Source: a virus. From it: a stretch of DNA of 25,486 nucleotides. Positions 1 through 25,486 of the stretch are shown piece by piece. The first letter of the stretch is position 1; the number at the start of each line of letters is the position of its first letter. The stretch spans positions 1 through 25,486 of the IMG/VR virus record IMGVR_UViG_3300010885_026285. One strand, 5' to 3'. Both the position numbers and the translations under genes were made by a program. The notes below the pieces were generated by a model, which was not told where the DNA came from, did no database searches, and saw nothing but the letters and a program-made list of their open reading frames with translations.

Positions 1-328
1 AACCAGTAGTAGTGGTAGAACCTAGAGTACCTGTTTGTGGTTTTAGAGCACCTTCAAGATTAAAATTGAACTGTACTCCTCCTAGGTCTGGAGTGTTGCC
101 TCGGAATCCCAGTCTGCTAGTGGTCAACTGACCTTCGCCAGCACGGATTAGAGACTCTGTGCCACTGTTGTAACTTTGTACGCCCGCGTCAACCACGCCG
201 TAAAAATTCAACACTGGAGCAGATGTTTTGGCCTGTGCTTTGGCTTTTTTGCCAGAAGCAAAGAATATCACCGCCGCAAGGACGATAATAACTGCAAGAC
301 CAATTACTATGTTTTTTTTGTTTTTCAT
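1..328 (-). CDS. Gram-negative porin, N-terminal part (cut by window edge)
   Basis: The first 109 codons of an outer-membrane porin; the gene continues beyond position 1. A lysine-rich start (MKNKKN), a hydrophobic stretch at residues 7-25 and an AKAQA segment near residue 33 look like a signal peptide. The following NFYGVVDAGV (41-50), TSRLGFRG (70-77) and DLGGVQFNFNLEG (81-93) match the first strands and conserved turn of the general-diffusion porin family (Porin_4 type) found in Betaproteobacteria. The expected product is a trimeric beta-barrel in the host outer membrane. The start at 328 is fixed by AAAGGAG six bases upstream. A sigma70-like promoter and a stem-loop precede it. Porins are cellular genes, so host acquisition is likely. 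Family assignment is fairly secure; any role in infection (nutrient uptake, receptor change) is inference. Confidence 0.82.
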   Translation of the reverse strand, partial: MKNKKNIVIGLAVIIVLAAVIFFASGKKAKAQAKTSAPVLNFYGVVDAGVQSYNSGTESLIRAGEGQLTTSRLGFRGNTPDLGGVQFNFNLEGALKPQTGTLGSTTTTG

Positions 329-343
329 TGTTTCTCCTTTAAT

Positions 344-359
344 TCTTGCCAAAGCAAGA
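344..359 (-). promoter_or_regulatory. 5' UTR stem-loop of the porin mRNA
   Basis: On the minus strand TCTTGC and GCAAGA form a six-pair stem closed by a TTTG loop. The predicted transcription start, about seven bases after the -10 box at 366-371, falls at 359-361, so the hairpin would sit at the very 5' end of the transcript, with the AAAGGAG ribosome site left single-stranded. Such terminal stems are known to protect mRNAs such as ompA from decay; that role is inferred here. Confidence 0.45.
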
Positions 360-365
360 TCCAGC

Positions 366-395
366 ATTATACTATTGGTTGTGTGGATAAGTCAA
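366..395 (-). promoter_or_regulatory. sigma70-like promoter for the porin gene
   Basis: On the minus strand TTGACT (390-395) and a perfect TATAAT (366-371) are separated by 18 bases. This is close to the bacterial housekeeping consensus and unlike the phage late octamer at 655-662, so transcription by unmodified host polymerase early in infection is likely. It lies 38 bases upstream of the porin start. Confidence 0.7.
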
Positions 396-421
396 GTGCA
401 ATTGCGTGACAATTACCAAAT

Positions 422-634
422 TTACTTCTTTTTTTTAATTTGTTGACGTACTTTGTTTATTGTGTATTTTCGCATGTTTTTATAGCGATTGTATCTAACA
501 TACTTTTTTGGTTTTTTTGATGATCCTTCCGGAGATATTCCGGGACCATGATATATGATATAGATTGCCGACAAGGAGAGACAAACTGCAATGAAAGAAA
601 TTATTAAGACGGCGTAAATTACCTCTAAAGCCAT
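422..634 (-). CDS. small single-span membrane protein, late-expressed
   Basis: A 70-residue protein. Residues 4-27 form one hydrophobic transmembrane segment, followed by YHGPG and a strongly basic tail ending in KKKK, so the tail is probably cytoplasmic. The start at 634 has TAGGAG upstream and a perfect T4 late promoter about 20 bases upstream, which implies late expression. The IYIIYHGPG stretch faintly recalls PsbN-like proteins reported from marine T4-like phages, but the match is too weak to name it. A holin-like or virion-assembly role is equally possible. It lies just downstream of the gp41 gene. Confidence 0.7.
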   Translation of the reverse strand: MALEVIYAVLIISFIAVCLSLSAIYIIYHGPGISPEGSSKKPKKYVRYNRYKNMRKYTINKVRQQIKKKK

Positions 635-654
635 TTAGCTCACTCCTATAAAAT

Positions 655-662
655 TATTTATA
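655..662 (-). promoter_or_regulatory. T4-type late promoter TATAAATA
   Basis: The minus strand reads TTATAAATAA here, an exact copy of the late octamer that the T4 gp55 sigma factor recognises. It lies in the 56-base gap between the gp41 stop and the start of the small membrane protein at 634, at the right distance to drive that gene. Confidence 0.75.
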
Positions 663-690
663 AGAATTTGGTAAAATGATGCTGATATGT

Positions 691-2127
691 TTATTGTTCT
701 TCGTCGGAATGAAGATCGTTCAATAGTTGTCTTAACTTGCTACTTTCCACCGTGGCTCTTACTTTGCCTATGTCGTCGCCCTTGGTCGGGTCTGGTTCTG
801 CTCTGGCATCTGTGGCTGTTCCATCGCCAGTAATTTTGCTCTTTTGTTTTAAAGAGTCATACACCGTGGATGTTTGTTTTTTGAACTGATTATGTTCTGC
901 ATCTTCTTCCAAGCTCTTTATTCTTAGCGTATCCACATCAAATTCCAAGTCGACTTTCTGACCCACGCCACTAGAACTCCTAGTTTTCATGAACTGCAAT
1001 TGATATCTGCCACGCTCTTTCATTGCTCGGCTAGTGAATATACCAAACACGTTATCCGCTGTTTGTACCTTGGACAGTCCGCCTGCTATGTGACTGTGAT
1101 CAAACTCTATTTCTTCTACAGATGCCCTGTTTAACTGAGATGCTGTGGCCATTAGCAATTTTGATTCTACGGCTAGATTTCTAAGTTCTTCTGAAACATA
1201 TTTGTCTTTTATGAACAAGTCTGCTGGTGAAACTTTTTTGCTTTTTGGCATCATGAGATCCAAATAATCAATTAATATACAATCCACTTTCTTTTTAGTT
1301 TTAAGTTCTAGTTCTTTTAGATATGTTTTAATATCTAATACTGTGCTGCCCGATGGCAAATATTTAATTTGTAAATTTCCTGATTTTTTAGCCAATAACT
1401 TAATCTTCATCTCTACGTTCTCTATTTCTGGAAAAATTTTTCTTGTGGGTATATTGGTTATCATAGAATCCATTCTCATAGCCACTAGCATCTCGCTCAA
1501 CTCAAAACTTATATAACAACAATTCAACCCCGCACTTGCCCAATTAACTGCTAGATTCTGTAAAAATAAAGATTTACCTGCACCCGACCCACCTGCAAAT
1601 ATGTTTAATTCTCCTCTATTGAACCCACCAAACAGTTTCTTATCAATGTTTGCCCAGCCAGTGCTGATTTGTCCGTTGGAATTTTTTAATCGCTCTAATC
1701 TACCTTTGGGATCTTCAAAATAATCTGTACCTATGTCTCTGGTCAATCCAATATTGACCGCTGCCTTGACTTTGTCTTCTACCGGTGCGTAATCACCCTT
1801 CTCTAATAGATCTGCAGATTCTAATATGGCACGTTCTAATGCTTTGTGTCGAGAAAAGGTTTCAAATTCGTCCAGCAACCAATTAAAATGAGAAGGATCC
1901 AGATCCTTGGCTGTTTTTAATTTTATATCAAATTTTGCATTAACTTGCTCTACCTCTGGCAGCACTTTGTATTGCTCGCTGTAATCTTTGATAAACTTGG
2001 CAATAGGTATTAACTTTCTATCAAAATTATTGCTGTCAAAAATATTCTGAGCCCTAGCAAAAGATTCTGCATCAGCCAGCAACATTTCCAAATATAACTT
2101 CTGTACATCAAAAGTATAATCAGCCAT
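691..2127 (-). CDS. 41: replicative DNA helicase, T4 gp41-like
   Basis: A 478-residue DnaB-family hexameric helicase that unwinds DNA 5'-3' at the phage replication fork together with the gp61 primase. The N-terminal helical part (1-140) is followed by a RecA-like core: Walker A GGSGAGKS at 179-186, Walker B ILIDYLD at 284-290 and an ATASQLNRAS segment of the DnaB type further on. Length matches T4 gp41 (475). The start overlaps the primase stop by 8 bases, indicating translational coupling and matching the paired function. The C-terminal 60 residues are charged and low in complexity, probably a flexible tail. Confidence 0.95.
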   Translation of the reverse strand: MADYTFDVQKLYLEMLLADAESFARAQNIFDSNNFDRKLIPIAKFIKDYSEQYKVLPEVEQVNAKFDIKLKTAKDLDPSHFNWLLDEFETFSRHKALERAILESADLLEKGDYAPVEDKVKAAVNIGLTRDIGTDYFEDPKGRLERLKNSNGQISTGWANIDKKLFGGFNRGELNIFAGGSGAGKSLFLQNLAVNWASAGLNCCYISFELSEMLVAMRMDSMITNIPTRKIFPEIENVEMKIKLLAKKSGNLQIKYLPSGSTVLDIKTYLKELELKTKKKVDCILIDYLDLMMPKSKKVSPADLFIKDKYVSEELRNLAVESKLLMATASQLNRASVEEIEFDHSHIAGGLSKVQTADNVFGIFTSRAMKERGRYQLQFMKTRSSSGVGQKVDLEFDVDTLRIKSLEEDAEHNQFKKQTSTVYDSLKQKSKITGDGTATDARAEPDPTKGDDIGKVRATVESSKLRQLLNDLHSDEEQ

Positions 2128-3142
2128 TTATCATTTTCCTTCTCATCAAATCTATTTTTAATGCTGTAGATTCGGTAGATTTAAGTATTGATTGTAAAGT
2201 AAACAATCTACCATATTTTAACACAGCATCCGATGCATCTACAACCTTTTCTCCCCATTTTGGAAATGATACACTCCATCCAAATTCCACCGCTTGATCT
2301 ATTAGTTTTTGTCCAGCCTTGTCTCTATCTGGCACCACTATAACCTTTCTGCCCAATCCATTTATTAACTCTCTTTGTGTTTTGTTTATGTCTGATCCCA
2401 ATATTGCCACTCCGCCCAACACCATCGCATCAAATGGTCCTTCTGTTACCAAAACAAATTTCCTATTCCAATCCTGTGCATCCATGTTAAAAACATATCC
2501 CGGCTGTGTCTCTGTCCAGTATTTGATTTCTTTGTTTGTGGAATCAAACATCCTGCCAGTATATCCTACTATTTTGCCACGCCAATAAAAAGGAATTATT
2601 AGTCTTCTATGAAAATCAGATCCCTGGTCTGGAGAATAAAAGAAATCATACCACTCTGGAGATACTCCCCTTTCTTTCAAATAGTTCAACAACTTATCTA
2701 TCTTTTCATATTGCGTCTCTGTGAGATCTTTATCCACATATCTTTCTAACCAATGATCTAATCTAAAACTGTTTTTGGGTAACTCTTTTTCTTTAAAATT
2801 AACAAATTCTTTTTTTTCTACTTTTGTATCAGCTTCTTCATGACGCATTGCCTCTATGGCTAATTTCTTGATCACGTCATCGGCTATACCCAACCAGCCC
2901 ATTAATGTTTTCATTTTCAAAGATAACTTGCGACCTATCACATACGATGCTGTGTATCCACAATTGAAACAGTGATAACTTAAAGTTCCGTCGGCCGAAG
3001 TCATAAGACCCCCACGTTTCCTTTTATCTTGTGATTCTCCGTTGTGTACACAACAAGGAGCATTGAAACTGGTCCACCCCGATGGCGTTTTTTTACGTCC
3101 ATGTGGAAGCGACGTCAGAATTGTGCTCTGTATAAGGTTCAT
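2120..3142 (-). CDS. 61: DNA primase, T4 gp61-like
   Basis: A 340-residue primase that makes the RNA primers for lagging-strand synthesis in complex with gp41. The zinc-binding module has C30-x2-H33 and C58-x2-C61 in HCFNCGY. The TOPRIM catalytic domain shows VTEGPFDA with E234 and the metal-binding PDRDKAG with D272 and D274. T4 gp61 has the same length (342). The start codon directly follows AAGG, so its ribosome site is oddly close; no better upstream start is evident. It overlaps gp41 by 8 bases. Confidence 0.94.
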   Translation of the reverse strand: MNLIQSTILTSLPHGRKKTPSGWTSFNAPCCVHNGESQDKRKRGGLMTSADGTLSYHCFNCGYTASYVIGRKLSLKMKTLMGWLGIADDVIKKLAIEAMRHEEADTKVEKKEFVNFKEKELPKNSFRLDHWLERYVDKDLTETQYEKIDKLLNYLKERGVSPEWYDFFYSPDQGSDFHRRLIIPFYWRGKIVGYTGRMFDSTNKEIKYWTETQPGYVFNMDAQDWNRKFVLVTEGPFDAMVLGGVAILGSDINKTQRELINGLGRKVIVVPDRDKAGQKLIDQAVEFGWSVSFPKWGEKVVDASDAVLKYGRLFTLQSILKSTESTALKIDLMRRKMING

Positions 3143-3151
3143 CCTTATAGT

Positions 3152-3952
3152 TTAATGTCTGTAGAGTATTTTGTCAATTAAGCCGGTATTACCAGGATCA
3201 TTATCCCAGCTAAATCTAACGTATGTATAGACCCCATTAAAATTGAAATATGAGGAACCGGTTGAATTATCAAAAATAACCGGCGATTGATCGTCGTTGG
3301 TGGTTATATCAAAATAATCACTGTCTCCCGGGGTTTGTGACATGGTGCCTTGTATCCTAAGAGACCCTGTGAATCCTTTTGTGTAAACCGATATGGTATG
3401 CAATGCCATATTATTGTTTTCTCCAGGTGTGGCATCAATAGCCGAGCTAGTTTTTTTCAACGGTCCAGTGGTGCTAGTAAATTCAGAAACTTCAGTACTG
3501 TTAATCACAGCAGGATATGCCCCATCCAATATTTCTAAAGTGCCAGCAGCATTGTATGCTGCGTCTACAAATGTTATGGTCCTAGTATTGTCACTGGCAA
3601 TTTCTCTAATTGAATAGTTATAAAATTTAGAAGTTAACTGTAATAACTCTCCAGCGGTTATCGTTACTACTGCCTTTCCTTTTTTACTAAAAGTAGAACC
3701 ATCATCTAATATGGTTAAATTCTTTGTCAAAACTGATTTAGAAGATTCTGTGTCTATAAGATTAAATTCGTAATTTTTTACTGAAATATCCTGTGCTTTT
3801 TGATCTTCATTCTTAAAAGTAAAACTAATAGGGTTAGAAACGCCCTTAAACACTTTAATTCGCCTATCGTACACCATTGAATTCCTTCCATGATAACCAG
3901 TTGTGTAGACTATTACCAAGTTGTCTAGTAAATACCTCGATACAGTTTGCAT
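3152..3952 (-). CDS. probable virion structural protein
   Basis: A 266-residue protein without enzymatic motifs. It is rich in Thr, Ser, Asn and beta-prone stretches. The C-terminal NGVYTYVRFSWDNDPG followed by IDKILYRH resembles the beta-sandwich ends of structural proteins in marine T4-like phages. The middle part (about 60-110), with a GSTFSKKGKAVVTITAGEL stretch, looks like an immunoglobulin-like beta domain. A near-consensus late octamer lies 17 bases upstream, consistent with a late virion component although the neighbours are replication genes. Only a weak GTGAG ribosome site is visible before the start at 3952. Structural role is moderately supported; the exact position in the virion is unknown. 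Confidence 0.72.
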   Translation of the reverse strand: MQTVSRYLLDNLVIVYTTGYHGRNSMVYDRRIKVFKGVSNPISFTFKNEDQKAQDISVKNYEFNLIDTESSKSVLTKNLTILDDGSTFSKKGKAVVTITAGELLQLTSKFYNYSIREIASDNTRTITFVDAAYNAAGTLEILDGAYPAVINSTEVSEFTSTTGPLKKTSSAIDATPGENNNMALHTISVYTKGFTGSLRIQGTMSQTPGDSDYFDITTNDDQSPVIFDNSTGSSYFNFNGVYTYVRFSWDNDPGNTGLIDKILYRH

Positions 3953-3968
3953 AATTCATTGCTCACTG

Positions 3969-3976
3969 TATTTATT
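3969..3976 (-). promoter_or_regulatory. probable late promoter AATAAATA
   Basis: The minus strand reads CAATAAATAC, one base away from the late octamer TATAAATA, ending 16 bases before the start of the structural gene at 3952. The 32-base divergent spacer also serves the plus-strand gene at 3985. Confidence 0.4.
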
Positions 3977-3984
3977 GTTAGAAT

Positions 3985-4356
3985 ATGAATGAAATTTTTG
4001 AAACATTGAAAAGCAAATTTCCGTTTTTGTCTTTAATACGCAAAGGCGACCTAGAATACGTAGGAATCATACAAAACCAAGATAATGCAGTTACGAGCTT
4101 CTATGATTACGGCAAAATAGAACTAACCATTGGCAAAACTAAATTTTTACAACTTGGGGAAACTTGGTGGTGGGAATCCAATAGGAAAATACCTATTAAT
4201 ATATTTTTAAAGAAAGAATTTCATGTTTTTAAAGAAATACTAGTAACTCTGGCAACCAAAGACATTAACATAGTACACGGTCCTGTGGTAAGATTAGAAG
4301 ACATTTCTAAAAAAAGAGTCAAACGCAGAACAATACAGTTAATGCGAAGACCGTAA
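3985..4356 (+). CDS. conserved-looking hypothetical protein
   Basis: A 123-residue protein on the opposite strand from the flanking genes. It is mixed alpha/beta, has a distinctive ETWWWES motif at about 58-64 and ends in a basic tail (KKRVKRRTIQLMRRP), which suggests nucleic-acid or capsid contact. No known catalytic motif is visible. It is divergent from the structural gene across a 32-base spacer and ends 4 bases from the convergent DnaE-like gene. I do not recognise the family. The clean packing between two genes and its well-formed protein composition support it as real. Confidence 0.75.
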   Translation: MNEIFETLKSKFPFLSLIRKGDLEYVGIIQNQDNAVTSFYDYGKIELTIGKTKFLQLGETWWWESNRKIPINIFLKKEFHVFKEILVTLATKDINIVHGPVVRLEDISKKRVKRRTIQLMRRP

Positions 4357-4360
4357 TAAC

Positions 4361-4927
4361 TTAAATTTTATTTTTTCTAATTAGATTCATTTGCACAACA
4401 ATGGCCTGTGCGTATGCTACGGCATGTGATTTTTTAAAAAAATAACTGTCGTCTTTGGGTCTTTCCCAAACTTCTTTTAATATTTCTGTCCAGTACTTGT
4501 GCATCAGATGACGTTTAGCAGGTCTAATAATTGCCAATACCGCAGCCAGTTGTTCTATATTTTTTGGTTCTAATTTAGAAACGATGTCAAAATGTCCATT
4601 GATATGAAATAATTGATCTACTATATCTTTATCTTTTAACATATTCCAGTCTGGCTCCCCCAACATTAATTCTACTAATTCTTTTTCTGTTTTTATTTTT
4701 TCGTAGATACTGACATTAAGTAAATCTATTTTAAAGTATCCTCTTTCTTCTGCTTTTTTATAATCTAAACTACAATACTCATTTATAGGATCCGTTGGTA
4801 CTTCTTGAAAGTACACTCCTGTTTTATGTTTTTCTGATTCCTCGTCTTTGATTATGGACGCAGGCACATGTTTGAAAAGTTTAAGTGCCTCTTCTCTATT
4901 TGAAAAATCTATATCAACGTCTGGCAT
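4361..4927 (-). CDS. miniature DnaE-like (family C polymerase) protein
   Basis: A 188-residue protein colinear with the palm and adjacent blocks of bacterial DNA polymerase III alpha but far shorter. PDVDIDF (2-8) matches the PDFDVDF block with the first two catalytic aspartates. HKTGV (34-38) matches the KHAGGV block. FKIDLLNVS (65-73) matches KFDFLGL with the third aspartate (D68). LFHINGHFDIVSKLEPKNIE (106-125), with RP at 135-136, matches the FQLESRGM...RPGPL block, and KKSHAVAYA (165-173) matches NKSHSAAYA. The PHP, thumb-like, OB and tau-binding regions are absent. It lies in the replication block and overlaps the next upstream gene by one base (TAATG). It may be a vestigial, regulatory or novel minimal polymerase; activity cannot be inferred. 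Confidence 0.72.
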   Translation of the reverse strand: MPDVDIDFSNREEALKLFKHVPASIIKDEESEKHKTGVYFQEVPTDPINEYCSLDYKKAEERGYFKIDLLNVSIYEKIKTEKELVELMLGEPDWNMLKDKDIVDQLFHINGHFDIVSKLEPKNIEQLAAVLAIIRPAKRHLMHKYWTEILKEVWERPKDDSYFFKKSHAVAYAQAIVVQMNLIRKNKI

Positions 4928-5133
4928 TAGTTATATCTCCTTCTATTGGTTTCGCTCCTTATCAACGAACCGTTTTCTTTATCTATGAATTCTAAAACAT
5001 TAAGTGTAAGTTTATATCCCTTGCTTTCTTTTATTGGATCGGTGATCTCAGGCAGGAACACTTGTCCTATCTTGCCATTCTCTTTTATTACTATTACAGA
5101 ATCTCCTACTGCTAAATCTATACCTTCTTCCAT
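4927..5133 (-). CDS. small beta-rich hypothetical protein
   Basis: A 68-residue protein. I start it at the internal ATG at 5133, ten bases after the stop of the preceding gene, rather than at 5199, because the longer form would overlap that gene by 56 bases and begin with an implausible Leu/Arg-rich stretch. An AAGAAGA sequence lies upstream. The segment AVGDSVIVIKENGKIGQVFLPEI (about 9-31) looks like a small beta-barrel (KOW/SH3-like turn GDxVxV..NGKIG). The C-terminus is basic (ETNRRRYN). It is coupled to the DnaE-like gene through a TAATG overlap, so the two are probably co-expressed. Function unknown. Confidence 0.65.
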   Translation of the reverse strand: MEEGIDLAVGDSVIVIKENGKIGQVFLPEITDPIKESKGYKLTLNVLEFIDKENGSLIRSETNRRRYN

Positions 5134-5143
5134 TTCTATCTTC

Positions 5144-5830
5144 TTATTCAATTTTGGCCTCCTTAGCAGTCTCATTAACAAACACAGCATCGGCCGCATT
5201 GGTTTTAAATTTGTTTGACCAAAACTCCGGATTAATAAATCTTTGTACCATTTGTAATTGTTCGTCTGTAAATGATTTTAACATTTTCTTGCCGGCTGAA
5301 CAACCAAGCACGAGCCACGGAGATAGTTTACCAGTTTGTATGTGTTGCACTGCTCTTGAAGTATTAACCAAACGGAAATAATCTGCCCATTGTACATTTT
5401 GTTCTTCGGCCCAGTCCATCATGGTTTGTATACTTCTAGTTAGAGCAGCCTCTACCGGTTCGGTCTTTAATGAATCTATAAGATATGCTTCGTACAGATC
5501 ATCTCTGGCCCAATGATCTAATTTAATTCTAGAACGTATAACATATTCAATATATTTTTCTGGATATAGAGGATTAATATACATTAGATATCTACCAAAC
5601 TTTACAAAAGCATTATAATAAGAACTCTTGCAAAAATCTTCATAAGTTTTTGGTTTAGTATTGTTCTGATGTATTTGATAAAATCTTTGGAATACTAAGA
5701 AAGCATTCTGCACCCATTTTTCATTTCTTTGTAAATGTCTACGTTTAGGTTCACACACGTGAACTTGTAGGGTTCTTTCTTTCGTGAAACTCTTGCCACA
5801 AAATGTACAGGTGTTAAGATTGCTTTCCAT
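5144..5830 (-). CDS. zinc-finger protein of unknown function
   Basis: A 228-residue protein. The N-terminus carries a single C2H2/C2HC-like finger: C8, C11, H24 and C26 with the typical CGKSFTKERTLQVH spacing. The rest is mainly helical and rich in aromatic residues, with no visible catalytic motif. GAGG upstream supports the start at 5830, which overlaps the gp62-like gene by 17 bases. Its place between clamp-loader and polymerase-like genes suggests a DNA- or RNA-binding role in replication or transcription. I do not know the function. Confidence 0.8.
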   Translation of the reverse strand: MESNLNTCTFCGKSFTKERTLQVHVCEPKRRHLQRNEKWVQNAFLVFQRFYQIHQNNTKPKTYEDFCKSSYYNAFVKFGRYLMYINPLYPEKYIEYVIRSRIKLDHWARDDLYEAYLIDSLKTEPVEAALTRSIQTMMDWAEEQNVQWADYFRLVNTSRAVQHIQTGKLSPWLVLGCSAGKKMLKSFTDEQLQMVQRFINPEFWSNKFKTNAADAVFVNETAKEAKIE

Positions 5831-6260
5831 GGTCCTCTAGCAGTTGTTCTAGTTCGCTGTCGGTTATGATTTTATCCAGTGTTTCTAAATCTGATAGTTT
5901 GGTGTTAGGATAGATATCCATTAGAGTTTGCAAAGATTTGTTTGGAGTTTTCTTCATGGGTTTGACCCACGGATGGAACTGTTGTTTCAATCCACCGCAC
6001 ATCGATGTTAATAGCCAACATAATTTTTTGTGTTTGCTGCTCAAAACAAATAGATCCTTATTAACAAATTCGTTAATCATTTCTACATAATGTTCTTGAT
6101 AAAATCTATCTCCGGATACTGCCGAGGCATAACGCATGATCATGTATGGACTATATAACGATCTCTCATGATCATCTATTCTATCGTAATAATCTTTATT
6201 ACGAAAGTCTATGGCTTTCATTCCGTTTCTTAATTCAAAAAACTTTTTCTTTTCACTCAT
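5814..6260 (-). CDS. 62: clamp-loader small subunit, gp62-like
   Basis: A 148-residue protein resembling the short gp62 of marine T4-like phages. It has a tyrosine/proline entry (SLYSPYMIMRYASA, 35-48), a helical core with a YVEMINEF segment (58-65), then the basic FHPWVKPMKK block (95-104) that corresponds to KRFSPWLKK in the family, and a C-terminal helix. gp62 joins gp44 to load the gp45 sliding clamp. GGAGAG before the ATG is a strong ribosome site. gp44 and gp45, the usual neighbours, are not in the window, which lowers confidence. Confidence 0.6.
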   Translation of the reverse strand: MSEKKKFFELRNGMKAIDFRNKDYYDRIDDHERSLYSPYMIMRYASAVSGDRFYQEHYVEMINEFVNKDLFVLSSKHKKLCWLLTSMCGGLKQQFHPWVKPMKKTPNKSLQTLMDIYPNTKLSDLETLDKIITDSELEQLLEDHGKQS

Positions 6261-6495
6261 CTTCTCTCCACGTTAATGCAAATACGGAAGCATGTTTAGG
6301 ATTCTTAAAAGTTATCTCTATGTTCTTGCCTTTTAATTGGTACCCTTGTATGCTCAATTTTTTCTTTTTAGCATGATCCATAATCCAATCAATGTAATGT
6401 CGATTCATTAACACAGGTATTTCTTGATCATGGTCATCCGGGATCAGCAACACAGGCGCTTCCATCTTAACAACATTGTCTTTTCTTCTTACCAT
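6253..6495 (-). CDS. small hypothetical protein
   Basis: An 80-residue soluble protein with a basic middle (HAKKKKLSIQGYQLKGKNIEITFKNP, about 41-66) that may fold as a small alpha/beta unit. Its start overlaps the preceding gene by 7 bases and its end overlaps the gp62-like gene by 8 bases, so it is translated within the replication operon. GGGGC precedes the ATG at 6495; an alternative start lies at 6465. No family recognised. Confidence 0.7.
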   Translation of the reverse strand: MVRRKDNVVKMEAPVLLIPDDHDQEIPVLMNRHYIDWIMDHAKKKKLSIQGYQLKGKNIEITFKNPKHASVFALTWREDE

Positions 6496-6992
6496 ACTGC
6501 CCCATATTCTAGAAATTCTGATTGTCTAGATATGTCTTTGACAAAATAGGCACAAGGAGGATTATCGCCATCTGTAAGTGGAACAGCCAATATTTGTCCA
6601 GACTTAGTTTTAGGGAAGTACCATTTAACTTCTTGATATATGTCCACAATGTCCACTTCAGCGAAACTGGGTTTCGAATCTGTAATGGGATTGAACATAA
6701 AAGCATTAAATCCTCTGTCATTTAAACTGGTCAATGGCAACACATGCAATTCTCCCTGCTCGGGATCTCCTATTATCATCTTCCAGTCCAATGGCATTTT
6801 AATTTTATATTTTCCGATTTGTAATACGGCTGCCGGTGCATTAAAAGATTCTAAAAATATCAATGGTATAAAAAAATAGTCCGGATCTTCCGGGTTAGAG
6901 TTATCTAACACAGCAAATCTTAATTTGTCATCCACAAACTCCGGGATCTTTTCTAATATATAGGTCCTATTTTCTAATGTAAGGATTTTCAT
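6489..6992 (-). CDS. hypothetical protein between UvsW and gp62-like genes
   Basis: A 167-residue mixed alpha/beta protein with a conserved-looking centre, DWKMIIGDPEQGELHVLPL (69-87) and DRGFNAFMFNP (92-102). No nuclease, kinase or helicase motif is visible. It overlaps the 3' end of uvsW by 26 bases and the next gene by 7 bases, so it belongs to the same transcript. Its position in a block of recombination and replication genes suggests an accessory replication role, but the function is unknown. Confidence 0.75.
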   Translation of the reverse strand: MKILTLENRTYILEKIPEFVDDKLRFAVLDNSNPEDPDYFFIPLIFLESFNAPAAVLQIGKYKIKMPLDWKMIIGDPEQGELHVLPLTSLNDRGFNAFMFNPITDSKPSFAEVDIVDIYQEVKWYFPKTKSGQILAVPLTDGDNPPCAYFVKDISRQSEFLEYGAVW

Positions 6993-8436
6993 AATCTATC
7001 TTTTCTATATTATACGGATAATTGGCCTCTTTGTAAAACTTTTTTCTTTGCCCAAGATGTCTCTTTGCAAATTTACAACTGGAAGTTATATCCCAAATGT
7101 TAACGTGATCTTTGTCTTCTGCTTTTCTTATACCCCTGCCAATGCTCTGTATCACACGCACGAAGCTCTTACCGGGTTCTATCAATACCAAATTAAAGAT
7201 CCTAGGTATGTTTATGCCCACAGCAGCCACACCATAGGTAGCAATAATAACTTTGTGTTGTGCTATGGAAACTTCGTCGTAGTGTTCTTTTCTTTCAGTA
7301 TTCTTTGTAGATCCAGATATAAACACACTGTCTGGTATTTTCTTTTCTAGTAATTCTCCGGCAGATATTCTATCCACGAGTATCATTGTGTTGCCTGTGG
7401 CGGCAATATCTTCTATGGTTTTTGCGATCCACGACATTCGGGTCTCGTCGGTGGTCAACCATTTTAATTCTTCTTGATAATTTTTAAATTCTGGATGGTC
7501 TTGAGTTTGTAACACATTGACATTACATTGAGCTAACACTCCCTTGTCTTGTAATTCTTTGGCTGCTATCTTGTTGGTCACTTCTCCTATGCTGCATTTT
7601 AATCCAAAAAATTCATAATCGGCTTTGGGTACTGTGCCTGTGAGTCCCCAACGTATGCCGCATTTGGCAAAGGGTCCTGTTAACATTTTTTTTAACACAT
7701 CTGCTTTGGCCATGTGTACTTCATCCACTATTATGGTATTAATATTTTCTATGGCTTCTAGGAACGCAGTGGTCTCATCATCTCTGCTTTTCTTTTCTAA
7801 CACATTTAATGATTGCCAAGTAGCAATAGTGTTCTGCCTGCCTAACTCTTTTCTGTCTCCGTAGTATACTCCCACATCTAGATTACAAGCCAAGAAATCT
7901 TCTTCCGTCTGTGTTACTAAACTTTTATTAGGAACTATTGTTAGAGTACGTCCATAGTTTTCTACCAATTTACAAAGTGCGGCAGTTATAATTGTTTTTC
8001 CAGCACCGGTTGCAATTTCTTGTATGCATTGAGGATTTTCTAAAAATTTGTTTATAGTCTCCACTTGATAATCTCGTAAAATAACAGACTGCCCGGCCAT
8101 TGGATGATTTTTTGGCCATGTTATGTTCGAAAGATAATTTTTATCTATTAATTTAAATTCAAAATTATGTGGAGTCCTTTGATCTTCTAGTTCTACATAC
8201 ACGCCTGCATCCTCCAATATAGGTAGTATCTGAGGAACTAATGCAAGATATGTAGTGCCGCCCAATCCAAAAAAACTAACTTTGCCATCCCATCTACCCA
8301 ATTTTACTGCTGGTAGGTGTCGAGCATATGGTATTTCAAATTTGAATTTATTACTGAGAAATTTTCTATGCTCAAGAGAAAGATCTTCAAATTTTACATT
8401 TACTTCATCTTTTATTACTAGTTTACACGAACTCAT
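6967..8436 (-). CDS. uvsW: UvsW RNA-DNA and DNA helicase
   Basis: A 489-residue superfamily 2 helicase. It has an N-terminal accessory domain with GRWDGKVSFF (48-57), a Q-motif-like RDYQ (121-124), Walker A ATGAGKT (142-148), DEVH (238-241), GLTGT (264-268) and motif VI QSIGRGIRK near 436-444. In T4, UvsW unwinds R-loops and branched DNA and switches replication from origin-dependent to recombination-dependent. Length matches the T4 protein (about 500). It overlaps the next upstream gene by 4 bases (8433-8436). Confidence 0.95.
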   Translation of the reverse strand: MSSCKLVIKDEVNVKFEDLSLEHRKFLSNKFKFEIPYARHLPAVKLGRWDGKVSFFGLGGTTYLALVPQILPILEDAGVYVELEDQRTPHNFEFKLIDKNYLSNITWPKNHPMAGQSVILRDYQVETINKFLENPQCIQEIATGAGKTIITAALCKLVENYGRTLTIVPNKSLVTQTEEDFLACNLDVGVYYGDRKELGRQNTIATWQSLNVLEKKSRDDETTAFLEAIENINTIIVDEVHMAKADVLKKMLTGPFAKCGIRWGLTGTVPKADYEFFGLKCSIGEVTNKIAAKELQDKGVLAQCNVNVLQTQDHPEFKNYQEELKWLTTDETRMSWIAKTIEDIAATGNTMILVDRISAGELLEKKIPDSVFISGSTKNTERKEHYDEVSIAQHKVIIATYGVAAVGINIPRIFNLVLIEPGKSFVRVIQSIGRGIRKAEDKDHVNIWDITSSCKFAKRHLGQRKKFYKEANYPYNIEKIDYENPYIRK

Positions 8437-9710
8437 AATTTGCTTATCTTTTCAATGTCCCTCGACATCGGAGGACGACTCATATAATATAACTTTTTTG
8501 GCAAACTTTCAACTAACAAATCTAATTTCTGTACAGACATTGGCCAATATGGAAAATCCTGTATCATAAAGGCACATTTTAATTTAATTTTAGAATTTTG
8601 CAACGCTTTAGATATCCTGTTTCTCACAAACACTATTTTGGTATTATCAGATATTTTGCGATGAACCTTGCTCAATCTATAGAGATATTCTCTGTCTTTT
8701 TGTAATTCAGATTTGGGTTCTTCTCCCTCGAACATTGTAGGGTAATCAAAATCAAACCCAAAAAATATTTCTTCCATTGGAATGTTTACTTTGCTGAAAG
8801 CCGTTAGCCATTCTTTCATTTCGTGTACATCCTCTGGTGCTGTGAGATCTCCACCCACAGGGCATATTGCAGGTAAATCGTTTAATTCCATCAATGCACA
8901 CAAAAACGTTTCTTTATTGTATTTGTTCCTGTCAATGAATAGATTGCTGTTTTTTGAAAAAGCAATAGATTGTGCTAATGTTTCTGGAATTTTACGATCC
9001 AGGTCAATCACATCAATTTTAAATTGTTTTAATTGATCTCTTTGTCTAATATATGGCAGGTCTTTGCAATACATATTCCAATATTCTTGCAACGACTCTG
9101 GCACATTAATTAATCTAATTTGCGAGTCCTCTATCTTGCATATAGGCCATTTAAAATTCTTTTTTTCTTTTCTTATTTCTTCAAATTCGTCCAGCATAGA
9201 ACCATTTACTATTTTAAAATTGTATCTAACAGCAATCAAAGACACATAATAACACGACATGTCGGTATAATTCATTGTCCATTTTTTTGTCTCACCATCA
9301 TACATCATGGGTACCAATTCTTGACATTTCTTTTTAAGGCATCTGATCAACTTTATTATTTTTTCATCATAAGGAAATCTTACTTCTAAATATTGCTGTC
9401 CATCCTCGGCCGTGTATAACTCGATGGATTTTTCAAAACTTATAATTCTAAATGGTTGTTCAAATACAGGATTGTTGATCAACTGCTCTATACCAAAGTT
9501 TAGAGGCTTTAACAATTCAACGTATTTTTTTAATAAGAATACTGCTAATTTGCCTTGCTTCTCAGTCCATGCATATTGAGAACTTGCTAGGCTCATTATA
9601 GTTTTGTGTTCTTGTTCCAATAATGCGTTTTGGAAAAGACTGTCGTTATTATACGCTAATAATTTTATTACGGATTCCACAGTATCGAATGTTTTTTTCT
9701 GTGAATTCAT
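8433..9710 (-). CDS. UvsW-adjacent protein with HARP-like segment
   Basis: A 425-residue protein. I use the ATG at 9710, preceded by AAGG at a suitable distance, instead of 9770, which would add a hydrophobic tail lying inside the promoter region. Residues 108-160 read YLEVRFPYDEKII, then MMYDGETKKWTM, a pattern like the HARP/SMARCAL1-type segment (YD...I..I....yd...K.W) seen near SF2 helicases. No helicase motifs follow, so it may be a DNA-annealing or targeting partner for UvsW. It is translationally coupled to uvsW by a 4-base overlap. The resemblance is by eye and moderate. Confidence 0.72.
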   Translation of the reverse strand: MNSQKKTFDTVESVIKLLAYNNDSLFQNALLEQEHKTIMSLASSQYAWTEKQGKLAVFLLKKYVELLKPLNFGIEQLINNPVFEQPFRIISFEKSIELYTAEDGQQYLEVRFPYDEKIIKLIRCLKKKCQELVPMMYDGETKKWTMNYTDMSCYYVSLIAVRYNFKIVNGSMLDEFEEIRKEKKNFKWPICKIEDSQIRLINVPESLQEYWNMYCKDLPYIRQRDQLKQFKIDVIDLDRKIPETLAQSIAFSKNSNLFIDRNKYNKETFLCALMELNDLPAICPVGGDLTAPEDVHEMKEWLTAFSKVNIPMEEIFFGFDFDYPTMFEGEEPKSELQKDREYLYRLSKVHRKISDNTKIVFVRNRISKALQNSKIKLKCAFMIQDFPYWPMSVQKLDLLVESLPKKLYYMSRPPMSRDIEKISKL

Positions 9711-9741
9711 ATTTGACCTTGTTTTTAGATAATTATAATAT

Positions 9742-9770
9742 ACAATATAGCATATATGGTAAAAAGTCAA
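9742..9770 (-). promoter_or_regulatory. possible sigma70-like promoter for the uvsW operon
   Basis: On the minus strand TTGACT (9765-9770) is followed after 17 bases by TATTGT (9742-9747). The overlapping TATATT at 15 bases has a TGC before it, so it could act as an extended -10. The same TTGACTT hexamer context occurs in the porin promoter. The 77-base divergent gap also contains a plus-strand TATAAT (9734-9739) with TTGACC 15 bases upstream, a weaker candidate for the SprT-like gene. Confidence 0.4.
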
Positions 9771-9787
9771 TACTGTTGGTGGTTTTT

Positions 9788-10186
9788 ATGCAAAAGAGGA
9801 AAGCACTTAAATTAAGAAGAAAAATAAAAATAGCGACCATGAACGACCGCAGTCCTTATGTCACCACCAAACGATCTATAAATTTTTGGTTCAAATATAT
9901 CAATAAACAATTATTTGATGATCAATTACCTCCATTTGACAGAATAATTATTAAGAAATGGTTAAAAAAAGCCATCGGACAAGTATGCACATATCCTGAC
10001 AAAAATCCTAAAAGATTTGATTTGGAGATGTTAAAAAAATACAAGACAAAAAAAGAATTTATAGATACGCTGGCACACGAAATGATACACCTCTACCAAA
10101 TGGCTTGTCGCAAAGACACAGGTAATCACAATAAATTATTTTATAGTTTTAAACCTAAATTTAAATTTATTGGTCTAGAACTGTAG
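9788..10186 (+). CDS. SprT-like zinc metallopeptidase
   Basis: A 132-residue protein with the SprT/Spartan signature HEMIH (97-101), followed by a third zinc ligand candidate H114 in GNHNKLF. Spartan-family proteases cut proteins crosslinked to DNA, and SprT-like genes are recurrent in T4-like marine phages. I start at 9788, where GGTGG precedes the ATG; the longer reading frame from 9623 lies antisense to the UvsW-adjacent gene. A basic N-terminus (QKRKALKLRRK) suits nucleic-acid contact. It ends with a 20-base convergent overlap with the next gene. Confidence 0.82.
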   Translation: MQKRKALKLRRKIKIATMNDRSPYVTTKRSINFWFKYINKQLFDDQLPPFDRIIIKKWLKKAIGQVCTYPDKNPKRFDLEMLKKYKTKKEFIDTLAHEMIHLYQMACRKDTGNHNKLFYSFKPKFKFIGLEL

Positions 10187-10925
10187 ATTTAAATTCAGCG
10201 TAGGATATTATTTTTGTATTATTGTAACCAATGCCGTCCTGTAAATTATTAAATTGTTCTGGGGGATTGTCGTGAACCAACGTAAAGTTACAATAAGGTC
10301 TCATTTTAATTAAAAATCTTAATTGCTGGAACCATATATTGTAGAATGCTTTGTCATTTCTTGGACCGTAACATTCTGTTCCTTGGTATATGTTATTAAA
10401 CTGTCCGGGACCTTTATCTTGGAATTCAAATCCCATTAGATATAGATTCTTGTGACCATGCATACATGCCGTCCATGCTGCTGCCTTTCCGCTGGCCCAA
10501 AAAGGATTCCTGGGTATGAGAGATAATGTGCCAGGATAGCGATTTACTTCCAATGCCGGAGCATAACAAATACACTTTTCGTAAACTTTGTCGTCTACTA
10601 TTCGTTTGCTCATTTTTGAATCCACCATGAATAAAAAGTCTGGGATGAAATCTCTATACAATGCATTACAACCGTATGTTTGGCCTGTGGCTTTCAAACT
10701 ATTGAGATCAATTGCTTTACGTGATGGACCATTCCCTATGATATAAGCGTTGCCTCTTGCGACTGCCTTAACCTTGTCTTCATAGAAAGCAGTTTCTAAA
10801 GTTTTTTTGCCGCCTTTTATGGTTGTCCTAACCAGAACAGTTTCTCCTATGTAAGGTTTCCATTCTATTACAGGCACGTCTTGCACATATCTATAAACCG
10901 GAACTTCGTAATCGGGCATGGTCAT
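10167..10925 (-). CDS. GNGPS-motif protein, DUF115/glycosyltransferase-like
   Basis: A 252-residue protein. Its core, YIIGNGPSRKAIDL (61-74), CNALYRD (86-92) and FLFMVDSK (98-104), is the Rossmann-like GNGPS pattern of the DUF115 (motility accessory factor/sialyltransferase-like) family, which acts on nucleotide-activated sugars or adds sugars to proteins. The later LYLMGFEF fits the same fold. The start at 10925 overlaps the preceding transferase gene by ATGA. It is the first member of the glycan island read from the left. Enzymatic class is inferred from the motif and context. Confidence 0.7.
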   Translation of the reverse strand: MTMPDYEVPVYRYVQDVPVIEWKPYIGETVLVRTTIKGGKKTLETAFYEDKVKAVARGNAYIIGNGPSRKAIDLNSLKATGQTYGCNALYRDFIPDFLFMVDSKMSKRIVDDKVYEKCICYAPALEVNRYPGTLSLIPRNPFWASGKAAAWTACMHGHKNLYLMGFEFQDKGPGQFNNIYQGTECYGPRNDKAFYNIWFQQLRFLIKMRPYCNFTLVHDNPPEQFNNLQDGIGYNNTKIISYAEFKSTVLDQ

Positions 10926-11797
10926 ACTTTTATATATCTTTCTTCTAATCTATCTCTTATTCTTTTCCATGGCAGTCCTTCTTTAATTTCTTGCACTGTC
11001 CATTCTGTATATGCCATCTTGTTGGCCCAGTTTTTTCTGTCTGGCCTATTTGGATTTTCTATATTGCTTAACTCTTTATTTCCAACATCATAACACAAAC
11101 TTGATTCGCTGACAAACACAGGCACCCCGTTTATCACTGACTCAATGGCAGGATTAGAGGAATAATTTATTACAGTCCAAGCGTCTTTTAATATCTTTTT
11201 AAAATCTGTATCATCGTAGGTCTCACTGTCCATTTGTGGTTGCCCAACAAAAACATTTTCATATTTTTTTGCATCAAATTTAAAAAGATTTCTAGGATGG
11301 GGTCTAACCAATATTGGTCTTTGACTATATTTTCTAATTTCATTGATTTGTTCTTCTACCCAATTGGGCATGGGGGATTTTCCTTGCCATTGGTTGCTTT
11401 TATCGTGTTGTCCTAATATCACAATGTTATTTCCTGTATCACGCCACGGTTGCATCGTTATTCCAAACAAAGGCCAACGTTTGTCATCAAAAACATCATT
11501 GGCAAAATCTGCATCTCTATTGATGCCATTTATTGCCATTTTCCATGTGATGTTTCTTTTCAATCCCCCTACTTCAATAACCACAACAGGTTTGTTCCTC
11601 TTGCGAAAACCATCCCAAATTTTTTTATTTTTTGACATTCTACCCATCCATAACACAGACCATATTATGGCGACATCACAATCATTATCTTGATTAATGT
11701 ACACTTCTTCGCCTTTTGATTTAAGATGTTCTATCAATGCAGAAAATACAGGCCTGCTGTTCAAACTTCCGTTCTCGGTATAAATTGCTATTTTCAT
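10922..11797 (-). CDS. capsule-synthesis-like GT-B glycosyltransferase, paralogue 1
   Basis: A 291-residue protein starting at 11797, where ATGA overlaps the previous stop. The C-terminal half carries RPHPRN (165-170), SSNPAIESVINGVPVF (213-228) and the tail signature PDRKNWANKMAYTEWTVQEIKEG (252-274). The same blocks occur in the genes at 15062, 16035 and 19378, so the four form one family. They resemble the KpsC/KpsS and CDP-glycerol glycerophosphotransferase type of GT-B proteins, where an 'SN..iE....G.PV' segment lines the donor site. The expected role is transfer of a sugar or polyol phosphate to a surface glycan. Donor and acceptor are unknown. Confidence 0.7.
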   Translation of the reverse strand: MKIAIYTENGSLNSRPVFSALIEHLKSKGEEVYINQDNDCDVAIIWSVLWMGRMSKNKKIWDGFRKRNKPVVVIEVGGLKRNITWKMAINGINRDADFANDVFDDKRWPLFGITMQPWRDTGNNIVILGQHDKSNQWQGKSPMPNWVEEQINEIRKYSQRPILVRPHPRNLFKFDAKKYENVFVGQPQMDSETYDDTDFKKILKDAWTVINYSSNPAIESVINGVPVFVSESSLCYDVGNKELSNIENPNRPDRKNWANKMAYTEWTVQEIKEGLPWKRIRDRLEERYIKV

Positions 11798-12702
11798 TTT
11801 AATGTTGGCGGAACTTTCTTCCAATAATCTACTTCCCAAACATTAGCTGGCGAGTTTTCCATTTGCGGTCTAAGATCATTCCTGGCACTGCTGCCCAGTT
11901 GTTTTCTTTTACCCTTCATGTGATCTATGTATAATCCTAATTCGCTATTAACAAACACATGGTGACCTTTAACATTCTTTGCATATCCTATATCGTTTAC
12001 TTTGATATTATATTGTTTTGTGAATTGTCTCACTAAATGCCAAAACACATAACTGTCATGCCATTCTAACAATTTAAAAACGTCGTCGGTGCTATAAAGT
12101 TTTTCCCATTCTGCAGCAAATTCTTTGATGTTAGGATGATTTAAATTATATCCAACAAAACCACATTCGGGATATTTGCCACCGTCGTTAAGTGCAAATC
12201 TTTCTCTGCCTAAATAAGTCACCATGGTATCTGCGGGCAAAAGAGTTTCGATAAAACCAGAAGGCATGGGTCTAAAAGTGAACACGTCAGCATCTATCCA
12301 GACCACGTAATCATAACCAGCACTTTTTTTTATAGCATTGGTCACACAGAAAACTTTATTGCTAAATCTCACAGCGTCCCAAAGGTATGATCCTTTGTTC
12401 TTGTCCAATCCGCCCAATTTTTGTAATGCTACAGGTCTCCTAACACCATTCGGTATCTCTTGTAATTCTCCACAGGCCACTGGGTCGTCCTTGTGTTTAT
12501 TTTTAAATTTAAAGAGTTCTGGTTCTGCACTATTAAGGTCCACCCATGTGATCCTAGGATGATCGTAGTTGGGTTTGGGTTCTTCGCAATAAACAACCAA
12601 ATCGACTTCGGCAGGCCAATTCTCAGCGATGCTCTTGATGCCTCTGCCCGAGTAGGTATCCCACGTGCCTGGTTTATAAGAAGTAATGGCCTTGATTTTC
12701 AT
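11794..12702 (-). CDS. GT-A-like glycosyltransferase
   Basis: A 302-residue protein with WIDADVFTF (135-143), a DxD metal and nucleotide-sugar binding motif (D137, D139), after a preceding strand YDYVV. CGFVGYNLNHP lies further on, where GT8-type enzymes place the acceptor loop. The start at 12702 is chosen over 12750 because the longer form would run into the divergent methyltransferase gene; only a 30-base AT-rich gap with no clear ribosome site is left. It is coupled to paralogue 1 by ATGA. Predicted to move a hexose from a nucleotide sugar. Confidence 0.75.
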   Translation of the reverse strand: MKIKAITSYKPGTWDTYSGRGIKSIAENWPAEVDLVVYCEEPKPNYDHPRITWVDLNSAEPELFKFKNKHKDDPVACGELQEIPNGVRRPVALQKLGGLDKNKGSYLWDAVRFSNKVFCVTNAIKKSAGYDYVVWIDADVFTFRPMPSGFIETLLPADTMVTYLGRERFALNDGGKYPECGFVGYNLNHPNIKEFAAEWEKLYSTDDVFKLLEWHDSYVFWHLVRQFTKQYNIKVNDIGYAKNVKGHHVFVNSELGLYIDHMKGKRKQLGSSARNDLRPQMENSPANVWEVDYWKKVPPTLK

Positions 12703-12732
12703 ATTAAATAATGTATATTTACTTCGGCTAAA

Positions 12733-13326
12733 ATGGAAAAAATAATTCACGACTTACAATACATGCCCAAAGGTCACACGGGTCATTTATGTGGCACTAA
12801 AGAGGTTGTAGATGCTTGGTTAGATTTCTATAGTGATTTTAAATTTACCAATTTATTACAATTCGGGTTCAATACCGGGTGGAGTGCTGCATTACTACTG
12901 ACAATGTTTCCCGAAGTAAAAGTAACCAGCATAGAATTAGTTAAGATTGATAATTCGTCCAGAGCAGTGGACATATTGGAAGAACGATTCCCCGGCAGGC
13001 ACACAATACTTTGGGGCAACAGCATAGACATTGCTGGAGAGGTCATGTCAAATAATTTAAAAATGCCATTACCGATTTACGATGCTGCTTTCATCGATGG
13101 TGGACATTCCGAAGAAGTGACCGACAACGATATCAAACTCTGCAGATATCTAGGCATAAAGAATTTTATTTTTGATGACGTACATAATGATGAAATCAAG
13201 AAAGCAATAGAGAATAACAATTTAAAATTATCAGCAAAAAAATTTTATAAAGAAACAAAATATAAAATTAAAGGTTATGTGTTCAAAAATAATGTAATTG
13301 AACTCAGCGCCTATCATGTAAAATAA
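12733..13326 (+). CDS. class I SAM-dependent methyltransferase
   Basis: A 197-residue protein of the Methyltransf_24-like type. The SAM site LLQFGFNTGWSAALLL (41-56) replaces the usual GxGxG with GFNTG. VTSIELV (64-70) and AFIDGGHSEEVTDNDI (119-134) are typical of the family. In a glycan cluster it probably O-methylates a sugar or a pathway intermediate, but a small-molecule substrate is not excluded. It is divergent from the transferase at 11794 across 30 bases and ends one base from asnB. Confidence 0.82.
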   Translation: MEKIIHDLQYMPKGHTGHLCGTKEVVDAWLDFYSDFKFTNLLQFGFNTGWSAALLLTMFPEVKVTSIELVKIDNSSRAVDILEERFPGRHTILWGNSIDIAGEVMSNNLKMPLPIYDAAFIDGGHSEEVTDNDIKLCRYLGIKNFIFDDVHNDEIKKAIENNNLKLSAKKFYKETKYKIKGYVFKNNVIELSAYHVK

Positions 13327-13327
13327 A

Positions 13328-15061
13328 CTACATCTGCATATTATATATTTGTGCCCAAGATTTCAATATCAACGCAGGCACTCTGCTCTTTTCTTTTTGT
13401 ATGGCATTTACATATTGGCTAAAACAATCTTTAGTTGAATTAATTTTTGCAAGAAAATCAGTTAATGCAGGACTCTTTTTTGTCCATTGCACCACAGGAC
13501 AAGTCCAGCCGCTTTTGTATTTGTTTATTATGTAATCGGGCAATCTGCCTCGATAGGCCATCTTCGTAGGCAATTTAAGATTATTTTTGTTAATTTTTTC
13601 TTTGCTATGAATGCTCATAGCATATTTTGCAAAATGTTTGGTAGCCAAAGGAAACCTTCCTTCCATACTAAATGCCATCCCATAACTATCGTTTCTAGAA
13701 AAAAATTCTCCAGGCACCTGTGTAATAGCATCTAGCGCCATATATGATCCTACTGGATCTGCGGGATTCCAAAATAGTTCTTCTGGATATAATAACATTA
13801 ATTGTGTTTTTATTTCTTCCCCATCGATATCGTTGTTGGCGAATCTTATAGGATTTTTTATTCTTTTCATCCATTGGTCTATCACAGCAGACCAAGAGTC
13901 CATTTTTAATTCTCCGAGATCCAGGCCTTGTATCATATTCCAATACTTAGGATAACCACCCAACAATTCATCTCCCATATCGCCGGCCATGGTTACTGTT
14001 ATGCCATTTTCGCTGAGAAATTTATTAGTGTAGTAATACATGACTTGGCTCTGATTGTAAACTGGTTGCTCCATTGAGTATATGGCTTTATTCCAGTTCT
14101 CTAATATAACCTCGGGGGTTATAGGTATTTCTGTGTGATCAAATGCATTGGCCCTTGCTAACTTGCTTGCTGTACTAGCATCGCTGTTTAAATCTTCCGA
14201 GCCAATGAAAACTGGCGGCATAAAGGAATTTGTGAATGTTCTTACGTGGCCATGCAATTGTTTTAACTCGTATGCTATTATACTACTATCTAATCCCCCG
14301 CTGAGAAATACTCCAATCCTTTTTTGTCCTATACTGGTCATTGCGATTGATTTTTTAAAAATATTTCTATATTCTTCTGCATCAAATTTTGTATTAGAGG
14401 TAGGTGTCTTATGATCTAGATAATTGGCAACAAAACGTTTAGACAAACAATCATATACTCTTGATTCACCCGGCATCAATTTTGATACGTTTGAAAAAAA
14501 AGTATTACGCATGGCATTGATTCCTGTTAACGATAAACAGTTTAATGCTAATCTATCCACTTGCCTGCTTCCGGGTACTCGATCCAACATACCTTTGATC
14601 TCAGACCCAAAAATTAATCCTTCTCTCACCTCGGCATAATATAATGGCTTGATACCATGATAACCCCTACTGATCAACAAATGATTCTTCTTAATATCAT
14701 AATAAGCAAAAGCATGCATGGAATCCATCTGCTTAACAAACTCATAACCATGGATATCCAATCCCCAAGCCAGCAGTTCAGTATCACATTTAGTTTTGGG
14801 GATAAATTTGTCTTGATAGTGTTCTAATAGGTCGTAGTAATTAAAAATTTCGCCATTGTACACCAATATGTTGCCAGCCGGCGTCTTCCACGGTTGCAGA
14901 GAATTTTTAGCATCGTCGGTTATGGCTAGAAGATTGTGACCCAGTGTGATATAATCGTTGTTCCAAATACCGTTACCATCTGGTCCTCTGTGGGAACAAA
15001 TTTTAATATAATCTGCTATTGCTTCTCGATTATTTTCTGTTATTCCATATATGCCACACAT
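13328..15061 (-). CDS. asnB: glutamine-hydrolysing asparagine synthetase
   Basis: A 577-residue two-domain enzyme. The N-terminal glutaminase begins MCGIYG with the catalytic Cys2 and has CSHRGPDG (22-29) and VYNGEIFNYY (67-76). The synthetase domain has the PP-loop SGGLDSS (254-260) and AGDMGDELLGGY further on. In glycan clusters such enzymes often amidate uronic acids rather than make free asparagine, as in O-antigen loci; I infer that possibility from context. It follows the preceding gene without a gap: the TAA is directly followed by ATG. Confidence 0.93.
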   Translation of the reverse strand: MCGIYGITENNREAIADYIKICSHRGPDGNGIWNNDYITLGHNLLAITDDAKNSLQPWKTPAGNILVYNGEIFNYYDLLEHYQDKFIPKTKCDTELLAWGLDIHGYEFVKQMDSMHAFAYYDIKKNHLLISRGYHGIKPLYYAEVREGLIFGSEIKGMLDRVPGSRQVDRLALNCLSLTGINAMRNTFFSNVSKLMPGESRVYDCLSKRFVANYLDHKTPTSNTKFDAEEYRNIFKKSIAMTSIGQKRIGVFLSGGLDSSIIAYELKQLHGHVRTFTNSFMPPVFIGSEDLNSDASTASKLARANAFDHTEIPITPEVILENWNKAIYSMEQPVYNQSQVMYYYTNKFLSENGITVTMAGDMGDELLGGYPKYWNMIQGLDLGELKMDSWSAVIDQWMKRIKNPIRFANNDIDGEEIKTQLMLLYPEELFWNPADPVGSYMALDAITQVPGEFFSRNDSYGMAFSMEGRFPLATKHFAKYAMSIHSKEKINKNNLKLPTKMAYRGRLPDYIINKYKSGWTCPVVQWTKKSPALTDFLAKINSTKDCFSQYVNAIQKEKSRVPALILKSWAQIYNMQM

Positions 15062-16045
15062 TTAGAATCCTAATTTCTGTTTAAATCTACGAAACACTGT
15101 GCCATCTTTGATCTCTTGTGTTGTCCACATTTTATAACCAAGGTCATTGAGCCATTGTGTCCTGTCGGGATATTCTGGGTTTTCTATGTTTTTTAAATCC
15201 TTATTAGCCACGGGCCAACAAATAGCGAGATCAGAAGTGCAAAACGTAGGTATGCCTCTTACACAACTGTCGGTGCTTGCAGTTGAATTATGAGTGACCA
15301 CCGCATGACAAGTTGATATAGCTTCTTGAAAATTAAATCTATAATATTTTTTTGAATCTCCTTGAAAATATTTTGGACCTATTATTACCTGCACATCTTT
15401 AGGAAATTCTCCAATTCTGTTTTCCATTGCTGCCATGTGATTAGGATGCGGCCTAACCAAAAACGGTCTAGATGTCAAGGGCCTTAATTTGTTATACACA
15501 TCTTTAAACCAATCCACGGGGTCAAGTTCATTCATGCTCCAATTGTCCTTAGGCTGCAATACAAAAAGTATTGGATCGTTTGTGTTTGATTTCCTCCAGG
15601 GATCGTTTTTTATATTCCATAATTGTTTCATCATTTCCCAACGATCACCGGGACTATTATCTGATAGGAAATCTCCATTATTCATGGGAGAATAGAGAGC
15701 GACTCGCCAATGATGTTGGGGATGATTAATCACATTTCCAAAACTGCTGAGCAACCCACCATCAAAAGTTATAATCTTTGTACCTTTTGCTTTGGCTCTT
15801 TCTACCAATTCTAATCTTCTTCCTTTTGTATGATGTCTTTGATTGGTTCCTCCATAGCCAAACATACAACCGATGGGAGTTGTTGGATTCATTTCATTAT
15901 CTTTTGTTGGTCCTTCTAAATTTTCATTCACAATTATTGGATTGTCTCCGCACTTCTTAATTCCTTCGGCCATATACTTTAATAATTCCCAGCTCTCACC
16001 GCGTTTACGATCTTTTACCGTCCTTCTAAAAATTTCAACGTCCAT
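15062..16045 (-). CDS. capsule-synthesis-like GT-B glycosyltransferase, paralogue 2
   Basis: A 327-residue member of the four-gene family, with RPFLVRPHPNHM in the middle, NSTASTDSCVRGIPTF as donor-site block, and PDRTQWLNDLGYKMWTTQEIKDG near the end. Its longer N-terminus (MDVEIFRRTVKDRKRGESW...) differs from the others. GGGAGG six bases before the start at 16045 is one of the strongest ribosome sites in the island. The start lies 11 bases inside paralogue 3, so these two are translated together. Role as in paralogue 1, with probably a different donor or acceptor. Confidence 0.7.
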   Translation of the reverse strand: MDVEIFRRTVKDRKRGESWELLKYMAEGIKKCGDNPIIVNENLEGPTKDNEMNPTTPIGCMFGYGGTNQRHHTKGRRLELVERAKAKGTKIITFDGGLLSSFGNVINHPQHHWRVALYSPMNNGDFLSDNSPGDRWEMMKQLWNIKNDPWRKSNTNDPILFVLQPKDNWSMNELDPVDWFKDVYNKLRPLTSRPFLVRPHPNHMAAMENRIGEFPKDVQVIIGPKYFQGDSKKYYRFNFQEAISTCHAVVTHNSTASTDSCVRGIPTFCTSDLAICWPVANKDLKNIENPEYPDRTQWLNDLGYKMWTTQEIKDGTVFRRFKQKLGF

Positions 16046-16850
16046 CTAGTACCTCCCATGCATAGCCATTTATTATTTCCTCTTGTGTGAACTGTCCATA
16101 GGCCAATGAATAATAACAAGGTTCTCTATCTGTGTATCTGGGTGTTTCGATTTTTGAAAAATCTAATTCTGCAATAGGTGCGCAGGCATTCATACTATCA
16201 GTAAAAACAGGTATTCCTCTAGCAGTGGCTTCTATTGTTATATTGCTATTGAATGCTACTATTGCATGTGTGTCATTCCAATCTATCGGTGTAGATGTAT
16301 CTTCGTTATCGCTCGGTCCTGGCATTAATCTCCCTAATTCATCAATTTTACTGTCGGGGTTATATCCTTTGTTTCTTACCACGATCTCTCTATCGGTGTT
16401 TTCTTTTAAAATTTTTAATGTATTATCTAGCCAAGATTCTTGATTGAACATTACAGCAATACTGTGTGTGGGTGGACAAATAACAATCTTACTGCCGGTC
16501 TTTTTCCATGGTTCTATATTAAATGGAAAATATTTTTTAAATCTATCATTGGACCTGTCTTCTAAAAAATTTTTAGTATGACCATTTTTAGTTATTCTTA
16601 ATATTCCTGGATATTTGCGACTCTCCCCCCAATAGGGTCGATCCATAAAATAAAAATTAACACAATTTTGCTGTGCCCAATTGTAGACCACATTGGTGCC
16701 TCTCAATATTCCGAATAGCACAACCTTGGTTGCATCTTTCTGTGCAATAACTTGGTCCCATGGTAATATCTTTGATCCGGGCAAACCCTGCTGTGCTGCC
16801 AGCATGTATCTCTCAGTGGCCGGTCTATCTGTCTTGCTAATATAAATCAT
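16035..16850 (-). CDS. capsule-synthesis-like GT-B glycosyltransferase, paralogue 3
   Basis: A 271-residue member of the family. It is most like the gene at 19378 along its whole length: MDRPYWGESR against TDTPYFGRFD, LEDRSNDRFKKY against IKDCPSDRFDKF, ESWLDNTLKILKENTDRE against PNWLDDTVKEIKRHTDRP. Donor-site block NSNITIEATARGIPVF and tail REPCYYSLAYGQFTQEEIINGY are present. The first aspartate of the PDR tail motif is kept as TDR. It starts at a 35-base divergent spacer with no clear ribosome site. Confidence 0.7.
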   Translation of the reverse strand: MIYISKTDRPATERYMLAAQQGLPGSKILPWDQVIAQKDATKVVLFGILRGTNVVYNWAQQNCVNFYFMDRPYWGESRKYPGILRITKNGHTKNFLEDRSNDRFKKYFPFNIEPWKKTGSKIVICPPTHSIAVMFNQESWLDNTLKILKENTDREIVVRNKGYNPDSKIDELGRLMPGPSDNEDTSTPIDWNDTHAIVAFNSNITIEATARGIPVFTDSMNACAPIAELDFSKIETPRYTDREPCYYSLAYGQFTQEEIINGYAWEVLDGR

Positions 16851-16885
16851 TTTACTAATAATTATCCAGTTAAATAAATTGTAAA

Positions 16886-17638
16886 ATGAAAAATCTTGTC
16901 ATACAGTACTATATAGACACTGCATTGTATTCAATGCCAGAGTTTAATAACTTAAAACCCAGCCCGGTAGAAGAATACAGCAGTTATAGTTTCGTGCAAT
17001 ACTGCAAAAAATATGATGTTGATTATATAAAGATTACCAAACCTAAACTTGGTTTCAAACACCCTACCTGGGAAAGATTTGATCTTTGGTTAGATGGGTC
17101 CTGGTGGGATCGATACGACAACATCATGTATGTGGACAGTGATGTTTTTGCATTGCCCAATGCAAGAAATGTGTTTCAATTGTACAACAAGGTTGGAGCG
17201 TTTAAATCTCCAGTGTATGCAAAATTTAGATATGCAATAACAAAAGATTTAATATCTATAGTTAAAAATAATCCGTTAATGACAGATATGTCTTTAAAAG
17301 AAATACGCAAGAAAGTAATACAACCTGGAGTTTTTATATTAGACAAATTATCTGCTGAAAAAATGTTACCGTTTATTGAAAAATATAAAGATATAACAGA
17401 TCCGTGCATTGATGATGGCATGTGGTTAAATGATTGTTTAATTAGAAGCAAAATAGAAATACAGGACATGGATCCTAGATGGAATGTTAAAAATAATGGA
17501 GATAAAATAAATTTAAAAGATATATTTTTTTGGCATTGCGCGGGAGGAAAAAAACACAAAAGTGGCACACGCTTATGGAAAGAATTGGCAAAAATCTATC
17601 CGGATGTTAAGGTCGATACCTCACATCTTATTAAGTAA
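16886..17638 (+). CDS. GT8-like GT-A glycosyltransferase
   Basis: A 250-residue protein with NIMYVDSDVFAL (79-90) carrying the DxD pair D84/D86, PGVFILDK as acceptor-side strand, and a C-terminal FFWHCAGGKKHK that matches the metal-binding H...G.KPW-like tail of GT8 enzymes. It likely adds a hexose to the glycan. The upstream GTAAA before ATG is a poor ribosome site. It ends in an 18-base convergent overlap with the GT61 gene. Confidence 0.78.
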   Translation: MKNLVIQYYIDTALYSMPEFNNLKPSPVEEYSSYSFVQYCKKYDVDYIKITKPKLGFKHPTWERFDLWLDGSWWDRYDNIMYVDSDVFALPNARNVFQLYNKVGAFKSPVYAKFRYAITKDLISIVKNNPLMTDMSLKEIRKKVIQPGVFILDKLSAEKMLPFIEKYKDITDPCIDDGMWLNDCLIRSKIEIQDMDPRWNVKNNGDKINLKDIFFWHCAGGKKHKSGTRLWKELAKIYPDVKVDTSHLIK

Positions 17639-18703
17639 ATTTAATATTTCAGAAACATCAACAGTAATATTATTATAATCATCCAATCTTTTAACTCCTA
17701 CAGGTTTGTTATTTCCTAAAGGTACTTTTTCTCCCAATAGTAAATGATGTTCTAAATTCAGATGGTGAGCAAGCAAAGGATAGGGTTTTTTGTTTATTTG
17801 CTCTTGGTGATTAATCTCTATTACTTTTGTGCCTGTCTTGCACCAAAGGAGATTGACAAGGCCTGCGCCATGTGTGCCGATCACATGGCTGGCACTAGAA
17901 AAAGTTTCAATTTGTTGTTTTATATTCATTTCTTCCAGAGATATATTTTCCCAACCCTTTAATGAGAGAAACAATTCCTCGGCATTGGTTAATTGTCGTG
18001 TTAACGCATTTTTTCTCGATATAAAAATTTTTCTATTTGGCTGTTCTATTTTAGATGAAAACTTATGTCTTAACCATAGAGCCATTTCGGGAACAGTTAC
18101 GCCATCTTCGTGATTGCTCATGGAAGGAGCATATATGTGTTTGAATCTCCATGTCGAGTGCTCGGGCATGGTATAATATTTTAAATCTGGAAACAGTGTT
18201 TTAACAACTTTTACAAAATATTCGCTCTCGTTGCTGAGTATGTACTCGTATTCCAGATAACTTTTATTGTATCTTTTCTCCATCAATCTAAATTTTGATA
18301 TAACGTCTATCCAGATGTGCCATGGATTATTTGCACTCTGTTTATCTATCGGCAACCACACATAATTTGCCACCCCTGTAAAACTTTTATCAAATTTTGG
18401 CAGGTTAAGTTTGATAGTATCCCCCCATCTATCCCATAAACCGTGCCCTGTCTTTTTTGGTTTCATTTTTATGTTGCTGAGCAACGGCCACAACGGTGTG
18501 GTAATCATATTTCCAGAATCGGTCACTAATAAAGGCAAACTATGTACCATGCAATCAACAAATTCGGCAACGAATGTTGGGCTGGTAACAAATTCCTTCT
18601 TATCCGACAATGGATGATAATCCACGCTGTATCTGACCGGAGAATCAATTATCTCAAATTTCTCTAGGAAATACTGCAATGCTGAAATATTTTTTACTAT
18701 CAT
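17621..18703 (-). CDS. GT61-family (DUF563) glycosyltransferase
   Basis: A 360-residue protein. The diagnostic block is THGAGLVNLLWCKTGTKVIEI (277-297), with RKIFISRKNALTRQL (224-238) before it, as in the DUF563/GT61 enzymes that transfer pentoses, GlcNAc or sialic-acid-like sugars. The start at 18703 is preferred over 18835 because the longer form would run into the divergent SGNH gene on the other strand. There is no visible ribosome site, but TATAAT lies 16-21 bases upstream. Convergent overlap with the GT8-like gene. Confidence 0.8.
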   Translation of the reverse strand: MIVKNISALQYFLEKFEIIDSPVRYSVDYHPLSDKKEFVTSPTFVAEFVDCMVHSLPLLVTDSGNMITTPLWPLLSNIKMKPKKTGHGLWDRWGDTIKLNLPKFDKSFTGVANYVWLPIDKQSANNPWHIWIDVISKFRLMEKRYNKSYLEYEYILSNESEYFVKVVKTLFPDLKYYTMPEHSTWRFKHIYAPSMSNHEDGVTVPEMALWLRHKFSSKIEQPNRKIFISRKNALTRQLTNAEELFLSLKGWENISLEEMNIKQQIETFSSASHVIGTHGAGLVNLLWCKTGTKVIEINHQEQINKKPYPLLAHHLNLEHHLLLGEKVPLGNNKPVGVKRLDDYNNITVDVSEILNLLNKM

Positions 18704-18737
18704 TGTTTTTTTAATAATTATACTATAAAATAGACAA

Positions 18738-19403
18738 ATGCCCAAACTATTTTCCAATGGCTGCAGTTTCCTAACGTATAACCCAAAAAACGGGGTTGAT
18801 ACTTTTGTTACAGAAATACTGGCAAAAGAATACAATTTACCTTTGGAAAATTATGCCAGGGGCGGTCGAGGAAATAATCGTATCAGTTTTTCAACTAAAG
18901 TTTGGTTAGAACAAAATAGAGCAGATGACTATTTTGTGGTAATAGGGTGGTCCAGTGCGTTTAGACAAGACTACATTGCCTCTCATGATCCCAAACCAAT
19001 AAGACATGCAGGCACAGAATTAAAATGGCAGACATGGAAAACCATACAAAAATTAGATTTTATAAGATCTCTAGGAAATCTAGATATAGAAGATACAGCG
19101 TGTGTCAACTACCTAGATAACATAATTGATTTGCAAAATTATTTTCAATTACGTAAAATACCTTACGTGATGTATAATGCACTTCCCCCGATCTTTAATT
19201 TAAATAAAATTGATTTTAAAGTAATGCATAGATTGATAGACATGAGAAGATTTTTTAATTTTGAAACTAGCCATTTTGATTTTATCAAAAAGAATAATTA
19301 TGTAGTTGATGTGAACGATCCCCATCCAAGCAGTGAAGGACACAAAGAATGGACAAAATTATTGAGGAACTTTATAGATGCTAATAATCTACGCTCCATC
19401 TAA
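18738..19403 (+). CDS. SGNH-hydrolase-like protein
   Basis: A 221-residue protein with the serine block NGCSFLTY (7-14), GRGNN (43-47) carrying the Gly and Asn of the oxyanion site, and DPHPSSEGH (194-202) with the catalytic Asp and His. Such enzymes act as esterases or acyltransferases; in a glycan cluster, removal or transfer of O-acetyl groups is plausible. It starts 34 bases from the GT61 gene in a divergent pair and overlaps paralogue 4 by 26 bases, so the two are co-translated. Confidence 0.72.
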   Translation: MPKLFSNGCSFLTYNPKNGVDTFVTEILAKEYNLPLENYARGGRGNNRISFSTKVWLEQNRADDYFVVIGWSSAFRQDYIASHDPKPIRHAGTELKWQTWKTIQKLDFIRSLGNLDIEDTACVNYLDNIIDLQNYFQLRKIPYVMYNALPPIFNLNKIDFKVMHRLIDMRRFFNFETSHFDFIKKNNYVVDVNDPHPSSEGHKEWTKLLRNFIDANNLRSI

Positions 19404-20190
19404 TAAACCAGACAGCAAGTGCTGGGAAATTTTTAATGGAATAAAAACAAATTGGCCCAACGGCGTCGCGGTCAAAGATAATAACGAAATATCTGCAAAA
19501 TCTCCAGCAATGTTTTGGGGATTCATAAACAATAATATAAAATTAATACATCAATTAGAGTCGTCAGAGTTGGATTATTGGTACACTGATACTCCTTATT
19601 TTGGAAGATTTGATAACAATAATTTAAAAGAAGATAACCATTACTGGAGAATTTGTAAAAATAAAATACATGCTAAGTTTATAAAAGATTGTCCTTCGGA
19701 TAGATTTGATAAATTTAATTTAAAAATAAAAAATAGAAATAAAAATCTAGGCAAGTATATTCTTATTTGTCCTAGTAGCATGGGGGTACATAACTATCTT
19801 AAGAAACCCAACTGGTTAGATGATACTGTAAAAGAAATAAAGAGACACACAGACAGGCCAATTAAAATAAGAGAAAAACCCAGAAAAGATGGCACATCTG
19901 GGCCTGCTGTGGCCGATATATCTCTAGAACAGGATTTACAGGATGCCTGGGCGTGTGTAACTAGTTGCAGTATCAGTGCGGTAGAGGCAGCATTACAGGG
20001 AGTTCCTGTGTTTTCAGATCCAAAAAGTTTTGCTTGGACTATTTCTTCCATGAGTTTATCTGAGATTGAAGATCCTTTCTATGTTGATCCCACACAATGG
20101 TTTTATTCTTTGGCTTATCAACAATTCACTCCTAAAGAATTTAAAGATGGCACAGCAATGAGTATATTAAAAGAATACTCGTTTCTATAG
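19378..20190 (+). CDS. capsule-synthesis-like GT-B glycosyltransferase, paralogue 4
   Basis: A 270-residue member of the family and the closest relative of paralogue 3 in this window, but on the opposite strand about 2.5 kb away. It keeps ILICPSSMG, DRPIKIREKPRKDG in place of RPHP, CSISAVEAALQGVPVF as donor-site block, and PTQWFYSLAYQQFTPKEFKDG at the end. The overlapping start inside the SGNH gene lacks a clear ribosome site and relies on coupling. The family relation between paralogues 3 and 4 is clear; the enzymatic class is inferred. Confidence 0.7.
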   Translation: MLIIYAPSNKPDSKCWEIFNGIKTNWPNGVAVKDNNEISAKSPAMFWGFINNNIKLIHQLESSELDYWYTDTPYFGRFDNNNLKEDNHYWRICKNKIHAKFIKDCPSDRFDKFNLKIKNRNKNLGKYILICPSSMGVHNYLKKPNWLDDTVKEIKRHTDRPIKIREKPRKDGTSGPAVADISLEQDLQDAWACVTSCSISAVEAALQGVPVFSDPKSFAWTISSMSLSEIEDPFYVDPTQWFYSLAYQQFTPKEFKDGTAMSILKEYSFL

Positions 20191-20206
20191 GAATAATTAA
20201 TATATC

Positions 20207-21208
20207 ATGAAGATTTTTATAACAGGCGTTGCCGGGTTTTTAGGATCGCATCTGGCAGATCTTATGCTATCCGATGGTCATCAAGTTGCTGGTAACGATA
20301 ACATGATTGGTGGTTACAGTGATAACATACCAGAGGGAGTGGAATTTCATCAGATTGATTGTCGGGATCTAGATAAGATAACCGAGGCCATGCGAGGCAG
20401 TGATATAGTATATCATTGTGCCGCCGCTGCTTATGAGGGATTGAGTGTGTTTAGTCCATTATTGGTGACGCAGAATATATTTGAAGCATCTGTATCCACA
20501 GTTACAGCAGCAATAAAAAATCAAGTTAAAAGATTTGTGTATTGTTCTTCGATGGCAAGATACGGAACTAACCAAGTGCCTTTCCGCGAAGAGTACGAAC
20601 CCAATCCACAGGATCCTTATGGTATTGCCAAAGAAGCAGGAGAACGAGTGATTAAAAATTTATGTGACACGCACGGCATAGAATGGAACATAGCAGTACC
20701 TCACAACATTGTGGGTCCTAGACAGAAGTATGATGATCCTTTCCGTAATGTGATGAGCATTATGTTGAATAGAATGCTACAAGGTAAAGCGCCAGTGATA
20801 TATGGAGACGGGGAACAAAAGAGATGTTTCAGTTATATCGACGACTGTCTCTATTGTTTAAATGAGTTGGCATTCAATGAGAATGTCAAAGGAGAAATAA
20901 TCAACATAGGTCCCGATGAAGAATTCGTAAGCATTAATCAACTATCAGCACTGTGTGCGAATGAAACAGGTTGTAATTTGGATCCTATACACTACGAAGA
21001 CCGACCCAAAGAAGTAAAACTAGCCACGTGTTCGGCAGACAAAGCTCGCCGATTATTAAATTATCGTACCACTACCAATTTAAAAACTGCCATAAAGAAA
21101 ACAGCCGATTATATTAGACAAAGAGGCACAAGAAAATTTAAATATCATTTGCCTCTGGAAATTGTTAATGAGAAAACTCCCAAAACATGGAAAGATAAGT
21201 TAATATGA
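20207..21208 (+). CDS. extended SDR, nucleotide-sugar epimerase/dehydratase-like
   Basis: A 333-residue protein. The NAD site is GVAGFLGSHL (7-16, GxxGxxG), the active site S114-S115 in YCSSMARYG and Y138-G-I-A-K142. The middle and C-terminal parts, with FSYIDDCLYCL and GEIINIG, are typical of UDP-glucose 4-epimerase and related UDP- or GDP-sugar enzymes. It supplies an activated sugar for the transferases around it; the exact sugar is not visible. It follows paralogue 4 after a 16-base gap and overlaps the next gene by 4 bases. Confidence 0.9.
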   Translation: MKIFITGVAGFLGSHLADLMLSDGHQVAGNDNMIGGYSDNIPEGVEFHQIDCRDLDKITEAMRGSDIVYHCAAAAYEGLSVFSPLLVTQNIFEASVSTVTAAIKNQVKRFVYCSSMARYGTNQVPFREEYEPNPQDPYGIAKEAGERVIKNLCDTHGIEWNIAVPHNIVGPRQKYDDPFRNVMSIMLNRMLQGKAPVIYGDGEQKRCFSYIDDCLYCLNELAFNENVKGEIINIGPDEEFVSINQLSALCANETGCNLDPIHYEDRPKEVKLATCSADKARRLLNYRTTTNLKTAIKKTADYIRQRGTRKFKYHLPLEIVNEKTPKTWKDKLI

Positions 21209-21942
21209 TATCAATTTTGTGTCCATCCAGAGGACGTCCGGATCTTGCAAGAAGAATGATAGAAACTGCCAGCAACATGTCCAGCAAGACCGTGGAGATT
21301 GAATTTTTGTTATATCTAAATCAGGATGATCCTCATATTAATCGTTACACAAAAATATTAAATTCAAAACATTATAGTATAGGACAACATCAATCCACGT
21401 GTCTTAGTTGGAATCAATTAGCAGAAAAAGCCAAATTTGATATATTGTTCCTAGCAGGAGATGACATACAATTTGAAACGAAAAATTGGGATCTTAATAT
21501 TGTTAATGTATTTGAAAAGGTTCCAGATAAAATTTGTATGGCTGCACCATTTGATGGCAACAGAAAAGGAAATGGAAATGCATTATTGGTTAATGCATTA
21601 TTGGTTAATGATGAACCTTATATATTAAAAGAGAACGAGCAAGTGGGCAGTCCACATTTTGCATTACATAAAAATTGGATGAAGGCACTGGGTTATTTTG
21701 TACCTCCATTTTTTTGGCATTTTTACGTAGACACATACACACAACATGTGGCCAAGAAATTAGGAAGATGTTTTTTTCTTACAAAAACCATAGTAGGAGC
21801 AAAAAAATTATTAGATCACACAGGAAAACTAACAAGAGGACATGTTGCTTTAAGAGACGATTTTGTTTGGGCGAAGGTACAAAGACATCTAGATACCGAC
21901 GTAGCAAAATTAAAAGAATTTATAGATAATTTTAAGAATTAA
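21205..21942 (+). CDS. GT2-like glycosyltransferase with an internal 15-bp duplication
   Basis: A 245-residue protein. It begins with the GT2-like MISILCPSRGRPD (1-13) and has LFLAGDDIQF (81-90) as the nucleotide-sugar DxD-type site. PPFFWHFYVDTYTQHVAKKLG is the acceptor-side helix. The codons for NALLV are repeated in tandem at residues 125-134, which adds five residues in frame. It is coupled to the epimerase gene by ATGA and meets the convergent gene with a 4-base overlap. Confidence 0.78.
   Translation: MISILCPSRGRPDLARRMIETASNMSSKTVEIEFLLYLNQDDPHINRYTKILNSKHYSIGQHQSTCLSWNQLAEKAKFDILFLAGDDIQFETKNWDLNIVNVFEKVPDKICMAAPFDGNRKGNGNALLVNALLVNDEPYILKENEQVGSPHFALHKNWMKALGYFVPPFFWHFYVDTYTQHVAKKLGRCFFLTKTIVGAKKLLDHTGKLTRGHVALRDDFVWAKVQRHLDTDVAKLKEFIDNFKN
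21577..21606 (+). repeat. perfect 15-bp tandem duplication
   Basis: Two adjacent identical copies of AATGCATTATTGGTT (21577-21591 and 21592-21606), followed by a further AATG. It lies in frame within the GT2-like gene and duplicates the pentapeptide NALLV. Confidence 0.95.
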
Positions 21943-22400
21943 TTTAATAAAGTTTTAATCCTATCGATAGTTTCTGCGGAGAAATAAACTTCACAAAACG
22001 GTCTTAACATCAATGAATTTTTCCTATTTCCTATTTCAAAAGAGTTATTAGTTTCTATTATTAATATAGCATTTCCTACATATCTCAGCATCTTTTCAGA
22101 TTTATTATTTTTAAGATAAACATTACCTTTTACACTAAAATCTGTTCTCTGCTTAAAGAACCAATATCCCACGTATGGTTGAGACTTATCTGTGGTTGGT
22201 TGTTGTATAAAATCATCATGAAACAATATTTTTACTTTATTATGATCGATAAATTGTCTCCAGGACAGATGATCGGCATTTTTCCATTGCTCGTAAAGTT
22301 TGTCGTATGAATCTGTTTTGATGAAACTATTGCAGTATAGGTGTTTTATGGGTTCGTTATAACAACTCTTTTTTGTTATGTTCCATATATGGTGGATCAT
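21939..22400 (-). CDS. hypothetical protein in the glycan island
   Basis: A 153-residue protein starting at 22400, where ATGA overlaps the stop of the adjacent transferase gene; the longer form from 22433 would overlap that gene more. It is rich in aromatic and charged residues, with a beta-rich C-terminal half (NAILIIETNNSFEIGN). No signal peptide, membrane segment or known catalytic motif is seen. The tight coupling suggests it works with the transferase at 22397, for example as an acceptor or accessory subunit, but that is inference. Confidence 0.65.
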   Translation of the reverse strand: MIHHIWNITKKSCYNEPIKHLYCNSFIKTDSYDKLYEQWKNADHLSWRQFIDHNKVKILFHDDFIQQPTTDKSQPYVGYWFFKQRTDFSVKGNVYLKNNKSEKMLRYVGNAILIIETNNSFEIGNRKNSLMLRPFCEVYFSAETIDRIKTLLN

Positions 22401-23071
22401 GACGAGAACAGATTTATTAATTCTTTCTTCCAAACGTCCGCATATTCACAATCTCTGTAATTTTCAAACCACGGACCGCCCTCGGTATAGTGCAATATCT
22501 TTGGGGAACCATCTCGAGGTTCTTTATACCAACCCACCAGCCAATTATATTCGCAAGGCATAGAGCCTATTTCGTTGTCGTCCAACCAGCTGAACCTATG
22601 CAAATATTTGCCTGTTTCGCGATTGACTAATTCTGGGGTTAATAGTTTATTTTTAGGATGAGCGCAGTTCCATAATACCATCGAACTCCAATTTTTTCTT
22701 GGATATAGTAATTGTGCTTGTCCATCCATTTTGGTGCCTTCTTCTGGTGTATAGTCGTGTTGTACGCACACCACTGCTTTGCTATCATCACAATATTGTT
22801 TCAATTCGTCTGCATCTATTCGCCAAACAAAATCGCAATCACAAAATACCGCCCAACCTTGATAATTTTGTATGTGAGGTATTAAAAACCTTGTAAAGGT
22901 AAATTCTGTGCTGGATAACTTGTCTATTTCTCGAGTGTATATGCCTGCCTCTCTCAAAGATTTCATTTTTAGAGGAACCACTTCTGTATTTTTATTTCTT
23001 CTTTTAATAGAATGTTCGCATACTTGATATGATATATCTTCTCTCGTATCGTAACCTACAAATACTTTCAT
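22397..23071 (-). CDS. GT-A-like glycosyltransferase
   Basis: A 224-residue protein. It begins with MKVFVGYDTRE (1-11), and WAVFCDCDFVW (73-83) gives a DxD site (D78, D80) with a cysteine at the middle position. The late LHYTEGGPWFENYRD is a metal- and donor-binding C-terminal motif of this group. Similar short transferases occur in proteobacterial surface-glycan loci. It overlaps the kinase-nucleotidyltransferase gene by 4 bases, linking donor synthesis and transfer. Confidence 0.78.
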   Translation of the reverse strand: MKVFVGYDTREDISYQVCEHSIKRRNKNTEVVPLKMKSLREAGIYTREIDKLSSTEFTFTRFLIPHIQNYQGWAVFCDCDFVWRIDADELKQYCDDSKAVVCVQHDYTPEEGTKMDGQAQLLYPRKNWSSMVLWNCAHPKNKLLTPELVNRETGKYLHRFSWLDDNEIGSMPCEYNWLVGWYKEPRDGSPKILHYTEGGPWFENYRDCEYADVWKKELINLFSS

Positions 23072-23847
23072 AGTTTTCCTTCATCCCTCATTTTTTTTCT
23101 AATGTCGGTAGCAGAAATTTTCTGTATATTTTCTGGTAAAACAATCTCCTCTATCTTGTAACCAACTCCCCTGCCGTAACAAATATTAGTTATATTTGGT
23201 ACTAGGGTTATTTTAATTCTGTTCTTATAAGGTTGTAATGCTTGTTCTATATTCTTTTTAACTGTTTCAAAATCAAAAGGATTGTCTCCCACACCCTGCA
23301 CATCTCGAACTTGTATGTTTACTTGTCCTGTTTTTTTGATAATTTCTTCAAATAGAGCTTGATGTCCTTCGTGCCATGGTTGCCATCTACCCAACATCTG
23401 GGCTGTGGGTTTACGATTATCCCAAACATAGTCTTGTATTTCATCTGCTATTCTCAATGACCATAGTTCAGCATTTTGTGTGGGTACTCGAAAATCATAT
23501 TCTTCTGGAGGCACAAACATTTTGTTGGTGTCCTCAAAACGTCCTTCTTTGATAGTATCTACCCATACAGTATAATCAGCAGCAAAGTCTTCTCGAGTTT
23601 TTGGAGTTGGGCAAACAAAATCAGCAATCACATGTTTTCCATGGTCTAATCCTTCTTGTGCTAGACGTTTCATTCGTTCTGCTTGTCTTGTTCTGCCTTC
23701 GGGAGAAAAATCCCAATCGTTAGCTTCTGCTCTTACTCGGTCAGCATTTAGCCACGTAGCACCCAGTATAGTTGACAGTTTATCAGAGAGATAACTTTTA
23801 CCCGATCCTGGTAATCCCATTACTAATATTTTTTTATTTTTTGCCAT
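23068..23847 (-). CDS. kinase-nucleotidyltransferase fusion
   Basis: A 259-residue two-domain protein. The N-terminal half resembles APS-kinase/CysC-type P-loop kinases: GLPGSGKS (11-18), LNADRVR (33-39), FSPEGRTRQAERM (47-59), VIADFVCPT (73-81). The C-terminal half is a short nucleotidyltransferase with GRWQPWHEGH (153-162, HxGH) and ISATDIRKKM (244-253), the signature of NMN adenylyltransferase and glycerol-3-phosphate cytidylyltransferase relatives. The order is kinase then transferase, the reverse of NadR, and the second domain is far too small for ATP sulfurylase, so it is not a PAPS synthetase. The kinase could phosphorylate a small alcohol or sugar that the second domain activates with CTP or ATP. 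It overlaps the HAD gene by 14 bases. Confidence 0.76.
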   Translation of the reverse strand: MAKNKKILVMGLPGSGKSYLSDKLSTILGATWLNADRVRAEANDWDFSPEGRTRQAERMKRLAQEGLDHGKHVIADFVCPTPKTREDFAADYTVWVDTIKEGRFEDTNKMFVPPEEYDFRVPTQNAELWSLRIADEIQDYVWDNRKPTAQMLGRWQPWHEGHQALFEEIIKKTGQVNIQVRDVQGVGDNPFDFETVKKNIEQALQPYKNRIKITLVPNITNICYGRGVGYKIEEIVLPENIQKISATDIRKKMRDEGKL

Positions 23848-24427
23848 TTACAACTCTGTAGATATGTTCCCAATTATTTACTCTGATAATTTTTCTATTA
23901 TAAAATTTTTTATTGTAAGTGTGTGTATAGATAATTGGTTTAAGACCGTATTCTAAACCTTTTTTTGCATTGGTCCATTTATCTTCCACCCACCAAAGAT
24001 CGGTTCCGTGAAATTCTGCTAATGCTGAATCTTTGTCATCTCCAGTCTCTAGTATAAAAAAATTACCGAATACTGTGCCTCCAAATAATTCAGCTAATCT
24101 TTTTTTCCTTAATTCCTGTGCTGGTATATCTGACGTTTGCGAAGTTATTGGTATAAAAGTCCATCCTTCTGCATGTAATAATTTGACCCACGTTTGCGAA
24201 TCTGGCATAGGTTGTTGGGTGGACATCCATGCACTTTTGTTAAATTCTTTTATTAATTCTGTTTTAAGGTCTTTGTGTATACCGTATCTTAAATCGATAT
24301 TGTAAACATTATCTGTATTTTTGAGTTTTTTGAAACCTTTTTGTTTCATCCATTGAGCAAAATGTCCTTCCCATTCAAGAAGTACGCCATCTACGTCAGT
24401 TAATATGATTCTATCTAATTGTGGCAT
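23834..24427 (-). CDS. HAD-superfamily phosphatase
   Basis: A 197-residue protein with the nucleophile motif ILTDVDGVLLEW (8-19; D11, D13), motif II ITSQTSD around 94-100 and a late WWVEDKWTNAKKG in the position of the Asp/Lys motif. Length and layout suit small phosphatases of the GmhB or phosphoglycolate type. Beside a kinase-nucleotidyltransferase it may remove the phosphate between two activation steps, as in ADP-heptose synthesis. It overlaps uvsY by 17 bases, so it is expressed with the recombination operon. Confidence 0.75.
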   Translation of the reverse strand: MPQLDRIILTDVDGVLLEWEGHFAQWMKQKGFKKLKNTDNVYNIDLRYGIHKDLKTELIKEFNKSAWMSTQQPMPDSQTWVKLLHAEGWTFIPITSQTSDIPAQELRKKRLAELFGGTVFGNFFILETGDDKDSALAEFHGTDLWWVEDKWTNAKKGLEYGLKPIIYTHTYNKKFYNRKIIRVNNWEHIYRVVNGKK

Positions 24428-24869
24428 CTTCCATACCAGCCACTCGAAGTTTAACTATGTTAGTTAACTGCCATTGTTTTTGATCTAAACCTTTGGTTAT
24501 ACCCAACCATTTGTTTCTTAATAAAGCAAATTCGTTCACAATTTTTTCCATGTCTACCACATCAGATTCGCCATCCACGTATTTGTCTGCATCTCTAGAT
24601 GTTAATGCTCTATTATAATTTTCTAAAAACTTTTTAAATGTTTTTGCTCTTAATCTTCTTTTTTCAATGTTCAGATATTCTAATATGGCTTCTATTTCTT
24701 GTAATTGATTGAATCTTTGTTCAACTACTCCAGGTAATGCTGCAGCCGCTTTTTCTAAATTTCCAAAAATATATATTTCTTTGCGTGCAGATTCTAATTC
24801 CTGGTCAAAATATTTTATGCAGTCGGGTATCAATCCGATATCTTGGCTTACTTTAGTATACCAGCTCAT
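24411..24869 (-). CDS. uvsY: UvsY recombination mediator
   Basis: A 152-residue protein that loads UvsX recombinase onto gp32-coated single-stranded DNA. LTSRDADKYVDGE (89-101), VNEFALLRNKWLGI (111-124) and WQLTNIVKLRVAGMED (133-148) match the conserved core of UvsY in marine T4-like phages; T4 UvsY has 137 residues. It overlaps the next upstream gene by one base (TAATG). Neighbouring UvsX supports the call. Confidence 0.9.
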   Translation of the reverse strand: MSWYTKVSQDIGLIPDCIKYFDQELESARKEIYIFGNLEKAAAALPGVVEQRFNQLQEIEAILEYLNIEKRRLRAKTFKKFLENYNRALTSRDADKYVDGESDVVDMEKIVNEFALLRNKWLGITKGLDQKQWQLTNIVKLRVAGMEDATIR

Positions 24870-25093
24870 TATTCGTCGTATGTGTCTTCTTCTTCTTCAT
24901 CAAACACGCTCTCAATTGCCGCTTCTAATTTCTCGTCATATTCTCCAGCGGATTTGATAACTTTAGTGGGTACGCCAATATCCACCAGTGTTTTAATAAA
25001 ATCTACAGCACAGTCTACTTTTTGTCTATCAGGCACATAATGGCTGATAGAATTCCATATCTGCTCTATTTCTTCGTGTGTAAATTCTTGCAT
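24869..25093 (-). CDS. small acidic protein between uvsX and uvsY
   Basis: A 74-residue acidic protein ending in DEEEEDTYDE. It is predominantly helical (MQEFTHEEIEQIWNSI), with no catalytic motif. It meets uvsX and uvsY through one-base overlaps, so the three are translated as a unit. The acidic tail could mimic DNA or bind a basic partner in recombination. I do not recognise a family name. Confidence 0.78.
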   Translation of the reverse strand: MQEFTHEEIEQIWNSISHYVPDRQKVDCAVDFIKTLVDIGVPTKVIKSAGEYDEKLEAAIESVFDEEEEDTYDE

Positions 25094-25486
25094 TATACTT
25101 TTACTTTTGTTTTAGTTGTTTGTTTTTCTTGATCCACTTCTACTTTTTCTTTTGGTTCTGATTTTTTAACATTTTGATAATCGTTCATTATCATTGTTAA
25201 TTTATCTCCATCCCAATCTTTCCTATATTCTAAATACTCTTTGCCTTTGCTGTCTATATCCTTTAATCTGTTGCCAGACTGTACTAGTAATCCTTGTTTT
25301 TCAAACAGATCAACCAATCCAGAATAAGGATCCATGCCTGTGTCATATGGAATTTTAACTTGCACACTTTCAAAAGGTTTAGCATATCGAGTTTTCATAA
25401 CTTTACATGCTGCTCGAATACCTCTTACTTCTGAAATTTTATTACCTGCTTCGTCTTCTTTTAATTTTAATTTTTTCATTGCTATC
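25093..25486 (-). CDS. uvsX: UvsX recombinase, C-terminal part (cut by window edge)
   Basis: The reading frame is open to the window edge, so this is a fragment of about 131 codons. The segment KIPYDTGMDPYSGLVDLFEKQG (from about 43 of the part beginning at 25479) and the following LLVQSGNRL with YRKDWDGDKLTMIM match the C-terminal end of UvsX/RecA-like recombinases in marine T4-like phages. The ATG at 25479 is internal and not the true start. Low-complexity K/E/T-rich residues end the protein. UvsX drives strand exchange with UvsY. Confidence 0.85.
   Translation of the reverse strand, partial: IAMKKLKLKEDEAGNKISEVRGIRAACKVMKTRYAKPFESVQVKIPYDTGMDPYSGLVDLFEKQGLLVQSGNRLKDIDSKGKEYLEYRKDWDGDKLTMIMNDYQNVKKSEPKEKVEVDQEKQTTKTKVKV

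Follow-up and report, generated by a model that had tools for sequence, protein, structure and literature searches.

The closest described counterparts of the locus analysed here are found in jumbo phages. Iyer et al. 2021 (PMC7824862) reported that group 2.2 jumbo phages carry a "phage-specific minimal version" of the alpha subunit of DNA polymerase III (Pol III alpha), which comes as two proteins, an N-terminal one that binds NTP and a C-terminal one that binds Mg and the template; their genes lie far apart in genomes that also encode a family B polymerase. The same authors proposed that this minimal Pol III alpha resembles an ancestral family C enzyme. A truncated alpha subunit had already been noted in the CBB and Atu_ph07 papers, and no report of experimental work on the split minimal Pol III alpha was found in the literature. 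A two-gene DnaE is also present in Tenacibaculum phage Larrie (Cbastvirus), where the break falls in the same palm loop (PF07733 position 98/100); unlike the system described here, the Larrie halves are full-size (515 and 676 aa), contain the PHP, fingers and HhH parts and are encoded by adjacent genes. The N gene of Larrie also has an extra tail of ~50 aa, which appears intein-like by eye and contains no Pfam intein domain.

The window (the whole stretch of 25,486 nucleotides that was analysed) encodes a 188-aa protein of this kind, hereafter the C-half (Table 1). As in the split Pol III alpha of group 2.2, the putative Mg- and template-binding C-half is a chain of its own; in the isolate genomes with a homologue of it, the NTP-binding N-half is encoded far away and a family B polymerase is also present. 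In contrast to the group 2.2 isolates, the window comes from an uncultured, mostly aquatic clade that is 34-54% identical to the isolate homologues, its close relatives add a complete PHP-less DnaE-like gene, and the window's contig carries no N-half. Judging from its description and from the taxon (Atu_ph07 is in group 2.2), the C-terminal protein of PMC7824862 most likely corresponds to PHROG 11778, the family of the C-half. The initial annotation had considered a family C relative beside the family B polymerase of a T4-like phage as unexpected; this co-occurrence is the rule in this jumbo group, as was published in 2021, and the term "T4-like" holds only loosely, given that the replication genes are of T4 type whereas the phages are relatives of Rak2-like jumbo phages. 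The split minimal Pol III alpha is already known, and our analysis adds a fixed gene order, the thumb and finger losses and, in the marine relatives of the window, a neighbouring gene for a 563-aa DnaE-like protein, as well as, from the alignments, an apparent loss of the fingers arginines and a near-invariant Glu at the position of E. coli R390.

Table 1. Coordinates of the features discussed; positions are those of the window unless a locus (L) is named.
Position	Strand	Feature
691..2127	-	DnaB-like replicative helicase (T4 gp41-like)
2120..3142	-	DNA primase (T4 gp61-like)
3152..3952	-	Weak virion-structural PHROG match; between C-half and primase in most relatives
3985..4356	+	Convergent small gene, PHROG 11637, function not annotated
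4361..4927	-	C-terminal half of split minimal family C (Pol III alpha-like) polymerase core, PHROG 11778; ATG 4927, stop 4361
4904..4927	-	MPDVDIDF, extreme N-terminus of C-half: catalytic D3, D5 (E. coli D401, D403), D7 (D405)
4814..4828	-	HKTGV: H34, G37 (E. coli H511, G514)
4709..4735	-	FKIDLLNVS: K66 and third catalytic aspartate D68 (E. coli K553, D555)
4511..4606	-	HINGHFDIVSKLEPKNIEQLAAVLAIIRPAKR: finger base; R135-P136 (E. coli R639-P640)
4409..4435	-	KKSHAVAYA: C-terminal finger motif; H168 (E. coli H760)
4927..5199	-	90-aa ORF immediately upstream of C-half, no family
5144..5830	-	C2H2 zinc-finger-like protein, PHROG 11058, same position in relatives
5814..6260	-	PHROG 11758 protein, function not annotated, syntenic
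6489..6992	-	PHROG 11279 protein, function not annotated, syntenic
6967..8436	-	UvsW-like DNA helicase
9623..10186	+	SprT-like metallopeptidase
10167..24427		Surface-sugar-type gene cluster
10922..11839, 15062..16045, 16035..16850, 19378..20190		Four paralogous proteins of the cluster
L033:17086..18774; also L038, L040, L041, L043, L044, L063, L081, L083		563-aa DnaE-like gene of marine relatives
L029, L035, L060, L062, L068, L084		563-aa DnaE-like gene, partial
L115:5146..8726		Two-gene DnaE of phage Larrie

The C-half reads MPDVDIDF...HKTGV...FKIDLLNVS...HINGHFDIVSKLEP...RP...KKSHAVAYA and is matched over its full length by PHROG 11778 "DNA polymerase" (residues 3-187 on positions 8-195 of a profile of 197, E 5e-66). 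Its other, weaker PHROG matches are to phage family C polymerase profiles only, and Pfam alone gave a sub-threshold match to the Pol III alpha finger domain. The five DnaE-like blocks recognised in the initial annotation were recovered in order when a C-half family profile was compared with all PDB sequences, which retrieved Pol III alpha alone, weakly (E 0.07-0.9). Profile-profile comparison (hhalign) with a small DnaE alignment aligned residues 32-139 with E. coli 509-643 (prob 93.7, E 1.8e-7), an unrelated profile used as control scoring a prob of 0.3. The AlphaFold2 model of the protein, built from 46 sequences, reached a pLDDT of 92.4 and a pTM of 0.78, and a Foldseek search of the PDB with this model placed family C polymerases at all of ranks 1-15 (best E 5.9e-4, prob 1.00), with modest TM-scores of 0.53-0.55 (TMq of the best about 0.53), the first non-family-C match appearing only at E about 1. 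We confirmed 425 relatives in IMG/VR, the C-half was present in 12/12 isolate phages tested, and dN/dS was about 0.03-0.10 for close relatives with usable dS. The protein is thus a relative of family C (Pol III alpha), a chance resemblance being ruled out by the profiles, the fold and the constraint. A lack of any significant family C profile match, which the initial annotation had named as a refutation, was accordingly not observed.

Motif order (PDxDxDF, HxxG, KxDxL, RP, KxHxxxY) and the fold of the model are those of E. coli DnaE, and MPDVDIDF aligns with PDIDIDF of Pol III alpha. The three catalytic aspartates of family C, which had been reported as kept, are indeed present: D3, D5 and D68 correspond to E. 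coli D401, D403 and D555 and are invariant in 46/46 relatives that are 35-84% identical to the window's protein. The same 46 sequences are also identical at D7, H34, G37, K66, R135, P136, K138, K165 and H168, among which the invariant K138 is peculiar to the phage family. For comparison, five aligned full family C proteins are invariant at R362, G363, S364, R390, D401, D403, D405, H511, G514, K553, D555, R639, P640, R709 and H760 (E. coli numbering).

Alignment to E. coli DnaE (L091) defined what the C-half has lost. The strong compression described previously is real, the E. coli span of about 399-775 being shrunk to 188 residues. The thumb (E. coli D405 to H511, about 80 residues before the HxxG motif) is cut to about 25 residues, and the finger segment between R639-P640 and H760 is cut to about 30, a loss of about 90-110 residues that includes the LRRAMGKK arginines, E. 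coli R709/R710. By alignment, the PHP domain, the thumb and the long fingers with their conserved arginines are missing from the C-half, as are the HhH, OB and tau-binding domains of E. coli DnaE. Moreover, the phage palm is split over two genes: the palm strand with the R362-G363-S364 (RGS) motif is missing from the C-half chain and is borne by the N-half in relatives.

This N-half was found in each of 12 isolate genomes, picked from the C-half matches, as one ~170-185 aa protein with PF07733 (Pol III alpha NTPase domain). It belongs to PHROG 11127 "DNA polymerase" (about 175 aa), an assignment made on metagenomic members. Its profile retrieved Pol III alpha alone from the PDB (E 4.7e-7), spanning E. 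coli 285-393; hhalign against DnaE gave a prob of 97.3 (E 2.2e-11) and again stopped at 393, and the best 12 fold matches of the N-half model (pLDDT 91.5) were family C polymerases. All N-halves end within a few residues of "...EFL", and all C-halves begin close to the DxDID motif (a few residues away, 15 at most), at E. coli about 399. Since one half ends at 393 and the other starts at about 399, the halves complement each other and meet in a single palm loop. The dNTP-binding RGS motif is invariant in the N-halves (40/40), and the position of E. coli R390 is occupied by Glu in 39/40. A single-query search with the N-half of phage Phosso gave no match, and the profile search gave at least 598 stretches. 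The N-half, the C-half and a family B polymerase (PF00136) occurred together in 12/12 isolate genomes, and 7/7 tested IMG/VR N-half contigs above 200 kb also hold the C-half. The N-half gene is far from the C-half and adjoins the clamp loader in several genomes. The 188-aa protein would thus supply the C-terminal, metal-binding part of a core made of two proteins.

The N-half is not present inside the window, and any partner of the window's C-half would lie off the contig. PF07733 and a profile built from 12 sequences were also run on 20 contigs of the clade and retrieved only the 563-aa DnaE-like protein or a piece of it, apart from a weak sub-threshold PF07733 match in one contig (G010). Given that none of these 20 contigs reaches the clamp-loader region, the absence of the N-half there is uninformative. 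Six contigs of this clade, which are fragments, carry no family B polymerase. The N-half contigs share few genes with this clade, the best mostly 60-80% identical, and no link was made between them.

The C-half belongs to a conserved block, UvsW - PHROG 11279 - PHROG 11758 - zinc-finger PHROG 11058 - C-half - convergent PHROG 11637 - primase - DnaB, that is common to the window and to isolates from Sinorhizobium to E. coli phages, some members being undetectably diverged in individual phages. In most relatives, the PHROG 11637 gene points towards the 3' end of the C-half gene, and the two form a conserved pair. PHROG 11058 has its zinc-finger-like part at the N-terminus and lies close upstream of the C-half wherever it was detected.

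Taking together the homology, the fold, the conservation, the complementarity and co-occurrence of the halves and the gene order, we consider that the C-half is probably the part that binds metal in a minimal family C DNA polymerase core divided between two proteins, with PHROG 11127 as its partner; the same split-core proposal has been published independently (PMC7824862). We infer that the two halves associate physically, that the pair is catalytic and that it has a role in the infected cell. The C-half would bind PHROG 11127, the source of the first Pol beta-type palm part and of the GRGSS dNTP-binding loop, and the paired halves would rebuild one palm with a short finger base, and hence one Pol beta-type active site. 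In such a site the N-half would give the RGS loop and the palm strand, and the C-half the metal ligands, the palm lysine and the finger base; D3, D5 and D68 would coordinate two Mg ions, and the RGS serine together with K66 would contact the triphosphate. PolC grips an incoming triphosphate through two arginines and a tyrosine of the fingers and through a lysine and a serine of the palm (PMC9224347), and K66 and the N-half serine may be the counterparts of these two palm residues. Without PHP, thumb, full fingers, HhH, OB and tau-binding parts, the pair is probably non-processive alone, and it might depend on other replisome proteins of the phage (DnaB helicase, primase, clamp loader and clamp) for its grip on DNA and its processivity. 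Beside the family B replicase, it might serve in short gap or primer synthesis, in lagging-strand hand-over or in repair.

Against the split-core reading we counted the loss of the R709/R710 segment, the replacement of R390 by Glu in the N-half, the modest TM-scores and the fact that no N-half was seen in the window or in its close marine relatives, whose contigs stop short of the clamp-loader region. Catalysis is left in question by the disappearance of the fingers arginines and by the Glu that nearly always replaces R390. It is possible, although we regard it as doubtful, that the pair (~175 + 188 aa) is a working two-chain polymerase with the smallest family C core so far, in which K138/K165 would replace the lost arginines at the dNTP-phosphate site; it would act alongside the family B replicase, joined in the marine clade by a complete DnaE-like polymerase. 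If active, the pair would be a replicative-type polymerase of two chains and very small size and would reveal what Pol III alpha can do without. It would also bear on the ancestral-enzyme proposal of PMC7824862 and on why giant phages that already encode a T4-type polymerase have retained, under strong selection, another one of bacterial type.

The same losses could be read differently. With all the metal ligands kept, the thumb and the R709/R710 finger segment gone and R390 changed to Glu, the paired halves might be a nucleotidyl transferase that is not template-directed, in which the palm is reused and the dNTP-gripping fingers are lost, and which would act in end tailing or in transfer to a protein or small molecule. 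We find this unlikely, given that the template-side finger base (the RP and KxH motifs) is conserved and that the gene has the primase and helicase genes as neighbours in the core replication block. The initial annotation had also suggested a clamp or tau mimic or an inhibitor of host Pol III, for which we found no evidence. In the more general form of a regulatory decoy, the C-half, with or without the N-half, would bind host Pol III partners or the phage replisome and inhibit or recruit them with no catalysis, which would suit a small phage protein encoded in the replication block from which most of the enzyme is missing. A decoy would, however, not need three catalytic aspartates and K66 identical in 46/46 relatives, and from the known architecture of Pol III alpha its clamp-, tau- and epsilon-binding parts would fall outside the retained span; we consider this reading quite unlikely.

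In the close marine relatives of the window, a gene for a 563-aa DnaE-like protein, PHP-less but otherwise complete, lies downstream of DnaB, about 6.5 kb downstream of the C-half. Nine loci carry it at full length, and in six others it runs off the end of the contig (Table 1); its product matches PF07733 and PF17657, both above cut-off, and is 38% identical to one in huge phage LR756508.1. Between DnaB and this gene come a QueC-like gene (by eye) and an HhH-GPD/endonuclease III-like gene, a region that falls just past the left end of the window. In this clade, the C-half might work with, or be partly displaced by, the 563-aa polymerase, which occurs in the clade loci and was detected neither in the 12 isolate genomes nor in nine N-half contigs, where the sole above-cut-off PF07733 match is the N-half; no N-half was seen in the clade contigs. 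Nevertheless, these contigs are fragments without the clamp-loader region and the C-half of the clade is under the same constraint, and we judge such a partnership or displacement to be very unlikely. Finally, the suggestion that the 188-aa protein by itself is a complete minimal polymerase, drawn from the presence of all three catalytic aspartates in one short protein, is extremely improbable and was rejected, since the missing part of the palm, the strand with the RGS loop, is supplied by a separate co-occurring protein, the break falling at the same point in all genomes examined.

Other genes of the window deserve mention. A SprT-like metallopeptidase is encoded within the replication block on the opposite strand, and a surface-sugar-type gene cluster (asparagine synthase, glycosyltransferase 61, NAD epimerase and others) adjoins this block. 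Four proteins of the cluster, which belong to no Pfam family, are mutually paralogous at 22-32% identity.

Follow-up and report, generated by a model that had tools for sequence, protein, structure and literature searches.

The window, a 25,486-nucleotide stretch of viral DNA, carries 17 tightly packed genes (A to Q) in the interval between an sprT-like gene and uvsY (10167–24427), as judged from open reading frames and their translations. A uvsX gene (phrog_97) lies beyond uvsY and runs off the window edge. The neighbours of the locus are recombination genes, not structural genes. In the list below, fractions refer to a comparison set of 51 non-redundant complete islands. The open reading frames of B, C and I are over-extended at their minus-strand starts, and the likely starts are given first.

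9623–10186, plus: SprT-like gene, left boundary (PF10263); 49/51, fast evolving
10167–10925, minus: gene A, putative glycosyltransferase with a predicted Maf/GT42 (sialyltransferase-like) fold; backbone, 51/51
10922–11797 (ORF to 11839), minus: gene B, KpsC/WbbB-like GT-B paralog with an RPHP motif; backbone, 51/51
11794–12702 (ORF to 12750), minus: gene C, GT-A-like putative glycosyltransferase, DAD motif; backbone, 51/51
12733–13326, plus: gene D, class I methyltransferase (PF13578, E = 6.4e-6); optional, 3/51
13328–15061, minus: gene E, AsnB-type glutamine amidotransferase with N-terminal MCGIYG (PF00733, E = 2.3e-47; PF13537); optional, 26/51
15062–16045, minus: gene F, putative GT-B enzyme with the predicted fold of retaining Kdo transferases; backbone, 51/51
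16035–16850, minus: gene G, GT-B paralog, RxK(P/G) replacing RxHP; backbone, 51/51
16886–17638, plus: gene H, GT-A-like, DSD motif (phrog_28746; DxD in 9/9 copies); optional, 8/51
17621–18703 (ORF to 18835), minus: gene I, GT61 family glycosyltransferase (PF04577, E = 2.1e-21); 49/51
18738–19403, plus: gene J, SGNH-hydrolase-like by motif only (GCS and DPHPS blocks; weak DUF6071); 40/51
19378–20190, plus: gene K, GT-B paralog, RxKP replacing RxHP; backbone, 51/51
20207–21208, plus: gene L, UDP-hexose 4-epimerase-like SDR (PF01370, E = 9e-45); optional, 21/51
21205–21942, plus: gene M, GT2-like glycosyltransferase (phrog_14945 glycosyltransferase, E = 4.7e-27); optional, 17/51
21939–22433, minus: gene N, 164 aa protein; optional, 25/51
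22397–23071, minus: gene O, GT-A-like, DCD motif in 51/51 (phrog_28018, E = 1e-56; weak GT8); backbone, 51/51
23068–23847, minus: gene P, APS-kinase-like P-loop (PF01583) fused to an NMNAT-like nucleotidyltransferase; optional, 9/51
23834–24427, minus: gene Q, HAD-superfamily (NT5C-like) phosphatase (phrog_420); backbone, 51/51
24411–24869, minus: uvsY, right boundary (phrog_231, E = 3e-15)

Ten of the genes (A, B, C, F, G, H, I, K, M and O) are putative glycosyltransferases, in keeping with the count of at least nine transferases in the first-pass annotation; with the tailoring enzymes among the 17 genes, its description of a glycan synthesis and modification locus between sprT and uvsY is confirmed. 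Family matches are firm for AsnB, GT61, the SDR epimerase, the methyltransferase, the APS-kinase-like P-loop and the GT2-like phrog_14945 protein. The remaining putative transferases gave no significant match in a single-sequence Pfam search, and their assignment draws on alignments of orthologs, on DxD or HP motifs that do not vary, on weak family matches (DUF6716, MptE, CST-I and GT2/GT8) and on two AlphaFold models. In gene C, for example, the DxD motif is present in 55/55 copies and weak GT2 matches were found in 2/15 members, while gene O is the most conserved transferase (70–88% to the window copy). The best PDB match of gene L was UDP-glucose 4-epimerase (PDB: 4zrm, E = 1.9e-38). Gene Q scored 22.3 bits against PF06941, under the cut-off of 24.8, and Pfam and PHROG searches with gene N returned no match. 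Gene P is unusually conserved (median 92%), and its PDB profile matches were to SAT/APS kinase (E = 1e-4) and NMNAT (E = 0.0085). A role for P as a nucleotide-sugar supplier was dropped as unsupported, its domains being APS-kinase-like and NMNAT-like.

The AlphaFold model of gene F (pLDDT = 87.3) was compared against known structures with VIA-align, and the top 15 rows were all WbbB, KpsC or KrkA (Z = 12.9–14.8, RMSD 3.9–4.8 Å, 242–263 residues); the next rows fell to a Z of 11.1 or less with an RMSD of about 7 Å or more. Foldseek likewise matched the model to KpsC (E = 3.7e-8, probability 1.00). From these predictions, gene F is assigned the fold of the retaining Kdo transferases WbbB (GT99), KpsC (GT107) and KrkA (GT140), which it resembles over its whole length at about 11% identity. 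These enzymes bind CMP through a (K/R)XHP motif (PMC12887879), and F and B share its RPHP form invariantly (50/50 and 51/51, respectively), whereas G and K have lysine in place of the histidine. The QXXXD nucleophile motif is found only in podovirus and bacterial homologs: F has Q-P-x-D-N in 50/50 copies, placing the Asp at +3, B has no Asp at the corresponding place, and G and K also depart from it. For this reason gene F is kept out of GT99, GT107 and GT140, and the inference of a donor is weak where these motifs are departed from.

B and F are homologous (hhalign probability 99.8), and G and K are also paralogs, so that each phage genome holds four, two of them with the His to Lys change; in both respects the set differs from WbbB, KpsC and KrkA. 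Profile methods did not reach these enzymes. An hhalign comparison of the four paralogs and the podovirus homolog with bacterial KpsC modules was not significant (probability 17 or less), a PDB profile search with the four-paralog alignment found no glycosyltransferase where the fold search alone did, and the podovirus homolog, when searched against the PDB, yielded chance matches only.

The AlphaFold model of gene A (pLDDT = 82.7) aligned best with Maf (PDB: 5mu5, Z = 13.1, 185 residues), followed by CstII (PDB: 1ro7, Z = 11.2) and CstI (Z of about 11). A PDB profile search also identified CstII (E = 4.5e-5), MptE-like PF01973 was matched by 15/17 family members and CST-I by 7/17, and the GNGPS and CN motifs common to Maf and GT42 enzymes are invariant. 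Gene A is thus modelled with the fold of the Maf central domain and CstII sialyltransferase, although at 252 aa it would be a minimal single-domain form, without the additional domains present in full-length Maf (a 632-residue chain).

The comparison of relatives separates a fixed part of the locus from a variable one. Genes Q, O, K, G, F, C, B and A each occur in 51/51 islands, forming a backbone of seven putative transferases and the phosphatase-like Q whose order is uniform save for a local inversion in three islands. An unbiased set of loci fetched by UvsW alone agrees: among those of sufficient reach, A was present in 44/44, B in 37/37, C in 34/34, F in 26/26 and G in 24/24. This clade was sampled from many environments and its UvsW proteins diverge down to about 80%. 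Around the backbone, 40 distinct cargo sets were counted among the 51 islands, comprising methyltransferases, 2OG oxygenases, AsnB, SGNH, epimerase, sulfotransferase and KdsB, with radical SAM genes also present. The first-pass annotation had expected a swappable, hypervariable module between conserved uvsW and uvsY and had held that conserved gene order across relatives would count against it. The variable tailoring cargo, with optional genes on either strand, agrees with that expectation, but the backbone, universal and in one order in both sets, does not, and a freely swapped O-antigen-like cassette is therefore hardly tenable. The locus is a constant assembly line, with slots into which different cargo is plugged.

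No multi-pass membrane protein was found among the transferase and cargo families of the 51 islands, which speaks against a pathway of the Wzx/Wzy type: a flippase, a polymerase and an initiating membrane phosphoglycosyltransferase are all missing. The multi-TM proteins that two long contigs do carry are nutrient transporters. A nucleotide-sugar gene is absent from 26/51 islands, so host sugar pools must serve; CMP-Kdo synthetase is encoded in two islands (L170 and L261). The earlier description of an O-antigen-like pathway was right as to the missing polymerase and flippase, but a near-complete pathway is not supported. The nucleotide-sugar supply proposed with it comes down to one epimerase, the supposed kinase-nucleotidyltransferase and HAD protein being APS-kinase-like plus NMNAT-like and NT5C-like, respectively, and neither of them an established sugar enzyme. 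Two longer contigs carry a second cluster with related genes beyond dnaB, and the pathway may thus be larger, the window showing half of it.

The carriers are a widespread group of uncultured large, jumbo-related phages that are not cyanophages. Megablast with the island as query gave no match among 50,697 phage records, and an HMM scan of 28–31 kb around uvsW of Phosso, Atu_ph07 and Paride found no coding backbone relative, which marks the locus at this position as specific to the clade. Scanning genome contigs for gene F identified four MAG contigs, two of which (L261 and L260) hold the whole uvsY–uvsW island and are thus phage sequence in bacterial bins. Clustered paralogous glycosyltransferases with sugar-modifying enzymes, the mark of jumbo-phage polysaccharide clusters, are found here, and the P-SSM2-type clusters of jumbo phages and cyanophages likewise combine such paralogs with an epimerase, nucleotidyltransferase, HAD protein, 2OG oxygenase and methyltransferase (PMC7824862). 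The described sets are sporadic and polymorphic, whereas the present locus has a fixed eight-gene backbone at a fixed uvsY–uvsW site, built from a KpsC/WbbB-like GT-B expansion and a Maf-like enzyme. The same transferase families co-occur in two other phages. The unrelated Pelagibacter phage Mosig EXVC030M, a T4-like member of the Kyanoviridae, has K-, G-, O- and C-like transferases, FkbM methyltransferases and a sulfotransferase (124832–130666) and an A-like gene elsewhere in its genome; the set is smaller, sits at another genomic site, and in the region examined contains no gene matching best as F or B. In the podovirus ct7QV12, they directly adjoin the terminase gene.

From the gene content, the conserved backbone, the variable cargo, the lack of multi-pass membrane proteins, the fold matches of A and F and the conserved motifs, we infer a donor sugar, an order of reactions, an acceptor and a biological role. 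The preferred reading, held with about even confidence, is a stable, phage-specific cytosolic locus that builds a decorated glycan from host sugars, likeliest on virion proteins. A, B, C, F, G, K and O, nearly always I, and the HAD protein Q would assemble a common oligosaccharide from sugars already made by the host. At least part of it would consist of a CMP-activated ulosonic acid, for which host CMP-Kdo is the simplest candidate, handled by the Maf/GT42-like A and the KpsC/WbbB-like F and B. Tailoring enzymes in fixed slots would then O-methylate, oxidise or amidate it, remove or transfer acyl groups, and sometimes add sulfate or an extra sugar. With a virion protein as the likeliest acceptor, A would be the candidate initiating O-glycosyltransferase, and variable decoration could diversify the particle surface. 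Maf enzymes are able to attach Kdo to protein Ser/Thr (PMC11339370), and at least two glycoproteins were identified by proteomics in the Xanthomonas jumbo phage XacN1 (PMC5852040). The recurrence of these transferase families in Mosig and ct7QV12, in the latter next to the terminase gene, also favours this reading; the site among recombination genes, the short A, the motif departures, the non-significant profile comparison with KpsC and the second cluster beyond dnaB weigh against it. A more far-reaching version, which we regard as rather doubtful, would see a globally distributed jumbo-phage clade with obligatory protein O-glycosylation, in which minimal Maf-like and KpsC-derived transferases use host CMP-Kdo on virion proteins and plug-in tailoring provides surface variation.

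The main rival to virion glycosylation is remodelling of the host envelope, in which peripheral cytosolic transferases would extend or cap the LPS core or a capsule precursor in the course of infection, keep competing phages from adsorbing and so exclude superinfection. Such a role was proposed for jumbo-phage polysaccharide clusters, P-SSM2-type cyanophage included (Iyer et al. 2021, PMC7824862), KpsC and WbbB serve capsule and O-antigen synthesis, and a bacterial relative of gene B with complete QXXXD and RPHP motifs lies beside GT2, VGNAP-type (GT29/42-like) and sulfotransferase-like genes in what resembles a surface-glycan cluster. This reading is judged somewhat unlikely, since host surface glycans are strain-variable whereas the backbone stays constant across environments and UvsW divergence, and since a membrane component, an initiating transferase and an exporter are all missing from the 51 islands. 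Products of another sort, soluble glycosides or a small signal- or antibiotic-like secondary metabolite in place of a glycoconjugate, would suit the natural-product chemistry of radical SAM, 2OG oxygenase, AsnB and SGNH proteins, and were considered for the second cyanophage clusters by Iyer et al. (PMC7824862); with seven to ten glycosyltransferases per island, far in excess of the needs of known small glycosides, and no carrier, ligase or exporter, this is improbable. Glycosylation of phage DNA, as multi-sugar hypermodification of a hydroxymethylated base to resist restriction, is a known phage strategy and would fit a site between recombination genes, yet it is very improbable here: a scan of island proteins gave no match to the T4 alpha- and beta-glucosyltransferase families, the folds belong to enzymes that act on proteins or glycans, and surface glycans typically have such a tailoring set. 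The thymidylate synthase/dCMP hydroxymethylase family (PF00303) had no member in 16 related fragments of 42–91 kb, all of them incomplete genomes.

Glycan clusters in phages are mostly viewed as variable, host-derived cargo of obscure purpose. The present locus belongs to that known kind, and its architecture is new. Two unannotated phage protein families are now placed near structurally characterised CMP-sugar enzymes. Within the clade, the transferase backbone is as universal as the recombination genes and is thus probably important to these phages. A fixed backbone set against exchangeable decoration predicts one conserved acceptor and linkage carrying many terminal modifications.

The island consists of 17 closely packed genes, lettered A to Q in left-to-right order, between two flanking genes.

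9623-10186, sprT, left flank of the island
24411-24869, uvsY, right flank of the island

Searches of Pfam and PHROGs assigned E to AsnB, I to GT61, L to an SDR epimerase, D to a methyltransferase, M to a GT2-like protein, Q to HAD, and P to a fusion of a P-loop kinase with a nucleotidyltransferase-like domain. The other island transferases had no significant family match in single-sequence searches. Both the open reading frames, some with approximate boundaries, and the family assignments support the first-pass annotation of a glycan-gene island between recombination genes. The whole analysis draws on metagenomic fragments and predicted structures. The window itself is an IMG/VR viral fragment of 25,486 bases, and its UvsW protein is nearest to those of jumbo phages, namely Sinorhizobium phage Phosso (55%) and, at about 51%, Agrobacterium phage Atu_ph07 and Pseudomonas phage PA5oct.

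A scan of IMG/VR with UvsW, chosen independently of the island genes, identified 80 loci (84–100% identical). Every locus extending far enough upstream of uvsW had the backbone genes (A 44/44, B 37/37, C 34/34, F 26/26, G 24/24). A second set of 51 non-redundant complete uvsY-uvsW intervals was assembled from the UvsW loci, loci found through O and F, and regions from their contigs, and is partly selected via O and F. All 51 share genes Q, O, K, G, F, C, B and A in a single order, apart from local rearrangements of G, K and F in three intervals (L170, L171, L261); the GT61 gene I is present in 49. The other genes are cargo and, counted by simple ORF calling and BLAST-based labels, comprise J (40 islands), an FkbM methyltransferase (37), a 2OG oxygenase (32), AsnB (26), N (25), a second FkbM (22), the epimerase (21), M (17), P (9), H (8) and D (3). 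Rarer are KdsB, GDP-mannose 4,6-dehydratase, DegT aminotransferase, sulfotransferase, radical SAM and RpiB/PfkB/HAD genes. In total, 40 different cargo sets occur among the 51 islands. Identity to the window copies is 39–88% for backbone proteins versus 80–96% for UvsW, and HMMs of all island families found no match in the 28–31 kb flanking uvsW in Phosso, Atu_ph07 and Paride. The island is thus a conserved locus of its clade with variable decoration, and not the hypervariable, swappable cassette that was first expected.

Gene P (23068-23847), with APS-kinase-like and NMNAT-like domains, is 71–93% identical between islands (median 92%), where other genes are mostly 40–75%. Since its position also shifts (Q-P-O or G-P-F), a recent transfer is suggested. 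Two genes evolve far faster than uvsW: one encoding a 426-aa protein (8433-9713; 51/51 islands, 29–51% identity to the window) and the SprT-like gene beside uvsW (31–70%). One island has an inserted FabI-like enoyl-ACP reductase (L175:1798-2586, PF13561, E 2e-74). Entire phage islands were also found within GTDB bacterial MAGs under Rickettsiales and Verrucomicrobia labels (L261, NZHE01000029.1; L260, NHDJ01000070.1), and F in two further MAG contigs (L258, L259); these bins therefore include phage contigs.

Two longer contigs of the clade (91 and 88 kb) contain a second cluster beyond dnaB with genes like B, C, J, L and the commoner of the two FkbM methyltransferases, so the window may hold half of a two-part system.

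G025:68813-90000 (L277, L278), second cluster, far side of the replication genes, 91-kb contig
G026:1-19300 (L279, L280), second cluster, far side of the replication genes, 88-kb contig

This cluster also encodes radical SAM, 2OG-oxygenase-like and PP-loop proteins. The multi-TM proteins beyond dnaB in these contigs are nutrient transporters, not flippases. They include, in the 91-kb contig, FTR1 iron permease (PF03239, L278:16643-17245, minus) and, in the 88-kb contig, TctA (PF01970, L279:10426-12762, minus), which adjoins a binding-protein-like gene. Just past dnaB and a DnaE-like gene, the 91-kb contig has a complete five-gene ABC importer of branched-chain amino acid (or urea) type (L277:8709-13312, G025:C1:64209-68812; binding protein PF13458, two permeases PF02653, two ATPases PF00005), seen in this single, possibly chimeric, assembly. 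A Gram-negative porin gene (Porin_4, E 7e-36) adjoins dnaB in the window (2-367, minus; full length L012:15351-16409). It turned up in six of the clade's loci, had no match among 50,697 phage records, and is possibly a nutrient-uptake gene. Adjoining it is, judging by eye, a radical SAM/SPASM-like frame (L012:16718-17584) with relatives in both long contigs.

The AlphaFold model of gene F (pLDDT = 87.3) was searched for similar structures. The first 15 matches were all retaining Kdo transferases (WbbB, KpsC, KrkA; Z = 12.9–14.8), and the next unrelated match had a Z of 11.1 with an RMSD of 7 Å. F has paralogs in B, G and K (hhalign, 98.6–100%). In retaining Kdo transferases, QXXXD supplies the nucleophile and (K/R)XHP binds CMP (PMC12887879; PMC9587256). 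F keeps RPHP in 50/50 sequences and has an invariant Q-P-x-D-N whose Asp lies one place early, yet still pairs with the nucleophile in one alignment. F was not classed as a retaining Kdo transferase because it lacks the exact QXXXD motif. B has RPHP in 51/51, but no Asp at the nucleophile position; in G and K, Lys replaces the His of the HP motif in 51/51. Both motifs are exact in homologs from podovirus ct7QV12 (GQVPQDAS/RPHP) and a bacterial genome (GQVPGDAS/RPHP), the latter neighbored by VGNAP-type, GT2 and sulfotransferase-like genes, assigned by reading the sequences. In ct7QV12 (MW202713.1, L182:36117-40533), terminase is directly adjoined by genes for DegT, the KpsC-like GT-B with full QXXXD/RPHP, a methyltransferase and a C-like transferase, together with one annotated as tibC. 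Similarity of the phage family to KpsC by hhalign is not significant, as likewise reported for KrkA against KpsC and WbbB (PMC12887879). Judging by the model of F, the phage GT-B family has the predicted fold of the retaining Kdo transferase group and a bacterial surface-glycan-like relative.

A profile search with gene A, whose family is MptE-like in 15/17 members, matched CstII (E 4.5e-5). Its AlphaFold model (pLDDT = 82.7) was most similar to Maf glycosyltransferase 5mu5 (Z = 13.1 across 185 residues), followed by CstII and CstI (Z about 11). A KdsB-type CMP-Kdo synthetase, whose top PDB hits are without exception KdsB (E 5e-34), is encoded in two islands. This gene, the CMP-type motif shared by F and B, and A's predicted Maf/GT42 fold jointly point toward a CMP-ulosonate as donor, with host CMP-Kdo the simplest candidate. 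Nucleotide-sugar synthesis genes are absent from 26/51 islands; the backbone must therefore draw on host sugar nucleotides. As first proposed, a flippase and polymerase appear to be missing: a simple hydropathy scan found no multi-segment membrane protein among the transferases and cargo families across the 51 islands, which counts against a Wzx/Wzy-type pathway.

Maf enzymes of other bacteria can put Kdo on protein Ser/Thr (PMC11339370), and proteomics of XacN1, a jumbo phage of Xanthomonas, detected at least two glycoproteins (PMC5852040). With the indicated donor, these precedents favor a cytosolic enzyme line that would glycosylate a putative virion-protein acceptor. The main rival is that the island would remodel the host's LPS or capsule to block superinfection, a role that Iyer et al. 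suggested for related clusters (PMC7824862). Modification of DNA by the island enzymes is unlikely. In the favored virion-protein pathway, AsnB could target the carboxylate on an acidic sugar and J could target acyl groups, and the tailoring genes would diversify the exposed end of the glycan.
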